DNA of 64,000 bases, taken from assembly GCA_905221615.1 (NCBI GenBank), contig CAJNDT010004691.1:358501-422500 (forward strand), in the 5' to 3' direction. This DNA comes from Symbiodinium sp. CCMP2592 (lineage: Eukaryota; Sar; Dinophyceae; Suessiales; Symbiodiniaceae). A program made the translations under genes and the position numbers. The notes beneath the pieces are model-generated. The model was not told where the DNA came from and ran no database searches. It was given only the letters and a program-made list of their open reading frames with translations. Each line of letters starts with the position of its first letter. The first letter of the stretch is position 1. Of the stretch, positions 1 to 64,000 are shown one piece after another.

Positions 1-50
1 AAGGGTAGTCGTGCTCTTGAATTCGGACAGGTGGTTTAGGCTTTCCCTGG

Positions 51-135
51 ACCCTATAAAACCTCACTTTTTAAGATTCCCTCAGATGATTTCTTTATAT
101 TTTAAGTCCTTAAAGAGGTAGGTTATTTGGGGTTT
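51..135. mobile_element. M-J element, degenerate
   Basis: Weak inverted repeat. The right side, ttaaagaggtaggttatt, matches the right arm of the M-J family seen better at 15350, 31874 and 63760. The left arm has decayed. Called from family resemblance only. Confidence 0.4.
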
Positions 136-229
136 AGGGCCCTAAGGTTTAGCAGGCCTTACAGGAACCATTTCAGGGGACGGTTTAGGGTTTAGGGCCC
201 GAAACCCTAAACCCTTAGTGTTTAGGGAT

Positions 230-285
230 AAGACCAGCCAGGTGATGAAGTACTTGGACAGCATCGTCAAGCTCTACATTTCTGG
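230..285 (+). CDS. exon candidate, unknown protein
   Basis: After a possible acceptor gccag the frame reads VMKYLDSIVKLY before running into telomere-like repeats. It is short, has no recognised family and no partner exon that can be proved. It stands out because its base composition differs from the flanking heptamer repeats. Confidence 0.3.
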
Positions 286-300
286 GCTTGGGCCCCAAAG

Positions 301-470
301 CTTTAGGGTTTAGGGTGTAGCCCTAACCCAATCCCAAATCAAACCCTAAACCCAACCCTCAACCCCTAAACCTGCAAACCCTATGCCGCAAGCCCCTGAA
401 CCCTTAAGCCCTGCCCCCCAAGTCCTAACCATAATCCCGCAGTCCCAAGCTCCAAATCCTAAACTCCAAG
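301..470. repeat. degenerate CCCTAAA tract
   Basis: Run of telomere-type heptamers with many substitutions (cccaaccctc, ccctgaaccc). Stop codons occur in every frame. It is interstitial, not a chromosome end, because ordinary sequence continues on both sides. Confidence 0.7.
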
Positions 471-595
471 CCCTTCAAGGTGATCCCAGAGAGCGCAATA
501 CAGCATAGCCAAGGGAATGATGAACAAAGGTTCCGGGGCTTCAACACTGGGTTTTCGGAAGTTCTATTTGGTGCTGAGTGGGTTCAAGAGGAGAA

Positions 596-645
596 AAATA
601 TACATATATATATATGCATGCATATAATATGCATATGGAATCATA
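596..645. repeat. AT-rich microsatellite
   Basis: (TA)n with embedded ATGCATGC steps. The 68-codon open frame across it (480-686) is not believed to be coding. Confidence 0.7.
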
Positions 646-807
646 TATCAGAACCTCTCCTTGTTTCTGGTGCTGCTTTGAGATGATTCTTAGATGGAGC
701 AAGTTTGGGGTCGACATACGGGGCTCTATGTGGCTGTCATGACTTTTAGAAGGGTTTGAGCGGTGTATGGGCTTTATAGGGTGTATGTACAGGGCTCACT
801 AATTTTG

Positions 808-928
808 ACAGAGTTCTGCGGTGTGGCAGAAAGCTGCGAAGCTAGACTAGCGCGGGCTGCTGCTACCGTTTATTTACAGCTCTACATGTCGTACGTGGTC
901 AAGATACTTAGTAAGTACTACACACCAT
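808..928 (+). CDS. open segment, possible exon
   Basis: Open for about 40 codons (contains ARLARAAATVYLQLYMSYVV) to a TAA. There is no clear acceptor and no recognised family. It could be chance. Confidence 0.2.
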
Positions 929-1541
929 AACTTGACTTAGTAGAAGACATAGTTAACTTTCTGAACTATCTGAACACTAATCCCATGGAAAAGACGGTCT
1001 ACCCTAAACCCTGCTTTCCTAAAGCCCAAACCTTGCTGGCCGAAACCCTAAGGCCCTCAGCGCTCTACCCACGGGTAAAAAAGGGAAGTAACCTAATTAC
1101 CTTTTAAGGACTCAAATAAAGAAAGTCTACCAGGGAACCTTAACAAGGAAGGTTATATAGGGTCCACGAAAGTCTTTTCTAGTATTCAGGCTTTCGGGGC
1201 CCAGGGATTCACGGCTTTAGGGCTGTATTTGAGGTTCTGCGTTTGGAGTCTGTTCCAAAAAGTTTTTTCTCCTGTGGTCCTGCTCACGAACATAGGAGAG
1301 GATAGTTACGAGATTTCTGTCAGCTTGGTTCCCAGTTGCAAATCGTCTTTAGCGCTCTCGTCACTTGTCAGTAGCATTTCCGTTGTGTCGCATCCCGCGA
1401 AAAACGAAGCACATTTGGGATTCAAGGTTTCGGGGTGCAGGATTTGAGGACTATGGCTCAAGGCCACAATGATGGATTTCAAGCCCAAGGTGTGCTCAAA
1501 GCAGAACCCAAATATAAATTGCAGACCCTAGATAAGCTCTT

Positions 1542-1599
1542 AAGGGTTTAGGGGTTTAGGGTTTAGGGGTTTAGGGTTTAGTGGTTCAGGGTTTAGGGA
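1542..1599. repeat. TTTAGGG tract
   Basis: Near-perfect alternation of ggtttaggg and ggggtttaggg units, followed directly by an exon candidate with a cag acceptor. Confidence 0.8.
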
Positions 1600-1610
1600 A
1601 GACTGCCCAG

Positions 1611-1669
1611 GTGCTCCATGTACGTGTCTGCAGCTCTGTCCTGGATCATTTTCGGACCGCCCGTCCTGG
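1611..1669 (+). CDS. exon candidate, hydrophobic segment
   Basis: After the acceptor gcccag the frame reads MYVSAALSWIIFGPPVLV, a plausible membrane segment. An M-Q element follows directly. With the hydrophobic piece near 2214-2287 it suggests a membrane protein gene in the first 4 kb. The family is not recognised. Confidence 0.4.
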
Positions 1670-1670
1670 T

Positions 1671-1780
1671 TGACTTAGATCCCCAATACCCAACCTTTAA
1701 ACTTTCTGGGTTCTTAAAGTTTAGTAGGAATCGGAAAGTCTAACCTTCCATTTCTGCGGCTTATTGGGGTTGTAAGTTGA
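1671..1780. mobile_element. M-Q element
   Basis: Short TIR element. acttagatccccaata at the left pairs with tattggggttgtaagt at the right. A second copy of the whole 100-bp sequence lies at 23874-23972, which shows it is a dispersed repeat. Confidence 0.75.
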
Positions 1781-1799
1781 TCTGGCTTCACTTTTGGCA

Positions 1800-1889
1800 G
1801 ACCTCGGGATCGAAAAAGCTACTGCTTTCGGGGGTTAGACCCTGCAATAGGGTAATATCCTACTATTTTGTAGGGTTTGCGGATACAGG
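1800..1889. mobile_element. M-L element
   Basis: Diverged copy of the M-L family. The interior tcctactattttgtagggtt and the end ggatacaggg match the copies at 27923, 33883 and 51781. The left TIR is reduced to acctcgggatc. Confidence 0.6.
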
Positions 1890-1912
1890 GATGCAGCATC
1901 GATGGGGTGTGG

Positions 1913-1915
<3 letters not shown>

Positions 1916-1955
<40 letters not shown>
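1916..1955. repeat. (CAG)n microsatellite
   Basis: About 13 CAG units. Read forward they would give poly-Gln and in reverse poly-Leu, but no exon around them is supported. Confidence 0.9.
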
Positions 1956-2015
1956 CGAGCAGTAGGGGAGAGAGTAAGTAAGACAAACACATCATATCTC
2001 GCCTCAAGCTTTCAG

Positions 2016-2103
2016 CATCTAGTGCTGTTGAAGAGAACACTGCTCACGCTGACGGCATGCTGAGCTTTGGTGCCCCAGCACAGTCTACAGGAGTGATGCC
2101 CTC
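2016..2103 (+). CDS. exon candidate, unknown protein
   Basis: Acceptor gctttcag, then an open frame beginning ASSAVEENTAHADGMLSFGA and ending just where an M-F element starts. Composition is protein-like and richer in C/G at third positions than the surroundings. Probably the same gene as the hydrophobic segments at 1611 and 2214. Confidence 0.5.
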
Positions 2104-2212
2104 TTTAAAGTAAAAGCCAGAAAGTTGGAATATGATTATCCTAACCCTTCTATGGTAAATTATAGGGTATCCTACCATGAAACCATATTCCAACTTTCTG
2201 GAGTTCCCTTTA
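2104..2212. mobile_element. M-F element
   Basis: TIR element. The arms ccagaaagttggaatatg and catattccaactttctgg are perfect complements about 60 bp apart. It sits between two exon candidates. Confidence 0.85.
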
Positions 2213-2213
2213 G

Positions 2214-2287
2214 CCCTGCCAGGATACTTACCCACCACGAACTTTGTGATGGGGATGATATTGGTCACCATTGCCATGGTCCCGGGC
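2214..2287 (+). CDS. exon candidate, transmembrane segment
   Basis: One frame reads TNFVMGMILVTIAMVPG, a convincing hydrophobic helix, straight after the M-F element. Another frame and the reverse strand are also open here, so the frame is inferred from hydrophobicity. Family unknown. Confidence 0.4.
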
Positions 2288-2530
2288 TCAGTTTTGCTTT
2301 GGCCCCGTTTAAACCTACTATTTTGTCGAGTTTGGGGAGTTTGGGGCTAAAGGTTAGGATTTCAGGTGTTCCGGTTTAAGGTTTTGGGCTTGAGGAGTTC
2401 ATCGGGAATCGGGCACGTTGCTGCTTCTGCCCCTGTAGTAGCTTTTTTTGCTGATTCAACTGCGCTTATGGAAACCCTAAACCTTAAACCCTAAGGCCCG
2501 TTGACATGCACAGCAAGCTTTAAACCGAAA

Positions 2531-2640
2531 GGGAACTCCAGAAAGTTGGAATATGGTTTCAGGGTAGGATACCTCATAATTTACCATAAAGGATCTAGGA
2601 TAATCATATTCCAACTTTCTGGCTTTTACTTGAAACCCTA
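2531..2640. mobile_element. M-F element, second copy
   Basis: Same family as 2104-2212, opposite orientation: starts aactccagaaagttggaa and ends ttccaactttctggctttta. Confidence 0.85.
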
Positions 2641-2977
2641 AGGCCGACCTTCACTGCTAGGCGGAAAAAGGTGCTCAAAATCAAAGCCTACCTTAAGGAC
2701 GAAATGAACCCTAAAAGGGTTTAAGGTTCATATACCATATAGGGATTCATAGTATATGGGTACATGGCCCCCTACTTTTAAGGGTCATTTGGTCTTTCAG
2801 GTAAGGCCCATTCACAGGCACAGCGCAAGGAGCCAGGAGACGAACCTTTGGAGCATTGGGAGTGTCTGTTTGGCACTTTTGGCCCTCCTCTGGCTGGTGC
2901 TTCGTAGGGAGTGGGGGAATGGATCCCGATAGTAGCCCCTATACCCAATAATAGTCTCTATAATCCACTCCCCGCAG

Positions 2978-3048
2978 TTCCCTACAAAGAACCAGACAGT
3001 GGAGGCAGGCTTCATGGAATCCTCGGCTATGCATGTGAACGACATGTG
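2978..3048 (+). CDS. exon, unknown protein
   Basis: Acceptor ccccgcag, phase 0. The frame begins FPTKNQTVEAGFMESSAMHV and continues to a GT at the start of a TTTAGGG tract, a plausible donor. Strongly protein-like, but the family is not recognised. Confidence 0.6.
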
Positions 3049-3116
3049 GTTTAGGGTTTAGGGTTTGGGTTTAGGGTTCAGGGTGTATCGGGGCACCCTG
3101 TCCATGGAATGCTCAG

Positions 3117-3190
3117 AGCCGCAGCTTTGAACGACCTTCGATCCCAAGCTGCGTATCTGACAGAGGCAGCGACCTGGCCGTCAAGCTTAC
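3117..3190 (+). CDS. exon candidate, unknown protein
   Basis: After cag the frame reads AALNDLRSQAAYLTEAATWP, helical in composition, and closes at an M-H element. It may continue into the open region from 3269. Confidence 0.5.
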
Positions 3191-3268
3191 TATAGGAGCG
3201 TCTAAACAATAACTATTGAGTATAGTATAGTGGGCAACCAAACCCTATTCTATGTTTTTAAAGGACCC
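3187..3268. mobile_element. M-H element, degenerate
   Basis: Keeps the M-H landmarks actatagg, agtatagtgggc and aaccctattcta. The right arm has decayed. Confidence 0.55.
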
Positions 3269-3587
3269 TACAGGTCACTGGTGGTCGCCGTTACGTGGAT
3301 GTTTACATTGCGTCCCGTTGAATATTCTACGACAGCCCTCTGCGAGTATGTCGGCACGCCAGCCTACACCGTATGTCATGAACTCTGCTTTTGCATTCAT
3401 TGTTTTCCAAGCCCTCAAGCCGCGATTGGATACTGTGTGGAAGGAGGTGTCTGTTTCGACTTTATTACTACTGGAACGCGCAAGGAATGCAGTTGAGTGC
3501 ATAGGGCATAGGGCATACTTCACCAAGTCTGGCATCGGTTCCTTGAGGGGGTCGAGGGTAAAGCCAGCACCCCCTGTCCCCAGGTAG
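3269..3587 (+). CDS. open region, possible exon
   Basis: Two + strand frames stay open for 85-110 codons. One contains YVMNSAFAFIVFQALKPRLD, which looks like a membrane helix followed by a charged stretch. The correct frame cannot be decided by eye. Confidence 0.35.
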
Positions 3588-3598
3588 CCCTAAAGCCA

Positions 3599-3790
3599 TA
3601 CTGCTGTTGATATAAATCCTGCATTACCAGGACCCTAAACTGTCGGAATTCTGGTAAATTCCTTACATTATAATGGGTAATGCAGGATTTATATCCCTAA
3701 ACCCTAAAAAACCCTATAGATCCCTCAAAGGAATCCCTTAAAGGTATCCTTATAGCTCCCTTTATAGGAACCCCAGGATTTATATCATCA
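3599..3790. mobile_element. M-A element with doubled right arm
   Basis: Left arm tataaatcctgcattacc. The right arm is interrupted: aggatttatatc occurs at 3684-3695 and again at 3775-3786, with 79 bp of telomere-like and ccctttataggaacc sequence between them. The element then ends normally with atcatcagccgtag. Confidence 0.75.
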
Positions 3791-3828
3791 GCCGTAGCTG
3801 TTGTTTTAGGGCCAGCGCCCTTTTTCCG

Positions 3829-3881
3829 AAAAGGTCATCTACAACTTGGAGCAGCTGCTCCCGAAGGGCAAGAAGCAGTGA
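3829..3881 (+). CDS. terminal exon candidate
   Basis: Frame VIYNLEQLLPKGKKQ followed by TGA, shortly after the M-A element. The basic C-terminus is protein-like. It may close the gene whose exons lie at 1611-3587, but the join is not shown. Confidence 0.45.
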
Positions 3882-4076
3882 ATCTTTGGGCTTAAGGGTT
3901 TACGGTTTGAAGGGGTACAAGGTTAAGGGCTAAAGCCCTAAGCCCTAAACCCCTATGGTACCCTTGTAGAACTCTTGTAGGAACCCTTAAAAGGAACCCT
4001 ATTTGGGTACATGCCTGCTTCGGGTAGAATCCTCGGAGCCAGACACCCCTAAATCGCACACTGCAGTCCTTAACGA

Positions 4077-4187
4077 CCCTAAGGCTCCATGTAACCTTGT
4101 AGTATATACTTAGGCCTTAAAGTATCTATATAGGGACGCCTTGAAGGCTTAAGTATCTACTATAAAGGTACATGAAGCCTTTGGGCT
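4077..4187. mobile_element. M-E element
   Basis: Arms cctaaggctccatgtaacc and ggtacatgaagcctttggg, with two internal near-palindromic tatacttaggcc / ggcttaagta motifs typical of the family. Confidence 0.85.
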
Positions 4188-4208
4188 TCAGGATCCCTCC
4201 AGAAACAG

Positions 4209-4227
4209 TGGTGGGGGGGGGGGGGGG
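4209..4227. repeat. poly-G tract
   Basis: Run of G interrupted by a single t; likely a slippage tract. Confidence 0.8.
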
Positions 4228-4296
4228 TTCTGATGATGGGCTCAAAGGAAGTCCGTCACTTTAGGGTCCTGAGGTCTGATCCATGCCTGAAACATA

Positions 4297-4409
4297 GGGA
4301 GGTTTCCGAAACTAGGGGACCCTTATGTAGTACCCTGAATAGTAGGATGCTTTTTTGGGGGGACGGGGACCCCAGAATAAGCTACCCGTAATTTTCGGAA
4401 GCTCCTACA
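4297..4409. mobile_element. M-C element
   Basis: TIR gaggtttccgaaactagggg paired with ccgtaattttcggaagctcc. The interior has the family motif agtaggat. Confidence 0.8.
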
Positions 4410-4637
4410 CAGGGTTCAGGGTTTAATCAAGGTGCAGGGCCCATCTGTTGAAGCAACATGTCTGCATCTTCCTTGCATCTGCTAGGCTGAAGTCTTTGAT
4501 TGTTGTTTTTGTGCGCGGTGTTTGGTGTGGTGTTCGACGTACTGTGCTTCACAACTTAGGCTGTAAGGTAGTGCGCTTAGGGTTTAGGACTCGTCCGCTA
4601 CTAACTACCGGGAGGGTTTTGATAGGGTTTTGGGCAG

Positions 4638-4782
4638 TGTGAGAAGCTGGTATGCATTCAGGGAGCGCTCTGATTACAAGACCTTATTAGTGCTGTGGAG
4701 GACTATGCCCAATTCAACGAAATCAGGCTTCGTGAGGCACGTGCTAGACTTGCAAACCTTGGTCATGTTCGATGAGATCTGA
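4638..4782 (+). CDS. terminal exon, unknown protein
   Basis: Acceptor gggcag, then an open frame of 48 codons to TGA containing FRERSDYKTLLVLWRTMPN and ending LVMFDEI. Hydrophobic and charged residues alternate as in a folded domain. Family not recognised. Confidence 0.55.
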
Positions 4783-4919
4783 AACCCTAGGCCATCCTAC
4801 CCCCGAAACACCTACCTTTTTTGGGGTTCCTCAATATATGACTTATATAAAAAGTTGGGATATTCAGGGTTAAGTTGAAGCTGTGCATCCTGAAACCCTC
4901 GAGTTTCGAAGGTCCTCAG

Positions 4920-4987
4920 GATTTCCATCCATCGGTTCAACCTGCGGCCAGGGCTTCAGCAGAATCTGATGGGAAAAGAGCGTGTTG
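4920..4987 (+). CDS. exon with GTATGT donor
   Basis: Flanked by a cctcag acceptor and a gtatgt donor. The frame reads ISIHRFNLRPGLQQNLMGK. A longer alternative frame runs through the donor, but both splice sites favour this reading. Product unknown. Confidence 0.55.
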
Positions 4988-5125
4988 GTATGTATGTGGG
5001 CCGGAGTTGGTGAGTAGGGTTCATATGTTGCAACTTTTATCATTCCTAGTAAGCCTTACTAAGCCTCTTGACCCTCAAAGAAATCCCGAAGCTTTGAGCT
5101 ACAATTCCCGGCATGAGAGTTTCAG

Positions 5126-5210
5126 TGTGTTGCGGCCGCGTCCTCGAGTTGATGCTTGAAGTTCCCCAGTTGTTCCAGGTCTTTTGTGCAAAGGCAGTTC
5201 AAGCTCAGAT
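5126..5210 (+). CDS. exon with GTAAGT donor
   Basis: Acceptor gagtttcag and donor gtaagtg. The frame contains CCGRVLELMLEVPQLFQVFC. One of the best-bounded exons in the left part of the window. Family not recognised. Confidence 0.6.
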
Positions 5211-5225
5211 GTAAGTGTAAGGTTT

Positions 5226-5330
5226 ACTATAGGGCCCTTAACAATTACCTATACGAATTTGGGTGTTCCTGATTAGTATAGTATAATGGCCCCCAGACCC
5301 TATGCTAATTATTAAGGATCCTACATTAGG
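5226..5330. mobile_element. M-H element
   Basis: actatagggcccttaacaat at the left, and ctatgctaattattaagg with ctacat at the right. Begins 15 bp inside the intron that starts at the 5211 donor. Confidence 0.8.
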
Positions 5331-5407
5331 CTCTTACATGCTTGGCTTATGCATTTAGGGATCAGGGTGCAACGTTCACGTCGGAGGTTCCGGACCCTGA
5401 CTGACAG

Positions 5408-5448
5408 CACCAACACCTCATCAAGGAGAAGTCTTGCTTGGAGGGTAG
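5408..5448 (+). CDS. short exon candidate
   Basis: After ctgacag the frame reads HQHLIKEKSCLEG. Boundaries are uncertain and the family is unknown. Confidence 0.35.
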
Positions 5449-5630
5449 CAGCTGCATAGTAGCGTTTTAAGTAAAGAACCTAGATCCCTACCTACGAGCC
5501 ATGCCCGGGCTTGCTTAGAATCTGCTCTATGGAACATGAGGTACCCACCAAAAAGGGGGGCAGAGTATGATGAATCTGTTCTGTACTCCAGAAGAGGAGG
5601 TACCAACAAAAATATGGGCAGGGGATGACC

Positions 5631-5752
5631 CTACTTGGATGGGCAGTGGACCTAGTAAGTAGGTTATAAGTAGAGTTACAAGTACCCTAAATGGAGTTAC
5701 CCCAACTATGACCCTACTTCCTACTTACTAAGTCCCCTGCCCCTCCAAGTAG
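5631..5752. mobile_element. M-B element with 3' cassette
   Basis: TIR ctacttggatgggcagtgga against cccctgcccctccaagtag; inner arms agtaagtaggttataagt and ctacttactaag. From 5753 to 5828 it is followed by the cassette accctaaacccc...gatccctttaaggaaccc described in the findings. Confidence 0.85.
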
Positions 5753-5891
5753 ACCCTAAAACCCTAAACCCCACAGATCCCTTTAAGGAACCCTATAGAT
5801 CCCTTTAAGGGGCCCTTTAAGAGCCCCTACGTTTTTTCATACTTCTGTTGGGCCTTTCTGGCTGCAGCTTCTCCTTTGCAGCTTCTGGTTT

Positions 5892-6012
5892 CCCCAAGGC
5901 TCCGGGTACCCATGCAGTATATACTTAGGCCACTCTTAGGCCCACAAGTGCCTTTATATAAGAACCCCTTTAAGGCCTAAGTATGTACTACATGGGTATA
6001 TGGAGCCTTAGG
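5892..6012. mobile_element. M-E element between coding segments
   Basis: Arms cccaaggctccgggtaccc and gggtatatggagccttagg. An exon-like segment after two cag sites precedes it, and a strong terminal exon starts 7 bp after it. Confidence 0.85.
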
Positions 6013-6018
6013 ATCTGT

Positions 6019-6108
6019 AGGAGTGGGGAGTGCGACCGATGCTCGATCAACGACGACAAGTTGCGAGTGAATTTTTGGGAAACCATAGCAGAGCATATCA
6101 GTGTATAG
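6019..6108 (+). CDS. terminal exon, unknown protein
   Basis: Open frame to TAG containing RSGECDRCSINDDKLRVNFW and ending AEHISV. The CxxC pair could bind metal but proves nothing. It starts directly after an M-E element. Confidence 0.5.
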   Translation, partial: RSGECDRCSINDDKLRVNFWETIAEHISV

Positions 6109-6239
6109 TCTTTAGTAGAGTACAGTCTAGAGTCTAGGATAGTCTTGTATATCATACCATGGCATGGCACAGCATAATCGTGCAGTATACTGTAGTTTAG
6201 CGTGGCACACTTTTGTTTTTTTATTCCGACCCGACGCTA

Positions 6240-9235
6240 CTCGTCTGTCCACGTCAGCTGCAACTCACATGCGAGCAGGTTAGACCAGGCCCATTGCATG
6301 CTGAGTCAGCGGCGTTGGCCAGACACAGTGCCAGCGACTGCTTAAGAGCAGGCGAAAACCAACAGCTTCAGGCCATTGTTGTTTGCTCCTTTGCTCCTTG
6401 TTCCATTGGCAGCGGGTCCACACGGCCAGAGGTAAATGGGTTTAAAGCGGTTTTTGAGACGGATGGTTGAGCACACGGCGGGCACATTGCATGCTGAGTC
6501 AGCGGCACTGGCCAGACGCACTGCCAGCGACTGCTTAAGAGCAGGAAAAACCAACAGCCTCAGGCATCGTTGTTTGCACCGTTGCCCATTGGGAACGGAG
6601 CCACATGGCATGAGGCAAATATACGGTTTAAAGCGGTTTGTGCATTGCTTGCTGAGTCAGCGGCACTGGCCAGACACAGTGCCAGCGACTGCTTAAGAGC
6701 AGGCAAAAACCAACAGCCTCAGGCATCGTTGCTTGCGCCGTTGTCCATTGGGAACGGAGCCACGCGGCCAGAGGTAAATGAGTTCAAAGTTCAAAGTGGT
6801 TTTTGAGACAGATGGCTGAGCACAGGACGGGCGCATTGCATGCTGAGTCAGCGGCACTGGCCAGATACAGTGCCAGCGACCGCTTAAGAGCAGGCAGAAA
6901 CCAACAGCCTCAGGCATCGTTGCTTGCGCCGTTGTCCATTGGGAACGGAGCCACGCGGCCAGAGGTAAATGAGTTCAAAGTTCATAGTGGCTTTTGAGAC
7001 AGATGGCTGAGCACAGGACGGGCGCATTGCATGCTGAGTCAGCGGCACTGGCCAGATACAGTGCCAGCGACCGCTTAAGAGCAGGCAAAAACCAACAGCC
7101 TCAGGCCATTGTTGTTTGCTCCTTGTTCCATTGGCAACGGGGCCACACGGCCGGAGGTAAATGGGTTTAATGCGGTTTTTGCGACGGATGTCTGAGCACA
7201 GGACGGGCGCATTGCATGCTGAGTCAGCGGCACTGGCCAGACACAGTGCCAGCGACTGCTTAAGAGCAGGCAAAAACCAACAGCCTCAGGCATCGTTGTT
7301 TGCGCCTTTGTCCAAAGGGAACAAGGCCACACGGCCAGAGGTAAATGGGTTCAAAGCGGTTACTGAGACAGAGGGCTGAGCACAGCACGGGCGCATTGCA
7401 TGCTGAGTCAGCGGCACTGGCCAGACACAGTGCCAGCGACTGCTTAAGAGCAGGCAAAAAGCAACAGCCTCAGGCATTGCTGTTTGCGCCTTTGTCCAGT
7501 GGGAACAAGGCCACACGGCCAGAGGTAAATGGGTTCAAAGCGGTTATTGAGACAGAGGGCTGAGCACAGGACGGGCGCATTGCATGCTGAGTCAGCGGCA
7601 CTGGCCAGACGCACTGCCAGCGACTGCTTAAGAGAAGGCAAAGACCAACAGCTTCAGGCATCGTTGCTTACCCTGTTGTCCATTCAAAACAGGGCCCCGC
7701 GGCCAGAGGTTGATTGCTTCAATCGCGTTGTTTGAGACTGATGATGGCTGTACACGAGAAAGGCACATTGCATGCTGAGTCAGCGGCACTGGCGAGACAC
7801 AGTGCCAGCGACTGCTTAAGAGCAGGCAAAAACCAACAGCCTCAGGCATTGTTGTTTGCGCCTTTGTCCACTGGGAACAAGGCCACGCGGCCAGAGGTAA
7901 ATGGGTTCAGAGCGGTTATTGAGACAGATGGCTGAGCTCAGGACGGGCGCATTGCATGCTGAGTCAGCGGCACTGGCAAGACACCGTGCTAGCGACCGCT
8001 TAAGAGCAGGCAAAAACCAACAGCCTCAGGCATCGTTGCTTGCGCCGTTGTCCATTGGGAACGGAGCCACGCGGCCAGAGGTAAATGAGTTCAAAGGTCA
8101 AAGTGGTTTTTGAGACAGATGGCTGAGCACAGGACGGGCGCATTGCATGCTGAGTCAGCGGCACTGGCCAGATACAGTGCCAGCGACCGCTTAAGAGCAG
8201 GCAGAAACCAACAGCCTCAGGCATCGTTGCTTGCGCCGTTGTCCATTGGGAACGGAGCCACGCGGCCAGAGGTAAATGAGTTCAAAGTTCATAGTGGTTT
8301 TTGAGACAGATGGCTGAGCACAGGACGGGCGCATTGCATGCTGAGTCAGCGGCACTGGCCAGATACAGTGCCAGCGACCGCTTAAGAGCAGGCAAAAACC
8401 AACAGCCTCAGGCCATTGTTGTTTGCTCCTTGTTCCATTGGCAACGGGGCCACACGGCCGGAGGTAAATGGGTTTAATGCGGTTTTTGCGACGGATGTCT
8501 GAGCACAGGACGGGCGCATTGCATGCTGAGTCAGCGGCACTGGCCAGACACAGTGCCAGCGACTGCTTAAGAGCAGGCAAAAAACAACAGCCTCAGGCAT
8601 TGCTGTTTGCGCCTTTGTCCAGTGGGAACAAGGCCACACGGCCAGAGGTAAATGGGTTCAAAGCGGTTATTGAGACAGAGGGCTGAGCACAGGACGGGCG
8701 CATTGCATGCTGAGTCAGCGGCACTGGCCAGACGCACTGCCAGCGACTGCTTAAGAGAAGGCAAAGACCAACAGCTTCAGGCATCGTTGCTTACCCTGTT
8801 GTCCATTCAAAACAGGGCCCCGCGGCCAGAGGTTGATTGCTTCAATCGTGTTGTTTGAGACTGATGATGGCTGTACACGAGAAAGGCACATTGCATGCTG
8901 AGTCAGCGGCACTGGCGAGACACAGTGCCAGCGACTGCTTAAGAGCAGGCAAAAACCAACAGCCTCAGGCATTGTTGTTTGCGCCTTTGTCCACTGGGAA
9001 CAAGGCCACGCGGCCAGAGGTAAATGGGTTCAGAGCGGTTATTGAGACAGATGGCTGAGCTCAGGACGGGCGCATTGCATGCTGAGTCAGCGGCACTGGC
9101 CAGACACCGTGCTAGCGACCGCTTAAGAGCAGGCAAAAACCAACAGCCTCAGGCCATTGTTGTTTGCGCCTCTGTCCATTGGGAATGGGGCCACGCGGCC
9201 AGAGGCAAAGAGGTTCAAAGTTGTGTTCGGGTCAC
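6240..9235 (+). repeat. satellite array, 184-193 bp monomer, about 16 copies
   Basis: Each monomer starts near gcatgctgagtcagcgg (6296, 6489, 6647, 6838, 7029, 7214, 7398, 7582, 7770, 7954, 8145, 8336, 8521, 8705, 8893, 9077). Spacing is 158-193 bp, most often 184. Every monomer carries gactgcttaagagcagg and ccaacagcctcagg. The overlapping 60-85 codon frames on both strands are repeat artefacts: 184 is not a multiple of three and each unit brings its own stop. See findings for the higher-order structure. Confidence 0.95.
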
Positions 9236-9308
9236 GAAAGGTGCAGCACCAACTACAGTTGTATCAAAGTAACAGCAAGATACCAAGGATCTCTCCGGTC
9301 TTCTGCAG

Positions 9309-9427
9309 AGACTTCTGTAATGCCCGGCGCGAGGCATGCAACCATGATGAAGAGCAAGGGCAGCAAGATGATAGCTCTTAGCCTGGACTCTAGTATACCC
9401 ATTGACGAAGCTGGACCCAGAGGGTAA
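9309..9427 (+). CDS. terminal exon after the satellite
   Basis: Acceptor cttctgcag, then a frame containing SVMPGARHATMMKSKGSKM and ending SIPIDEAGPRG with TAA. An overlapping frame (CNARREACNHDEEQ) is shorter. Unknown family. Confidence 0.45.
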
Positions 9428-9649
9428 TGACGGTGGAGATCCGTGATCTGAATCTTACATCCAGTATTTTCCGTCGCGTTTGAGACTGCTGGCTTCCAGC
9501 CGTAGAGCCCGAACACATGTAAACCCACAAACCCCAAGCTCGTTTATTGGTGTAATTACGGCCTAGTTTAGGGCAACGGTACTTGCATCAAACAGCCCGT
9601 TTGTCCTCCACCCTTTACAGCTCCCAGTCCACCCCAGCCCCAAACCTTG

Positions 9650-9780
9650 TTAAACTTGAACCCTAGATCTTAAACCCTAAACTACACCCTGAACTTGAGC
9701 CCTAGATCCTAAACCCTGAGCCCTGACCCCAACAGAAAGCCCCAAACCAAAACCTGAACCTACATACATACACCCTGAGT
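9650..9780. repeat. degenerate CCCTAAA tract
   Basis: Interspersed ccctaaac, ccctgaac and ccctagat units. No gene seen. Confidence 0.6.
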
Positions 9781-10067
9781 TTTAATCGCTGCGAAGCCCC
9801 TCTGATGGACCCAAGGCTTGCTTGGTAGTTTTGGGGTTGTCAGGGTGCAGGGTTCAGGGTGGTTGTGTGCGTTCCAGAGTTTCGGGTCTGGGGCTCTAGT
9901 GTTTTTTCGCACAGCAGGGGTTGGTATTTCGGTATTTCCCTAAATTCGGGTCCCTCTTTAGATCCACAAAAATGATACTACGGCACCCTGATCAAAAGGA
10001 TGCTAAAAGGGACTGGCATTTAGAGACCCACCCATTTAGTGGTTTGGGGTTTAGTTTTGGGTCCACG

Positions 10068-10150
10068 TAGTAGCTGAGTGGATACACTTTACACTTTTTG
10101 GGATAAGAATACCCACTATAAGACTAAAGTGTACACGTTTTGGGGCTTAT
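10068..10150. mobile_element. M-P element
   Basis: gtagctgagtggatacactt at the left and aagtgtacacgttttgggg at the right. A second copy begins at 63933 and runs off the window. Confidence 0.7.
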
Positions 10151-10154
10151 GAAC

Positions 10155-10256
10155 TCCCTAAACCCTAAACCCTAAACCCTAAACCCCTAAACCCTAAACC
10201 CTAAACCCTATACCCTAAACCCTAAACCCTTTTCCCTAAACCCTAAACCCTAAACC
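10155..10256. repeat. CCCTAAA array
   Basis: About 14 nearly perfect heptamers, one of the cleanest interstitial telomere-like arrays here. Confidence 0.9.
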
Positions 10257-10302
10257 GTTTGGTTTTGGGTGCGGAGCCCGGGAAGGCCTCATCGGCAGCC
10301 AT

Positions 10303-10575
10303 TCCCTAAGGGTCCATGTGCCCAAATACGGTTCCTATAAGAGTTCTATAAAGGGTGCCATAAGAGTTCTATAAAGGTTGCCATAAGAGTTCTATAAAGG
10401 GTGCCATAAAAACTAGAAAGGGTTCCTATAAGAGTTCTAGAAGGGGTACCATAAGGGTTTAGGGTTGAGGCTTTACTTTAAGGGTACATGTATCCGAATG
10501 GTATATACTTTGGCCTTAAAGCCTTAAAACAACCTTATGCAGATACTTTGGGACCAAAGTCTATATGCTGGTTGC
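10303..10575. mobile_element. M-E element with doubled left arm and 23-bp repeats
   Basis: The left arm ctaagggtccatgtgcccaa appears at about 10305 and again, diverged, near 10480 (taagggtacatgtatccga). Between them lie four or five copies of ataagagttctataaagggtgcc and a TTTAGGG piece. Confidence 0.65.
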
Positions 10576-10593
10576 GTGCATAGACACCTACAA

Positions 10594-10638
10594 GGATTCT
10601 GGGTGACGCGCAACTATGTCCAGTTTTCGGGATATGTG
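10594..10638 (+). CDS. short exon candidate
   Basis: The frame FWVTRNYVQFSGYV runs up to gtggttaggg, a possible GT donor. Follows the M-E element directly. Unknown family. Confidence 0.4.
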
Positions 10639-10789
10639 GTTAGGGTGTACGGCAGTGCACACACGGAGCTTTAGCGTTGTTTGTTTTTTGCGGGGGTTTT
10701 GGTTTTACAGTAGGGATGTGCATGTTGGTGACTTCAGGACTTGATGGTTCATGGGCCGTTGCAATAGCTTTCAAAGGCAGATTGGGGTT

Positions 10790-11146
10790 ACATGCAAGCC
10801 AGCGTTGCGTCCCCCATGCCCCTACTTGAAAAGGTACCCCGGAGCAGCCACGTAGAACTCTATGCTCGAAACAGCATATCATGTAGATCCCACGTAATTA
10901 ACTTCCGACAAAGCCCTGTGACCCCCTGTGAGCTGTTTCTGCTCCAGAAACCCTAAGTACAGAGCCCAACAACCGAGCCTACAAAAACTGGACCGACAGA
11001 TACCCTTCTGCAGCCGCTCGGCGCTGCTGATGCCGTCCGCGGGGTTTCTCAGAATTTTGTTTTTTTTTCAGAGTTTTGGGTGTAGTTTCAGAGGTACCTT
11101 GCTTACATGTGTAGACCGCGGGACTAAACGCTGGCTCATGAACCCC
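10790..11146. repeat. long imperfect inverted repeat
   Basis: ggggttacatgcaagccagc at the left and gctggctcatgaacccc at the right, with ggtacc on both inner sides. Arms of about 55 bp are 300 bp apart. Could be an old TIR element with a captured interior. Confidence 0.5.
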
Positions 11147-11301
11147 AAACCCTCTATTGGATTAATTATACTGAAGTCCTGTTGAATTTGCATTATGGGG
11201 GCCTCAAACATGACGGTTTGCAGCTACCTAGGTGCACCCTCACCCCAAAGATCGTCACTTACCCGAAAGATCGAAATTTGTCCAACGTCTGTTTTCTCTT
11301 T

Positions 11302-11470
11302 AAGGGTACTATAACAATGTAGGAACCTGAGACTATAAGGGATCTATAAGGGTACTTTTAATAATGTAGGAACCTGATTAAGAAAGCCTGGGCCTGCAAC
11401 CACAAAATAGCAGGATGCATATAAGGCACCCTAATAAAGGCCCAAGGTTTCTTAATCAGGTTCCTACAAT
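11302..11470. mobile_element. M-K element with doubled left arm
   Basis: Arms aatgtaggaacctgattaag and cttaatcaggttcctacaat. aagggtact...aatgtaggaacctga is present at 11302-11330 and again at 11348-11377. Confidence 0.8.
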
Positions 11471-12098
11471 AAGTTGCTACCCTGTAGAAAGTCTGGCTTC
11501 TATGGTGAGGCCGGAATTCACGATGATGGTTTGAGAAAGTATTCCCCATAACAGTGCCTCGAACCCTTTGTGTAGGATTGAGGATGCCGTCGGCATCAGC
11601 TAATGTGAACTTGGGCACCCCGTAGCTGCCTTGGGCTAAACAGTGGTTCAACCCAAAGGCGGTACCATATTACCCTAAGGTTCCACGTACACATGAAATA
11701 CATACCCTGGCTCTGACGTACCTAAATCGAGAGTACATTAAGCTACGGCCCAAGCATATCCTATATGAGTACCTGAACCCCTAGGGTGTAATGTAAACAT
11801 GTGGTTATTGAACCTTCTCCGAATTCCCCCAATGCTACCATGAAAGAATCCTTAACATAATCCTGATGTAGAGGGATGGGCGTGTCTTTATCAGATTCAT
11901 CACGGATCTACCTTAAGGCTACAAGCCCTAAGCCTGAAACGCTAGGCCCTAAACCGTAAACCATGAATCCCGACAACCCCTAAACCCTAAACCCAAAATC
12001 CTAAACCCAATCCCGACAACCCCTCTGTAAGCCAGAGAAAAGTAGGTTATTCTGGTTTAAGGAATATTTTAAACCAGGATATTGGTGGAGGCCCACAG

Positions 12099-12221
12099 GC
12101 TTCGTGGCTCTGTAGGCTGCGGCAGCGAGTTGCTTTGCATTCGTCGCAAGTTGAGCTGGGGTTTTCTCCGGAACATAGTATAAGGGCCAAGGTGCGCAAT
12201 ATCATGTACTCCACATTATAG
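12099..12221 (+). CDS. terminal exon candidate
   Basis: Acceptor gcccacag, open 40 codons to TAG. Contains LRQRVALHSSQVELGFSPEH and ends VRNIMYSTL. Unknown family. Confidence 0.45.
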   Translation, partial: ASWLCRLRQRVALHSSQVELGFSPEHSIRAKVRNIMYSTL

Positions 12222-12304
12222 GACTTTGTCGCATTTTTTCGGTACCCAAAGCCAAAGATAAGAGCTACTTGGACCCTAAAGGTTGTTCCGATTTTCGAGG
12301 CCCA

Positions 12305-12433
12305 GTACTTAGAGGCCCAGAAGACTTAGTAAGTAGGTTATTTGTAGAGCTATAAGTACTGTAAATGGAGTTACCCCAATTAATTATAAACCTACTTATA
12401 ACCGACTTACTAAGTCCCCTGCGCCTCTAAGTG
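12305..12433. mobile_element. M-B element
   Basis: TIR gtacttagaggcccagaaga against cccctgcgcctctaagtg; inner arms agtaagtaggtt and cgacttactaag. Confidence 0.85.
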
Positions 12434-12462
12434 GGGCTTAGGGACGTTTGCCGAGGTCAAAG

Positions 12463-12558
12463 ATGGTGGCGGCTGTCAGCTTTGCTTATGACGGCAGCAC
12501 GAGCCGTGTCCTCAAGGGTTTTGGCCTTCAGTGCGAGTCCATATATTCGAACGCGTAA
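12463..12558 (+). CDS. short open frame, possible exon
   Basis: ATG-initiated 31-codon frame MVAAVSFAYDGSTSRVLKGF, ending in TAA. An overlapping longer frame also exists. Unknown. Confidence 0.3.
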   Translation: MVAAVSFAYDGSTSRVLKGFGLQCESIYSNA

Positions 12559-12593
12559 GATTACGTGTAGCATAAGATATTTTCAACATGCAC

Positions 12594-12786
12594 ATGTATA
12601 TATATATATGTATATATATATATATACATACTTACTGTTTACATACATATACATATATGCATGCATAACAGACAGGCAGAATAGCTTGCACTGTAACGCG
12701 CCATCCGGTATTTGTTTGCCGCACTGCCACTGCCACTGCTGCCACTGCCACTGCTGCTACTGCTACGGCTACGACTACTACGACTA
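12594..12786. repeat. TA and CTG/CAC microsatellites
   Basis: tatatatatgtatatat to about 12660, then from 12720 gccactgccactgctgccac and related triplets. The long open frame across them is compositional. Confidence 0.8.
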
Positions 12787-13247
12787 GCAATCATGGCCGG
12801 TAAATATGACAATGGCTCTCATAGTCACCAAAGATCATAGTGATCACAATGCTACTTGAGAATAGCTGTAGCTGTAGCTGTAGTATTGAGTATCTCAGGC
12901 TAAGGTTTTGCGGTGCTCGCAACCACAAAACTCTGGACTCTCAAACCATACCTTCAGGGCCACACATAGTTTTCTGGTTAAGACCTGTCATCTAGAAAGT
13001 TACAGGTACCCTCAAAAGTGACAGGGTATGACCCCGTAGGTAGCCTCCAGGGGCCATTTGGTTACGGAGCAACATTCGGTGAGCCGGTGTCGGGCTCAAT
13101 TGGGCTTTGGAAAAGAAAGGGCTTAGGGGTCGAACAGGGCTTTTGGTTCCGAAGGCTTCAGAGCTTTACGAACAAATGCAAGTTTGCTGTTGGGGTTTGA
13201 GGGTTAGATGTTTAGGTCGTAGCCTGAGTCTATGTGTAGTTATTTCC

Positions 13248-13345
13248 GTCAAGGCAGTCCATCCCGGTGTGCTGGCTCTCGACCGGTCGTCGACTGGTCT
13301 GCTGGAAGAGCACTGCTCTGCAAAGCAATGCCACTTAGGGATCCA
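13248..13345 (+). CDS. exon candidate
   Basis: Frame VKAVHPGVLALDRSSTGLL then EEHCSAKQCHLG, running into TTTAGGG. Unknown family. Confidence 0.4.
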
Positions 13346-13444
13346 GGGTTTAGGGTTTGGGGTTCGGGTTTAGGGCTTGGGGCCTAGACCAGCAAAAGCC
13401 TAAAGCCCCTGCATAGACCCCCCATATAAAGCCGTCAAAGAACC

Positions 13445-13635
13445 TGTAATATATAGGGGCTTGAATAATTACCTATACTGTTTCGGGGGTTCCTTGTTAT
13501 ATTTATAGTATTCTGGACCCAAAAACCTATTCTACTTATGAAGGCCCCTGCACTAAATCCTTTTAACAGCCCTTATAGTCACCCTTATAGACCCCTTTAA
13601 AGGAACCCTATTCTAATTGTGAAGGCCCTACATCA
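13445..13635. mobile_element. M-H element with doubled right arm
   Basis: Left arm ataggggcttgaataattac. cctattctacttatgaaggcc at 13526 is repeated, diverged, at 13607 (ccctattctaattgtgaagg). Between them lies a cassette ctaaatccttttaacagccc...cccctttaaaggaa. Confidence 0.8.
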
Positions 13636-13667
13636 CGTAATCCACACAAGCCGAACCCAAAGCCAAA

Positions 13668-13735
13668 AATCAGGCGACCACGGGCGGTCCACCCCCGCTT
13701 CGCCCCGGTCGGTGAAGGTCCCGCAGGGAGGCAGT
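13668..13735 (+). CDS. exon candidate
   Basis: GC-rich open stretch after aatcag. Two frames are open (DHGRSTPASPRSVKVPQGG or RPRAVHPRFAPVGEGPAG). Composition suggests coding, but the frame is uncertain. Confidence 0.35.
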
Positions 13736-13756
13736 GTTAGGGACCATACCCTCGAC

Positions 13757-13980
13757 TACTACAGGGGCCTTAACCCCAAGGGTCCAAAGAACCCAACAAT
13801 TAGGTACTTGGTTTTGGGGTGGTAGTTATGTAGGTAAGGATTTGGGAGAGTATATGATTATTGGGTACTTGGACCCTTGGGGTAACAATTAGCTATACCA
13901 TCTTGGGGGGTTCCTTTTTATAGATATAGTATAATAATGGGCCCCAAAACCCTATTCTAAGTGGTAGGGACCCTACACTC
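13757..13980. mobile_element. M-H element carrying a nested M-I
   Basis: M-H arms actacaggggccttaa and ggtagggaccctacact. An M-I element (13773-13882) interrupts the left arm and taa occurs on both sides of it, consistent with a 3-bp target duplication. Confidence 0.8.
13773..13882. mobile_element. M-I element, nested
   Basis: TIR ccccaagggtccaaagaacc and ggacccttgggg, interior attaggtacttgg and tatatgattattgggtact. Confidence 0.85.
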
Positions 13981-14215
13981 AACTACCAAAGCCTAATTGG
14001 CTCCCTATGTAAATCCTGTATTCAGGTTTGATCAGGTTTGTGTTAAGAACCTGCCAAAATCTAGGCTATGGTAGTATGAGCCCTAGACGCTGGACTCTGA
14101 GAGGGTTTCGGGTATGCGGAACCTGAGTTTTCCTTCAATTCAATCCCTGAAGGCTTTGGAACTTAGGCTGATCGCACCTTTGCGTTGTACTGGAATCTAC
14201 TTGTCAAGGCCGCTA

Positions 14216-14320
14216 CACTAGGTGTCGATTTGGGAGAACGTTTAATCTCCCTTAATTATAGTTTAATATAGAACCCAATTACACATAATTTTCGGGACGG
14301 TTGAAATCGACACCCAGCGT
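14216..14320. mobile_element. TIR element, gtgtcgattt family
   Basis: ctaggtgtcgattt at the left and aaatcgacacccagcg at the right. A right-end fragment of the same family occurs at 22130-22177. Confidence 0.7.
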
Positions 14321-14390
14321 ATGAGCAGGAGGGCGGGTTTTTGGGAATGTGATTGACGCGGGGACTAGATCTTGGACTTGAAGTAACCAC

Positions 14391-14505
14391 TAGGAGGGTC
14401 GGGGGATGTAGTCTGTGGAGAGTTACACGTACCCTGGACCAAAAAATAGGGTTGTGGTAGTTATAGCTCTACAAAACAAACATTTACTATGTCTTCCAAC
14501 CCTCC
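14391..14505. mobile_element. TIR element, aggagggt type
   Basis: aggagggtcgggggatgtagt pairs imperfectly with actatgtcttccaaccctcct. Single copy in the window. Confidence 0.6.
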
Positions 14506-14627
14506 TTGCAAGGTACCTCTTTCAATGGAAGCATTGTGTGTAGGGCCAGTGTAGGGCTTAGGAAAACAGTGCTAGGGGTTCAGGGCGCAGGGGGTTTAAG
14601 CAGCTTGGTCCCTAGCATCCACTACCA

Positions 14628-14739
14628 CTACGGTTGATGATATAAATCCTGCATTACCCATAATAAGGAATATGCCATAATTCCCATAGTTAAGGGTCCT
14701 TATATCAAGGTAATGCAGGATTTATATCATCAACCGTAG
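14628..14739. mobile_element. M-A element
   Basis: Near-perfect TIR ctacggttgatgatataaat / atttatatcatcaaccgtag with inner gcattaccc / ggtaatgc. Open segments lie on both sides. Confidence 0.95.
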
Positions 14740-14816
14740 CACTCCCGACAGCCGCTTCAATGGCCCTGCATAAACTGGCGCAGAACCTTCCAACAACGTC
14801 GAGCGAAGCCTTATGA
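14740..14816 (+). CDS. terminal exon candidate beside M-A
   Basis: One frame reads ALPTAASMALHKLAQNLP and ends SSEAL with TGA. If the M-A element is removed with one copy of its flanking CA, another frame joins SLVPSIHY to HTPDSRFNGPA with TAA. One is coding at most. Confidence 0.4.
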
Positions 14817-15001
14817 GAACACCAAACACCCCAGGGCCTCGACCTCATGAGGGAACTTTCAAAGTCAGTGATTTGTAGGATTAAATTTGTTTGGGTATCT
14901 CTATTGAGGGAACTTATAGCTCTACTTATAAGCTACTTGCTGTAGCTGATCCCCCTGGGCCTCTGAGTAAGGATCCCGAAACCCTCAACCATGCGGCCCC
15001 A

Positions 15002-15141
15002 CTTAAAGGGGCAGGGGACTTAGTAGAACTAGTACGTCGAGTATAAGTAGGGGCAAAAAGTGTTAGGGTAACTCTATTTAGGATACTGATAACTCTACAT
15101 ATGGGCTACTTGCTGTAGCTAAGTCCCCTGGGCACTTTTGG
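15002..15141. mobile_element. M-B element, diverged
   Basis: acttaaaggggcaggggact and agctaagtcccctgggca. A second decayed copy precedes it at about 14910-14975. Confidence 0.65.
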
Positions 15142-15199
15142 AACCCATATAGAAACCCTTACAGGAGCCTGGAAGCAATAAATCCCCAAGACTTGGGTT

Positions 15200-15323
15200 T
15201 ACTTGGAGGGGCAGGGCACTTAGTCAGTAGGTTATAAATAGAGTTATAAGTACCCTAAATGGAGTTACCTCAATTATAACCCCACTTATACACGACTTAC
15301 TAAGTCCCCCGCCCCTCCCAGTA
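15200..15323. mobile_element. M-B element with 13-bp flanking repeat
   Basis: TIR tacttggaggggcagggcac / cccccgcccctcccagta. The flanking aagacttgggttt occurs at 15188-15200 and 15329-15341. Confidence 0.85.
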
Positions 15324-15349
15324 GGGTTTAAGACTTGGGTTTAGGGTTA

Positions 15350-15441
15350 CCTTAACCCTGAATAACATACCTTTTTAGGGTCCCTTATTATGATTTCCCT
15401 ATATAAGTCCTTAAAAAGGTACGTTATTCCGGATTAAGGTA
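15350..15441. mobile_element. M-J element
   Basis: accttaaccctgaataacat and ttattccggattaaggt; interior aggtacgttattcc. Clear family copy. Confidence 0.85.
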
Positions 15442-15497
15442 GGGTTTAGGGGGACTTAGTCCGAACCAGGACCTTCCTTGTGCCCTCAAACAGAGGT

Positions 15498-15600
15498 GGG
15501 AGTTTCCGAAAATTAGGGGTACCGTATTTTGGGGTCCTTATAATAAGGATCCTACTATTTAGGGTACTATATTAGGGTCCCCTATTTTCGGAAACTCCCG
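15498..15600. mobile_element. M-C element
   Basis: Arms tgggagtttccgaaaattag and ctattttcggaaactcccg. A short open segment (DLPCALKQR) precedes it and YLAQK with a stop follows. Confidence 0.9.
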
Positions 15601-16152
15601 TATCTGGCCCAGAAATAATGTGCAATTCGGGTATACTAGAGGGTAGATGGAGGGTCTAGAAAAGTACGTATCGATTTGGGGTAGCTGTTTAAGTTCCCTT
15701 ATTGTTTTATATGGAGCCTTAATCATTAGTACTATTTTGGGTGACTATTGAAAACGGCACGTAGGAAGGGATGTAGCAGTTTACTGAAATCAGGAAGCCC
15801 GGTATGGGTTCATACTGTAGGATCCTGATCACACGAACTCTAACTGAAAGCACCCCTGATATCTTACAGACCGCGGAAATCCTGAAATAAGCTGCCTCTA
15901 AGCCCTGAACCCTTACCCCGGACTGCAAGTCTAGAAGCCTAGGAATGATACCTATTCTGGGTAGACATATATAGTGTTTGAGTGTTCGGTTTTATTAACC
16001 GAAACCCTCAGAGGCCTAAACCCTGAACCCTGAAGGCTCAAAAAAGGGTCGGGCTTGATATTAGACAAGCATAACACAACACCCTCAAAAATCTAAACCT
16101 TTAACTAACAGCGTGAACCTTAAACCCTATAACCCTAAATTCTCAACAAAAA

Positions 16153-16251
16153 GCAAAGGCGCTCCGGGCGCTGAGTGGCGTCGCTCGCGTCGCTTCCGCG
16201 AGGAGCAGCAAGGCCGGCGATGCGACTTTCTCAGAGCAAAAGACCGAAACA
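16153..16251 (+). CDS. exon candidate, Ala/Arg/Ser rich
   Basis: GC-rich frame ALRALSGVARVASARSSKAG then DATFSEQKTET, ending at a TTTAGGG tract. Clearly different composition from the flanks. Unknown family. Confidence 0.5.
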
Positions 16252-16405
16252 AGAGGGTTTAGGGTTTAGGGCTTCTTGCGGTTAAGGGCTTCGGACAGAA
16301 GCCGAAATACTTGTTCCTTAGGGCTCCTTAGTATAAGTATACTATAAAAAGGCCCAAAATAGCCAGAGACCGCAACGAATTTGTAATGATATTCTCTTAT
16401 GCCCT

Positions 16406-16602
16406 AGGGGTCCAAAGGCCCTGGTATTTGGGTAGATCCTTAACCCTGAATTCCCTACCTTTTTATACTTTTTATGGTTCCTTATTATGATTTTCTTACA
16501 TCAGTCCTTAAAAGGGTAGGTTATTCCGGCTTAAGGATGGGTTTAGGATAGTAGTTTTGTAGGATATGATTATTCGGTACTTGGACCCTTGGGGTTTTAG
16601 TC
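16406..16602. mobile_element. M-I element carrying a nested M-J
   Basis: M-I ends ggggtccaaagg and tacttggacccttgggg enclose an M-J copy at 16437-16537 (ccttaaccctgaattcccta ... ttattccggcttaagga). Confidence 0.8.
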
Positions 16603-16692
16603 CCGTTATCCTAAGGCGACTGCACATGTAAGGGCCCTTATGCTTCCAGCATAATGAATAAGTACCAGGTCCTTACGCTGATTTAAACAATG

Positions 16693-16745
<53 letters not shown>
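16693..16745. repeat. (TA)n microsatellite
   Basis: About 26 uninterrupted dinucleotides. Confidence 0.95.
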
Positions 16746-16746
<1 letters not shown>

Positions 16747-16754
16747 ATCAAGGC

Positions 16755-16884
16755 CCCTACACTGCTTAGAGGGCCATGGGACTTAGTAAGTAGGTTGAAA
16801 GTTATGAATATCCTGTTTGAGGTTACCCCCCCCAATTTCAACACTACACCCCCTAAAAACAGGCCCTAAGCCCTACCCCCCCCC

Positions 16885-16933
<49 letters not shown>

Positions 16934-16960
16934 ACAACACTTCTAGTAACCGACCTACGA
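16755..16960. mobile_element. degenerate M-B with poly-C/poly-A interior
   Basis: Left arm gagggccatgggacttagta and right-arm remnant taaccgacctacgaag. The middle contains a C run and about 46 A (16887-16932). Confidence 0.6.
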
Positions 16961-17304
16961 AGCTTTGGGGCTCTAAGAAGGGTGTGATCGAAGCATGCCC
17001 AGTCAGGTGCAGGCGAAAGAGGAGTTGGGGCCCCAGTGCGACGGTTTAGGCCTTTTAGATGGTGCTTTGGATTCTTGGTTTTCTGGTTTAGGGTTTAGGC
17101 TTTTAGATGGTTTTTGTGATTGATGGTTTTGGGGTTTGGGTTAAGTTCGGATTTGGGATATACATCTACGGTTATGTAGCATGGCATAGGGGTAATAGGG
17201 TAAGAGGTTTGGGATATCGGGGTTTTGGTCCTTAGAACAGGCTTTGGCTTAAGGGTTTAACTTGAGTCTCTGTCTTTACCTCTGATGTTTTTCTCTTTCT
17301 TCAG

Positions 17305-17369
17305 TTGGGACATGGCCTCTGCAAAAAACCTGGTGAGTTCCCTGGTAGGAACCAATGTCGGAGTGTCCT
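17305..17369 (+). CDS. short exon after a strong polypyrimidine acceptor
   Basis: tttttctctttcttcag is the best acceptor in the region. It is followed by WDMASAKNLVSSLVGTNVG to TAG. A gtgagt after 28 nt could instead be a donor, making a microexon at 17305-17332. Confidence 0.5.
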
Positions 17370-17509
17370 AGCCTTTCAACGATGTTGCGGCTTAGAGTCT
17401 AGGGTTACGGTTTAGAGGTTTTATAACGTTTCGGGTGGTTTGGGGTTTAGGGAAAAAATCAAGGCTCCTGAAAGGGTTGGCCCTCGCTATTCCAAGAGAC
17501 TCTGACAGT

Positions 17510-17606
17510 CTACTATGGGGGCCATAATAGTTAGAAAAGAGTTTTCGGGCCATGACATTTTCAATTGTAATAAGGAGCCCCCAAAATAGTATAGGTAGTT
17601 ATACCA
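17510..17606. mobile_element. M-H element, reverse orientation
   Basis: actatgggggccataatagt at the left and aaaatagtataggtagttat at the right match M-H read backwards. Confidence 0.6.
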
Positions 17607-17821
17607 AAGCGGTTTGGGGTTTACGACTTAGTGGCCTAGTGTTAACCCTAACACCCAAAAAGCACAGCGTACTTGATGATATTGTTGACTCATGGCTACA
17701 TGCAGACTTGCACGCACATTTAATCCCCCGAGAAGGAAAAGTCCAGTCTTCAGAAGTCTTCCGGAACTGCAGTTCCTCTTGGGTTTCAGAGTAACATTAC
17801 CCTTTTTCTGAAGGGACATGC

Positions 17822-17890
17822 ATGCTGCGCACCCTGTCCAATATGTCTTCCGAACGCACGGTTCCTCGCACCCGTCCGCCGGATCGAGCA
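17822..17890 (+). CDS. exon segment before an M-D element
   Basis: Frame MLRTLSNMSSERTVPRTRPP then DRA up to the element. Removal of 17891-17999 continues it as PNDPSPEHPFWD with a stop at 18038. A second + frame and a reverse frame are also open here. Confidence 0.4.
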
Positions 17891-17999
17891 CCCAGAGCCT
17901 CCAAAACCCCTTAATTAAGGAATATACCTTAAAGTATAGTAGGATCCATAATATGATTTAAGGTATATTCCTTAATTAAGGGGTCTTGGAGGCTCTGGG
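17891..17999. mobile_element. M-D element
   Basis: Arms cccagagcctccaaaacccc and ggggtcttggaggctctggg; inner ttaattaaggaatatacctt / aaggtatattccttaattaa. A very clean copy. Confidence 0.95.
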
Positions 18000-18057
18000 C
18001 CGAACGATCCGAGCCCGGAGCATCCTTTCTGGGATTAGAAAGTCGACATCGTTGCTC

Positions 18058-18232
18058 AAAGGGGAGAAGGAGGGGCCCTTAATGGGGACCCCTACCCTAT
18101 AATGGGCCTATATAATGGGTATGTAATAGCTGTATTGAGGGTATAAACCCTAAACCCTACACCCTGAACCCTAAACCCTAAACCCTAAACTATATACCTA
18201 GGGGTCCGTATTATTAAGGGTCCATCCTTTCA
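18058..18232. mobile_element. M-O element with telomere-like insert
   Basis: aaaggggagaaggaggggcc and gggtccatcctttcaccctt, with ccctaaac units inside. The related copy at 23309-23438 lacks them. Confidence 0.7.
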
Positions 18233-18254
18233 CCCTTGGAGTTGCTGTTTTCAG

Positions 18255-18308
18255 GCCAGGGAGGTCGAACTCGAAGTGGAGCAGACGCTCCTGCAACACA
18301 AAGGCGAA
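18255..18308 (+). CDS. exon segment, acidic helix
   Basis: Acceptor tgctgttttcag, frame AREVELEVEQTLLQHKGE up to an M-D element. After the element, NITGGCLG and TGA continue in frame (18424-18450). Unknown family. Confidence 0.55.
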
Positions 18309-18423
18309 CCCAGAGAGCCCAATACCTTTTAATTAAGGAATACAGCTTAAATCATAATCTTATAAGCCCTACACGGTTTAAGCCATATTCCTTGATTACT
18401 TAAGGGATACTGGGCTCTCTGGG
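18309..18423. mobile_element. M-D element between coding segments
   Basis: Arms cccagagagcccaatacc and ggatactgggctctctggg. Inserted between a GAA codon and an AAC codon of the joined frame. Confidence 0.9.
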
Positions 18424-18538
18424 AACATCACGGGAGGATGTCTAGGTTGAATACGCCCTCATGGCGCATGGACCAAGCTGTCCCTGTGAAACAGTGGACC
18501 GCATCCAAGCTTTCCAGGTTATGCATGGAATGGATGCA

Positions 18539-18635
18539 TAATGTAGGGACTTTAATAACTGCCGATACTATTTGGGTGGGGGCGGGCTCCTTATCATGAA
18601 TATAGTATATTGAGCACCAAAACCATACTGTAAGA
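18539..18635. mobile_element. M-H element
   Basis: taatgtagggactttaataa and the interior atagtatattgagcaccaaa. The right arm is weak. Confidence 0.65.
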
Positions 18636-18851
18636 GACTGGTACGCCGCTTTTTTAAACCTTGTATTTAGATTTGTACATTAATGACTATTCTAAGATAC
18701 ATCAAAATGTTTGTACGAAAATACACGCCGCCAGGGCGTGCCATGCTGTATTTTAATCATTAAGGCCCCGACATTATAGACCACTTATAGTAACCCTTAT
18801 AGACCCCTTTAAAGGAATCCTTTTCAAATTACAAGGCCCCTATATATTGTG

Positions 18852-18935
18852 CGAAACATCCAGTTGTGCAAGCCAGATGCGCGGAAGGAGTTTCAGCGGC
18901 TCGCCACGAAGAAGGTTAACCTTCAGATCCTATGA
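18852..18935 (+). CDS. terminal exon candidate, basic
   Basis: Frame IQLCKPDARKEFQRLATKK then VNLQIL and TGA. Strongly protein-like. Unknown family. Confidence 0.5.
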   Translation, partial: RNIQLCKPDARKEFQRLATKKVNLQIL

Positions 18936-18987
18936 CAGACATGAAACAGTGTAGGTGCAGAGATTGTTGGATGTGCCCTGCTTGTGC

Positions 18988-19007
18988 ATATATATATATA
19001 TATATGC

Positions 19008-19049
<42 letters not shown>

Positions 19050-19050
19050 G
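18988..19050. repeat. (TA)n(TG)n microsatellite
   Basis: tatatatatgcata followed by about 17 TG units. It produces His/Thr or Val/Cys runs in frames that are not genes. Confidence 0.95.
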
Positions 19051-19177
19051 TACATGCGAAACAGAACACTTAGCCAGATTATTCCTCAGGACCTTCAAAC
19101 TTATTTGTATATATGTATATTATAAAGCATCGAACAGCGAAGCCCTAGCTTGGTCGGCCAGGCTTCTGTCTCAGAAG

Positions 19178-19278
19178 CTGTGTTACGCTTGGGGTACGGC
19201 CCCCACTCAGTGGTAGTTGAAAATATTCATAATATAGATATAGACTCTTACTGTATGGGGGCCGTACCTAAGTTACGC
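19178..19278. mobile_element. TIR element, gtacggcccccac type
   Basis: gttacgcttggggtacggcc pairs with ggccgtacctaagttac. Single copy in the window. Confidence 0.7.
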
Positions 19279-19382
19279 TAGGCTATGAGGGCTCATCGTT
19301 GCTTGGCTTTGGGCCAACAGACCATTCTCTGTGGCTGTCGGCTTTGTTGATCTCCTCTTTAAGCCGTTATTAACCTTCCCAG

Positions 19383-19492
19383 AAAGCCCAATACCCTCTG
19401 TTAAGGAATATACCTTAAGTTGTAACGGGCTTGACTTTCTGATGCATGCTATGTTCCTTAATTTAGCGGCAGTGGCCTCTCCCTAACCCCAA
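19383..19492. mobile_element. M-D element, decayed
   Basis: cccagaaagcccaatacc at the left and gtggcctctccc at the right; interior ttaaggaatatacctt kept. Confidence 0.6.
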
Positions 19493-19724
19493 GCCCGAAC
19501 GCCAACACAAGCAGCATCATCCACGAACACCACCACTGCCAAGAAGGTATATTCAATACCCTTATAGTCACTGGAACGTCGTACTACAAGTAGCTCTCTG
19601 CCCTAATCCCAAAACCCTAAACCCCAAAGCCTAAACCCCAAACCCTAAACCCCGAAACCCCAAGCCCTAAATCCCAAGCCTAAACCCTAAACCCCAAACC
19701 CGACTCTACATATTCAGGCCCTTA

Positions 19725-19834
19725 CCCCAAGGGCCCAAAGGAACCAAAAAATTAGGTACTCGGTTTTAGGATAGTAGTTATGTAGGTTGGTACTTGGGAG
19801 AGTATATGATTATCAGGAACTTGGACCCTTGGGG
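19725..19834. mobile_element. M-I element
   Basis: ccccaagggcccaaagg and aacttggacccttgggg. An acceptor and exon follow within 20 bp. Confidence 0.85.
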
Positions 19835-19849
19835 ACGTGTTCCCTCCAG

Positions 19850-19909
19850 GTCAGTAGCCCTCCAAAGTCAGAAACCGTCGCGGCGCCATGGGCCCAGTGG
19901 AGAGTTTAA
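19850..19909 (+). CDS. terminal exon candidate
   Basis: Acceptor ccctccag in phase 0, frame VSSPPKSETVAAPWAQWRV and TAA. High G/C at third positions. Unknown family. Confidence 0.5.
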   Translation, partial: VSSPPKSETVAAPWAQWRV

Positions 19910-19942
19910 AGACTGTTTAGGGTTTAGGGTCCTTTGAGTGTT

Positions 19943-20052
19943 CCAAGAGAGCCCAATATCCCTTGATTAATGGAATATGGCTTAAATTAGATAGGGCTTC
20001 GTATTATGATTTAAGCTGTATTCCTTAGTTAAGTGGTATTGAGCTCTCTGGG
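19943..20052. mobile_element. M-D element
   Basis: ccaagagagcccaatatccc and ggtattgagctctctggg. Confidence 0.85.
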
Positions 20053-20186
20053 TTCCTATAAGGCTACCATAAGGATTTGGGGTTGAAGGTTTGGGGTTTA
20101 GGGTACTACGAGGGTTTAGGGTTCAAGGGCCCTTTGAGGGCTCTTTAAGGGTACAATTTAGGGTTTGCGGTTAAGGGTCCAGTTAT

Positions 20187-20275
20187 ATACCTATATAGTA
20201 TATACCTAGGCTGTAAAGTACCTATGTGGCATCCCCTTGTAGGCCTAAGTACATGGGCACAGGGAGCTTAGGGTT
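20187..20275. mobile_element. M-E element, incomplete
   Basis: Interior tagtatatacctaggctgta and ggcctaagtacatggg with eroded ends. Confidence 0.6.
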
Positions 20276-20499
20276 TGGGGTTTACCTACCTTGCGAAGGG
20301 GTCAGTCTTGCATGCACCTTTTGGGCTTTGCTGTTGAACAAATCTAACCCTAAACCCTAAACCCTAAAACCCTAAAGCCCTAAACACTAGAACCCTAAAC
20401 CCTAACCCCTAAACTCCGAAGCCGTCCGCCCTGAAGGAGACCACCCAAATCTCGAACTCCGTGCCCGAAGCTCACAGCCCAAGCCCCCACTCCCCGCAG

Positions 20500-20561
20500 A
20501 CTTGGGCCGTTCTGAGGTCTTGCTTGGACAGCCGATGAGGCATGACTGCGTTTTGTGTTGA
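20500..20561 (+). CDS. terminal exon with possible CaaX end
   Basis: Acceptor ctccccgcag, frame DLGRSEVLLGQPMRHDCVLC followed by TGA. The last four residues, CVLC, fit the CaaX prenylation pattern, which if real would place the product on a membrane. The frame is also open upstream of the acceptor. Unknown family. Confidence 0.5.
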
Positions 20562-20723
20562 CCAGTAATTCGTAGTAGCTTTTATTTCACCCTTGAGATT
20601 GTGTATGTACAAGCTGCATCGTCATATTATGACATCACTTTGAACGTCAAACTCTGTCTGGTCCTGGTCTTGCTTGTCACAAGCCGCTTCATGTTGCGCA
20701 ACTAACGATCATGACAATGTGCA

Positions 20724-20993
20724 GCTTTTGACGATGTCGATGCGCCAAGAACACCAATGGCCGATTTTCAGAGCGGCGCTTTCCAGAGTCTGGACCTTCC
20801 CCGTTGGTGCTACGATTTCTTGCCACAGCGAAGAGACGGCTTCTGTGAGGAGGGTGAAGAGGACAGTGACAGGGCAGACAAGTATGATGATGACAGCAAA
20901 ATTATCATCTCCATGCTGCATGCCTGGGATGACAGCCTTACGGCTTTGGGCCAAGATGTTCTAAAGCATTGCCACGGAAAGCTCTTAATTAAG
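20724..20993 (+). CDS. 270-nt exon, acidic unknown protein
   Basis: Acceptor caatgtgcag and GC donor aag|gcatgt. The 89-codon frame contains FQSLDLPRWCYDFLPQRRDG, an acidic run EEGEEDSDRADKYDDDSK and IIISMLHAWDDSLTALGQDV. One of the longest and most protein-like exons here. No family recognised. Confidence 0.65.
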
Positions 20994-21041
20994 GCATGTC
21001 ATTCGACGTCATGTCTGTCGAAGTTCCCCTTGTCAGAAAGG

Positions 21042-21153
21042 CTAGGATGCCCAGTAGTACCCTTATTCCCTTTTTGTAGTCCTTGGTTCCTTATAAAGTT
21101 ACCCAATACCAAAAAGAGGGGCCTTTTTATTCTTAGGTTACTGGGTATCCTAG
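21042..21153. mobile_element. TIR element with 6-bp target duplication
   Basis: Arms ctaggatgcccagtagtacc and ttaggttactgggtatcctag. gaaagg is present immediately on both sides (21036-21041 and 21154-21159). It lies 48 bp inside the intron after the exon at 20724. Confidence 0.85.
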
Positions 21154-21240
21154 GAAAGGAGCACCAGTATCCCCACTACAAATGGCACACTAGACACTGC
21201 TCCCCGACATTCTAGGTGATGGTAGCTTGACACAAGCTTA

Positions 21241-21500
21241 TAAACCCTAACCCCTAAACCCTAAATCTACTAAGCCTGTCTTAAACCCTAAAACCCCAGA
21301 ACCCTGAAGCCCTAAACCCAAAAACCCCAACAACCCTAAAATCTGAAATCCTGAAACCAAAAAAGCCCCAAACCCTTAAACCCTAAAACCTGAAACCCTA
21401 ATATCCTAAAGCCCTAACCCCTAAAACCCTAAATCCCCAAACCCCAAACACACTAAACCGCCACCCAAAACCCTAAACCCTAAACCGTAGCCCGGGGCTG
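21241..21500. repeat. degenerate CCCTAAA tract
   Basis: Mixed ccctaaacc, ccctgaagc and ccccaaacc units. No gene seen. Confidence 0.8.
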
Positions 21501-21937
21501 CTGAAGCCCTAAACCCTGAACCCTCGCAACATGCGCGTGTAGGTCCGGACCGAACGTTCTTGAAGAGGAGTCGGTTTAGGGTTTATAGGGCCTATAGGGT
21601 TTATGGGGTTAGAGGTTTAGGGTTTAGGGGTTTAAGAAGGGTTTAGGGTTTAAGATTTAGGGGTCAAGGTTTAGGGTTCAGGGTTGAGGGTCATAGCGTG
21701 ACCTGACCCGAACTTGACCCTTAACCTACAATTCGCAACTTCCACAGAAGCAGGCAAACACCACTTAACGTAGCATCCAAACCCAAGCTCGACAGACCAA
21801 AGCACTACCTGGTCACTACCTACACCCTCAAACCCCGAGCCCTGAAGCCCTAGACCGTGTAAGCTTTCGAGCCCCAAGGTCCCTGAAGCCTTAAACCCGG
21901 AAACCGAACTCCTGAGCCCTTCATGAGTTTTCCCCAG

Positions 21938-21960
21938 CAGCACCTGGATGGAGGACCTGT
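21938..21960 (+). CDS. microexon candidate with GTAAGT donor
   Basis: ttttccccag acceptor and gtaagtaatc donor frame about 23 nt that can read TWMEDLC. Supported by the splice sites rather than by length. Confidence 0.4.
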
Positions 21961-22003
21961 GTAAGTAATCGGGTATCGATATGAAATAACTTCAAAATCC
22001 CCT

Positions 22004-22118
22004 TACTTGGAGGCTCAGGGGACCTAGTAAGTAGGTTATAAGTAGACTTATAAGTACCCTAAATGGAGTTACCCCAATTATAACCCTACGTATAAACGAC
22101 TTACTACCCCTCCAAGTA
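22004..22118. mobile_element. M-B element
   Basis: tacttggaggctcaggggac and cccctccaagta; inner arms agtaagtaggttataag / cttactacc. Confidence 0.85.
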
Positions 22119-22317
22119 TTGTTTCATTTTGAGCCCAATTATCAGCAAGTTTGGGGATTGTTGAAATCGACACCCAGCATCGCACCCTAATGCAACCCTC
22201 AACCCTTTAGCTGGGCTCTGGCTAAGAGACTGGGTTTAAGTTACCAAAAGGAGGAAGCTTTATGCTGTACTATAGATCCCAAGGCCTCTGGTGAGAGCCT
22301 GGGATTTTGGATAATTA

Positions 22318-22510
22318 TGGGGGCCTTAATAATTACCTGTACCATTGTCGGGGTTCCTTACTGACTATATTTATATAGTATAATGCCCCCCCAAAACCCC
22401 ATTCTAATTATTAAGGCCCCACACCAAATCCTTATAACAGCCCATACAGTAACCCTTCTGGATCCCTTGAAAGGAACCCATTTTCCAATTATTAGGGCCG
22501 CTGCATAAAA
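22318..22510. mobile_element. M-H element with doubled right arm
   Basis: tgggggccttaataattacc at the left. ccattctaattattaaggcc is repeated, diverged, as ccattttccaattattaggg around a cttataacagccc...cttgaaaggaac cassette. Confidence 0.8.
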
Positions 22511-22634
22511 CCCCTTAAACCCTAAACTAGAACCCATCAAAGACCTTATAGATCCTAAACCTTAAACCCTAAACTGAACCCCCTAAGGAAGCCTTAAAGG
22601 AACTCTAAACCCTAAGCCCCTACACATCCTTACC

Positions 22635-22730
22635 TGTTGATGATATAAGTCCTGCATTACCTTAACTATGGGAATTCTTGTATATCCCTTTTTAATTATG
22701 GGTAATGCAGGGTTTATATCATCAACCGCA
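22635..22730. mobile_element. M-A element upstream of an exon
   Basis: gttgatgatataagtcctgc / gggtttatatcatcaaccg. Coding sequence begins within 5 bp of its right end. Confidence 0.9.
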
Positions 22731-22801
22731 TCTTTCTGCGCCCCAAGAGGCCCTGTGGCTGGCGGATGACTTCATCACGCCCGTGGATCGCCACCTACTC
22801 G
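22731..22801 (+). CDS. exon with GTGAGG donor
   Basis: Frame SAPQEALWLADDFITPVDRH then LL, ending at g|gtgagg. High G/C at third positions. Starts directly after an M-A element with no separate acceptor. Unknown family. Confidence 0.6.
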
Positions 22802-23308
22802 GTGAGGTCCTTTTGGGGATTTCGGTGGTTTAGGGTTTAGGGTTAGGGGGAGGTTGGATTTGGGGAATTTTAGGAGCATAAGTTATGAGGCAATTCCTGG
22901 TTTAGGGTTTAGGAGCTGCTTTTTCTCTGGACGACTTCCGCAAAGGGGTCTTATGGAGCTCGCCCTAATCCCTAAAACTTTAGGGCTGGTTTTGTTTGTT
23001 TTGTCTGACTTACTCATCTCGGCCTTTGGCTTGTACCACCATGGGGTTTCAGGGTTTTTGGACTTTCAGGGTTTACCCTAAACCCTGACAACCCTAAAGC
23101 GGATTACAGGTTCGGGGGGTGTTGGTGGAATCATTCCTAGTTGTTTCTCCAACGTGCTGCGCAACTTCACAAGTTTGTCTAGCTCTTCGGGGTTTGGGGG
23201 TGTCGGGATTTCTACCAAAGCGAGGCTTCACGGGCCTGAGATGGCCCGAGGGTGTCGAATTCCATAGGTTTCGATTTAGAGCTTATGGTTTCAAAGTTCC
23301 GGGCTTTC

Positions 23309-23438
23309 CAAAGGGAAAAGGAGGGACCCTTAAGAAGGACCCCTAGGTAATAGACCCTTCATGTAGCCATTATATACCCTTTATATAGCCCATTATAGGG
23401 TAGGGGTCCCCATTAAGGGTCCCTCCTGTTGCCCTTTG
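23309..23438. mobile_element. M-O element
   Basis: caaagggaaaaggagggacc and ggtccctcctgttgccctttg; inner arms ccctataatggg-like. Confidence 0.85.
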
Positions 23439-23452
23439 AGGCTTAATTTCAG

Positions 23453-23510
23453 GAAAATCGGCTTCTCGAAATCCAGCTGGCCTGGGTTGTGAAAAATGAC
23501 TCGCATGCAG
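23453..23510 (+). CDS. exon with GC donor
   Basis: Acceptor taatttcag 13 bp after the M-O element, phase 0, frame ENRLLEIQLAWVVKNDSHA, donor cag|gcatgc. Probably the same gene as 22731-22801. Unknown family. Confidence 0.6.
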
Positions 23511-23873
23511 GCATGCATGTACCTATACCCCAAACCAACTAACCCTAAACCCCTGAATCCTCAAACCCTGTAAATGCTAAATCACCAAACTCTGACATTC
23601 AGTCGAGTCTTGGACACCATAAGATCAGAATCTCATGAAGCTATTGTTACAGTACCACGCCTCCATTCCCCGAAGGGCCCAACCCAGCAGTTAGTATTTA
23701 CTTGGACCCTTCAGGTTCAGCAAGGTCTTTGGGATAAGGACCTGGGATTCAACAGGGGGATTTTGCGGGACTCGGGCCTACGTCATACCTTACCTCTTTA
23801 AACCTCGCTGCATATCTTGCGGCGAGTATCCAGAGACAGAGAGCCCAACACGCCCAAGTTCAGGAACCCCCGT

Positions 23874-23972
23874 TGTAGTCTTAGATCCCCAACCCAACCT
23901 TTAAACTTTTTGGGTTCTTAAAGTTTAGAAGAAATCGGAGAGTTTAACCTTCTGTTTTTGTGGCTTATTGGG
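23874..23972. mobile_element. M-Q element, second copy
   Basis: tcttagatccccaacccaac ... cttattggggtagtaagta. Matches 1671-1780 over its length. A short open segment (DREPNTPKFRNPRC) ends at it. Confidence 0.75.
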
Positions 23973-24093
23973 GTAGTAAGTAGTTCAAGCCCGACCCAGG
24001 CAGCCCAGCTTTTCTGCTCCTGCGTTTGTGTACTAGAACCTCAAAAACAAGGCCCTAAACCGCAGTTTCTCTCAGTGTTCCCTATCTGCCCAG

Positions 24094-24142
24094 ATCTTCG
24101 AAAAATCCAACAGATGACCCGCTTGTACTAGAAATTCTGTGA
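24094..24142 (+). CDS. short exon candidate
   Basis: After tctgcccag the frame SSKNPTDDPLVLEIL ends in TGA. Overlaps nothing else convincing. Confidence 0.35.
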
Positions 24143-24152
24143 GGGTATGCAG

Positions 24153-24240
24153 GGCTCCCGAAGCAAAGTCGTCCGTGCACCTTCGGGTCTTCTGTATGGA
24201 AGAGTGCCGCAGTGCAAAACAGCATACTTCCGCAGACCCT
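24153..24240 (+). CDS. exon segment before an M-A element
   Basis: Acceptor gggtatgcag, phase 0, frame GSRSKVVRAPSGLLYGRVPQ then CKTAYFRRP. Removing M-A (24241-24336) continues CFTFS, and removing M-E (24350-24456) continues SRLVLP with TAA at 24478. Confidence 0.55.
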
Positions 24241-24336
24241 TACGATTGATGATATAAAATCCTGCATTACCTGACCCTAAACTATGGTGATATTTTCGGT
24301 ACTATGGGTAATGCAGGATTGATATCATCAACCGTA
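24241..24336. mobile_element. M-A element
   Basis: tacgattgatgatataaaat / gattgatatcatcaaccgta. Confidence 0.9.
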
Positions 24337-24349
24337 GCTTCACATTCTC

Positions 24350-24456
24350 CCTAACGGTCCATGTACTCCTATAGTATATCCATTCACCTTAATGTAGTCC
24401 CTATATAGGTACTTTGGGGCCCAATGTGTCTCTATATGGGTACACGGACCCTGAGG
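24350..24456. mobile_element. M-E element
   Basis: cctaacggtccatgtactcc / gggtacacggaccctgagg. Only 13 bp separate it from the M-A element on its left. Confidence 0.85.
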
Positions 24457-24478
24457 GTCTAGGCTCGTTCTACCTTAA

Positions 24479-24567
24479 CCCACCAGAAGCTACTTCTTTG
24501 TAGGGTTCCCATAAACCCCATGTCAGGGCTCATAGTAAGAATCTACAAAAAAGTAGGTTTTGGTGGG
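24479..24567. mobile_element. TIR element, cccaccag type
   Basis: cccaccagaagctacttctt and aaaaagtaggttttggtggg. Single copy in the window. Confidence 0.75.
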
Positions 24568-24578
24568 AAAACGTAGGC

Positions 24579-24801
24579 CTACTTGGAGGATCATGGGACT
24601 TAGTAAGTAAGGTTCTAAGTACCTTAATTGAGGTTATAAGTATAGTTACCCGAATTATAACCCTAGTTACTAAGTCCCATGACCCTTTAAGTAGACCCTA
24701 CACCCTAAACCCTATACATCCCTTTAAGGAACCCCTATAGCTCCCTTTAAAGGAGCCCTTATAGGAACCCTAGTTACTAAGTGTCATGATCCTTTAAGTA
24801 G
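24579..24801. mobile_element. M-B' element with doubled right arm
   Basis: Left end ctacttggaggatcatggga. The right end ctagttactaagtcccatga... at 24661-24694 is repeated at 24768-24801, around 73 bp of ccctaaac plus ccctttaaggaacccc. Confidence 0.85.
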
Positions 24802-24832
24802 GCCCGTTTTCGCCGGAATCCTGCTCCTTCAG

Positions 24833-24886
24833 GTGGCAGCCGGCTTCCCACCGCAGTACAATGAGGCCCTGGATTCCACCGGAAGG
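24833..24886 (+). CDS. exon, unknown protein
   Basis: Acceptor gctccttcag, phase 0, frame VAAGFPPQYNEALDSTGR up to a gt that opens a TTTAGGG tract. Unknown family. Confidence 0.6.
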
Positions 24887-25128
24887 GTTTAGGGTTTTAG
24901 GGTTTAGGGTTTAGGGTTCCGTCCCTAGGTCTATGGCTTACGGCGTAGCTGGACAAAGAAGCCATAAGAACCTAGACCCCCCAACTACCCTCTGATATAC
25001 CCCAAATACCCACTATTAAGCACCACAAGGGCTCCATTCAAGGGCCGAGCCGGAAGGAGCCCTGAAAAGGAAGGCGCTTTAGGCTCCAGGTTGGGTTTAG
25101 TGTCTAAGGCTTCGTGTTTTGGCAGTGC

Positions 25129-25254
25129 TTACCCAGACCCTGGGGAGGATCCAAAAAGTAGATCCCTTAATGGGGATTCCTATAAGGTACCCTTAGTAGT
25201 ACAGGGCCCCAAACTAGGGGATCTACTTTCTAGATCCTCCCGGGGGTCTGGGTA
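25129..25254. mobile_element. M-M element
   Basis: ttacccagaccctggggagg / cctcccgggggtctgggta; inner arms aaaagtagatccc / ggggatctacttt. Second copy at 30481. Confidence 0.9.
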
Positions 25255-25293
25255 GTTGCATAGAATATAGCGTAGAGGCGTCGCACTCCACAG

Positions 25294-25317
25294 CTGGACG
25301 ACCCTTTTGAGACCAAC
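25294..25317 (+). CDS. exon segment left of an M-N element
   Basis: Acceptor cactccacag, phase 0, frame LDDPFETN. Continues in frame after the M-N element at 25479. Confidence 0.6.
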
Positions 25318-25422
25318 CTAGAGGCTCCATGTACAGCACCATTATGGAAGTGGCTGATGAGGATGGTCTTTTCGGGCCTAGTTCCATAGTTGATGGTAAT
25401 AAATAAATAAGTATAAGTATAA

Positions 25423-25464
<42 letters not shown>

Positions 25465-25474
25465 AGCCTTTGGG
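25318..25474. mobile_element. M-N element with TA expansion and CAAC flanks
   Basis: ctagaggctccatgta at the left and ttgagcctttggg at the right. CAAC lies on both sides (25314-25317 and 25475-25478). The interior has gained about 20 TA units compared with the copy at 58170. Confidence 0.85.
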
Positions 25475-25478
25475 CAAC

Positions 25479-25547
25479 CTTCGAGTCCTAGAGGAGCCAG
25501 GCGATCCTCAGCACATAACAACCTGCTCCGAAGGATTACGGATTTAG
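25479..25547 (+). CDS. terminal exon segment right of an M-N element
   Basis: Reads LRVLEEPGDPQHITTCSEG then LRI and TAG, in frame with LDDPFETN when the element and one CAAC copy are removed. Confidence 0.6.
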   Translation, partial: LRVLEEPGDPQHITTCSEGLRI

Positions 25548-25667
25548 GGTTCCGGATTTGACCCGAAGAATCATCGGTATGTCCGCATTACGGTAGACAC
25601 GGGTTGCGGTTGATGTGGAAAGGCTAGTTTATGGCCAACACTGCTGCCATGCATCGCAATAGGGAAG

Positions 25668-25761
25668 ACCTATATCCCCAAACCCTACGAAATAGTAGGT
25701 TATGACACTCTAATTATAGGGCCTAACCCCTAAAGTAGTAGGTTTCTGGGATCCCCCAGGT
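25668..25761. mobile_element. M-L element, reverse
   Basis: acctatatccccaaacccta / ctgggatcccccaggt. Confidence 0.85.
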
Positions 25762-25821
25762 ACTCCTCAGAAACATCAATGAATCAAGCCCGCACCCACA
25801 TCCTTACGCCACCATCCGCAG

Positions 25822-25870
25822 TGCGATAGCGACATTAGGAAGCCCGGAGCCCCTCGGTCGGTCAGGGTTA
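25822..25870 (+). CDS. exon before M-D plus M-R
   Basis: Acceptor ccatccgcag, phase 0, frame CDSDIRKPGAPRSVR. Two elements follow back to back; after them ggtaggattcaacacc could continue as VGFNTWLLLI to a stop. Confidence 0.5.
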
Positions 25871-25968
25871 CCTAGAGTCTCCTTAAAGGAATATTCCTTA
25901 AATTATAGTAGGATCCTTTATATGATTAAAGGAATATTCCTTAATTAAGGGATATTGGAGTCTCTGGG
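25871..25968. mobile_element. M-D element
   Basis: cctagagtctccttaaagga / gatattggagtctctggg. Confidence 0.85.
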
Positions 25969-26071
25969 TATAGTCTCCATTGCAGTTCCTTTTTTGGTTA
26001 ACCAGTTTTAGGGTTAGGATCCTACAATAGAGGTTTTGGTTAACCAACTAGGAACTACAATGGAGACTATA
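25969..26071. mobile_element. M-R element, abutting M-D
   Basis: tatagtctccattgcagttc / gaactacaatggagactata; inner arms ttggttaaccag / ttggttaaccaa. No spacer separates it from the preceding M-D. Confidence 0.85.
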
Positions 26072-26246
26072 GGTAGGATTCAACACCTGGCTGTTACTTA
26101 TATAAGAGTTTAGGGTAGTACCATGACCCTCCAATGGCCCTTTGTTGGAGCCCTTATGGTGCTTAAAAGTGGGTGCTTGGGGTCTATTGGAGGGTAGTCG
26201 GGGGTCTAGGTAGTTGTGTGGATTTCTAAAGTTCTGTGGGATGTAA

Positions 26247-26690
26247 TTACAAGCAAGATCCTTTTGGGCAAGCCAGGGTCCGTGGCGTATTCAATGACAT
26301 CTGCCCGTGGTCCGTCATGCAGCGGAACTTGCTGAGGGCGACGTCCCACTCGCTCACCCAATTCTCACAGACGCCGGAGCTGCCTGATGCTGCCTGGTAG
26401 TACCGAGGTGTTGAAGTCCAAGGCTGTAGCTTCAATGCCTCTCTTGTCCCCGAGCATCCCCGAATGCATGCTTGTGGAATGCTGAAGAACCTTTCTATTT
26501 GAGGCTCGTCTATGCCATCCAACGACACATACCAAACCTGTGGTATTGCGTCACCCCCGCAATTGACAATCTTGTTCAAATATAATGTGACATCCCTAAA
26601 CCGCACTCTAGCGCTTATTAGAAGCTGCAAACGAGTTCGATTCAGTATAAGCCCTAAAAGCCCTAAACCAGCGCAAGTGTGAAAGCACAA
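26247..26690 (-). CDS. reverse open frame, possible gene fragment
   Basis: 147 codons open on the reverse strand (contains VWYVSLDGIDEPQIERFFS and GVCENWVSEWDVALSKFRC). It is free of simple repeats and longer than chance frames nearby, but it would break the + strand direction of the window. No family recognised. Confidence 0.3.
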   Translation of the reverse strand: MCFHTCAGLGLLGLILNRTRLQLLISARVRFRDVTLYLNKIVNCGGDAIPQVWYVSLDGIDEPQIERFFSIPQACIRGCSGTREALKLQPWTSTPRYYQAASGSSGVCENWVSEWDVALSKFRCMTDHGQMSLNTPRTLACPKGSCL

Positions 26691-26700
26691 AGAAAGCGCA

Positions 26701-26736
26701 ATGATTCTGCAGGATCCTGAAATCGCATACCTCTAA
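26701..26736 (+). CDS. short terminal exon candidate
   Basis: MILQDPEIAYL and TAA, preceded in frame by KHKESA. Confidence 0.35.
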   Translation: MILQDPEIAYL

Positions 26737-26756
26737 TCCCTAAACCCCAACCCCCA

Positions 26757-26856
26757 CTGCTGATGGACAAAATCCTGCCTTACCCATTATAAGGAATATA
26801 CCACAGTTCCCATAGTTTAGAGTCCTTAGGGTCATGCAGGATTTTGTCCATCAGCA
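26757..26856. mobile_element. M-A' element
   Basis: ctgctgatggacaaaatcct / aggattttgtccatcagca. A variant of M-A, also found at 34598. Confidence 0.9.
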
Positions 26857-27124
26857 ATATGAACTCCAAGCCCCTAAACCCCAAACCTCTACTCCCAAAA
26901 CTACTGCAAGGGCAATAATATTTAGCTTAGGGTCCTCGGGGTTCCTTATTATAATTATGGTATTATCTACCCCAGGCCCCTCAACCCCAAACCTCTAGTT
27001 CATAGGGACCCTTAGTAACTTAGGGGGGAGGGGGGTAGGGGGCCTTAATACCTCTAATAAGGACTTAACAAGGCCTGTTCAACGTAGTTTTGTCCCCTCA
27101 CCTCTACCCCTTTTAGGATCCCTA

Positions 27125-27470
27125 CAAGATCCTCCCCTCAACCTTAAAAACCCCAAACCCTAAAACCCTCAATTATAAACCCTAAACCCCGAACCCTAAA
27201 GCCCTCAATTATAAAACCTAAACCCCAAACCCTAAAACCCTAAACCCTAAAGCCCTAAACCCTAAAAACCCTAAAACCCTAAACCCTAAAAGCCCTAAAC
27301 CCTAAAAACCCTAATACCCTAAACCCTAAAAGCCCTAAGCCCTAAATACCCCAAAGCCCTAAACTGCCTTGGCTGAACCCTAAAGCCCTCAATTATAAAC
27401 CCTAAGCCCTAAAGCCCTAAACCCTAGAATCTAAAACCCCAAACCCCTAAACCGGCCCTAGACTCTAGAC
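27125..27470. repeat. degenerate CCCTAAA block
   Basis: About 45 units with variants such as ccctaaaaccc, ccctcaattataaacc and ccctaaagccc. Confidence 0.9.
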
Positions 27471-27487
27471 GCTAGACTGCTCTGCAG

Positions 27488-27571
27488 GATCCTCCCGACC
27501 GTTCCTTTGTTCCTCATCGCGCAGCGGTGAAATCATTGGAGCGCAAGGCCGGCGAGGCGAGCCATTTCAGT
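27488..27571 (+). CDS. exon, unknown protein
   Basis: Acceptor tgctctgcag, phase 0, frame DPPDRSFVPHRAAVKSLERK then AGEASHF, ending at TTTAGGG. Unknown family. Confidence 0.55.
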
Positions 27572-27575
27572 GGGT

Positions 27576-27665
27576 TTAGGGGTCCTTTAAAGGGATCTAT
27601 TGGGTTTCCTTTAAAGGGATCTATGGGGCTTTCTTTAAAGGGATCCATAAGGGATCTATTAGGGG
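27576..27665. repeat. 24-bp cassette repeat, reverse
   Basis: Three copies of ggtttcctttaaagggatct. This is the reverse complement of the cassette found inside element arms elsewhere. Confidence 0.8.
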
Positions 27666-27818
27666 TTTAGGGTTTTAGGGGCTCAGGGGTTTAGGGGGTT
27701 GGGGTTTAGGTTTGAAGGGATGATCCTGTCAGGATTTCTACTGCAAGTACCGAATTGCCTAATTATTGCATGGGTCCTTTGTCCCGTACACCCCAATACC
27801 CTAAACCCTAAACCCTAA

Positions 27819-27895
27819 ATCGAGGCGAGGGCATAGAACTCAGGGAGTTTGGCGGTCGTCGGCCTTGGTGTCGTGTTTGCTGCGCTGTGATTTGA
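27819..27895 (+). CDS. terminal exon candidate
   Basis: Frame RGEGIELREFGGRRPWCRVC then CAVI and TGA, shortly after ccctaaa units. Unknown family. Confidence 0.45.
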
Positions 27896-27922
27896 GCTTG
27901 TAAAGTGGCATCTTTTGTGGAT

Positions 27923-28016
27923 TACCTGGCGATCCAAAAACCTGCTGTTTTAGAGGCGAGGCCCAACAGTTAGAGGGTCATAACCTACTATTTTGTAGGG
28001 TTTGGGGATACAGGTA
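27923..28016. mobile_element. M-L element
   Basis: ttacctggcgatccaaaaac / gtttggggatacaggta. Confidence 0.9.
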
Positions 28017-28157
28017 GGGTTTAGAGACTTAGGGCCTACGGTTTACAAAATATCGTTGTTCAGTCAAAGCCCAATTTTCCCGTATCATTCTATTCTTTTG
28101 TCCACGTTGTCAAATCGGCCCCAACCAAGAGAAGGGCAGCCAAGGCAGTTTAGGGCT

Positions 28158-28302
28158 TTGGGGTATTTAGGGTTTAGGGGTTTTAGGGTTTAGGGTTTTG
28201 GGTTTTGGGTTTTAGGGTTTAGGGTTTTTAGGGTTTAGGGTTTAGGGTTTTAGGGTTTAGGGTTTTAGGGTTTAGGGTTTTAGGGTTCTAGGGTTTAGGG
28301 TC
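28158..28302. repeat. dense TTTAGGG array
   Basis: About 18 units with ggttttagg and ggtttagg variants. Confidence 0.9.
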
Positions 28303-28362
28303 AGAGGTCCAAAATGGAATTCCATAATGGAATGAGCTCTCTAAACAAGGGTTCCTTTGCAG

Positions 28363-28485
28363 GTCCCCGGTCCCCCCAAATATTACGGCGCTCTTCTTCG
28401 AAAAAAGCGCAACGGGAAAGGAAGCGTCATTTACCAGGACGCCGAACCACGAAAACGACACCCAGTCTACAAACCTAGGGGTTGA
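28363..28485 (+). CDS. terminal exon, basic unknown protein
   Basis: Acceptor gttcctttgcag, phase 0, frame VPGPPKYYGALLRKKRNGKG then SVIYQDAEPRKRHPVYKPRG and TGA. Well bounded; the basic, proline-rich tail could bind nucleic acid (speculative). A reverse 96-codon frame across it is its shadow. Confidence 0.6.
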   Translation, partial: VPGPPKYYGALLRKKRNGKGSVIYQDAEPRKRHPVYKPRG

Positions 28486-28521
28486 GGGTTCAGGGTTTAC
28501 AAGGATTAATGTTAATAGCAG

Positions 28522-28677
28522 TATGCCCTTGTGGTCCTTACCACAAGCCTCCATAGAATCGAAACCCTCCTCACACACTATGTCCTTACCAAACTGCTAG
28601 ATCATATAACCCAAAACACTGTTCTAAGGATGATCGCCGTGGTAATTACTGATCAGCGACCACGAAGACGAATGTAA
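28522..28677 (+). CDS. terminal exon candidate
   Basis: Acceptor taatagcag, open 51 codons to TAA. Contains YALVVLTTSLHRIETLLTHY and VLTKLLDHITQNTVLRMIAV. Not recognised. Confidence 0.4.
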   Translation, partial: YALVVLTTSLHRIETLLTHYVLTKLLDHITQNTVLRMIAVVITDQRPRRRM

Positions 28678-28800
28678 TCCTACCGGCACAACCGGGCACA
28701 TACACCTAAAGGCTAAATGTATTCTGGACTCTCCCTCTGACCCCAAACGCTCATGTAAACATCAAACCCTATACATAGGCCCCTGTAAACCGTCAGCCCT

Positions 28801-28985
28801 ATGGACCCGCATATTTCTGGCCGAAGGCCGAAGAAATGCCGAACGCCAACGAAATCTTACGAAGCCGAGCCATACTCCGCCTTCGAAAAGCCGGTGCAAG
28901 GAGAGTCGGCGGCTTTCTGCCCGAGTGCCCGTGGCCACTGCCGACCTCTCGGCGACTTGCCTTGGTGTTTCTTCGCAGAGGGGTA
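28801..28985 (+). CDS. GC-rich exon candidate
   Basis: The frame with the higher G/C at third positions reads SYEAEPYSAFEKPVQGESAA then FCPSARGHCRPLGDLPWCFF. A second frame (PNANEILRSRAILRLRKAG) is also open. Unknown family. Confidence 0.45.
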
Positions 28986-29240
28986 TCCTGTTTTGGGGGT
29001 CCTTAATGAGGATCCTACTATTTAGGGTAGGGTGCTGTTTAGAATTTCGAGTAAACTGATTTGAGGGTTTAGGGAGAGTCTGTGCGGGCGTTTGGAACTG
29101 TGTGTTCTGTTGTCCGGCTTTGCACGGTTTGAGGACGGCTGTATAAGGATGTTGAAGAAAGGTATTTGTTTAGAGTTTAGGGTGCCCTACACCCTAAACC
29201 TAAAGCCTAATGCTTTAAATCTATGTCGCACATAGTGTAG

Positions 29241-29300
29241 GATCTGCAACCGAAAACCTTTTCTTGCGATGCAGAAGCCCTTGCAAGAGCCCATCGCCAA
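29241..29300 (+). CDS. 60-nt exon with GTGAGC donor
   Basis: Acceptor tagtgtag and donor gtgagc. The frame DLQPKTFSCDAEALARAHRQ is exactly 20 codons. Confidence 0.55.
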
Positions 29301-29341
29301 GTGAGCTCCCGTGTTACTGATTGCTTCAGGACTTGTTAGGT

Positions 29342-29432
29342 AGTATAGGGGTCTAAACAGTTACCTATACTACCTGGGTTGGGGTTCCTTCTTATGATCA
29401 CAGTAGAATGGATCTCCAAAGCCCTATTCCTT
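29342..29432. mobile_element. M-H element
   Basis: agtataggggtctaaacagt and ctccaaagccctattcc. Confidence 0.7.
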
Positions 29433-29625
29433 GACTCCAGGGTTGCTGTGTACGCGTTTATTCTTCGAATGTCGGCTTCAGAGTTGTGGATTTTGGGTTT
29501 GGAGTTTGAGGATGGTGGTCTGTGGGTTTAGGGCCTTTAAGTGTTTAGGGCTTTTAAGGGTTTAGGGTTTAAGGGCTTTGGGTTTAAGCGTTTTGGGTTT
29601 TGGGTGAAGGGTCCGCGCATATGCA

Positions 29626-29676
29626 TATATATATATATATATATATATATCATGTGTGTGTGTGTGTGTGTGTGGG
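29626..29676. repeat. (TA)n(TG)n microsatellite
   Basis: About 14 TA then about 10 TG units. Confidence 0.9.
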
Positions 29677-30114
29677 CGTGTGCGTGTTTCTTTTTTATCA
29701 AACACCTCGTCGTACAGAACCTATAGGACTACTTTCTACTTTACGGTCTGGGAATTTGGCAGGTAGGGTCTCCGGCGCGGTTTAGGGATGACAGGTTTAG
29801 GGCTGATAAGTAAGGTCAGTGCAGAAGCACCACATGTAGTGCGTTTAGCTGTGCTTGCTAAGTCCACTGATCCTCCAAGAACTCGTTTCCCATTTGGGTC
29901 CTCGGCGTCTGCATGTTCATGGAAAACACATTTTTATCCCGTTTGGGCTGGGGTTTTCCATTTTGGGCTCAGGATTTGCGGCTTTTGGGGCGTCGGGTGT
30001 TGGCGTTTGGGGATGGAGGGTAGCTCAACTCTCTTCCTGACACCCTCAACTCCTAAACCGTTTCCGTTTAAGATCATCTAGGGTTGAGGGTTTAGGGTTT
30101 AGGGATGCAACCCG

Positions 30115-30246
30115 ATGATAAGCCCTGCAGCTTTGATTTTAGATAGCAGAAAGGACAATTTGAACCTTCTTGGCCTTGGATATTTGGTCGATCCTGTAAA
30201 GTTTGAACTTGTTAAGGGTCGTGTTATTGAAGAGGAGAAGTTTTGA
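30115..30246 (+). CDS. A/T-rich 43-codon open frame
   Basis: ATG-started frame MISPAALILDSRKDNLNLLG, then LGYLVDPVKFELVKGRVIEE and EKF with TGA. Third positions are A/T rich, unlike other exons here, so it may have a different origin. A gatagcag acceptor inside could make it a terminal exon. Confidence 0.4.
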   Translation: MISPAALILDSRKDNLNLLGLGYLVDPVKFELVKGRVIEEEKF

Positions 30247-30328
30247 GTATAGTACAGCCCTCCAGGAACCTAGACCCTATAAGGATTCTGCAGATTCCTT
30301 TAAGGGGGCTACTATAAGAGGTATTATG

Positions 30329-30351
30329 AGACGCCAAGATAGCTGGCGTCT
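30329..30351. other. short perfect hairpin
   Basis: agacgcca and tggcgtct separated by 7 nt and followed by ttt. Function unknown. Confidence 0.4.
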
Positions 30352-30480
30352 TTCGTGACCAGGCATCCTTCAAGGGTTCCTGTACGGATTCCGGGGTTTT
30401 ATCACTTGTCAGACAAGACCCTACCCTGATAAGACCCGTCTAAAGCCCTTGTAAACCCTTCCTAAAGCCCTTACTCGTCC

Positions 30481-30611
30481 TTACCCAGACCCCCGGGAGG
30501 ATCCAAAAAGTAGATCCCTTAATGGGGGTTCCTACAAAGTACCCTTACCTTAGTAGTATAGGGCTCCAAATTACTGGGTGTACTTTCTAGATCCTCCCGG
30601 TGGTCTGGGTA
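30481..30611. mobile_element. M-M element, second copy
   Basis: ttacccagacccccgggagg / cctcccggtggtctgggta. Confidence 0.9.
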
Positions 30612-30701
30612 TGAAGCTATAGCAAAAAGCCCATCCCTAGGCCCAAACCCTAAACCCTAAATCCCTAAACCACTAAACTCCTAAACCCTAAACCCTAAAC
30701 C

Positions 30702-30804
30702 GAAGCTGCTGTCGAGTTGCTGAAGGAGCTACCGAGAAGAAGGCGGATTCAGCTACTGGGAGGCCCCGGATGCAAGAGCTTCACCCCCAGGGGGTTGGCA
30801 TAGT
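30702..30804 (+). CDS. exon with GTAAGT donor
   Basis: The frame compatible with the donor at 30805 reads EGATEKKADSATGRPRMQEL then HPQGVGIV. The other frame (EAAVELLKELPRRRRIQLLG) is open to a stop just before the donor. Coding is likely; the frame is uncertain. Confidence 0.5.
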
Positions 30805-30819
30805 GTAAGTCGTTGCGCT

Positions 30820-31336
30820 AAACCCTAAACCCCTAAAACCCTAAACCCTGAAACCCTAAACCCTTGAATCGTAAACCCTAAACCCTAAACCCCTAAAGCC
30901 CTAAACCCTAAAACCCTAAACCCTTAAATCGTAAACCCTAAACCCTAAACCCCTAAAGCCCTAAACCCTAAAACCCTAAACCCCTAAATCGTAAACCCTA
31001 AACCCTAAACCCCTAAAGCCCTAAACCCTAAAACCCTAAACCCCTAAATCGTAAACCCTAAACCCCTGAATCGTAAACCCTAAACCCTAAACCCCTAAAA
31101 CCCTAAACCCTAAAACCCTAAACCCCTAAATCGTAAACCCTAAACCCTAAACCCCTAAAACCCTAAACCCTAAAACCCTAAACCCCTAAATCGTAAACCC
31201 TAAACCCTAAACTCCTAAAACCCTAAACCCTAAGACCCTAAACCCCTAAATCGTAAACCCTAAACCCTAAACTCCTAAAACCCTAAACCCTAAGACCCTA
31301 AACCCCAAAATCGTAAACCCTAAACCCTAAACCCTT
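30820..31336. repeat. 60-bp higher-order repeat of CCCTAAA units
   Basis: Eight to nine copies of a 60-bp block in which ccctaaa-type units alternate with a marker aaatcgtaaacc. The marker recurs exactly every 60 bp from about 30928 to 31310, with one shortened copy. Confidence 0.95.
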
Positions 31337-31472
31337 AACGGTCCAGGGCTTACGGCTGAGGGGAACTGAGGTTCAGGATGTGGAGGGCTTAGGGCTGAAA
31401 GGCTTGTGGGTTTGGTTGGGTTCACGGTCTGGTGTTTAGGTTTTTCTAATATACCTGTTCTTTTTTCTGGAG

Positions 31473-31504
31473 TAGTAGTAGTAGTAGTAGTAGTAGCAGT
31501 AGTG

Positions 31505-31538
<34 letters not shown>

Positions 31539-31543
31539 TGGTC

Positions 31544-31607
<64 letters not shown>

Positions 31608-31650
31608 CAGTAGTGGTAGTAGTAGTAGTCGTCGTCGTCGTCCTTATGAA
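31473..31650. repeat. (TAG/GTA)n microsatellite
   Basis: About 55 triplets with occasional gca and gtc steps. It gives poly-Val, poly-Thr or poly-Tyr in frames that are not genes. Confidence 0.95.
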
Positions 31651-31670
31651 ACGTCCGCTTATACCTTCTG

Positions 31671-31793
31671 CAAGAGTGCAGTGAAATATCCGATTGTGGC
31701 AGTGGCAAACCCCGGAAACCCGGAATCCTGAGCCTGACACCGCTTTCCGGTCGAGGCCTCCTGGCAGAAGAGAAAGAGGCGGGTGAAGAAGAG
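31671..31793 (+). CDS. exon candidate, unknown protein
   Basis: Frame CSEISDCGSGKPRKPGILSL, then TPLSGRGLLAEEKEAGEEE. The motif AEEKEAG recurs in the exon at 32382. Unknown family. Confidence 0.5.
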
Positions 31794-31873
31794 ATCCATT
31801 ATCGTTTACGGGGTGTCATTGGGGGTTTAGGGTGTAGAGTTCAGGGATTAGTCCGGTTTAGGGTTTTAGGGTT

Positions 31874-31970
31874 TACCTTAAGCCGGAATAACCTACCCTT
31901 TTAAGGACTAATATAAGGCAATCATAATAAGGAACCCTAAAACGGTAGGTTCTTCCGGCTTAAGGTAGGG
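31874..31970. mobile_element. M-J element
   Basis: taccttaagccggaataacc / ggttcttccggcttaaggta; long perfect inner arms. Confidence 0.9.
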
Positions 31971-32248
31971 GTGTAATTGGGCGTGTAGAGTTTACGGGGC
32001 GTAATTGGGGGTCTAGGGTTTTTAGGGGTAATTAAGGGTTTAGGGAGTAAGGTTCAGAGTTTAGGGTGTAGAAGAGATCCAACATCGCTTAGGGCTGTAA
32101 TTGGGGGTGTAGGGTTTAGGGAGTAAGTTCAGAGTGTCGGGGTCTAGGGTTTATGGAGGTTAGGATGTACGGAGTAAGGTTCAGAGTTCAGGGTTTACCT
32201 AATAGCAGAGTAGGTAACTTTTAACCCTTTTGCCTTAAGTCCCAAAAG

Positions 32249-32272
32249 GTGACCTTCGACGATATTGGCCAA
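32249..32272 (+). CDS. 24-nt microexon candidate
   Basis: ccaaaag acceptor, VTFDDIGQ, gtaagg donor. Short, so tentative. Confidence 0.35.
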
Positions 32273-32381
32273 GTAAGGTTTCAATTTGTAGGGTTCAGCG
32301 GTAACGGGTTTGGGGTTTACGGGGTTCCTGATTGCGGCTTTAGGTTTGGGGCCTTCGGCGTTTAGCGTTTAGGGCTTTTCA

Positions 32382-32430
32382 GTGCGAAGGGCAGAAGAAA
32401 AGGAGGCAGGTGATAGTCGAAGAGATGCAG
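32382..32430 (+). CDS. 49-nt exon with GC donor
   Basis: Acceptor ggcttttcag and donor cag|gcatgg. Frame RRAEEKEAGDSRRDA, similar to the end of 31671-31793. Confidence 0.45.
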
Positions 32431-32897
32431 GCATGGGGGTTGAAGGCTGAAGGTTTCAGAGTTGTCGGGCTTAAGGGGTGTTACGGTTTAAGGTTTAGGG
32501 TTTAGGGGCTAGAGTTTAGGGTTTAGGGTGTTAGTGTTTGGGATTTTCGGGCTTAGGGGGTTCAGGGGGCTTAGGGGCTTTAGGAGTTTGGGGGGGGGGG
32601 GGCTTAGGTTTTAGCGGCTATCTCGCTCTTGTGTTTTGATGTTTGATGTCGAGTCTGTGGACTTCTGACTGGCCTTAGCTTACTAGTTACCGAGGCGTGC
32701 TTATCCGTAGTTCTCGGACAGTAATCTTGCGCTGAATTGTGTGCAGTAGTATTTCATGCTAAACCCAAACCTTAAACCGTAGTGATCAGGGAACACGCAA
32801 TTCATGTTTGAAGGTTTTGCGTGTTTGGAGTGCTGCACTGAGTGGTGGAGTCACGCCACAGGGCTTCTGCTAGTGACTGCTTGTGCTGTGCAGTATT

Positions 32898-32989
32898 TGG
32901 GTGGTTGTCAAAATTATGGAAACCCTAAATATTTGGTGCCGTACTATATTAGGGACCCGAAAAGGGGCCATAGTTTTGACAACCACCCA
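32898..32989. mobile_element. TIR element inserted beside an M-E remnant
   Basis: Perfect arms gggtggttgtcaaaa / ttttgacaaccaccc. Followed at 33000-33036 by aaggcttacgtatctacgat, the right half of an M-E element, so it may have landed in an M-E copy. Confidence 0.8.
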
Positions 32990-33395
32990 TAAAGGGACCC
33001 CTTTAAGGCTTACGTATCTACGATAAAGGTAGGGGACACAAGCTTCAGCTGCCATACCTTTACGCGAAAGGTTCAAAGGACCGACGAATTCGGGGCTTCG
33101 GGTTTGGGGTAGGGTCGCAAGGACCTAGGGGTACCGGTACTTCGGTTTTAAAACGGTCGTGTTGTGGATAAGCTGCTTTGCACTTTTGGAGACTAAAGGC
33201 ATGATTCGTAGGAACTTGGACGTTACTATCAAGTTAAAGCTAACCCTTAAACAACCCATCACCCACCCACGATTGACAAACAACGCAAACCCTACAAGTA
33301 ACCCCATAAAACAGTCAGACACTCATCAATAACACAAAGCCGTCTAACATCCTCTATTGACTTCGTGAAATGGTTCAGGGTTTGTGTCCTTTCAG

Positions 33396-33755
33396 GGTGG
33401 TGTCGCAGGGACCTTCCTTTTCCCCTGTATCGTGGCCTTTTCAAGTCGTCAGGAGTGTGGTTTACACGGCTGCAACAAACGCATGGACCACGAGACAGAC
33501 GAGCACTACCCGCACTTCTGCAGGGCACTCCGGCGGTTGCGGCATCATTCCTGCTCATCCATGGTGTTCCGACCACTGTCGTTCTGGGCCCAGGTTCCCA
33601 CCCTGAGCGACGCTGACCTGAAGCAACCGACCCACGAGCTGGCCCAAAGCGCGGAGCAGCAGTTGACCTTCATGTACTCGAGCTACAAAACAAAGGGCGA
33701 AGTGGCGAGCAAGAGCATCGCGACGCTCAATGGGAATGCCGCGTCGCGAAACTGA
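33396..33755 (+). CDS. 119-codon terminal exon, unknown protein
   Basis: Acceptor gtcctttcag in phase 0, then open to TGA. The N-terminal part contains GTFLFPCIVAFSS, then CNKRMDHETDEHYPHFC (Cys/His rich), then WAQVPTLSDADLKQPTHEL and FMYSSYKTKGEVASKS. About 85 percent of third positions are G/C in the last 60 codons. This is the longest well-bounded exon in the window. Two shorter + frames and a reverse frame overlap it. No family recognised. Confidence 0.65.
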   Translation, partial: GGVAGTFLFPCIVAFSSRQECGLHGCNKRMDHETDEHYPHFCRALRRLRHHSCSSMVFRPLSFWAQVPTLSDADLKQPTHELAQSAEQQLTFMYSSYKTKGEVASKSIATLNGNAASRN

Positions 33756-33882
33756 TGCGACCTTTCAGGTTTTAAGGGTCGTTTCGACTGCACATGTAAG
33801 GGTTGCTTTAACGGTTCAGATCCAGGTCGTAAGGGCTGCAGGGTCCTTTGGTGAAGTAGGATGTGGATTAGGATAATTAGGG

Positions 33883-33977
33883 ATTACCTGGAAATCCCAA
33901 AACCTACTGGTTTAGGGGTTAGGCCCTATAATTAGAGGGTCATAACCTACTATTCTGTAGGGTTTGGGGATACATGT
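33883..33977. mobile_element. M-L element
   Basis: ttacctggaaatcccaaaac / gtttggggatacatgta. Confidence 0.9.
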
Positions 33978-33978
33978 A

Positions 33979-34047
33979 GTGCTTCCTGTTGAGGTTGCTG
34001 GTCTGATGCCCTTTACAGAACTTCACCGAGGTACAAAAAGAGTGTAG
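33979..34047 (+). CDS. terminal exon beside an M-L element
   Basis: Frame VLPVEVAGLMPFTELHRGTK then RV and TAG, starting at the base after the element. Confidence 0.5.
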   Translation: MLPVEVAGLMPFTELHRGTKRV

Positions 34048-34219
34048 GTTGTGGATCTGAAGCCGTGCTGTTTGCAAGCTTGGACCTTTATGTGGCTCTA
34101 ACCCGGTTCACCCTAAACCCTAAACCCCTACACCCTAAACCCTGAACCCCAGATTAGGATAGATCGCCTGTCAATGGAAACCTCATAGAATCCTTAAAGT
34201 ACTGCTGTCGGGAAGACAG

Positions 34220-34300
34220 GTTTTACCTCGCCACCGGCACGAAACCGAGATGGAGCCCATGCGCCATGCCGCAGCCCCAGATTCTCCCAGATTCAGGGAG
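34220..34300 (+). CDS. exon candidate, His/Arg rich
   Basis: Acceptor gggaagacag, phase 0, frame VLPRHRHETEMEPMRHAAAP then DSPRFREYRR. Stays open to 34363. Unknown family. Confidence 0.5.
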
Positions 34301-34597
34301 TATCGGAGGCTTTATATAAGGTTTTGGGATTGGGGGTGTAAGGCTCTATGGTTCATGGAATAAAAAGGGCTAACGGCAATTTGGGCTGAGGTCAAAAGTC
34401 TCTCCCATCACCAAACCCGACGTACCCAGCCCCGAGCCAAAACCTTGGACATGTCAGTGCTAAGCACACGATTTCGGCTCTAGGGTTCGGGATATGTTCA
34501 TGGGTTTAGGGTTTAGGATTACGGGTTAGGGTTTAGGGTTTAGGGTTTAGGGGTTTAGGCTTAGGGGTTTAGGGTTTAGGGTTTGGGATATGTTCAT

Positions 34598-34690
34598 ACT
34601 GTTGATGGACAAAATCCTGCATTACCCATGATAAGTAATTCCCATTGTTTAGAGTCCTTAGGGTCATGCAGGGTTTTGTCCATCAGCAGT
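34598..34690. mobile_element. M-A' element, second copy
   Basis: actgttgatggacaaaatcc / gggttttgtccatcagcagt. Confidence 0.9.
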
Positions 34691-35093
34691 ATCAGCTGAA
34701 TTTTTATTACTTCCAACGTTCACATCAATAGCCCGACAAGGACCAGACTAGCAACAACAACGACCCTAGCCGGATGAATATTTGTTGGTCGGAATAATAT
34801 GGCTGTGGCTGGAAGTGGTAATACTTTTTCCGTCCGTCTATAGTTGCTATACAATCATTGGCAAGGATGCCAAACCCTATTCTAATCACTAAACCGTACA
34901 AAGCGGGCTCCGCAGATACGCACCGGTAGAAAACCACCCGAACCCTAAGGAACCTTATCCTGCAAAGTTCTACAATGCCTTTTTCAACCCAGTTTAGGGT
35001 TCGTGGTTTCCTGTCTACTTGGAGATTGGGGAAGCCCTTTAACTACAATTAAACCCTACCCTTAAAGCCTTAACCGGAAACCTACAACCTCAG

Positions 35094-35173
35094 GTCACGG
35101 CCTGTCGCGCCCGATGCGAGTCCACAGTGCGCTGGGGCGGCCAAAGACCAAGGCGCCGAATGGAAAGCTTGTG
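35094..35173 (+). CDS. exon segment left of an M-D element
   Basis: Acceptor aacctcag. The frame with about 80 percent G/C third positions reads HGLSRPMRVHSALGRPKTKA then PNGKLV. It continues in frame after the element (RFHKGALMVRV, or FHKGALM if spliced GC-AG). Confidence 0.6.
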
Positions 35174-35349
35174 CCCAGAGACTCCAAAACCCCTCAAGTT
35201 AAGCAACATAACATATACCTAGGGTTCCTCTTAAGGGACCTATAGGGGATCTATAGGACCTAGGGTCTATAGGGGATTCTAATATGCCTTGATTGGGGAA
35301 TATACCGTAAGTCATATTAGGGTTAATGAAGGGCTTTTGGAGTTCTGGG
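35174..35349. mobile_element. M-D element with doubled left arm
   Basis: cccagagactccaaaacccc at the left and ggcttttggagttctggg at the right. The left arm is repeated in diverged form around a cassette ctagggttcctcttaagggac. Flanking bases make a possible GC...AG intron (gt|gccc and gggag|gtt). Confidence 0.85.
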
Positions 35350-35458
35350 AGGTTCCACAAGGGTGCGTTAATGGTTCGGGTTAGGACAGGGTTGAGGGTT
35401 TTTGGGTTGAGGGTTCATGATTTTGGGGTTCAGGGTTTAGTCAAGGTTGAGGGTTTAG

Positions 35459-35503
35459 GGCCCGTTTATCTGTCCTATTACGCTCGTCATCGTCTTCTAC
35501 AAG
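35459..35503 (+). CDS. exon candidate, hydrophobic
   Basis: After gtttag the frame GPFICPITLVIVFYK has G/C at most third positions and looks like part of a membrane helix. Confidence 0.4.
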
Positions 35504-35834
35504 GGTTCCATAAAGGCTTTGGGTTTGTGCTTTGTTCATGGTTGAGAGTTTGGGGTTTGTGGGTTAAGTTTAAGAGTTTAAAGTTTAAGCTTTGGGGACG
35601 TGGTGTTTGCAGTTTGCACTCTATTATATTATAGGGACTTGTGGCATACGATCGGGGCCTTAACAGTTGTTTGCAAGTTCATGGGTATATATATATATAC
35701 ATGTATATGTCCATATGCCCATTTCTCACCCGTCACCCCATATATCCTAAATCCAAGAGCCCCAAACCCACCTTACAACCTTCAGAGGACAGCAAGCATG
35801 ACACCCTAAACCCTAAACCCCTAAACCCTAAACC

Positions 35835-35935
35835 CTCCATCGTGAAGCGGCTGTGCTGCTTTCGAGAAAGCACACAGAAGACAAGCAAGGGGCCTCGCTC
35901 TACCAATCCACGCCCCCCCCTTGCTCCACCCTCAC
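35835..35935 (+). CDS. exon candidate
   Basis: Frame HREAAVLLSRKHTEDKQGAS then LYQSTPPPCSTLT, following ccctaaa units. A second frame (IVKRLCCFRESTQKTSKGP) is open. Confidence 0.4.
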
Positions 35936-36057
35936 TAAAAGCCCTAAACCCAAAAGCCGCAAACCCCTAAAACCCTAAACCCTAAACTCCCTAAACCCCC
36001 TAAACCCTATATAATCCTCCACAAAGTACAGAGGTGGCTCAGTGCAGCTTCCAAGCA

Positions 36058-36137
36058 CGACGGCGCCGAGGAGGACCAAGTGCCTGGGCTTCGGAGTACC
36101 ATATTTAATTCTTATTTGGGACCTGTTACTTATCTAA
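36058..36137 (+). CDS. terminal exon candidate
   Basis: Acceptor ctcagtgcag. Phase 0 gives LPSTTAPRRTKCLGFGVPYL then ILIWDLLLI and TAA (hydrophobic tail). Another frame gives ASKHDGAEEDQVPGLRST. Coding likely; frame uncertain. Confidence 0.4.
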
Positions 36138-36152
36138 AGGGAACCCATTATT

Positions 36153-36256
36153 ATCCTTAAGGGTCCATGTGCCCAAATAGTATATACCTTGGGCCCAATG
36201 TACCTATGTAGGGAGTACTTTAAGGCCGAAGTACATACTATATGGCTACATGGATT
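36153..36256. mobile_element. M-E element
   Basis: ttatccttaagggtccatgt / atggctacatggattatga with the usual interior. An M-S element follows directly. Confidence 0.8.
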
Positions 36257-36259
36257 ATG

Positions 36260-36370
36260 AACCCAACGGGTCCTATGTACCGATATAGTAGAATGTAGGG
36301 TTCCCTTTTTGGGAATTACTAATATGACTTAGGGAAGTATCCCCCATAACAGCACAAAGGACCCTTTAAA
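36260..36370. mobile_element. M-S element
   Basis: cccaacgggtcctatgtacc ... cacaaaggacccttt. The copy at 47427-47524 is nested in an M-E element. Confidence 0.8.
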
Positions 36371-36411
36371 AAAAAGTCTATACATTTTCCCCTGGTTACT
36401 TCAAAGCCCAG

Positions 36412-36468
36412 GTGCCGGCACACGCTCGAGAGACTCAAGGCCAGCCCCTGTGGGCTCTTGAGCTTTCA
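36412..36468 (+). CDS. exon, unknown protein
   Basis: Acceptor tcaaagcccag, phase 0, frame VPAHARETQGQPLWALELS up to TTTAGGG units. Confidence 0.55.
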
Positions 36469-36634
36469 GGGTTTTAGGGGTTTAGGGGTTAGGGTTTAGG
36501 GTTTAGGGGTTTAGGGTTTAGGGTAGAAGCGAGGAAGGTGCATGTGGGATATCATCGGTTCCTTGAGAGAAATGTGTTGCTTTTAGTTCTTGTGTGAGGG
36601 TTCAAGGATGGGGGTCATGTGTCGGTGTCCCCAG

Positions 36635-36819
36635 GAGGAGTTTCTGCAGGGTGTTGTCTTGAAGCTACATCCGGTGGAGTCGTGATAGTGGATGAAGTGC
36701 TGCAAGGATGTACAGCCTCGGCAACCGAACACGGCACCCGGCGCCAAGTGTGTGACCACAAGCATCTCAGCCCAGCCAGGGAACCCAATCCCCCTAGCTG
36801 TAAAGAGCTTTGTGTTTGA
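36635..36819 (+). CDS. terminal exon candidate, Cys/Gly rich
   Basis: Acceptor ggtgtccccag, frame containing GVSAGCCLEATSGGVVIVDE and LQGCTASATEHGTRRQVCDH, ending KELCV with TGA. Two reverse frames overlap. Confidence 0.4.
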
Positions 36820-37408
36820 ATTATAGAGGGTTTTAACCATAGATCATATATCCCAAGCCTCATGCCCTAAACATATCGTCTAACATCATCTAACTAAGAG
36901 GCTGGTTTTCTATATCATAGTCCTAGGACAAGGGAATTCTGGGTGCTCTAGAGAAGCCTACATCATGTAGGGCTTAGGATTTAGGTACGATGTCGGCCGA
37001 AGTATCCGGATATTTCAAAAATCCTTGAATGACGGAATATGCATTAAAATATAGCAGGATGCCTAACAAAAATCCAGGTGTAATCCCCCATACCCTATAC
37101 CAACTATTGAGGCCCCTGTCTTAAAGCCGACAGGACTTTAACCGCAAGGTGCAGAATCTACACCCCTCCTGAAATCTAAGGCCTTCTTAGCAAAACCCAC
37201 ATTGACTTCGGGGCTTAGGGCGAATGTTGGAACAAACATAGCATAACCTAAGCCTATACTTTCAAAAGCAGCCTTTAAACAACATACAAATACGAAGAAG
37301 CTGAAGCGTTAATCTTACAGTATTACACGCCCTGCTGCCTAACGTCTGAACCCATGCATAGTGGGGTGCAACCTCGAAGCCTCAAAGCAAACGCGTACGA
37401 GCTGATCA

Positions 37409-37435
37409 TATATATATATATATATATACATATGT
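37409..37435. repeat. (TA)n microsatellite
   Basis: About 11 units, then tacatatg. Confidence 0.9.
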
Positions 37436-37551
37436 ACATTTTTTAGAGAGATCGGTATATGTTTCTATAGATGAAGATTCGGCATGATAAGGTTGTACGT
37501 AGAGCCCAGGGTCCAGCGCTAAAGCCTAAATACCCTAAGCCGCCTGCACAG

Positions 37552-37636
37552 GTCCGTGGCCTTGCTTCCAGCTCTCCATTCCTGGCACTGCGCCAAGGAC
37601 GGACAAGCTGCTTTTGTCGGCTGGGTGTGTCGTGAA
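37552..37636 (+). CDS. exon candidate
   Basis: Acceptor gcctgcacag, frame SVALLPALHSWHCAKDGQAA then FVGWVCREP and TAA. A second frame is open. Confidence 0.4.
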
Positions 37637-37711
37637 CCCTAAACCCTAAGCCCTATACCCTAAACCCTCAACACCCTCAACCCCTATACCCAGCAATGTC
37701 CCCCGCCACCA

Positions 37712-37862
37712 GATCCCTCAATTAAGGAATGTGCCTTGAGCCATTTTCACGGTCCGAATATAATTTGCGCTGTATTCCTAACTCCCTTTTCGAACCGTTA
37801 TGGATCCCTGTTAGGAACCCTAAGGTCTATTCCTTAATTAAGGGGTGTTTGGAGTCTCTAAG
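37712..37862. mobile_element. M-D element, left end eroded
   Basis: ccctcaattaaggaatgtgc ... ccttaattaaggggtgtttg and gagtctct. Confidence 0.65.
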
Positions 37863-37878
37863 AAAGGCCCCCGCTCTC

Positions 37879-38096
37879 TGGGAGTTTCCAAAATTAGGGA
37901 TACCTTATTTTGGGTCCTTATAACAAGGATCCTACTACTGAGGGTACCATAGTAGGGTCCCCTATTTTCGGAATCTCCCAAAAACCCTACACCCTAAACC
38001 CTTTATGTAACCCTTAGAGAACCCTTTAAGGAACCTATGGAGCCCTAAGAGAACCCTTTAAAGGAACCCTAGGGTCCCCTCTTTTCGGAAACGCCC
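37879..38096. mobile_element. M-C element with doubled right arm
   Basis: tgggagtttccaaaattagg at the left. agggtcccctattttcggaa... at 37954-37979 is repeated at 38071-38096 around 91 bp of ccctaaac plus ccctttaaggaacc. An exon starts three bases later. Confidence 0.85.
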
Positions 38097-38098
38097 CC

Positions 38099-38170
38099 CT
38101 CTGGGCCAGGGAGATCTTCGCCGAGCACGAAAAGTCCAAGGCTTCCGTCGCGGTCCCAATTTACCCATAG
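38099..38170 (+). CDS. terminal exon after an M-C element
   Basis: Frame LWAREIFAEHEKSKASVAVP then IYP and TAG, with about 80 percent G/C third positions. Coding is likely. Confidence 0.6.
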   Translation, partial: LWAREIFAEHEKSKASVAVPIYP

Positions 38171-38470
38171 GCCCCATAGTAGTTCCTGTTTGGGATTATT
38201 TTATTCCTTCGTGGGATTTTTTATGGGAGTTCCTTGTTGGTATTATTTTATGGGAGTTCCTTTTTGGGATCTTTCATGGGGCTTCCTTTTTGGGATTATG
38301 TTATGGGAGTTCCTTTTTGGGATTTTTTTTTTATGGGAGTTCCTTTTTGGGTTTATTTTATGGGAGTTCCTTTTAGGGAATGTTTTATAGAAGCTCCTTT
38401 TTGGGATCACCTTGTAGGATTCTATCAGGGGTTTTGGGGTTTATGGTTTATATAAGGCCCCATAGTAGTT
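38170..38470. mobile_element. M-G element with internal minisatellite
   Basis: ggccccatagtagttcctgt at the left. From 38215 to 38395 there are six or seven copies of ttttatgggagttccttttt. The right end is lost in the next M-G copy. Confidence 0.75.
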
Positions 38471-38491
38471 CCTTTTTACTCATAGACCCCA

Positions 38492-38596
38492 TACGGCTGA
38501 TGATATAAATCCTGCATTACCTTAAGGACCCTAAACTATGCGAATTATGGTATATTCCTTAATATGGGTAGTGCAGGATTTATATCATCAACCGTA
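38492..38596. mobile_element. M-A element nested in M-G
   Basis: tacggctgatgatataaatc / gatttatatcatcaaccgta. M-G sequence (gaccccata / ggccccgtagtag) is on both sides. Confidence 0.9.
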
Positions 38597-38598
38597 GG

Positions 38599-38776
38599 CC
38601 CCGTAGTAGTTCTTTTTTGGGGTTATATACCTTATAGGATTCTCTACATGAAGCCCGAAAAGGAACTACTATGGGGCATATGGGTATTTTCCATTAAGGC
38701 CCCATAGTAGTTCCTTTTTGGGATGAATTACCCTATGGGATTCTAGAAATGAAGCCCAAAAATGCGCTACTATGGG

Positions 38777-38777
<1 letters not shown>
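38599..38777. mobile_element. two adjacent M-G elements
   Basis: 38599-38676 and 38697-38777, each with ccgtagtagttc or gccccatagtagttcc at the left and aactactatgggg or cgctactatgggg at the right. Confidence 0.85.

Positions 38778-38822
<45 letters not shown>
38778..38822. repeat. (TA)n microsatellite at an M-G edge
   Basis: About 22 units directly after ctactatggggtg. Confidence 0.9.
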
Positions 38823-38827
<5 letters not shown>

Positions 38828-38835
38828 TTTTCATT

Positions 38836-39165
38836 AAGGGCGAAATGAACCCTAGAAGGGTTTAAGGATCATGTTTTATACCATAAGGCCCTAATTAATA
38901 AGGACGACATGGACCCGAAAAGGATGCAGGGTTTAGGGTGTTGGGGGTTTAGTATCTATTGCTCATTAAAGATGAAATGAACCCTTAAAGGGTCTGAGGA
39001 TCACCTATGCCATGGGGATTTATATTCTCAAGGACGAAATGAACCCGAAAAGGATTTGGGGCTTAAGGTTTTAAGGGGTGACGTATTTAGGGTCTAGGGA
39101 ACCTCAAAGGACGAAATGAACCTTTTAAGAGTTTAAGGGTCGCAGATATTATAGGGATTTATAGT
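38836..39165. repeat. GGACGAAATGAACC direct repeats
   Basis: Four spaced copies of ggacgaaatgaaccc followed by gggtttaaggatc-like sequence and a catagggattta-like block. A fifth copy is at 2697-2790, so it is a dispersed repeat. Confidence 0.75.
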
Positions 39166-39468
39166 GTCAGGGTTCAGGGCCCCGACTTCTAAGTGTCGTT
39201 TGGTCCGCAAGGTTCTTTCTGTTGGGAATAGGGAGGGGCAGTTAGGGCCCGGGGCTTTGGTTTTAGGGTTTCTTTCTTTTGAGTTTATTTGGTTGGGTGG
39301 TTGGCGGTGGTGGTTTAGGGTTTAGAGTTGTGGGGGTTAGTGGGGTTTGTTTGTTTAGTGTGTGCTTTGAGGGGAGGGAGGATGGGAGGGGATGGGTGTA
39401 GTTCACGAGCTTCCTAGTTGTTTCTATGGGGTGAACCCTTCCAACCTCTGAAGCCCTCCCGTCGTCAG

Positions 39469-39563
39469 TTGCTGGAGTTGGGATCCCGTCGCAAATGGGC
39501 GTCGTGGAGGAACGCATCCAGCGGCTTACCGCGCTCCGAATTGCCGCCACAGTAGCACCTCTC
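39469..39563 (+). CDS. exon segment left of an M-E element
   Basis: Acceptor cgtcgtcag. All three frames are open. The frame that joins across the element reads CWSWDPVANGRRGGTHPAAY then RAPNCRHSSTS. Confidence 0.5.
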
Positions 39564-39673
39564 CCTAAGGCTCCATGTAGCCAGATAGTACTGTACACAC
39601 TTAGGCCCCAAAGTACCCACATAGGAACCTTCAAGGCATAATTATATACCATATGGGTACATGGAGCCTTAGG
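39564..39673. mobile_element. M-E element between coding segments
   Basis: cctaaggctccatgtagcca / gggtacatggagccttagg. Almost perfect TIR. Confidence 0.9.
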
Positions 39674-39837
39674 GTCTGTGCTCAAGGGTCCCCAAAAAGC
39701 AGGCCCCAGCAGGCCCAAGGAAAAGGGCCCTCGAGGCTCGGTGTCTCTGGTGGCCAAGCAGCTGGGCAGAGCTAGAGCTTGCTCAACAACGTCAGGAGCG
39801 CTCTGCCATTAGCATGGAGGACTGCAAGGAGTGTTGA
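39674..39837 (+). CDS. terminal exon segment right of an M-E element
   Basis: Frame LCSRVPKKQAPAGPRKRALE, then ARCLWWPSSWAELELAQQRQ and ERSAISMEDCKEC with TGA. In frame with 39469-39563 once the element is removed, giving about 87 open codons. Confidence 0.55.
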
Positions 39838-40248
39838 TTCCGGACATGGCACTCCTCTGCAGCTTAAACAACAGATTCAGGAAGCGCGTCAAAGCCAAAT
39901 GCCTGCACCCTTTTGGAGAGAATCCCCGAAAAAAAGGCACACAAAAAAACACATCCAACACACATAAGAGCTGCGGACGCCCAAAACCCTAAACACCCGG
40001 AACGTCGATCAACAGGGAGATCCCAGGTTAGGCAAAGGTTCAGGCTTCAAGGGTTTAGGGTCGAAGGTTCAGGGTTTGGGCTGAGGGTTTATATAAAGTC
40101 TTTAAGGGCTTAAGGGGTTTAAGTGGTTTAGGGTTTAAGGGTTTATAGGGTTTAGGGCTCACCGCGAACACTCCAGTAAACCCTCCACTGCCCCCTAATC
40201 GCAAAGTCCCACTACACCAAATCCCCAAAACCTAATCCACAAATGCTA

Positions 40249-40316
40249 AGTAAACCCTAAACCCTAAACCCTAAACCCTAAACCCTAAACCCTAAACCCT
40301 AAACCCTAAACCCTAA
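40249..40316. repeat. perfect CCCTAAA array
   Basis: About nine consecutive perfect heptamers, one of the most regular telomere-like tracts in the window. Confidence 0.95.
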
Positions 40317-40390
40317 GTCCCTAGACCCTATAAACCCTAAGGATCCTCAGCCCCCGAAACATACCACTCCTTTTATAGTGAATTCCGCAT

Positions 40391-40473
40391 TTCCTGGCTG
40401 CGGGGACGACTAAGGAGCTAAGTCAAGTGCTGCAGCAGCTTCACCAGCGAAAGGCTCTAGAAGAGCCGAAGAG
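40391..40473 (+). CDS. exon with GTGCGT donor
   Basis: Frame FLAAGTTKELSQVLQQLHQR then KALEEPKR, ending at gag|gtgcgt. A charged helix. The acceptor is unclear. Confidence 0.55.
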
Positions 40474-40826
40474 GTGCGTCTCGAGTTTCCTAAACGGTAG
40501 CTCCAATAAGGGTAGCATAAGGGCTCCTTCCATAAAGTACTACTAGCGAACGGTTTTTTTTTGGCGTGTTTGGGATCTAGGTTCCTTAGCTCAAAATGTT
40601 CTAGGGTTTGGGGCTAGGCTTGGGCTGAGGGCTTCAGGCCAACACTGTCCATTCAAGGTTTCCGGGTAGTTCGATTCCAGGATTTAGGGTTTGTGGCTTA
40701 GCAATTTAGGGTCTAGGGCTTGAGCTTGATGGTTTATGAACGGCTTGTGTAGGGCCTTTAAGACTCAGGCGGTTTTTCGTCATTCCGGCATAGGCAAACC
40801 AGCTTTTGTCTCCCTGACGTACGTTT

Positions 40827-40932
40827 AGGAGTTTCCGTAAAGAGGGGACCCTTATAATATAGTTCCCTAAATAGTAGGATCCTTATTATAAGGACCCCAA
40901 AAAGGTTACCCTTCTAATTTTCGGAAACTCCC
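40827..40932. mobile_element. M-C element
   Basis: aggagtttccgtaaagaggg / ctaattttcggaaactccca. Confidence 0.9.
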
Positions 40933-40938
40933 ATTTAG

Positions 40939-41026
40939 AGCCACCTCCTGGGCCCTTGCTGCTCTCCTCCAGCTCCACATCCCGAAGTCGCTAGAAGTTG
41001 CTGCTCATTCTCTGCCAGGACCCTGA
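40939..41026 (+). CDS. terminal exon after an M-C element
   Basis: Frame ATSWALAALLQLHIPKSLEV then AAHSLPGP and TGA. Strongly protein-like. Confidence 0.55.
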
Positions 41027-41152
41027 AGAACCTACCCCTTTTAGGGCTCCTTACTCTGATTTCTTGATAATACGTCTTTTAAACCTTCAACCCTAAACCC
41101 TAAATTCCCTGCGTCTTTTAAACCTTAAGCCCTAAACCTAAGTTCCCTGCAG

Positions 41153-41216
41153 CTTGCGCTTGAACTTTCTGAGCACTTCGACCCGTAGAGCTTCAGCTCG
41201 TCTGCAGGGCCCTCCC
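41153..41216 (+). CDS. exon candidate
   Basis: Acceptor gttccctgcag. Phase 0 gives LALELSEHFDP and stop; the next frame gives LRLNFLSTSTRRASARLQG and stays open. Confidence 0.4.
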
Positions 41217-41505
41217 CGAGGGTCCATGCACCCAAACAGGGTTTCGCTAAGGGTTCCGAATGTAGGAACCTTGGGCCTTTACTAGGGTTCCTTTAAAGGG
41301 GTCTATAAGGGTTACTAGAAGGGATCTATATGGGTACTATAGTAATGTAGGAACCTGATTAGGAAACCTTGGGCCTTTGTTAGGGTTTCCTCATGTGAAT
41401 CCTATTATTTTGGGGTTATAGGCCCAGGGTTTCTTAATCAGGTTCCTACATTATTATAAGGGTTCTATAATGGGTTTAGGGTTTAAGGGCACGTGGACCC
41501 TACGG
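41217..41505. mobile_element. M-E-like element carrying M-K and cassette
   Basis: cgagggtccatgcacccaaa and gggcacgtggaccctac enclose a full M-K (41343-41453) plus cassette sequence. Confidence 0.7.
41343..41453. mobile_element. M-K element, nested
   Basis: aatgtaggaacctgattagg / ttaatcaggttcctacatt. Confidence 0.85.
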
Positions 41506-41521
41506 GGCACTCCCATATCGC

Positions 41522-41563
41522 AGTAAGGGTGCTACGAAGAGCCGGTCCAAGCACCCGGGCAAA
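41522..41563 (+). CDS. exon segment left of an M-A element
   Basis: Frame SKGATKSRSKHPGK, G/C at most third positions. Continues in frame after the element at 41670 as LSSSASLLCTQRKM with a stop. Confidence 0.55.
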
Positions 41564-41669
41564 CTACGGCTGATGATATAAATCCAGCATTACCTTAAGG
41601 ACCCTAAACTATGGGAATTATGGTATATTCCTTGTTATGGGTAATGCAGGATTTATATCATCAACCGTA
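41564..41669. mobile_element. M-A element between coding segments
   Basis: ctacggctgatgatataaat / atttatatcatcaaccgta. Confidence 0.9.
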
Positions 41670-42125
41670 TTGTCTTCTTCAGCGTCGTTGTTGTGCACGC
41701 AGAGAAAGATGTAGGAACAGGAGCATGGAGTAGGTTCAACATGTTTAAGTTTAGGTATGTGTTTATATTTATATGTATATGTAAGGTTTTGGGGGGTGCG
41801 ACAGGCCAACCAACCAGCATGCACTTTGGCAAATGATTTTGAGACTGTCAGAGAATTGGGCCCTTTCATTTGTCGCCTGCGAGGGTTCCAAACAGATCAC
41901 ATGTAAAGCATAACCCTAAATCCCAAACCCTGAAATTCGAAACACTATACCCCAAAGCACTACCCCCCTAGATCCAAACTACTTAAATACCCACACCTGA
42001 ACCTTGGACCCTTCCTAGACACCCAACTACTCTCTACCTAGAGAGTCATACCCTATCCCTTTTGGGGGGCATTTACTTTTATGATTCTAGCCTGAATTAG
42101 GTACCCTTAAAAAGGGGTTATGGCC

Positions 42126-42204
42126 CTCTCCCAGAGACTCCACAAAATCTTAATCAAGGAATATGCCTTAAACTTACATTACGATCCCGAATATGATAAT
42201 GCAG
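42126..42204. mobile_element. M-D left half only
   Basis: cccagagactccacaaaatc and ttaatcaaggaatatgcc with no right arm. It ends at a cag acceptor, so the right half may have been lost. Confidence 0.6.
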
Positions 42205-42255
42205 CTCCTAGCTGCAGTTTCACGAAACTCAGGGGTAGGTGACGAGTCAGGGTTT
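42205..42255 (+). CDS. short exon candidate
   Basis: After ataatgcag, phase 0, LLAAVSRNSGVGDES, running into TTTAGGG. Confidence 0.35.
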
Positions 42256-42454
42256 AGGGCTTTAGGGTTTAGGAAGGTTTACTTCCGTTGGGCATTGGGC
42301 CAGGTTATTCTGAGATTCAGTTCCTAAGTAGAGCTAAGCTAAGTCCTGGGTGGGGCTGAGGTCACTAAACCCGACATCCTAGGTTCCCAGTAGAGCCCTT
42401 TTCTTTTTTGGGTTCCTTACGAAAAACCAAATAGTAGGGAACAAGGGTGTCCTG

Positions 42455-42558
42455 ACGGTTGATGATATAAATCCTGCACTATCTTAAGGACCCTAGGGGA
42501 TTGGAGTTATGGAGTGTTCCTTCGTACGGGTAATGCAGGATTTCTATCATCAACCGTA
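42455..42558. mobile_element. M-A element
   Basis: acggttgatgatataaatcc / ggatttctatcatcaaccgta. An M-E element follows after 8 bp. Confidence 0.9.
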
Positions 42559-42566
42559 TCACTTAC

Positions 42567-42669
42567 CCTAAAGCTCCATGTACCCTTATAGTATATACGT
42601 AGGCCGTAAAGTATCTATATAGCCTTTAAGGCTTAAGTATTTACTATAAAGGTCCATGGAGCCTTTGGG
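42567..42669. mobile_element. M-E element
   Basis: cctaaagctccatgtaccc / aggtccatggagcctttggg. Confidence 0.9.
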
Positions 42670-42679
42670 TTCTTAAGGG

Positions 42680-42884
42680 CCTACTTGGAGGATCATGGGA
42701 CTTAGTAGGTTTGGTTGTAAGTACCTTAATTGGGGTTATAAGCATAGTTACCCTACTTACAACCCTAGTTACTAAGTCCCATGATCCTTTAAGTAGACCC
42801 TAAACCCTTTAGATCCCTTTAAGGAACCCTATAGATCCCTTTAAGGAGCCCATTAAAGTTACTAAGTCCCATGATCCTTTAAGT
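42680..42884. mobile_element. M-B' element with doubled right arm
   Basis: ctacttggaggatcatggga at the left. agttactaagtcccatgatc... at 42767-42794 is repeated at 42857-42884 around a 62-bp cassette. tgggttcttaagggcc / tgggttattaagggcc flank the whole. Confidence 0.85.
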
Positions 42885-42909
42885 GCCCTTTGGGTTATTA
42901 AGGGCCCAG

Positions 42910-42955
42910 TGGGGAACCCGAAATCCGATCCGCTCCCTTCCTGCCGTGGAGACAA
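42910..42955 (+). CDS. exon candidate before an M-A element
   Basis: Acceptor gggcccag. Two open frames: WGTRNPIRSLPAVET or GEPEIRSAPFLPWRQ. Confidence 0.4.
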
Positions 42956-43168
42956 CGGTTGATGATATGAAAATCCTGCATTACCTTACTTAAAGGATCA
43001 TGGGACTTAGTAACTAGGGTTATAAGTAGGGTAACTATGCTTATAATCCCAATTAAGGTAGGTATAACCAAACTTTCTAAGTCCCATGATCCTCCAAGTA
43101 AAGATCCTAAACTATGGAAATTATGGTATATTCCTTGTTATGGGTACTGCAGGATTTATACCATCAAG
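42956..43168. mobile_element. M-A element with nested M-B'
   Basis: cggttgatgatatgaaaatc / gcaggatttataccatcaa enclose a complete M-B' at 42988-43101 (cttaaaggatcatgggactt / cccatgatcctccaagta). Confidence 0.9.
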
Positions 43169-43173
43169 TGCAG

Positions 43174-43233
43174 GCAGCCTTTCTCCAGAGCCGACAACAA
43201 CGAGGCTTGTACAACAGCTTCAGGATGCTTCCC
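43174..43233 (+). CDS. exon, unknown protein
   Basis: Acceptor caagtgcag, phase 0, frame AAFLQSRQQRGLYNSFRMLP up to an M-E left end at cctaagggtccatgtagg. Confidence 0.6.
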
Positions 43234-43345
43234 TAAGGGTCCATGTAGGTTTAGTGTTTTAGGGTTTTCGGGGTTCAGGGGTTCAGGGTTTAGGGGTTGG
43301 GGTTCAGGGTTTCAGGGTTTTAGGGTTTAAGCGTTAGGGTTTAGG

Positions 43346-43556
43346 GGTTTAAGGGTCCAAAGGACACAATAATTAGGTATTCAGGTTTCGAATAGTAGTT
43401 ATGCAGGCTACTATGTTGGAGAGTATATGATGAGTAGGTACCCTTAGGGATACAGGATACTATAGGGGCCTAAATGATACGGCTACCTTGCTATAATTAC
43501 AGTATAATGGGCCCCAAAACCCTATTCCAATTATTAAGGCCCCTACATTATGGGGT
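43346..43556. mobile_element. M-I followed by M-H
   Basis: M-I 43346-43450 (gggtccaaaggacacaataa) and M-H 43452-43556 (actataggggcctaaatgat ... attattaaggcccctacatt). Confidence 0.8.
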
Positions 43557-43642
43557 TCTAAGGGGTTTAGGATTTCCGGGTTGTGGGGCGTAGTTTTTTG
43601 GAAAAAGGCCTTGGGTTTACGGCTTTGGGAGCCCGGCTACAG

Positions 43643-43710
43643 GCCTCGGGGGACGTTGTAAGCAAGTTGGACATGAGGTCGAGGAGTTCAGAGTTGTTGG
43701 AGAACAACGA
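43643..43710 (+). CDS. exon segment left of an M-E element
   Basis: Acceptor ggctacag, phase 0, frame ASGDVVSKLDMRSRSSELLE then NN, cut by an M-E element inside the codon after AAC. Confidence 0.65.
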
Positions 43711-43824
43711 CCCAAAGGCTCCATGTACCTTTATAGTAGATACTTAGGCCTTAAAGGGGGTCCCTATATAGCTACTTTAAGGCCTAAGTATATACTAGAA
43801 GGGTACAAGGAGCTTCAGGGGAAG
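43711..43824. mobile_element. M-E element with CAACGA target duplication
   Basis: cccaaaggctccatgtacct and gggtacaaggagcttcaggg. CAACGA is present immediately before (43705-43710) and after (43825-43830). Confidence 0.9.
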
Positions 43825-43830
43825 CAACGA

Positions 43831-43933
43831 TGTCAGCAGCAAGCGTCGATTTCTTCTGTCGCCGGGCCAGATAGAGCATGAGGATCCAAGAGCAATGCTG
43901 CCTGACCGATCTAGACGGGTTTATAGGGTTTAG
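43831..43933 (+). CDS. exon segment right of an M-E element
   Basis: Continues the frame as DVSSKRRFLLSPGQIEHEDP then RAMLPDRSRR, and reaches TAG in a TTTAGGG unit. With 43643-43710 it gives about 57 open codons. Confidence 0.6.
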
Positions 43934-44016
43934 TAAGTTTAGTCTCGTTTAGAGTTTCAGATCTGGGGTTCAGTAAGTTTAGTATTTCAGAGTTTCAGAT
44001 CTAGACGTACAGTAGA

Positions 44017-44070
44017 AGCCAGAAAGTTGGAATATGATTATCCTAACCCCTTTAAGGTAAATTATAGGGT
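44017..44070. mobile_element. M-F left half
   Basis: gccagaaagttggaatatga and ggtaaattatagggt, without a right arm nearby. A gaagttccctttaa remnant lies near 44299. Confidence 0.6.
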
Positions 44071-44097
44071 TACCGGCAGTGCTTTGTAGGGCTGCAG

Positions 44098-44249
44098 GTG
44101 TCGTAGACACCACTACAGAAACAGTAAAGGTGAATGTCTTCGTGACATCTAACCTAAGCGTCAAACTCACAGTGGTAGTGCCACCACCAACAACCGTCGC
44201 AATAGTACTAACAGTATTAGTTGAACATAGCAGGAAAATCGCTAAATAG
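44098..44249 (+). CDS. terminal exon with transmembrane helix
   Basis: Acceptor ggctgcag, frame VVDTTTETVKVNVFVTSNLS, then VKLTVVVPPPTTVAIVLTVL and VEHSRKIAK with TAG. Looks like a Thr-rich outer region, one helix and a short basic tail. A reverse 105-codon frame overlaps it. Confidence 0.45.
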
Positions 44250-44465
44250 AAACAGCGAGACACGTCAGACTGCTTGCCGATAAAATCCCGCATCACCCGA
44301 AGTTCCCTTTAATACGTAGAAGCCCTAAGCCCTTTTCTTCTAAGGTACGTGGTCTTATTGCTAGGGTTTGTTGTATAGAAATGTAGGTAGTTACTCCCAA
44401 AAAACGAGTAAAGTAGAACTGCAGGAAAACCTAGAACCCCGAAGCGAAGCCGTGAATCCCTTCAG

Positions 44466-44609
44466 GAAGACCTTCCCAAGATGAGCTTCCATTCTTTGCA
44501 GCAGGACCCGGCATTTCAGGGTGTGGGGTTTGTCTGCTCTACTCTACTGAGTACTGTTCTGTACGATACTCTAGTCGACTCCACTCGAATCGACCGTACT
44601 CCGCAATAG
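44466..44609 (+). CDS. terminal exon, unknown protein
   Basis: Acceptor aatcccttcag, phase 0, frame EDLPKMSFHSLQQDPAFQ, possibly ending at cag|ggtgtg, or reading on through VGFVCSTLLSTVLYDT to TAG. Confidence 0.55.
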   Translation, partial: EDLPKMSFHSLQQDPAFQGVGFVCSTLLSTVLYDTLVDSTRIDRTPQ

Positions 44610-44649
44610 CCTACTATTCTATACCTATACTATGCAGGTGCATGGAGCT

Positions 44650-44915
44650 GTCGGGTTATAGGCGCCTTAATAATGAGTAGTTATAGTATACTGTACCCCC
44701 AAAACCCCATCTTGAGTACTAAGGCGCCCACACTAAACCCTTATAAAGGGAACTCCAGAAAGTTAGAATATGGTTTCAGGGTGGGATGCCCTATAATTTA
44801 CCATAAAGGGTTTAGGAGAATCATATTCCAACTTTCTGGCTTTTACTGTAATAGTCCTTGTAGTAGCCCTTATGGACCCTTCAAAGGAACCCTATCCGAA
44901 CTATCAAGGCCCCTA
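44650..44915. mobile_element. M-H element with doubled arm and nested M-F
   Basis: M-H left arm ataggcgccttaataatgag. aaggcgcccacac and later aaggcccctac are the two right arms. An M-F element (44751-44847) lies inside the cassette between them. Confidence 0.8.
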
Positions 44916-45039
44916 CTTAAAGGATCATGGGACTTAGTAACTAGGGTTATAAATTAGGGTAGCTATACTTATAACTACTTATAACCCCAATTATACGGTA
45001 CTTATAACCTTACTTACTAAGTCCCATGGTCCTCCAAGG
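44914..45039. mobile_element. M-B' element
   Basis: ctacttaaaggatcatggga / tcccatggtcctccaagg. Confidence 0.85.
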
Positions 45040-45128
45040 CCCTGAACCCTATTTCCTAAACCGTAAGCCCCAAACCCTAAACCCTAAACCCTATTCTAAC
45101 TATTAAGGCCCCTACATTACCCATGCAG

Positions 45129-45188
45129 GAGCTGCAGCAGTTGACTTCTCGGGGCTCTGATGCGACGTCTTTGTCGGCCACGGTCTGA
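45129..45188 (+). CDS. terminal exon, unknown protein
   Basis: Acceptor cccatgcag, phase 0, frame ELQQLTSRGSDATSLSATV and TGA. Confidence 0.55.
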   Translation, partial: ELQQLTSRGSDATSLSATV

Positions 45189-45334
45189 GCACGGTCAGAG
45201 CTTTGGGGTTGTGAGGTTTATGCAAGGTTCCTTTAAACGGGTTTCTTTAAGGGGTGCAGGGTTTATGGGCGGTTTTACCGGAAACCTTAAACCCATGATT
45301 ATGAAGGGGTTGAGTTTGCAGTGTTCCTGTTACC

Positions 45335-45440
45335 TTAAGGGTCCAAGTACCCAATAATCATATACTCTCCAAAATCATAACCTACATAACTACTATCCTA
45401 AAACCGAGTACCTAATTACTGGGTCCTTTGGACCCTTGGG
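45335..45440. mobile_element. M-I element, reverse
   Basis: aagggtccaagtacccaata / gtcctttggacccttgggg. Confidence 0.85.
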
Positions 45441-45528
45441 GTTAGGGGCTCTGTACAACAGATCTGTAGGTAGGCGGCTTATGACTGCTGGATTTCCAAT
45501 TAAGCCATGAAGCAATATGAGTTGAACA

Positions 45529-45634
45529 CTGTGGGAGTTTCCGAAGATTAGGGGTACCGTATTTTGGGGTCCTTATAATAAGGATCCTTCTATTTAGGGT
45601 ACTATATGAGGGTCCCCTATTTTCGGAAACTCCC
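45529..45634. mobile_element. M-C element with 14-bp flanking repeat
   Basis: gggagtttccgaagattagg / ctattttcggaaactccc. atatgagttgaaca is present at 45515-45528 and 45635-45648. Confidence 0.9.
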
Positions 45635-45846
45635 ATATGAGTTGAACAATATAGAGGGATCCTTCCTGTGATGTAAGGCCTAGTCCGAAACCCGGGTTTG
45701 GGAGTTTCCGGGTTTAGGCACTCCCTAGAGTGATCTTTAAGGGACGATTTCGGCATTTCAGGCGCTTTGGGGCCTTGCAGGATCTTAGGGTTCAGCTTTG
45801 GGATCAGGGTTTGGGCCGGGGCCGGTTGAGGTTTAGGATTTTGCAG

Positions 45847-45980
45847 CGACGCCTTCTGTCCCGATCCCAAGTAAATCCTGCTTTCTACGCCCTCACAAAG
45901 AAGAGGTCTTTCAAACACCGAAAATCTAAACCTATCAAAACCCAAAGCCCCATCCAGAGGCTAGTCCTGCACCCTAAACC
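45847..45980 (+). CDS. exon, basic unknown protein
   Basis: Acceptor gattttgcag, phase 0, frame RRLLSRSQVNPAFYALTKKR, then SFKHRKSKPIKTQSPIQRLV. It runs into CCCTAAA units that keep the frame open by chance. Confidence 0.55.
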
Positions 45981-46068
45981 CTCAACCCTAGACCTTAACC
46001 CTGAACCCTACACCCTGGACCCTCAACCCTACCCCACTGCACCCTAAGCCCAAGGCAAGCCAGTGCAG

Positions 46069-46132
46069 CCGCATGGCAGACCTGGCCCGTCAGTTAGAGG
46101 CAGGCGTTTCAGTCAGAAAAGCAAAGCTGAGG
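46069..46132 (+). CDS. exon, helical unknown protein
   Basis: Acceptor gccagtgcag, frame RMADLARQLEAGVSVRKAKL then R, donor gag|g or gtttga. Confidence 0.6.
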
Positions 46133-46351
46133 GTTTGATGCGGGCCGTAGGGTTTCAGGGTTTAGGGTTTCAGAGTTTAGGGTTTCAGGGTTTAGGATTT
46201 TGCGGTTTAGTAGGGTTTTTAGGGTTCAGGGTTTTACAGTTTAGGGTTTTAGGGTACAGGGTTTACAGTCTAGGGCTTAATGGGGGCGTGTCAGGGTTCT
46301 GTAGAGAGTGTAGCCGGGTTGAGGCTTGCGGGGGTTCGGCTCTTTGAGGGT

Positions 46352-46459
46352 CATATGGGAGTTTACGACAATAGGGAGACCCGAATATAGTACCCTAAAT
46401 AGTAGGATCCCTATTACAAGGACCCCCAAATAAGGTACCCTATTTTTTCGGAAACTCCC
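46352..46459. mobile_element. M-C element, reverse
   Basis: tgggagtttacgacaatagg / ttttttcggaaactccca, flanked by ata/tat. Confidence 0.85.
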
Positions 46460-46562
46460 ATATGGGATTCACAGTTTTCGGGATTTGGTTACTAGAGTAG
46501 TAGCAGGTCTTGTGGCCGTCGTCGTCGTTTGGCGATTTTGGGCTACAGGGTTTCCGTCTCAG

Positions 46563-46674
46563 CATCGAGGTCGATGCGATCGTCTGGGATTTTGGAATGT
46601 TTGGTGTGTCGCGTTATCTCTTCCTCATCCTGCCTGCTCTCTTAACCCCTAAACGCGCAAGCCCCAAACCCTAA
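46563..46674 (+). CDS. exon with hydrophobic segment
   Basis: Acceptor tccgtctcag, frame IEVDAIVWDFGMFGVSRYLF then LILPALLTPKRASPKP; the TAA is supplied by a CCCTAAA unit. Confidence 0.5.
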
Positions 46675-46689
46675 ACCCTAAACTCTAAC

Positions 46690-46733
46690 TCTTTGGAATA
46701 TTCCTTAATCAAGAGATATTGGAGTCCCTGGGT
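46690..46733. mobile_element. M-D right half
   Basis: ggaatattccttaatcaaga and gatattggagtccctggg only. Confidence 0.55.
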
Positions 46734-46770
46734 CCCTTGCACCGAGGCTTTTGTTTCTTGAGGTGCTCTA

Positions 46771-46875
46771 CAGTAGGGGCCATATGCTACATTATTTTGG
46801 GGGTTCCGATCCGATCTTTATTATAGTTATGGTATAGTGGGCCCCAAAACACTATTCAAAGTATTAAGGCCCCTA
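46771..46875. mobile_element. M-H element
   Basis: acagtaggggccatatgcta ... caaagtattaaggcccctat. Confidence 0.8.
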
Positions 46876-46994
46876 TATTATTAGTTTGGGTTTACGGTTC
46901 AGGGTTTAAGGGTCTATCGGGGGGTGTTGGGGTTGAGGTTTCAGGGATTGGGGGTTTGGGTAGTTGTTCTTAAGAAACCGTACCGCCAAATAGT

Positions 46995-47142
46995 AGGATT
47001 CATATACGGAACCCCAATAAAGGCCCAAGGTCCTACATTATTCTAGTACCCTTAAATTTCCCTTTTTTTGCAACCCCTATAGACCCCTTCAAAGGAACCC
47101 TAATACAGGCCCAAGGTTTCTTCATCAGGTTCCTACATTATT
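46995..47142. mobile_element. M-K element with doubled right arm
   Basis: aaaggcccaaggtcctacat near 47020 and caggcccaaggtttcttcat then aggttcctacatt near 47110, around a ccctatagaccccttcaaag cassette. Confidence 0.7.
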
Positions 47143-47159
47143 TGGGTACATGGACCCTT

Positions 47160-47275
47160 AAACTCTAAACCCTAAACCCTTATGGTACCCTTGCAGAACT
47201 CTTGTAGGGACCTAAACCCTAAACCCCAAACCCTAAACCCCAAACCCTAAACCCTAAACCCTAAACCCCAAACCG
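47160..47275. repeat. CCCTAAA / CCCCAAA array
   Basis: Alternating ccctaaa and ccccaaa units. Confidence 0.85.
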
Positions 47276-47371
47276 AACTCAGGTGGTGCTCCCCCCCTGA
47301 AGAGCTCGGGTCGGCCTAAACCCTAAACCCCAAACCCTTAACCCTGTTGTGGGACCTGGGGCCGCTTGCAG

Positions 47372-47396
47372 GCTCCGTCGCGATTGGGGCAACAGA
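47372..47396 (+). CDS. exon segment 1 of a split coding region
   Basis: Acceptor ccgcttgcag, then 25 nt reading LRRDWGN(R) or APSRLGQQ, up to an M-E element. The former frame joins the 15-nt segment at 47610 (IEQA) if one AGA copy is kept. Confidence 0.45.
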
Positions 47397-47609
47397 CCCT
47401 AAGGCTCCATGTACCCTTGTAGTCCCAAAGGGTCCCATGCACCGATATGTAGGGTTTCCATATTGGGAATTTCTAATATGACTTAGGGAAGTGTCCCCCA
47501 TAACAGTACAAAGGACCCTTTGGGCGTATATACTTGGGCCTTAAAGTACCTATGTAGGGACCCCTTTAAGGCTTAAGTATCTACTATAAAGGTACACGGA
47601 GCCTTTGGG
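47397..47609. mobile_element. M-E element with nested M-S
   Basis: ccctaaggctccatgtaccc / ggtacacggagcctttggg. M-S at 47427-47524 (cccaaagggtcccatgcacc ... aaaggaccctttggg) splits its left half. AGA lies on both outer flanks. Confidence 0.85.
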
Positions 47610-47624
47610 AGAATTGAACAAGCA

Positions 47625-47775
47625 GAGACTCCAATATCCCTTAATGAAGGAAGACTTCTGAAATCATATTAGGGGGCCGACTATAATTTGAGGTATATCC
47701 TTACACGGAGGAATACTCCTTACATCTTACTCGGGGTCCTACTCTAATGTCAGGTATATTCCTTAATCAAGGGGT
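47625..47775. mobile_element. M-D element with internal duplication
   Basis: gagactccaatatcccttaa ... ttccttaatcaaggggt. Contains two extra copies of the interior (aggtatatccttacac, aggtatattccttaatc). Only 15 bp separate it from the M-E element. Confidence 0.75.
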
Positions 47776-48000
47776 CGCATCGTGAAGAATGGGGCAGAGG
47801 GCACTGCAAGCACGGCGCCTCCATTCACACTACGGGTCATCGGCGTCTTCTCACAAATGAGCCCCGCCCACTGGCTGCTCATTATCGAGCACGCCCCGCC
47901 CCCCGGGGAACACGAACCAGACACGATGCTGCTGACTGCGGGGGACAGGCTCCTTTTCGGGCTCGTGGATGGGGAGTGGATCATCCGAATCGAGCAGCTG
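47776..48000 (+). CDS. long exon, unknown protein
   Basis: The frame starts RIVKNGAEGTASTAPPFTLR, continues VIGVFSQMSPAHWLLIIEHA and LLTAGDRLLFGLVDGEWIIR, and ends IEQL. About 80 percent G/C third positions. Alternating hydrophobic strands suggest a beta-rich domain. Starts directly after the M-D element. No family recognised. Confidence 0.65.
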
Positions 48001-48050
48001 AACCCAAACCCTCGGGACGCTTTGGCGGTTTAATGTCTGCTCGATGCCAG

Positions 48051-48158
48051 GTCAACGATCTTCGGCGAGAAAACTATATGCTTAGGGACGAGGCAGGTTG
48101 CTGGTTTTGGAGCGGTGCCAAACTGCCAGCTGCAGCTCAAAGGCTATGGCTTCAGTGA
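48051..48158 (+). CDS. terminal exon of the same gene
   Basis: Acceptor cgatgccag, phase 0, frame VNDLRRENYMLRDEAGCWFW then SGAKLPAAAQRLWLQ and TGA. Confidence 0.6.
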   Translation, partial: VNDLRRENYMLRDEAGCWFWSGAKLPAAAQRLWLQ

Positions 48159-48429
48159 TCCGTCCGCCTGGCCTTTAGGCGACTCAAAGCCCTGACGGAC
48201 TTTGGGCTGGTTCAGAAGATTTTACGGGGGGTGCTCTAATGAGCGGTTCTCATATCGGGATCCTACTGTCCAGGGTCCGCATCAGGGTCCATATGGGTAG
48301 TTCTCCAAATCAGTGCCCCGTTTTAGGTCCCCAAATCGAACGGTGCCTTTCTACAAAAGGTTTCAACTTGGAGAACTATCTCGACCCCCCCATATACCCT
48401 CTATTATACCCCAAATACTTACCCACGAT

Positions 48430-48526
48430 TAAGGGCCATAAGGACATTGTTGAACGGGTATCCATACAGCATTCTGAACAACTCAAAGAAGTCAAGGACA
48501 GAAATTGCGCAGTAGTTTGCAGCTGA
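48430..48526 (+). CDS. terminal exon candidate
   Basis: Frame KGHKDIVERVSIQHSEQLKE then VKDRNCAVVCS and TGA. A catacag acceptor lies inside. Unknown family. Confidence 0.45.
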
Positions 48527-48646
48527 AGATAAAATTGCGGACAAGCCCTAAACCACAGCCTTAACTACCAAAACTTAATTTTTTGGTAGGGCCCAGGGCC
48601 CCTATACATTCTATGCTACCGTGGGGTTCATGAAGGGAATCTGCAG

Positions 48647-48743
48647 AAAAAGTCGTTGCGGGAATTCAAGGTGCGGTTCAGGGCATCGGGTTCTGGATCC
48701 ACACGAGTTCAGACCCCACTACGGCAGCATACTATTGTATCCC
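48647..48743 (+). CDS. exon before an M-N element
   Basis: Acceptor gaatctgcag, phase 0, frame KKSLREFKVRFRASGSGSTR then VQTPLRQHTIV. Confidence 0.55.
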
Positions 48744-48830
48744 AGGGGACCCACATATACTACCATTATGGAATTAGGTCCCCAAAACCATAACGAGAAT
48801 GATCTTTCGGGACCTATAATTCCATAGTGT
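48744..48830. mobile_element. M-N element, diverged ends
   Basis: atactaccattatggaatta / acctataattccatagtgt keep the inner arms of the family. Confidence 0.7.
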
Positions 48831-49107
48831 TGAACCGCCTGCGGGACCCCTAGAAAACCCCGAACCCTTTGTAATCGCATTCGGGTCTACAAGACCCGTA
48901 TGAAACCCGTCATCACGCTTTGAAGACCCCTACAAAACACGTAACACCTCTGGAACGCTTCAAACAGACCCTAAACCCTAAGTCCCTAAGCTCCAATCCT
49001 ACATCCCTAGACCTCTAAACCTTAAGCCCTGAACCTTGAACCCTATCAACTCCAAAACACGAAGCCCCAAATTTTAAACTAAGATGCCCTGAATTCACGA
49101 CTGGCAG

Positions 49108-49159
49108 GTTCGATCCTATGATCTCCGCTTCGACCAGCTGCTAGAGGCTCCGGCACATA
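49108..49159 (+). CDS. exon with GTAAAC donor
   Basis: Acceptor gactggcag, phase 0, frame VRSYDLRFDQLLEAPAH, donor gtaaac. Confidence 0.6.
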
Positions 49160-49407
49160 GTAAACCCCAATGAAGTTTAGGGGTTTCAGGATTCAGGGGT
49201 TAGGGTTTAGGCTTCAGGGTTTAGGGTTTAGGGCTTAGTTGGAAAGCTGATTATAAAGGACAACAATTAGTGCTCGGATTCCTTAACTAGGATTGACGCT
49301 TTTGGGCTTCCAACTTTTGGGCTTCTACTTTAGGATCTTTACGGGAGGCGGTTCTACGGGGGGGGAGGGTACTGGCGATCCTTGGGGCGGACTAGGGGGT
49401 TATGGGA

Positions 49408-49650
49408 CCCAGACCTTCCAAAACCCCTTAATTAAGGAATATACTCCTTAAATTATAGTAGGACCCTTCCTTAATTAAGGAATATATTCCTTAAACTATA
49501 GTAGGACCCTTAATATGATCTATAAGGTATATTCCTTAATTAAGGGGTTTTGGAGTCCCCTAAACCCTAAACCCTATAGATCCCTTATAATAGATCCCTT
49601 TAAGGAACCCTAGGTATATTCCTTAATTAAGGGGTTTTGGAAGGTCTGGG
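49408..49650. mobile_element. M-D element with doubled right arm and tripled interior
   Basis: cccagaccttccaaaacccc / ggggttttggaaggtctggg. aggtatattccttaattaag... at 49525-49554 is repeated at 49612-49641 around a ccctaaaccctatagatccc cassette. A further taattaaggaatat copy sits on the left. Confidence 0.85.
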
Positions 49651-49860
49651 GGGGGTTCAGGGTTTCTCTCGGGGGTTTTCGGGGTTTGGGGGATTGTATT
49701 GTTTAGGGTGTGTCTATAGGGTTTATGCTCTTGACAACGGGGGTTTGATTTCCAAATTATAGGGCTCCCCCTAGTTCATTGTTTCGTTCCAACTAATCCC
49801 GATGCTCCCTACCCCGTAAAATCTCAACCCGAAACCTCTTCCCGATGCTCCCGACACCAG

Positions 49861-49982
49861 GCGCTCGTAGCGGTGGGAACCGCTGCTGCTCATGTGGAGG
49901 CCAGCCCACCGAAGCTCCGATGTTCGGCAGTTTCGGGGTTCAGGTCCATAAGATTACAGCGCTGTTCGCAAATATGTTGTAG
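49861..49982 (+). CDS. terminal exon, Cys-rich
   Basis: Acceptor gacaccag. The better frame reads GARSGGNRCCSCGGQPTEAP then MFGSFGVQVHKITALFANML and TAG. A second frame (ALVAVGTAAAHVEASPPKL) stays open longer. Coding likely; frame uncertain. Confidence 0.5.
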
Positions 49983-50180
49983 AGTTTTGTGTGGCATTTA
50001 TGAGGGTTGTGTAGGGATTGTTTTCTTGTTCACGGGGGTTTATGGTGCTACTTCGGTTTGCAGCCGGTTAGGGCTTCATTCGTAATTTTAGTGTTTAGTG
50101 TTTGCGATTCATGGTGTTTTGGGGGTTTAGGCTTCAAGGCTTTGCGCTGACGGTCGATCCAAGGCTTATGTCTTTGGACC

Positions 50181-50339
50181 ATGGATCACTTTCGAAAACT
50201 GCGCAACCAGAGTTCCGAAGCCTATTTTGTAAACCATGTTGAAACCGTCAAAATTGCACATGCCACGCATGTTGACGCCGATTGTTTCAGTTCCTGGACC
50301 TTCGACCATGTGATGCCTTTTCCAGCATTCAAGCCTTAG
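50181..50339 (+). CDS. 52-codon ATG frame or exon
   Basis: MDHFRKLRNQSSEAYFVNHV, then ETVKIAHATHVDADCFSSWT and FDHVMPFPAFKP with TAG. Protein-like throughout; open upstream of the ATG for about ten codons. Unknown family. Confidence 0.5.
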   Translation: MDHFRKLRNQSSEAYFVNHVETVKIAHATHVDADCFSSWTFDHVMPFPAFKP

Positions 50340-50360
50340 TCTGTACTATCTCTCTCTCTA

Positions 50361-50450
50361 TATGTATGTATATATATATATATATCTATATCTATATATA
50401 TATATACACATATATATGTATATATATATATATATACATATATATGTTTC
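50361..50450. repeat. TA/TATC microsatellite
   Basis: Mixed tatata, tatcta and tacata units. Confidence 0.9.
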
Positions 50451-50683
50451 ATATTTTTGAGCACTAAACGCCAAACTACCAACAAATCCTACCCACTCCG
50501 GCCCCAAGACCGTAGAATACAACAGCCCCGAAACTTCCCCAAACCGAAGGCGCTAACATCTCAGCCCTATAAGCCTGGATTTAGGGTTTGGGGTCTCTAA
50601 AGCACGATGTATGAACCCTAAACCCTCAAACCCTGAACCCTACAAACCCAATGCCCCTGACGGAATGAGAGGCAGCATCTCAG

Positions 50684-50769
50684 CCATGCGTTACAGACCG
50701 CCTCATCGTGCGCGAGCATTGGCGGCGGAAGTATCAGGACTTCCAATTGTCCGGTTTCCCCTTGGAGAG
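50684..50769 (+). CDS. exon with GT donor
   Basis: Acceptor agcatctcag, phase 0, frame PCVTDRLIVREHWRRKYQDF then QLSGFPLE, donor gag|gttta. About 80 percent G/C third positions. Confidence 0.6.
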
Positions 50770-51076
50770 GTTTAGGGTGACCACATACAAGGGTATCGTA
50801 TAGGGGCCTTAATAGCGGCCTGGATACTTGGAATAGAGTTCGGGGGATATTGTAGCCCTAACCTGTGGGTTCACTATATGTTTATGTTGGTTTCTTACTA
50901 TGATTCAGACCTTTACCCTGAATCCCTAACCCGAAGCCCCGCCCGAAGTGAAGGTCTGGCGGTGTCCTGCTTAGAGCGGTGATTTGTTTAAACCCAGTAC
51001 ACGAGAACCATCTAAACCCTACGTCCTGAAACGAAGCCCGCCGAACCCCAAACCTCCCCCAAATCCTGCGACGCAG

Positions 51077-51151
51077 CTGCAACGCCTCAAGTGCAGCTTT
51101 CGCTGGACCTTCCCTGCCGAGCCTGCGCGCGCAGAGGGCTTGGTGCAATGA
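51077..51151 (+). CDS. terminal exon, unknown protein
   Basis: Acceptor gcgacgcag, phase 0, frame LQRLKCSFRWTFPAEPARAE then GLVQ and TGA. Likely the end of the gene containing 50684-50769. A reverse 88-codon frame is its shadow. Confidence 0.6.
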   Translation: MQRLKCSFRWTFPAEPARAEGLVQ

Positions 51152-51194
51152 GCTCTGTCGGTCTGGCTGTGCCCTTCGGCCTTAAACTGCTATA

Positions 51195-51277
51195 GGTCTT
51201 TATACTTAATTTTGGGTCCTTATTATAAGGATCCTGCTATTTAGGGTCCTTTATCAGGGTCCCCCGGAAACTACCAT
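51195..51277. mobile_element. M-C element, partial
   Basis: Interior cttaattttgggtccttatt and gggtcccccggaaactacca. Left TIR lost. Confidence 0.65.
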
Positions 51278-51419
51278 GTAGTTGTCGTGTGGGCTTGAAG
51301 GTTTTTCATGAGCGTTTTGAAAGGGGTTCCTTTCGCGGGGTTGGGGAGGTATAACCAGGACTTGACTTTCTGAGACTCGCATGTGGGTTGGTCTGTGCGG
51401 TTTGCGGTTTCGGGTTCAG

Positions 51420-51477
51420 GGGTCCTGGCAACAAAGATGCTGCTCGGGAATAGTGTGTCAGAGACTGGCATGAAACC
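51420..51477 (+). CDS. possible upstream exon of ABM gene 1
   Basis: Acceptor cgggttcag, frame VLATKMLLGNSVSETGM. It lies just upstream of ABM gene 1 and could encode its N-terminal leader, but nothing shows the join. Confidence 0.35.
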
Positions 51478-51780
51478 TAAAAAATCCCAAGCCCTAAACC
51501 CTAAACCCTTCAACCCCCAAACACTTAAACCCCTAAACTCTACAGAAAGCAACATAATAACATAATACGGGCCCGTGTTTTTGCATATTGCCAGAAAGTA
51601 CACATACTGACGATGCCCTAGCGGTGTGTTGGCTGTTAACAAAGACTTCGTATATGTGCCTTGAATGTCAATGTCCAGATTTAGCGAAGCACTCAAACAC
51701 CTAAAGGTCTCCGAAGACCGAAAGCCCTGTTAAAAAAAAACCACCAAACCCCTAAACCCTAGACTCCTAAGCCCGAAGCC

Positions 51781-51876
51781 TTACCTGGGGATCCAAAAAC
51801 CCACTGTTTTAGAGGTGAGACCCTGCAATTAGAGGGTCATAACCTGCTGTTTTGTAGGGTTTGGGGATACAGGTAA
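51781..51876. mobile_element. M-L element
   Basis: ttacctggggatccaaaaac / gtttggggatacaggta. Confidence 0.9.
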
Positions 51877-52094
51877 TCCCTAAATGCCGGAGGCCCCAAA
51901 GCTTGACGTCATCTCCGCTAGGGTTTAGGGCTTGGGGCTTAGGGCCTAGTTTAGGGTTTTAGGTTTTAGGGTCTATTATAGGCGTTTAGGGTTTTAGGCT
52001 TTGGGCTCTATTATGGGGTTTTGGGGTTTAGGGTTTAGAGTCTATTATAGGGTTTAGAAAGCCTGAGCCTTACAATCCCACATCCGCAGCCCAG

Positions 52095-52139
52095 GCTCGT
52101 GACGGTGGAGATCAAGCCAGATCGGATCGATGAGTTCCT
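52095..52139 (+). CDS. ABM gene 1, exon 1
   Basis: Encodes LVTVEIKPDRIDEFL, the first strand and helix of an antibiotic-biosynthesis-monooxygenase (ABM) domain, a small ferredoxin-like fold that forms dimers and in several members oxidises quinols or phenols. Acceptor gcccag; donor ct|gctaca (GC type), which restores the Leu codon with the g of the next exon. Enzyme substrate not predictable. Confidence 0.75.
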
Positions 52140-52160
52140 GCTACATGCCTCTTACTGTGT

Positions 52161-52248
52161 ACCTTAACCCTGAAGAACCTGCCTTCTGAAGGACTTATAT
52201 AATGAAACCATAATACGGAACCCTACAAAGGTAGGTGATTAAGGGTTA
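52161..52248. mobile_element. M-J element in ABM gene 1 intron 1
   Basis: accttaaccctgaagaacct / ggtaggtgattaagggtta. Begins 21 bp after the GC donor. Confidence 0.75.
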
Positions 52249-52512
52249 AGGTATAGGCCTTAGGAGGTTTAGGAATCTAGGCTCAGAGTTGAAGCCTCGT
52301 TGCGTTTTCGAGGACTTGGGGTTTGGGGTTGTAGGGTTAAGGGTTAAGGCAGTTTAGGCCTCTGACTGTTAAGGGTGTAGGACCTTAAACTTACTAAACC
52401 CCATACCCAATACCCTATAAACCCTATACCCTATAAAGCCCTACACACTAACCCTTAAACCCTAAACCCTACACTGCCCTGAACCCCAAACCTATAAACC
52501 CTCTGTGCACCC

Positions 52513-52637
52513 CTACTTAAAGGCCCAGGAAACTTAGTAAGTAGGTTATACGTAGAGTTAGATGTCCCCTAAATGGAGTTACCCCAGTTATAGCCCTACT
52601 TACAACCGACTTACTAAGTGCCCAGGGCCTCCAAGTA
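52513..52637. mobile_element. M-B element in ABM gene 1 intron 1
   Basis: ctacttaaaggcccaggaaa / gtgcccagggcctccaagta. Confidence 0.85.
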
Positions 52638-52719
52638 CTAACTCGTTAACCATAAACACTAAACCCAATGCCCTAAACCCTAAACCCCAAAACTATAAAC
52701 CCTCTGTGCAACCCTATAT

Positions 52720-52826
52720 GGGGGGGGTTTCCGAAAATTAGGGGTACCGTATTTTCGGGTACTTAAAGTAAGGATCCTACTATTTAGGGTGCTATATTAG
52801 GGTCCCCTGTTTTCGGAAACTCCCAT
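52720..52826. mobile_element. M-C element plus cassette in ABM gene 1 intron 1
   Basis: gggggtttccgaaaattagg / ctgttttcggaaactccca. Followed to 52925 by the ccctttaaggaaccc cassette and a stray M-B right end (ttactaagtcccctgaccct). Confidence 0.85.
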
Positions 52827-53076
52827 AGACCCCAAAACCCTAAACCCCAGAGATCCCTTTAAGGAACCCTATAGATCCCTTTAAGGAGCCCTTTAAGAGC
52901 CCTTACTAAGTCCCCTGACCCTCCAAGCACAACCCTGTGGCATCCTTAGGAAAGCTAAGCCCTACACACTAACCCTTAAACCCTATACCCTAAACCCTAA
53001 ACCCAAGGCCCTGACCCCTAAACCCCAAACTCGTAAGCCCTCTGTGCACCCCTATATTCTCCCCTTTGCATCTTAG

Positions 53077-53130
53077 GAAAGTGATGGAGGGAGATGCGAA
53101 GGGCTCGCGAGATAAAGCTCTGGAGCCTGG
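53077..53130 (+). CDS. ABM gene 1, exon 2
   Basis: KVMEGDAKGSRDKALEPG, matching the conserved ABM segment that ends E-P-G. Acceptor gcatcttag. The end is ambiguous by one or two bases (cctgggcaat against cccagggtgc), so the donor could be GC or GG. Confidence 0.75.
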
Positions 53131-53413
53131 GCAATCGGAAAGCAGGGTCTAAGGTCAGAAGTATGGGCCCCTAATATGGACCCTTAGGTCTTTTTGAGGG
53201 AGTTCTAGGGACCCTGAAGTGTCTATGTAGGGTATATAGTAGGTATTTAGGGATCCCAAGGTTAAGGGCCCATCCAAGGGGCCCATGGTTTCAACCCTTG
53301 AGAGTAGAGCTTGTAGGGTTCAGGACTTAAGGCTTAGAGTTGAGGGTTCAGGATTTAAGGCTTAGTGGTTCAGGGTTTAAGGCTTAGAGTTTCTTCAGGG
53401 ATGGGTAGGCCTT

Positions 53414-53600
53414 GTGGTGGTGAGTGTTCGCTTCAAGACCTGCTTTTCGAAGCCCAGCCCCGTATCCAACATTTACACTGCAAAGACTTCCATTCATTCA
53501 AGCTCCCATCTGTTTGGGACGCGCCACCAACAAGCCGAAGTGCTTGATCCTGAGACCGAAAAACCTTCGCAGCTTCTGGAGAGGCTTACACAGACCCTAA
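53414..53600 (+). CDS. open region inside ABM gene 1 intron 2
   Basis: Two overlapping + frames look protein-like: LQDLLFEAQPRIQHLHCKDF to a stop at 53547, and RHQQAEVLDPETEKPSQLLE further on. Could be a nested gene, captured sequence or chance. Confidence 0.3.
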
Positions 53601-54027
53601 CTCCTAAACCCCAAATGCTGAACCCTGAACCCCTAAACCCTAAATCCTAGACCGTACATCCTAATCCCCAAATGCTGAACCCTAAACCCTTAAACCCTAA
53701 ATCCTAAAGCCTAAATCCTAAATCCCAAATGCGGAACTCTAAACCCACTAGCCGTGCTGACAAGACTTCCAGGATCCTTGGCCAAGCAGCGTTTACGAAA
53801 CAGGGGGCCGCTTTAGGGTAACCCTAAACCCTGGCTTGATCTCCGCCGTCACTAGCCTGGGCTTCGGTTGTGGGATTTTAGGCTTCAGGCTCTCTAAACC
53901 CTAACCCCTACAATAGACCCTTATAAACCTTAAATCCCTAAACCCTACAATCGACCTTAAACCCCGAAACCCTAAAAGCCCTGGCCGAGATGGCGTCAAG
54001 CTTTGGGGCTTCGGGTGTTGAGGGATT

Positions 54028-54124
54028 GCTTGTGTCCCCAACCCCTACAACATAGTAGCTTATGACCCTCGAAGTACAGGGTCTAGCCCCCTAAAACAGT
54101 ATATAGGTTTTCGGGTCCCCAGGT
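54028..54124. mobile_element. M-L element, reverse, in intron 2
   Basis: ttgtgtccccaacccctaca / ggttttcgggtccccaggt. Confidence 0.8.
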
Positions 54125-54749
54125 GGTCATGAGATAGACATGTAAGACCGAACCACCTCCAAAGTCCAAAACCCTGAACCCTAAACCCTGAAGCAAGCGA
54201 GCCCTGACATGTGATGCCTTAGGCCGGTTTATGCCTGTGTAGATACAGTGCATGCGGCTCTTATAGCACTGTTTTGAAACACCCATGAAAGCATGTGAAA
54301 TCCTAACAGAACCTCTAGAGAGTAGCTGACAGACATCAAATCATCCGGCCAAGCCGGAACCCTAGACTCTGAACAAAAATCAAATAGGCGCGAACACCCA
54401 CAAGCGGAACCCTAACCTCTACACCCGCTTGCTTTAGCGTTCTCAGGTAGATCACAGTAAAGCTCCTTGCCAGGGATTCTTGAACATACTATTTGGATAC
54501 TACTGTCCGCACTCAGTAACAGTTGAATAATACCATAGAATATGGATACATAGCGCCCTTAATGGTAGACCTCTTATAGACTGTTCCAGTATGGGGGGCA
54601 ATACCCGACCTTGGTTTTACAGTATTACGGTTCTCGCGGCTCTAGCGCCTAACGCATAGATTTTGAAGTTCTGGCGGATGCAAAAGGCCACTGCACTTGA
54701 AATCATGAACCTTAGCCGCCCTCATAGACTTCGTGCTCTAAACATTAAA

Positions 54750-55195
54750 CCCTTTTCAAAACGCCAGAAACCCCCTCTCAAAACACCCTAAGCCCTTTTC
54801 AAAGCACCTTAAACCCTTGTCAGAACCCCAAACCCCTTCTCAAAACACCCTAAACCTTTTCAGAACACCCTAAACCCGTTTCAACACACCCTGTACCTTT
54901 CAAAAAACCCTAGACCCTTTTCAAAACACCTTAAGCCCTTTTCAAACTACCCTAAGCCCTTTTCAAAGTTGAACCCTTTTCAGAACACATCAAACCCCTT
55001 ACACCCTATACCCTTTTCAAAACACGTTAAACCCTTTTCAACACACCCTACACCCTGATTCAACACACCCTATACCCTCATCAAAACACCCTAAACCCTT
55101 TTCAAAAAACCTTTAACCCTTTTCAGCACACCCTATATCCTGTTCAACACACCTTAAACCCTTTTCAAAGCACCCTAAATCCTTTTGAAAACACA
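54750..55195. repeat. 21-bp minisatellite built on CCCTAAA
   Basis: About 20 copies of a unit like ccctaaacccttttcaaaaca. Period about 21 bp with drift. It lies just upstream of ABM exon 3. Confidence 0.9.
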
Positions 55196-55247
55196 TTCTT
55201 AGACGCTTTTTAAGAAGCCGAAGCCGAGTCGTGACCTGAGGACCCAG

Positions 55248-55309
55248 GGTGCCTGCGCTTCGACCTCCTCCGAGATCGAGACAATCCCAACAAGTTCGTG
55301 TTTTACGAG
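55248..55309 (+). CDS. ABM gene 1, exon 3
   Basis: CLRFDLLRDRDNPNKFVFYE, the ABM core strand pair with the family-typical FxVLRD...FxxYE pattern. Acceptor gacccag; canonical gag|gttta donor. The last 26 bp recur at 55404-55429. Confidence 0.8.
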
Positions 55310-55403
55310 GTTTAGGGTTCAGGGTTTCAGAGTTTAGGGCTTAGAGGGTTTCGGGTTTAGGGTTTAGGGTGTTAGGGTTTTATAGGGTTTGGGGCTGAGG
55401 GCT

Positions 55404-55429
55404 CCCAACAAGTTCGTGTTCTACGAGGT
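55404..55429 (+). repeat. duplicate of ABM exon 3 end
   Basis: cccaacaagttcgtgttcta followed by cgaggt matches 55286-55311 with one change, 118 bp downstream, with TTTAGGG units between. It gives a second possible donor. Confidence 0.8.
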
Positions 55430-55597
55430 CGCTTTTCTGGAGATTTCTGTGAGGTTTCGCGTTTTGGCTTTAGGGTTCAGGCTTTCGGCTCTTGTTAGGA
55501 ACCTAAACCCTAAACCCTAAACTTTGACCGTTCGGCTTTATGTAGGGGTCGGGGCTCGAGACAGAACTGAAGGATGTTTTGAAAGTCATGGGGACTA

Positions 55598-55754
55598 TAC
55601 TTAGAGGCCCAGGGGACGTGGCGATTAGGCTATACGTAGAGTTATCACAGTTATTATAACACTTAGGTACTTATAATATAAGTACCTAAGTGGAGCTTCC
55701 CCAATTATAACCCTACGTATAACCGACTTACTAAGTCCCCTGGGCCTCCAAGTA
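55598..55754. mobile_element. M-B element in ABM gene 1 intron 3
   Basis: tacttagaggcccaggggac / cccctgggcctccaagta. The interior carries an extra small palindrome around cacttaggtacttataata. Confidence 0.85.
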
Positions 55755-56021
55755 GGGCTGTTCCGGGCTCAGGGCTCGGACAGAACGGGATTTGAAGCTT
55801 AGAGGGTTTTAAAGTTAGTATTGGGGTTATCAGGTTTAGGGTTTAGGGGTTTAGGGTTTCGGGAATTTTGGGGTTATCAGGGGCATTAAAGGGCTTATGG
55901 GTTGCAGAGGGCTTGACAGCTGGGATTTAGGGTTGAGGCTTTCGGATGGAGAGATGAAGGCTTCAGGGTTCCAGGCTTGAGTCAGGGTTGCAGGTTTCGG
56001 GCCGGAACTTTCCGGGTGAAT

Positions 56022-56126
56022 TGGGGGTTTCCGAAAAAAAGGGGACCCTAATGTAGTACCCAAAATACTAGGCTCCTTATTATAAGGACCCCAAAATAAG
56101 GTACACCTAATTTTCGGGAACTCCCA
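56022..56126. mobile_element. M-C element, reverse, in intron 3
   Basis: tgggggtttccgaaaaaaag / ctaattttcgggaactccca. Confidence 0.85.
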
Positions 56127-56342
56127 AAGTCTTAGGTCTGTACAGCTACTTTTAGGGTCTTTAGGGTCAGGGTTGGGGTTGGGGTGCAGGGGCTTCATAG
56201 ATGAAGCCTTGATTTGACAGCAAGGTTCATTGCGGCTAGCCAAGTTTGGGCGAGGAGCCTCAGAATGCAGAGGCATTTCAGCCTATATGTAAACGCAAAA
56301 GCCCATTATCAAACCCTAGGCCCCAAACGGAACTACATCGGA

Positions 56343-56344
<2 letters not shown>

Positions 56345-56402
<58 letters not shown>

Positions 56403-56705
56403 GTATATATATACACACACACACACATACATGTATATGTCTTTGTACATGTTCATGCACATGGACATTTGCACATGGACATTTACATGTACATGCAGAA
56501 GTAGTAGATGTATAGGTGCGTGCATCGGTGTATTTATATGCATATCCATATTCATATGTGTATGCAATGCGTATATGTATATACATGTATATGTATAGGC
56601 ACATCTGTAAATGGATATGCGCATGCATGCATGCCTGCATACATGCATACATACATACATATGTACATACAGACAGACATACATACATACATGCATATAC
56701 ATACA
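56345..56705. repeat. complex microsatellite
   Basis: (CT)n to 56392, then TA, CA and acatgcatac units. The long frames on both strands rich in Tyr, His, Cys and Met are compositional. Confidence 0.9.
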
Positions 56706-56740
56706 CATGGGTGTTCGGTTCAGAGTTCCCTTGTCTTCAG

Positions 56741-56848
56741 GCCTATGTAGACGATGGGGCGATTTCGACGCACAAGACCACGGCGCACTACAAAGCCTGG
56801 GCCGACTTCAAAGCCACTGGCGCAGTGGAGTCTCAGACGGTAGTGAAG
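56741..56848 (+). CDS. ABM gene 1, exon 4
   Basis: AYVDDGAISTHKTTAHYKAW then ADFKATGAVESQTVVK, the C-terminal half of the ABM domain including the HxxTxHYxxW region. Canonical ttgtcttcag acceptor; donor aag|gcacga (GC). Confidence 0.85.
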
Positions 56849-57127
56849 GCACGATAGACTTTATGGCCAAGTTTTTAGGGTTTGGGGTCTAAGGCGTACG
56901 ACTAGGCCTTATGCTAGGATTCAGAGGGTTAGAGCTAGATTACATTGAGGCTTTTGGATGTAGGGTTTGGGGTATTGCATTGGGTTCAGGGTGTCGGCTG
57001 TAGGGTTTGATGGCAGCAGTGACAGCACCTTGGTCCTGGCGTTCAGGTTACGGGGACACCGAAGGCTTAGTACATAGGGGCCTGACCAAACAGAAACATA
57101 CGGAATGTTGTGTTGAGGGGGGGGATT

Positions 57128-57170
57128 CTAAATATGAAGCCCGAAACGGAACTACTATGGGGCCTATGCT
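57128..57170. mobile_element. M-G right half
   Basis: aatatgaagcccgaaacgga then actactatggggcc, without a left arm. Confidence 0.6.
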
Positions 57171-57534
57171 AAACCCTAAACCCTAAATTTTGAGCCCCTA
57201 TAATCCCTAATCGCACCCCTAAACCCTAAACCCCATTCCCTAAACTACGGGGCCTATGGGTACGTAGTAAATACTCTCGAGACTCTCATTGCAGCTTCTG
57301 ACGACCCGCGAGGCCCTGAAGCGTAAACCTAAGCTTGAATCTACACCCTAAACCATCAGCAATAGGGTTCCCTTTAAAGGGATCCTTAAAGGGATCTAAA
57401 GAAGGGTTCTACAATATAGGGGCCTAAACAACTGCCAACACAAGTATTTTATCCCTGTAATAAACCCTTCGCCCGAAACCTTAAACCCATGGTAAGTCGT
57501 AAATCCAACAAAACCCCAGACCCCAAATCCAAAA

Positions 57535-57725
57535 TGGGAGTTTCCCAAAATTAGGGGTACCTTATTTTGGGGTCCTTATAATAATGATCCTTCTATTTAG
57601 GGTACTATACTAGGGTCCCCGATTTTCGGAAACTAGATCCGGAAACCCTAAACCCCAGAGATCCCTTTAAGGAACCCTATAGATCCCTTTAAGGAGCCCT
57701 TTAAGAGCCCTTACTAAGTCCCCTA
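57535..57725. mobile_element. M-C element plus cassette in ABM gene 1 intron 4
   Basis: tgggagtttcccaaaattag ... cgattttcggaaacta, then the same cassette and stray M-B end as after 52826. Confidence 0.85.
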
Positions 57726-57750
57726 ATCCCAAATCCCAAGCCTCGGAAAG

Positions 57751-57840
57751 GCGGAGACGGCATCGCTTCCGGCATGGGCTTTCCAGACGCTTCCCACAGG
57801 CTCGTGGCATTCGGGCGTGAGGAATAGGGACCCAGGGCTA
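57751..57840 (+). CDS. ABM gene 1, exon 5 (C-terminal)
   Basis: AETASLPAWAFQTLPTGSWH follows acceptor ctcggaaag. Gene 2 has the matching C-terminal motif ETASIPGEWALQ. The frame stays open to 57888, so the end is uncertain. Confidence 0.65.
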
Positions 57841-58117
57841 AGGGTTCCTATGAAGGGCACCTTTAGGGGCTCCTTAAAGGGCTCCTTTTAAGGGCTGATT
57901 TTTAAGGGCTCCTTTTAAGGGTTTTGTGTTCAGGGCTGATGGTTTAAGGTTTAGGGCTCGGGGTTTAGACTTTAGGGTTTTAGTTTTTAGGGCTTCGGGG
58001 CTTTAGGGCTTTAGGTTTAGGGTTTACTATTGTAGGATTCCTTGAGAGTTTTCTGTAGGATGAAATTCTTTAGGGTGAAATCAAGAGGTTTGGGCTTATG
58101 TGATGTTGCAATGTATC

Positions 58118-58320
58118 TATCCCGAAGGGCCCATGTACCCAAGCAGTATATACTCTAGGGAGCACTTTCCTAGAGGCTCCAAATATAGTACCATTATGGA
58201 ATTAAGTCCCCAAAGCCATGCTATGGATGGTCTTTTGGGACCTAATTCCATAATGGTACTATATATGGAGCCTCTGGGTTTAAGGCCAAAGTATATGCTA
58301 TTTGGGTACGTTGAACTTTA
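58118..58320. mobile_element. M-E element carrying M-N
   Basis: cgaagggcccatgtacccaa and gggtacgttgaacttt enclose M-N (58170-58278: ctagaggctccaaatatagt / actatatatggagcctctggg). Confidence 0.8.
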
Positions 58321-58374
58321 TAGAGTATGTAATGTAGAAACGTACGTATGCCCCGCAGAGCCGACACTCTCCAG

Positions 58375-58457
58375 GAACTAAGACCTCCGCTGCCGTGCTG
58401 GTCACCGTGGACATCAAAGCGGAGAAGATCGATGACTTCCTGAAAGTCATGGAAGGG
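58375..58457 (+). CDS. ABM gene 2, exon 1
   Basis: TKTSAAVLVTVDIKAEKIDD then FLKVMEG, paralogous to gene 1 exon 1 and the start of exon 2 with no intron between FL and KVME. Acceptor actctccag. Donor ggg|gactga (GA type) fits the next exon in frame. Confidence 0.75.
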
Positions 58458-58528
58458 GACTGATGGAATGGTTTAGTTAAAGGTGAAAGTCATGGAAGGG
58501 GACTGATGGAATGGTTTAGTTGAAGGTG
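58442..58528 (+). repeat. 43-bp tandem duplication across the exon 1 donor
   Basis: gaaagtcatggaaggggact and the next 23 bp occur twice in a row, with one difference. This duplicates the end of exon 1 and its donor. Confidence 0.85.
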
Positions 58529-58986
58529 TTCTTGCAGGGTCTTCAGGACTTTTGGAGGGATGTGGGAGGCAGGCAGGTCTTGGAGGCTTTTGAAGGACCG
58601 AGTGTAGAGCGACGGCTCCAGTGTCTTGCGCTGCATGTAATCTGTTTTGGGGAGACCATGTCACGCAGGGGTTCTCATGAGAAGAACCTTAGGATTCCAG
58701 CCTTCGTTTTTGAAACCTTCTAGATTCTAGAACCCGTCAGGCAGTCCTTATTTCCATTGGAGCCGTAAACTAGCGGAGCCCTGAATTGAAGAATTCTTAA
58801 ACGACCGGAAAAGCCTGCACGGATGTGGTGAATACCAGAGATTCCTCTACAGCGAAAACTCTGATCTCGAGAGTACCTGTTGCCCAGCACTCTTCGACGC
58901 AGCTTTAGGGTTTAGGGTTTCAGGCCTTCCCGACACCGTATAATATAGCTTAAACCTCAACGGCAAGCGATTTTGTTTGCTGAGAG

Positions 58987-59058
58987 GACGCCGTAAATGC
59001 CAGAGATAAAGCCCAAGAGCCAAATTGCCTTCGCTTCGACCTCCTGAAGGACAAGGAG
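58987..59058 (+). CDS. ABM gene 2, exon 2
   Basis: DAVNARDKAQEPNCLRFDLL then KDKE. The usual E-P-G-C is E-P-N-C here. Acceptor gctgagag; donor gag|gccaca (GC). Confidence 0.8.
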
Positions 59059-59222
59059 GCCACAGCTCGAAGCTATGTATAATTTAAAAATTAAAATGCC
59101 TTAAAGCTATAGGGTCATACCCTACCTTTTCCATACACAAGATTCTAACCATCCAACTAGGCCAAGAATGGGGTGAGGTATGATCCTCTAGATAGTTAGA
59201 GTTTAGAGTCCTGGGTTCACTA

Positions 59223-59310
59223 TAGAGGCCACAACAATAACCTATGCTATCTTAGGGGCTTTTTATTGCAATTCCAGCACAATATACCCCAGCACCCTAG
59301 TCCAATGGCC
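59223..59310. mobile_element. M-H element in ABM gene 2 intron 2
   Basis: tatagaggccacaacaataa ... ccagcaccctagtccaatgg, diverged. Confidence 0.6.
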
Positions 59311-59710
59311 CCTCTGGGTCTGGTGGTTTGGAGTTCCCGTCTTCCTTCCATGTTTGCTTAGCTTTAGGGTTTTGGCTTTAGAACTTTACGGCCCCACTGC
59401 GTCAGGACTCTATGACTTGATGTTTGGGATGTTAGGGATTCTGGGCACCGTTTCCGGTTTGATTTAGGGTATCAGGTCTGGGGTGTAGTAGTATTTGTGG
59501 GTTCGCGGGATTTAACTTTGTGAGGCTTCGGGTGTAATTTATAGGGCTTATAGGGTTTATAAGGCTTATAGGGTTTAGGGTTTTTGGTTTCGGGCCTAGG
59601 ATTTAGGGTTTGGGGTGAAAGGGTGCTTATGTCTTGCAGGTTGAACCTAAGGTCAGGGTTTTGGGTCTTTCAGCTTAGTCTTGACATTAGGTATGGCCAT
59701 ACACTCCCAG

Positions 59711-59772
59711 GTGGCCAACCGATACCACTTCTATGAAGTCTACCTGGACGATGCCGCCGTTGATCACCACAG
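59711..59772 (+). CDS. ABM gene 2, exon 3
   Basis: VANRYHFYEVYLDDAAVDHH. Aligns with NPNKFVFYEAYVDDGAISTH of gene 1 without gaps. Acceptor cactcccag; donor cag|gattca (GA). Confidence 0.85.
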
Positions 59773-60154
59773 GATTCATGGCCAGCATGGTGTTCGTCGC
59801 CTAGCTCACCGTAAGCCCAAAAACGACGACCATAAAATTGTTTTAGACCCCAGGTATACGCTGAGTGGCTTCTGATACCTATGGGCAGTTGGACCCTTAT
59901 AAAGTAGAAGCCTAAGAGTTGGAGCATCAATGTCCTCATACCCTTAAGGTAAGCTACAGCTAGAGGGGATCCCAGCGCTTATCATCCAAAGTCAATGTTG
60001 CAACCTTCTGATACTCGATAGAAAGCCTAATAATATAGGTGCCTAAATAACTTAAGCCTTTGCCTAAGTAACTTAAGCCTTTAAATTATATCCTCGACCC
60101 TAAACCCTCCAACCCCTAGATCCCCTTCAATTTAAAGGAACCCCCACCCCGTTA

Positions 60155-60180
60155 AGTCGAGGACCACAGCTCACCATAAG
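60155..60180 (+). repeat. extra copy of ABM exon 4 start
   Basis: agtcgaggaccacagctcac then cataag matches 60439-60464 except for two bases. It is 284 bp upstream of the complete exon. The region between is ccctttaaaggaacc minisatellite. Confidence 0.85.
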
Positions 60181-60435
60181 GATACATACCCCTCAAAGGA
60201 AACCTTTAAAGGGAACCCTTTAAAGGAACCTCCTTAACGCACCCCCTTAAAGGAACCCTTTAAAGGAACCCTGTAAACGAACCCTTTGAAGGAACCCCCT
60301 TAAAGGAACCCCTTAAAAAGGACCCCTTAAACGGAACCCCTTTAAAGGAACCTTTAAAAAGGAACCCCTTAAAATGATCCCCTTTAAAGGACCCCCCCCC
60401 CCCCCGCCCCCCACCCTCCCTCCCCACCCGCTTCC
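60181..60435. repeat. CCTTTAAAGGAACC minisatellite and poly-C tract
   Basis: Repeated ccctttaaaggaacc-type units, then from 60389 a C-rich run that also gives the acceptor at 60446 a strong polypyrimidine tract. Confidence 0.85.
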
Positions 60436-60445
60436 TTCAGTCGAG

Positions 60446-60482
60446 GACCACAGCTCACTACAAGGGCTGGGCCGAGTTTAAG
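60446..60482 (+). CDS. ABM gene 2, exon 4
   Basis: With the ag of exon 3 it reads RTTAHYKGWAEFK, matching KTTAHYKAWADFK of gene 1. Acceptor cagtcgag; donor aag|gctccc (GC). Confidence 0.8.
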
Positions 60483-60499
60483 GCTCCCCGAAGTCCTCG

Positions 60500-60890
60500 G
60501 GGCTTTGGGGCTCCCTTTTAAGGGTTCCTTGAAAGTAAAGGATCCCTTTAAGGGTGCCTTTAAAGTGAAGGCTCCCTTTAAGGGTTCCTTGGAAGTAAAA
60601 GATCGGTTTAGGGTTCCTTTAAACTTAAAGTAAAGGACCTTCTAAAATTTTAGGGTCCCGGTAAAATCAAGGATCCTTTTAAGAGTTCCGCTAAAGTAAT
60701 AAAGGGTCTGTTTAGGAAAGATTTTTAGGGTGCTTTGAGGGTTGTTCAAGGGAGCCTCTAGGCTCCCCTTTTTAAGGCTCGTTTAAGGTCTCCTTCAAAG
60801 GTTCCTTTAAGGGCTCCTTTGAAAGGTTTAGGGGCTTAAGGGGTTCCTTTCAGGGCTCCTTTCAAGTAAAGGCTCCTTCTTTCGTTATTC
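60500..60890. repeat. GGTTCCTTTAAAGG minisatellite, opposite orientation
   Basis: Units such as cccttttaagggttccttgaaagtaaagga, reverse-complementary in style to 60181-60435, so the short exon 4 lies between opposed repeats. Confidence 0.75.
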
Positions 60891-61848
60891 TTTCTAGGTG
60901 GCAAGTTGGGAAACGTTTTAATTTGGTTCCTATAGAGGTACCTATTCATAAATACATTTCCGAGCCCCAAACTACAACCCAGTTTTAGGATTCAGGACGG
61001 TTTTCGGCATGCTAGGGTTTCCAGGGTTTGGGTTCTTCAAAGGGCTCCTTGATGGCGACTGGGGTTAGACAACCGCCCATATGAAACTTATACAAACAGA
61101 CCTCCCCGTAAGACAGTGCACAACCTTGCAGCGGCCTCGACACCTTAAGCCCAAGTCTAAGCATCCTTCTATAAGCCCTGCACCCTAAACCCTCAAACCC
61201 TAAACCCAACTTAAGCCCTGCACCCTAAACCCTCAAACCCTGAACCCTATAGACCTAGTTCAGCCCGAGAATAAACCTCTTGGAGGCTGCAGGTGGCGTC
61301 GAAAAGCAATCGGCATCCCGGCCAGTTAACATGTTTTTGTGCTTAATGTCGAGGTTTTTGAACATGTAGTAACACTGTCTGGTACTACGGCTTGCTTGTT
61401 CCACTGCTGTCCGTGAGTAGTATGGCAGTATGAATATCAGGTCTAAAATCCGCAGTGCCGCAGACACAGACACACCTGGTGGGAAGTTTGGACTGCATTT
61501 CGGGGATTCTGTGGTTTCGGGAGACCTGCAGAATAGGCAGCCATTCAAAAATCGTCCGCCTGTTGCACAGCCCTACGGGACGCTCCTTCCACAACCTGTA
61601 GGATTTCGGGGTATAGCATGGTCCATCACATGAATACCGATTGGAAGGAGATACAGTTCTTGACAGTTAAAGCCTGAAAGGAAGCAAAAGCCCTACGTCA
61701 AGAACCCTGCTCCCGAACACCTTGAACCCCCAAACTCCGAAAGCCGAAAACTCAAAGCCCCAAACGGGCTTAATTAGCCCCCAAACCCTAAACCCTAATC
61801 CCTAAACCCCTAAACCCTAATCCCTAAACCCTAATCCCTGAAACCAAG

Positions 61849-61902
61849 GTTATGAAGCTGGAGACGGCGTCGATTCCAGGTGAGTGGGCGCTGCAGCTCT
61901 GA
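61849..61902 (+). CDS. ABM gene 2, last exon
   Basis: VMKLETASIPGEWALQL and TGA after acceptor gaaaccaag. Matches VVK|AETASLPAWAFQ of gene 1. The exon for the AT(S)GAVxSQT part between 60482 and 61849 was not found. A gtgagt inside the exon is a possible competing donor. Confidence 0.7.
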   Translation, partial: VMKLETASIPGEWALQL

Positions 61903-61935
61903 GCCCGCAGCTGCACTGGCGCAAGAGCTTGGGAT

Positions 61936-62128
61936 CCCAGACCTTCCAAAATCCCTTAATTAAGAAATATACCTAGGGTTCCTTAAAGGGATCTATAAGG
62001 GATCTATAGGGTTTAGGGTTTAGGGGACTCCAAAACCCCTTAATTAAGGAATATACCTTAATTCATATGAGGGATCCTATTATAATTTAAGGTATATTCC
62101 TTAATTAAGGGATTTTGGAAGGTCTGGG
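61936..62128. mobile_element. M-D element with doubled left arm
   Basis: cccagaccttccaaaatccc / gggattttggaaggtctggg. The left arm ccaaaatcccttaattaaga is repeated at 62030 around a gggttccttaaagggatcta cassette. It starts 33 bp after the ABM gene 2 stop. Confidence 0.9.
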
Positions 62129-62464
62129 ATGGAAAGGAAATTCACCGAACCTTCAGGGTCATTGTACCTGTTAACGGCTGTCAAGGGTTCCTTTGAAGGA
62201 GTTTTATGTAAGGTCTACAATTTGGCTTAGTTCGGATAGTAATCGGTAATGTGTGAGGATCAGGTACTTGGATCCGTACGGTTTAATGCCTTGGAAAAAC
62301 CCTCACGGTGTGTTGGTAGCCTTTGCGATTCCCTGCAAAAGTGTGTTCATAGACCCTTACATTACATCCTGAACACCACGAAGACACCTGTTCTAACCTC
62401 GTTACAAACTCAATGATTCAAAGATAGCGCCGCAGACGGTTATGCTTGCTTCCACATGTTTCAG

Positions 62465-62572
62465 TGCCGCTGTCTTCCAAGGGCTATGAATCTCACTTGA
62501 GCTGCAGGGGAGGTGTGCTTCGTCCCACTGCAACCTCAATGCCTAGAGGTCTCATAATGATAAGCACTCCGT
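62465..62572 (+). CDS. exon before an M-C element
   Basis: Acceptor acatgtttcag, frame PLSSKGYESHLSCRGGVLRP then TATSMPRGLIMISTPYG, ending where the M-C element starts. Confidence 0.5.
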
Positions 62573-62673
62573 ATGGGAAATTAGGGGTACCTTATTTTGG
62601 GGTCCTTATATTAAGGATCCTACTATTTTTATGGTACTATACTTACTAGGGTCCCCTGATTTCAGAAACTCCC
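62573..62673. mobile_element. M-C element, left TIR shortened
   Basis: gggaaattaggggtacctta / ctgatttcagaaactccca; tat on both flanks. Confidence 0.8.
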
Positions 62674-62825
62674 ATATCTTAATATTTCGTGACAGCATGG
62701 CCATTAGGATCAGATCTGTGGTGTAGTACTTGTGTCACGTCTTCTTGCTCTCGTCCTTGTCACAGGTATGTGGTTTGTGTTGGTATTCTTCGTTTCAGAC
62801 GGCTACTGAAGCAAAATAGGAAAGC

Positions 62826-62970
62826 AGCAGCAGCATGAGGGAGTGGCAGTACTAGTAGTCGTCGTCGTCGTGGTGGTTTGTGGAGTGGTAGTGGCATCAG
62901 GGCAGCCGTGACTTCGGCAAGTGACAGCAGTACATAGTATGAGCAGTAGCAGTGGCAACCAAAGTCGTCA
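62826..62970. repeat. CAG/CGT/GTA triplet-rich stretch
   Basis: Short runs gcagcagcagc, gtcgtcgtcgtcg, gtggtagtgg. A reverse 76-codon frame over it is likely compositional. Confidence 0.6.
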
Positions 62971-63149
62971 TCATCGGTGTGTTCATGCAACTAAGTCACT
63001 GTCTCTCTTCTCTTCATCGTACCCATTTGTGAGGGTTGCCCGTTTTCTCTGCATACGAACATCGCTGCTAGTTTGGATCTTGCTAGTTGTGTTCTTTTCT
63101 ATCTAATGCTGGCACGCATCTTTCCAGTATACTGCTACGTGGGTCACAG

Positions 63150-63191
63150 GCCCCAGTTGTGATCAAAGAGGCTCCCACAGAAATGTGGTGA
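63150..63191 (+). CDS. short exon
   Basis: Acceptor gggtcacag, phase 0, frame APVVIKEAPTEMW and TGA; the same TGA overlaps a gtgaga that could be a donor. Confidence 0.5.
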   Translation, partial: APVVIKEAPTEMW

Positions 63192-63497
63192 GAGATTGAC
63201 CATTGATAACGGCATAAAGCCATAGTGATCCGGCGCGCCACGGCTTCTCAATGTCTCCCCAGCGCAACATACAAGACCCTGAACCCCAAATCCAGGTCAT
63301 CACCAGTTGGTGTTCCGTTGTACGGTCATGTCCGTGTAGGCACATTTTTTGTTACAATGGGGTTCGGCGGATATATAGTTTGGGAGAGCTCCCCGCATAA
63401 CTTGCATCGTCATGCAGGAAGCAATCCAAACATGCGTAGTTGCATGCTGGGTCACCAGAGTTCGGCAACTAAGGGTTTTGGGGTTTATGGTTTATAT

Positions 63498-63577
63498 AAG
63501 GCCCCATAGTAGTTCCTTTTTGGGATTACCTTTTAAGATTCTATATATGAACCCCAAAAAGGAACTACTATGGGGCC
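63498..63577. mobile_element. M-G element
   Basis: ataaggccccatagtagttc / ggaactactatggggcc, compact and without the internal minisatellite of 38170. Confidence 0.9.
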
Positions 63578-63635
63578 TCTGGGTAGAGTGTTGTCGCGGT
63601 TGGCACTATTTCAGGTCTTAGGGCTTCTAGGAGAC

Positions 63636-63727
63636 GCTTGAGAAGCCACCGTTCTCATGAAGCACGACTATGTTAACGCCCCAAGGAGGTGGACACAACC
63701 TGGGCCAATACTTTGCATGTGCGGAGG
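63636..63727 (+). CDS. exon with GTAAGC donor
   Basis: Two open frames end at the donor: MKHDYVNAPRRWTQPGPILC or MLTPQGGGHNLGQYFACAE. Coding likely; frame undecided. Confidence 0.45.
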
Positions 63728-63759
63728 GTAAGCTTCTCCACCTCAATAACCCTAAACCC

Positions 63760-63848
63760 TACCGTAACCCTGAATGACCTACGTTTTTAGGGTTCCTTAT
63801 CATGATTTCCTTACATAAGTTCTTAAAAAGGTAGGTTATTCCGGCTTA
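63760..63848. mobile_element. M-J element
   Basis: accgtaaccctgaatgacct / ggtaggttattccggctta. Confidence 0.85.
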
Positions 63849-63932
63849 GGCCTTTAGGTAAACCCTAAACCAAACTTCCGACCCTCAAGCCGGCACCCGA
63901 ATTCTTTACCTATACCCTAAACCCACTTCGTA

Positions 63933-64000
63933 GCTGAGTGGATACACTTTCCACTTTTTGGGATAATACTAGCCACTATAATTAAACTAAACGTGTAGAC
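63933..64000. mobile_element. M-P element, cut by window end
   Basis: gtagctgagtggatacactt then tagccactataattaaacta, as at 10068. Confidence 0.7.

Follow-up and report, generated by a model that had tools for sequence, protein, structure and literature searches.

A fused two-domain ABM gene of Symbiodinium with no intron position common to its two halves

Do two homologous domains that lie side by side in a genome keep the introns of their common ancestor? This question is raised by a 64,000-nt stretch of Symbiodinium sp. CCMP2592 DNA, called here the window, in which an initial annotation had seen the exons of two ABM (antibiotic biosynthesis monooxygenase / LsrG-like) domains at 52095-61902 and had ascribed them to two tandem paralogues. 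The exons of both domains are indeed present, but the two genes turned out to be one. As listed below, 51148-61902 is a single nuclear gene with 12 short coding exons and 11 introns (lengths 529-2118 nt, n = 11), and its spliced translation gives an open frame of 224 codons. The spliced frame contains no stop after domain 1 and runs on into domain 2, and two orthologous two-domain ABM proteins, "LsrG" of Symbiodinium natans (P0001) and the gene model s309_g9.t1 of a near relative (P0127), span both domains. The spliced protein is identical to P0127 in 221 of 224 residues and to P0001 in 195 of 216, in both cases without a gap, and these two-domain models rule out two separate paralogous genes. 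A protein search of the organism's own 1.098-Gb assembly gave 10 matches, every one at this same locus; since the search works exon by exon and the matches (10) are fewer than the exons (12), paralogues with short exons may escape it.

51148-51170, plus strand: coding exon 1, MSSVGLAV start (ATG..GCTGT), GC donor, exit phase 2; supported by P0127 (MSSVGLAVLVTVEIK) and the spliced translation
52095-52139, plus strand: coding exon 2, domain 1, LVTVEIKPDRIDEFL
53077-53122, plus strand: coding exon 3, domain 1, KVMEGDAKGSRDKAL, GA donor; the letters EPG after the exon are intronic
55241-55309, plus strand: coding exon 4, domain 1, DPGCLRFDLLRDRDNPNKFVFYE, with the sole GT donor of the gene
56741-56848, plus strand: coding exon 5, domain 1, AYVDD..TVVK, GC donor
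57751-57799, plus strand: coding exon 6, AETASLPAWAFQTLPT, which closes domain 1 and carries linker sequence; no stop codon, phase 1, GC donor; P0001 and P0127 have this linker too
57800-58374, plus strand: linker intron, which joins both domains into one gene; P0127 and P0001 align over it without a gap
58375-58457, plus strand: coding exon 7, GTKTSAAVLVTVDIK..KVMEG, leading from the linker into domain 2, GA donor
58987-59058, plus strand: coding exon 8, domain 2, DAVNARDKAQEPNCLRFDLLKDKE
59711-59772, plus strand: coding exon 9, domain 2, VANRYHFYEVYLDDAAVDHH and AG from the R codon; phase 2, GA donor
60446-60482, plus strand: coding exon 10, domain 2, TTAHYKGWAEFK
61286-61312, plus strand: coding exon 11, a 27-nt micro-exon, AAGGVEKQS; the same residues in P0127, QA for QS in P0001
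61849-61902, plus strand: coding exon 12, VMKLETASIPGEWALQL, stop TGA

Eight of the nine cut places that had been proposed were right (DEFL, FYE, VVK, KVMEG, KDKE, inside the R after DHH, after EFK and before VMK), with the refinement that the DEFL cut actually splits the L codon as CT|G. The ninth, after EPG, was wrong: the exon ends with GCTCTG (L) before a GA donor, and the next exon begins with DPG. The exon set was also incomplete, as it lacked exon 1 and its intron, the linker intron, and the micro-exon, which falls between EFK and VMK. Reading a genome of this kind without tools can split one gene in two, here through a 27-nt exon, GA donors and a linker intron. An earlier splice model of our own had a 20-nt exon 11 and put a GA donor at 60489; against S. 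natans it scored 1030, and the version with a 27-nt exon and a GC donor, at 1043, was preferred.

At the 5' end, the annotated N-termini of P0001 and P0127 each add upstream exons that are mutually discordant. P0001 matches exons at 49861-49899 and 50672-50721, and P0127 uses another frame of the 50672 exon and reaches MSSVGLAV. Because the latter resembles the N-termini of other relatives, e.g. P0002, the start was placed at 51148. Starting where the S. natans protein starts would put 30 residues ahead of the domain and was set aside; the two upstream exons may be part of an upstream gene or of a longer isoform. A search of the window for MLHFKVYLQT, the first residues of the S. natans protein, found nothing, and one for relic spliced leaders gave weak, partial and scattered matches only.

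All 11 introns end in an AG|G acceptor, and their donors are GC (7), GA (3) and GT (1), the boundaries having been picked with the GC/GA/GT..AG|G rule in mind and then fitted to the protein. Such donors and acceptors are ordinary for Symbiodinium; genome-wide, Table 2 of PMC10666404 gives 23.6 percent GT, 58 percent GC and 18.4 percent GA donors for S. natans, and 97.1 percent AGG acceptors. The joined exons read N|G, and G|G at 9 of the 11 joints. That the structure is an artefact of misread boundaries, a pseudogene or a misassembly is barely conceivable: the crowding of the introns with exon-edge copies and repeats would speak for it, yet all 12 exons join in frame, the product agrees at 221 of 224 residues with an independent gene model, and AG|G stands at every acceptor.

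The 224-residue protein consists of two fused ABM domains that are identical to each other in 61 of 97 residues. Draft models of the two halves scored 58.7 and 45.8 bits with the PF03992 profile, so each domain lies above the curated cut-off of 23.1. The AlphaFold model of the S. natans orthologue P0001 has a mean pLDDT of 90.2, and its strands and helices follow one another in the same order twice, a putative double version of the ferredoxin-like fold of the ABM family; it is probable that the protein acts as an ABM dimer whose halves are covalently linked. Bacterial LsrG (PDB 2gff and 3qmq) belongs to the same ABM family and is matched by domain 1 of P0001 at E 4e-14 and 8e-13, but its chains have a single domain, unlike the two fused domains found here. 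We treat LsrG (phospho-AI-2 isomerase) as an annotation name, the apparent likeness being one of sequence similarity only. Two domain matches occurred in 57 of 121 proteins (120 matches listed plus the window protein), among them P0081 and P0099, which look like pieces of a single domain. Among the papers listed on dinoflagellate ABM proteins, none was on point as judged by title and abstract opening.

With the corrected boundaries, the four introns of domain 1 lie at domain codons 14.67, 30, 53 and 89, and the five of domain 2 at codons 20, 44, 64.67, 77 and 86. The observation that no cut place coincides between the domains was upheld, as the gap-free domain alignment shows no common place among the nine intradomain introns. 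Zero common places is what independent placement would be expected to give (probability 0.93 for uniform placement, 0.73 when only GG sites are used), whereas an inherited intron set would not yield it without loss. Any intron that was present at the duplication has therefore since been lost from at least one half. Another reading is that some of the unshared places represent one ancestral place that moved. The closest pair, at 89.0 in domain 1 and 86.0 in domain 2, is only 9 nt apart and could be one slid ancestral intron, and where domain 1 has its intron at 14.67, domain 2 shows the identical context TCCT|GAA uninterrupted. Against this, the remaining nearest distances are 16, 22, 27 and 30 nt, more than is usually accepted for sliding; we regard sliding as highly improbable. 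As a separate observation, scars in the gene models of Durusdinium (P0021) and Effrenium (P0037), and in P0038, a Skav model that we take to be from Fugacium, hint at an intron near codon 56 of domain 2 that is absent from the window, a hint only, because it reads annotation artefacts backwards.

It is quite likely that this is one gene whose ABM domain was doubled and fused in a dinoflagellate ancestor, and whose halves then gained introns independently. An ABM domain gene would have been duplicated and the copies fused in that ancestor, after which each half would have taken up its own introns at N|G sites, as read across the joined exons, through the dinoflagellate spliceosome, which accepts GC, GA and GT donors and requires AG|G; the halves would thus have kept a common fold and sequence but no common intron place. 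We infer gain rather than loss, with introns entering one at a time. The proposal of the initial annotation that most introns were gained after, or independently of, the duplication stands as the simplest account of the lack of a common place, while leaving some room for loss from an intron-rich ancestor. In the latter case, introns would already have stood at most, or even all, of the nine places in the single-domain gene, both halves would have inherited them, and each would have lost a complementary set, which we consider unlikely. Dinoflagellate genes are intron-rich, and passages of PMC11453091 report both gain and loss. However, this account requires at least nine gains before the duplication plus nine complementary losses, with none kept in both halves, whereas independent gain requires nine gains and is the most economical account. 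Uninterrupted relatives argue against ancestral introns as well, namely the single-domain P0066 (longest contig 53,119 bases) and P0059 (8,949 bases) and the two-domain P0051 (on a 14,789-base contig), all on contigs that are possibly not genomic. No orthologous DNA was found in viral_contigs, which was scanned for it.

When were the domain doubled and the halves fused? In the tree, the domain 1 copies from Symbiodinium and Durusdinium fall into one clade and their domain 2 copies into another (support 98/89 and 99/96), and in a larger tree the Symbiodiniaceae domain 1 and domain 2 clades are supported at 89 and 91 (SH-aLRT). Judged by these phylogenies, the duplication is older than the split between Symbiodinium and Durusdinium. 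Outside the Symbiodiniaceae, domain 1 and domain 2 rows intermix in trees that have few columns and long-branch warnings, and gene conversion between the halves could blur the duplication date. Open reading frames of Chloroflexota likewise carry two ABM domains per protein, but these have a clade of their own in which their first and second domains group together (99/94, in a tree with a long-branch warning), and their fusion was therefore probably independent.

A comparable history has been described for the long sPCP (soluble peridinin-chlorophyll protein) genes of Symbiodinium, in which a doubled short gene was also fused into a two-domain gene, and introns at distinct places were inferred to have been gained after the fusion (Reichman and Vize 2014, PMC4201569). 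That case comprises three introns in total and is accompanied by intronless relatives and cDNAs, whereas the present one has nine intradomain introns and genome sequence alone. Two homologous domains without a common intron place also characterize the ABM gene, which adds a clear-cut case to a pattern already known, the post-fusion argument having been published for sPCP in 2014. Homologous domains in one gene share chromosome, expression and repair history, so that neither location nor expression confounds a comparison of their intron maps, and with nine intradomain introns, none of them common, this is a richer case than sPCP for measuring intron turnover in Symbiodiniaceae.

Introner elements, described in dinoflagellates as a route of intron gain (Roy et al. 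2023, as described in a passage of PMC11453091), could link the gain to recent insertion of specialised transposable elements, of which the introns would be copies; we find this very unlikely here. By the methods of PMC10666404, an introner carries 8-20 nt inverted repeats no more than 30 nt from either end of the intron, together with direct repeats of 3-5 nt near the ends. Inverted repeats of at least 8 nt within 30 nt of the ends were found in 0 of 11 introns (the longest had 6 nt), and random stretches of the window reach at least 8 nt in 2.9 percent of cases. Direct repeats of 3-5 nt do lie across the ends of 8 of the 11 introns (1-2 nt in the other three), but some of this repetition already follows from the GN..AG|G rule. 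Also in favour of introners is a palindromic repeat in the linker intron, with at least 38 other places in the genome at 93-98 percent identity:

58165-58280, no strand assigned: palindromic repeat nested in the linker intron (query 366-481), with many near-identical genomic copies

The repeats found sit inside introns, however, and none spans an intron. Four of the 11 introns were searched singly against the organism's own genome, and among the matches listed none covered a whole intron elsewhere (in four of the five DNA searches, the best 40 of 273 to 5946 candidates were scored); 58458-58986 had no other match, and the other three showed nested repeats only. Dinoflagellate introners have inverted-repeat ends, which this gene lacks, as it does whole-intron copies in these limited searches. 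With an old duplication, 0 of 11 inverted-repeat ends and, among the matches listed, 0 of 4 introns matched elsewhere along their whole length, the suggestion of active intron insertion is not supported; if the halves gained their introns independently, the way of insertion is apparently not that of an introner multiplying at present.

Inside the introns of the same gene, we also found junction-spanning copies of 4 of the 12 exons (E 8e-9 to 4e-6):

55403-55429: copy of the exon 4 junction, in the adjoining intron
58484-58510: copy of the exon 7 junction, in the adjoining intron
60152-60181: copy of the exon 10 junction, in the adjoining intron
53831-53866, inverted: copy of the exon 2 junction, in intron 3

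Such copies could mean that tandem duplication of exon-intron junctions, or break repair, created or lengthened introns by local copying of exon edges, which we hold to be distinctly unlikely. They do not occupy the two ends of an intron together, as a tandem-duplication model would need, and can equally be explained as later rearrangements. For tandem genomic duplication, both intron ends should derive from the flanking exon; the exact repeats at the ends measure only 1-5 nt, little beyond the minimum forced by GN..AG|G. Just as doubtful is the idea that the halves act as an internal clock in which every intron has been replaced since an ancient duplication, and that junction copying, not introner transposons, formed or enlarged the introns.

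Telomere-type repeats are abundant in the window (441 TTTAGGG/CCCTAAA against 8.2 expected). They were rejected as a cause of the introns, since they are not specific to them, at 7.8 per kb in the ten introns of a preliminary model versus 6.7 elsewhere. A telomere-type stretch of the last intron, also matched at other places, comes within 3 nt of that intron's 3' splice site.

The initial annotation described two neighbouring ABM genes at 52095-61902, but the locus is one gene, as the S. natans protein 'LsrG' (P0001), retrieved by searching with the joined draft protein, and gene model s309_g9.t1 (P0127) align gap-free across the two halves and their linker. P0127, from a very close relative, is identical to the spliced protein at 221 of 224 residues. 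Pfam assigned PF03992 (ABM) to both draft halves (58.7 and 45.8 bits, cut-off 23.1), and the spliced frame of the first domain (d1) is without a stop. Two domain matches were found in 57 of 121 proteins (120 listed hits and the window protein), including P0081 and P0099, which resemble pieces of one domain; 63 had a single match, and the Skav model P0038 was matched in four pieces. The names of several two-domain relatives (mmetsp and eukprot sources, one labelled Scripp...) mark them as transcript-derived. In P0121-P0126 and P0128-P0131, dinoflagellate by similarity, the two-ABM unit shares one protein with an aldo-keto reductase (PF00248) or GAPDH domain. A protein search of the same-genome assembly (1.098 Gb, 5383 contigs) gave 10 matches at E ≤10, all of them at the ABM locus; such a search goes exon by exon, so a single copy is not thereby proven. 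The AlphaFold model of P0001 (mean pLDDT 90.2) has the same strand-helix order twice over, and bacterial LsrG provided the best matching solved chains. Because ABM proteins are dimers, we infer that the fusion may tie such a dimer into a single chain.

Exons were rebuilt by hand from the sequence and from tblastn of draft peptides, allowing GC, GA and GT donors and AG/G acceptors. Table 2 of PMC10666404 lists 23.6 percent GT, 58 percent GC and 18.4 percent GA donors for S. natans, and 97.1 percent AGG acceptors. The final model has 11 introns and 12 coding exons (675 coding nt, stop counted), with the frame preserved across all joints and the start, MSSVGLAV, taken from P0127. The nine intron cuts proposed initially were largely kept; 'after EPG' was moved to after L, where the exon ends GCTCTG before a GA donor and the next domain-1 exon opens GACCCAGGG (DPG), and the first intron, the linker intron and a micro-exon had been missed.

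Features added to the gene model
51148-51170, + strand, first coding exon (MSSVGLAV), start backed by P0127
51171-52094, + strand, first intron
57800-58374, + strand, linker intron
61286-61312, + strand, micro-exon of 27 nt (AAGGVEKQS) between 'EFK' and 'VMK', set by junction scan

Exons at 49109-49146, 49861-49899 and 50672-50721 are joined to the ABM gene differently by two gene models, and may represent the last exons of a gene lying upstream. Figures in PMC11114475 put the Symbiodiniaceae mean at 14-18 introns per gene; for S. natans, Table 2 of PMC10666404 gives means of 14.7 introns and 1660 bp of coding sequence, from which we computed about 9 introns per kb. Compared to this, the density of the ABM gene (11 per 0.675 kb, about 16 per kb) is high, not strange.

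The first and second (d2) domains have 61 residues in common over 97 aligned codons, with a nucleotide identity of 65.6 percent. With the corrected boundaries, no intron place coincides over these codons, as had been noted from the sequence, and the closest d1/d2 pair is 9 nt apart.

Intron places (codons)
Domain 1: 14.67, 30, 53, 89
Domain 2: 20, 44, 64.67, 77, 86
Beyond the aligned region: -0.33, -7.67

Inheritance of an unaltered intron set by both domains is excluded. Two independent random sets would share no place with a chance of 0.93 under uniform placement, or 0.73 when only GG sites are used, thus zero sharing is exactly what independent insertion predicts. The proposal that most introns were gained after, or independently of, the duplication agrees with this, although the preference for gain over loss rests on parsimony. 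The same pattern of fused duplicates with unshared introns is described in PMC4201569 for the long soluble peridinin-chlorophyll protein (sPCP) genes of Symbiodinium, where introns were judged to be gained post-fusion, but the ABM gene has more introns. Scars in the gene models P0021 (Durusdinium), P0037 (Effrenium) and P0038, close to codon 56 of domain 2, hint at an intron there that is absent from the window.

The age of the duplication was examined with a tree of 82 domain rows, the bacterial part of which comprised 12 of 34 two-domain and 14 of 47 single-domain ORFs, and a larger one of 131 of 171 rows, omitting P0081, P0099, P0038 and single-domain rows beyond 25. In the 82-row tree, d1 of the window, S. 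natans, Durusdinium and the relative P0002 formed one clade (98/89) and their d2 another (99/96); SH-aLRT values in the larger tree were 89 and 91, with Effrenium joining the d1 clade. These separate clades across genera indicate that the duplication predates the Symbiodinium-Durusdinium split. The two kinds of domain row were mixed outside Symbiodiniaceae (23 and 22 label changes in the larger tree, 10 and 10 in the smaller); 97 columns are too few to sort these rows, and gene conversion between the halves is possible. The 34 two-domain bacterial ORFs came from forward frames of 80 loci (L001-L080). The titles of the 12 in the tree place them in Chloroflexota, and eukaryotic rows separated from them (99/96, with a program warning of long branches meeting); the Chloroflexota fusion probably arose independently.

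Given this age, the suggestion that insertion is 'active' found no support: terminal inverted repeats of ≥8 nt, a mark of introner elements (specialised transposable elements making introns), occurred in 0 of 11 introns, and none of four introns searched singly had a whole-intron copy, one being unique in the same genome and three matching elsewhere through nested repeats only, among the matches listed. Introners as the source are thereby weakened. An origin by tandem duplication is opposed by the repeats across intron ends, only 1-5 nt in the 12-exon model. The joined exons read N/G at all 11 intron places and G/G at 9 of them, resembling the proto-splice context that PMC4201569 discusses for sPCP introns. 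Local copying is favoured by near-exact copies of exon edges across the splice junction, present in the gene's introns for 4 of 12 exons, three in the adjoining intron.

Junction-spanning exon copies
53831-53866, exon-2 edge, in intron 3
55403-55429, exon-4 edge, in the adjoining intron
58484-58510, exon-7 edge, in the adjoining intron
60152-60181, exon-10 edge, in the adjoining intron

Local copying, early or late, has therefore clearly shaped these introns. An inverted local duplication (51783-52120 / 53831-54124, 69.7 percent over 343 columns) places a copy of the last stretch of intron 1, together with part of exon 2, in intron 3. The linker intron contains a palindromic element of about 115 nt (58165-58280), which we read as a later insertion; it recurs at at least 38 other genomic places with 93-98 percent identity (best 40 of 5946 candidates) and thus belongs to a recently mobile family. 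TTTAGGG or CCCTAAA occurs 441 times in the window (1-64000; expected 8.2), at a similar rate inside and outside the gene's introns, and intron 4 carries a long CT/TA/CA microsatellite tract (56343-56707).
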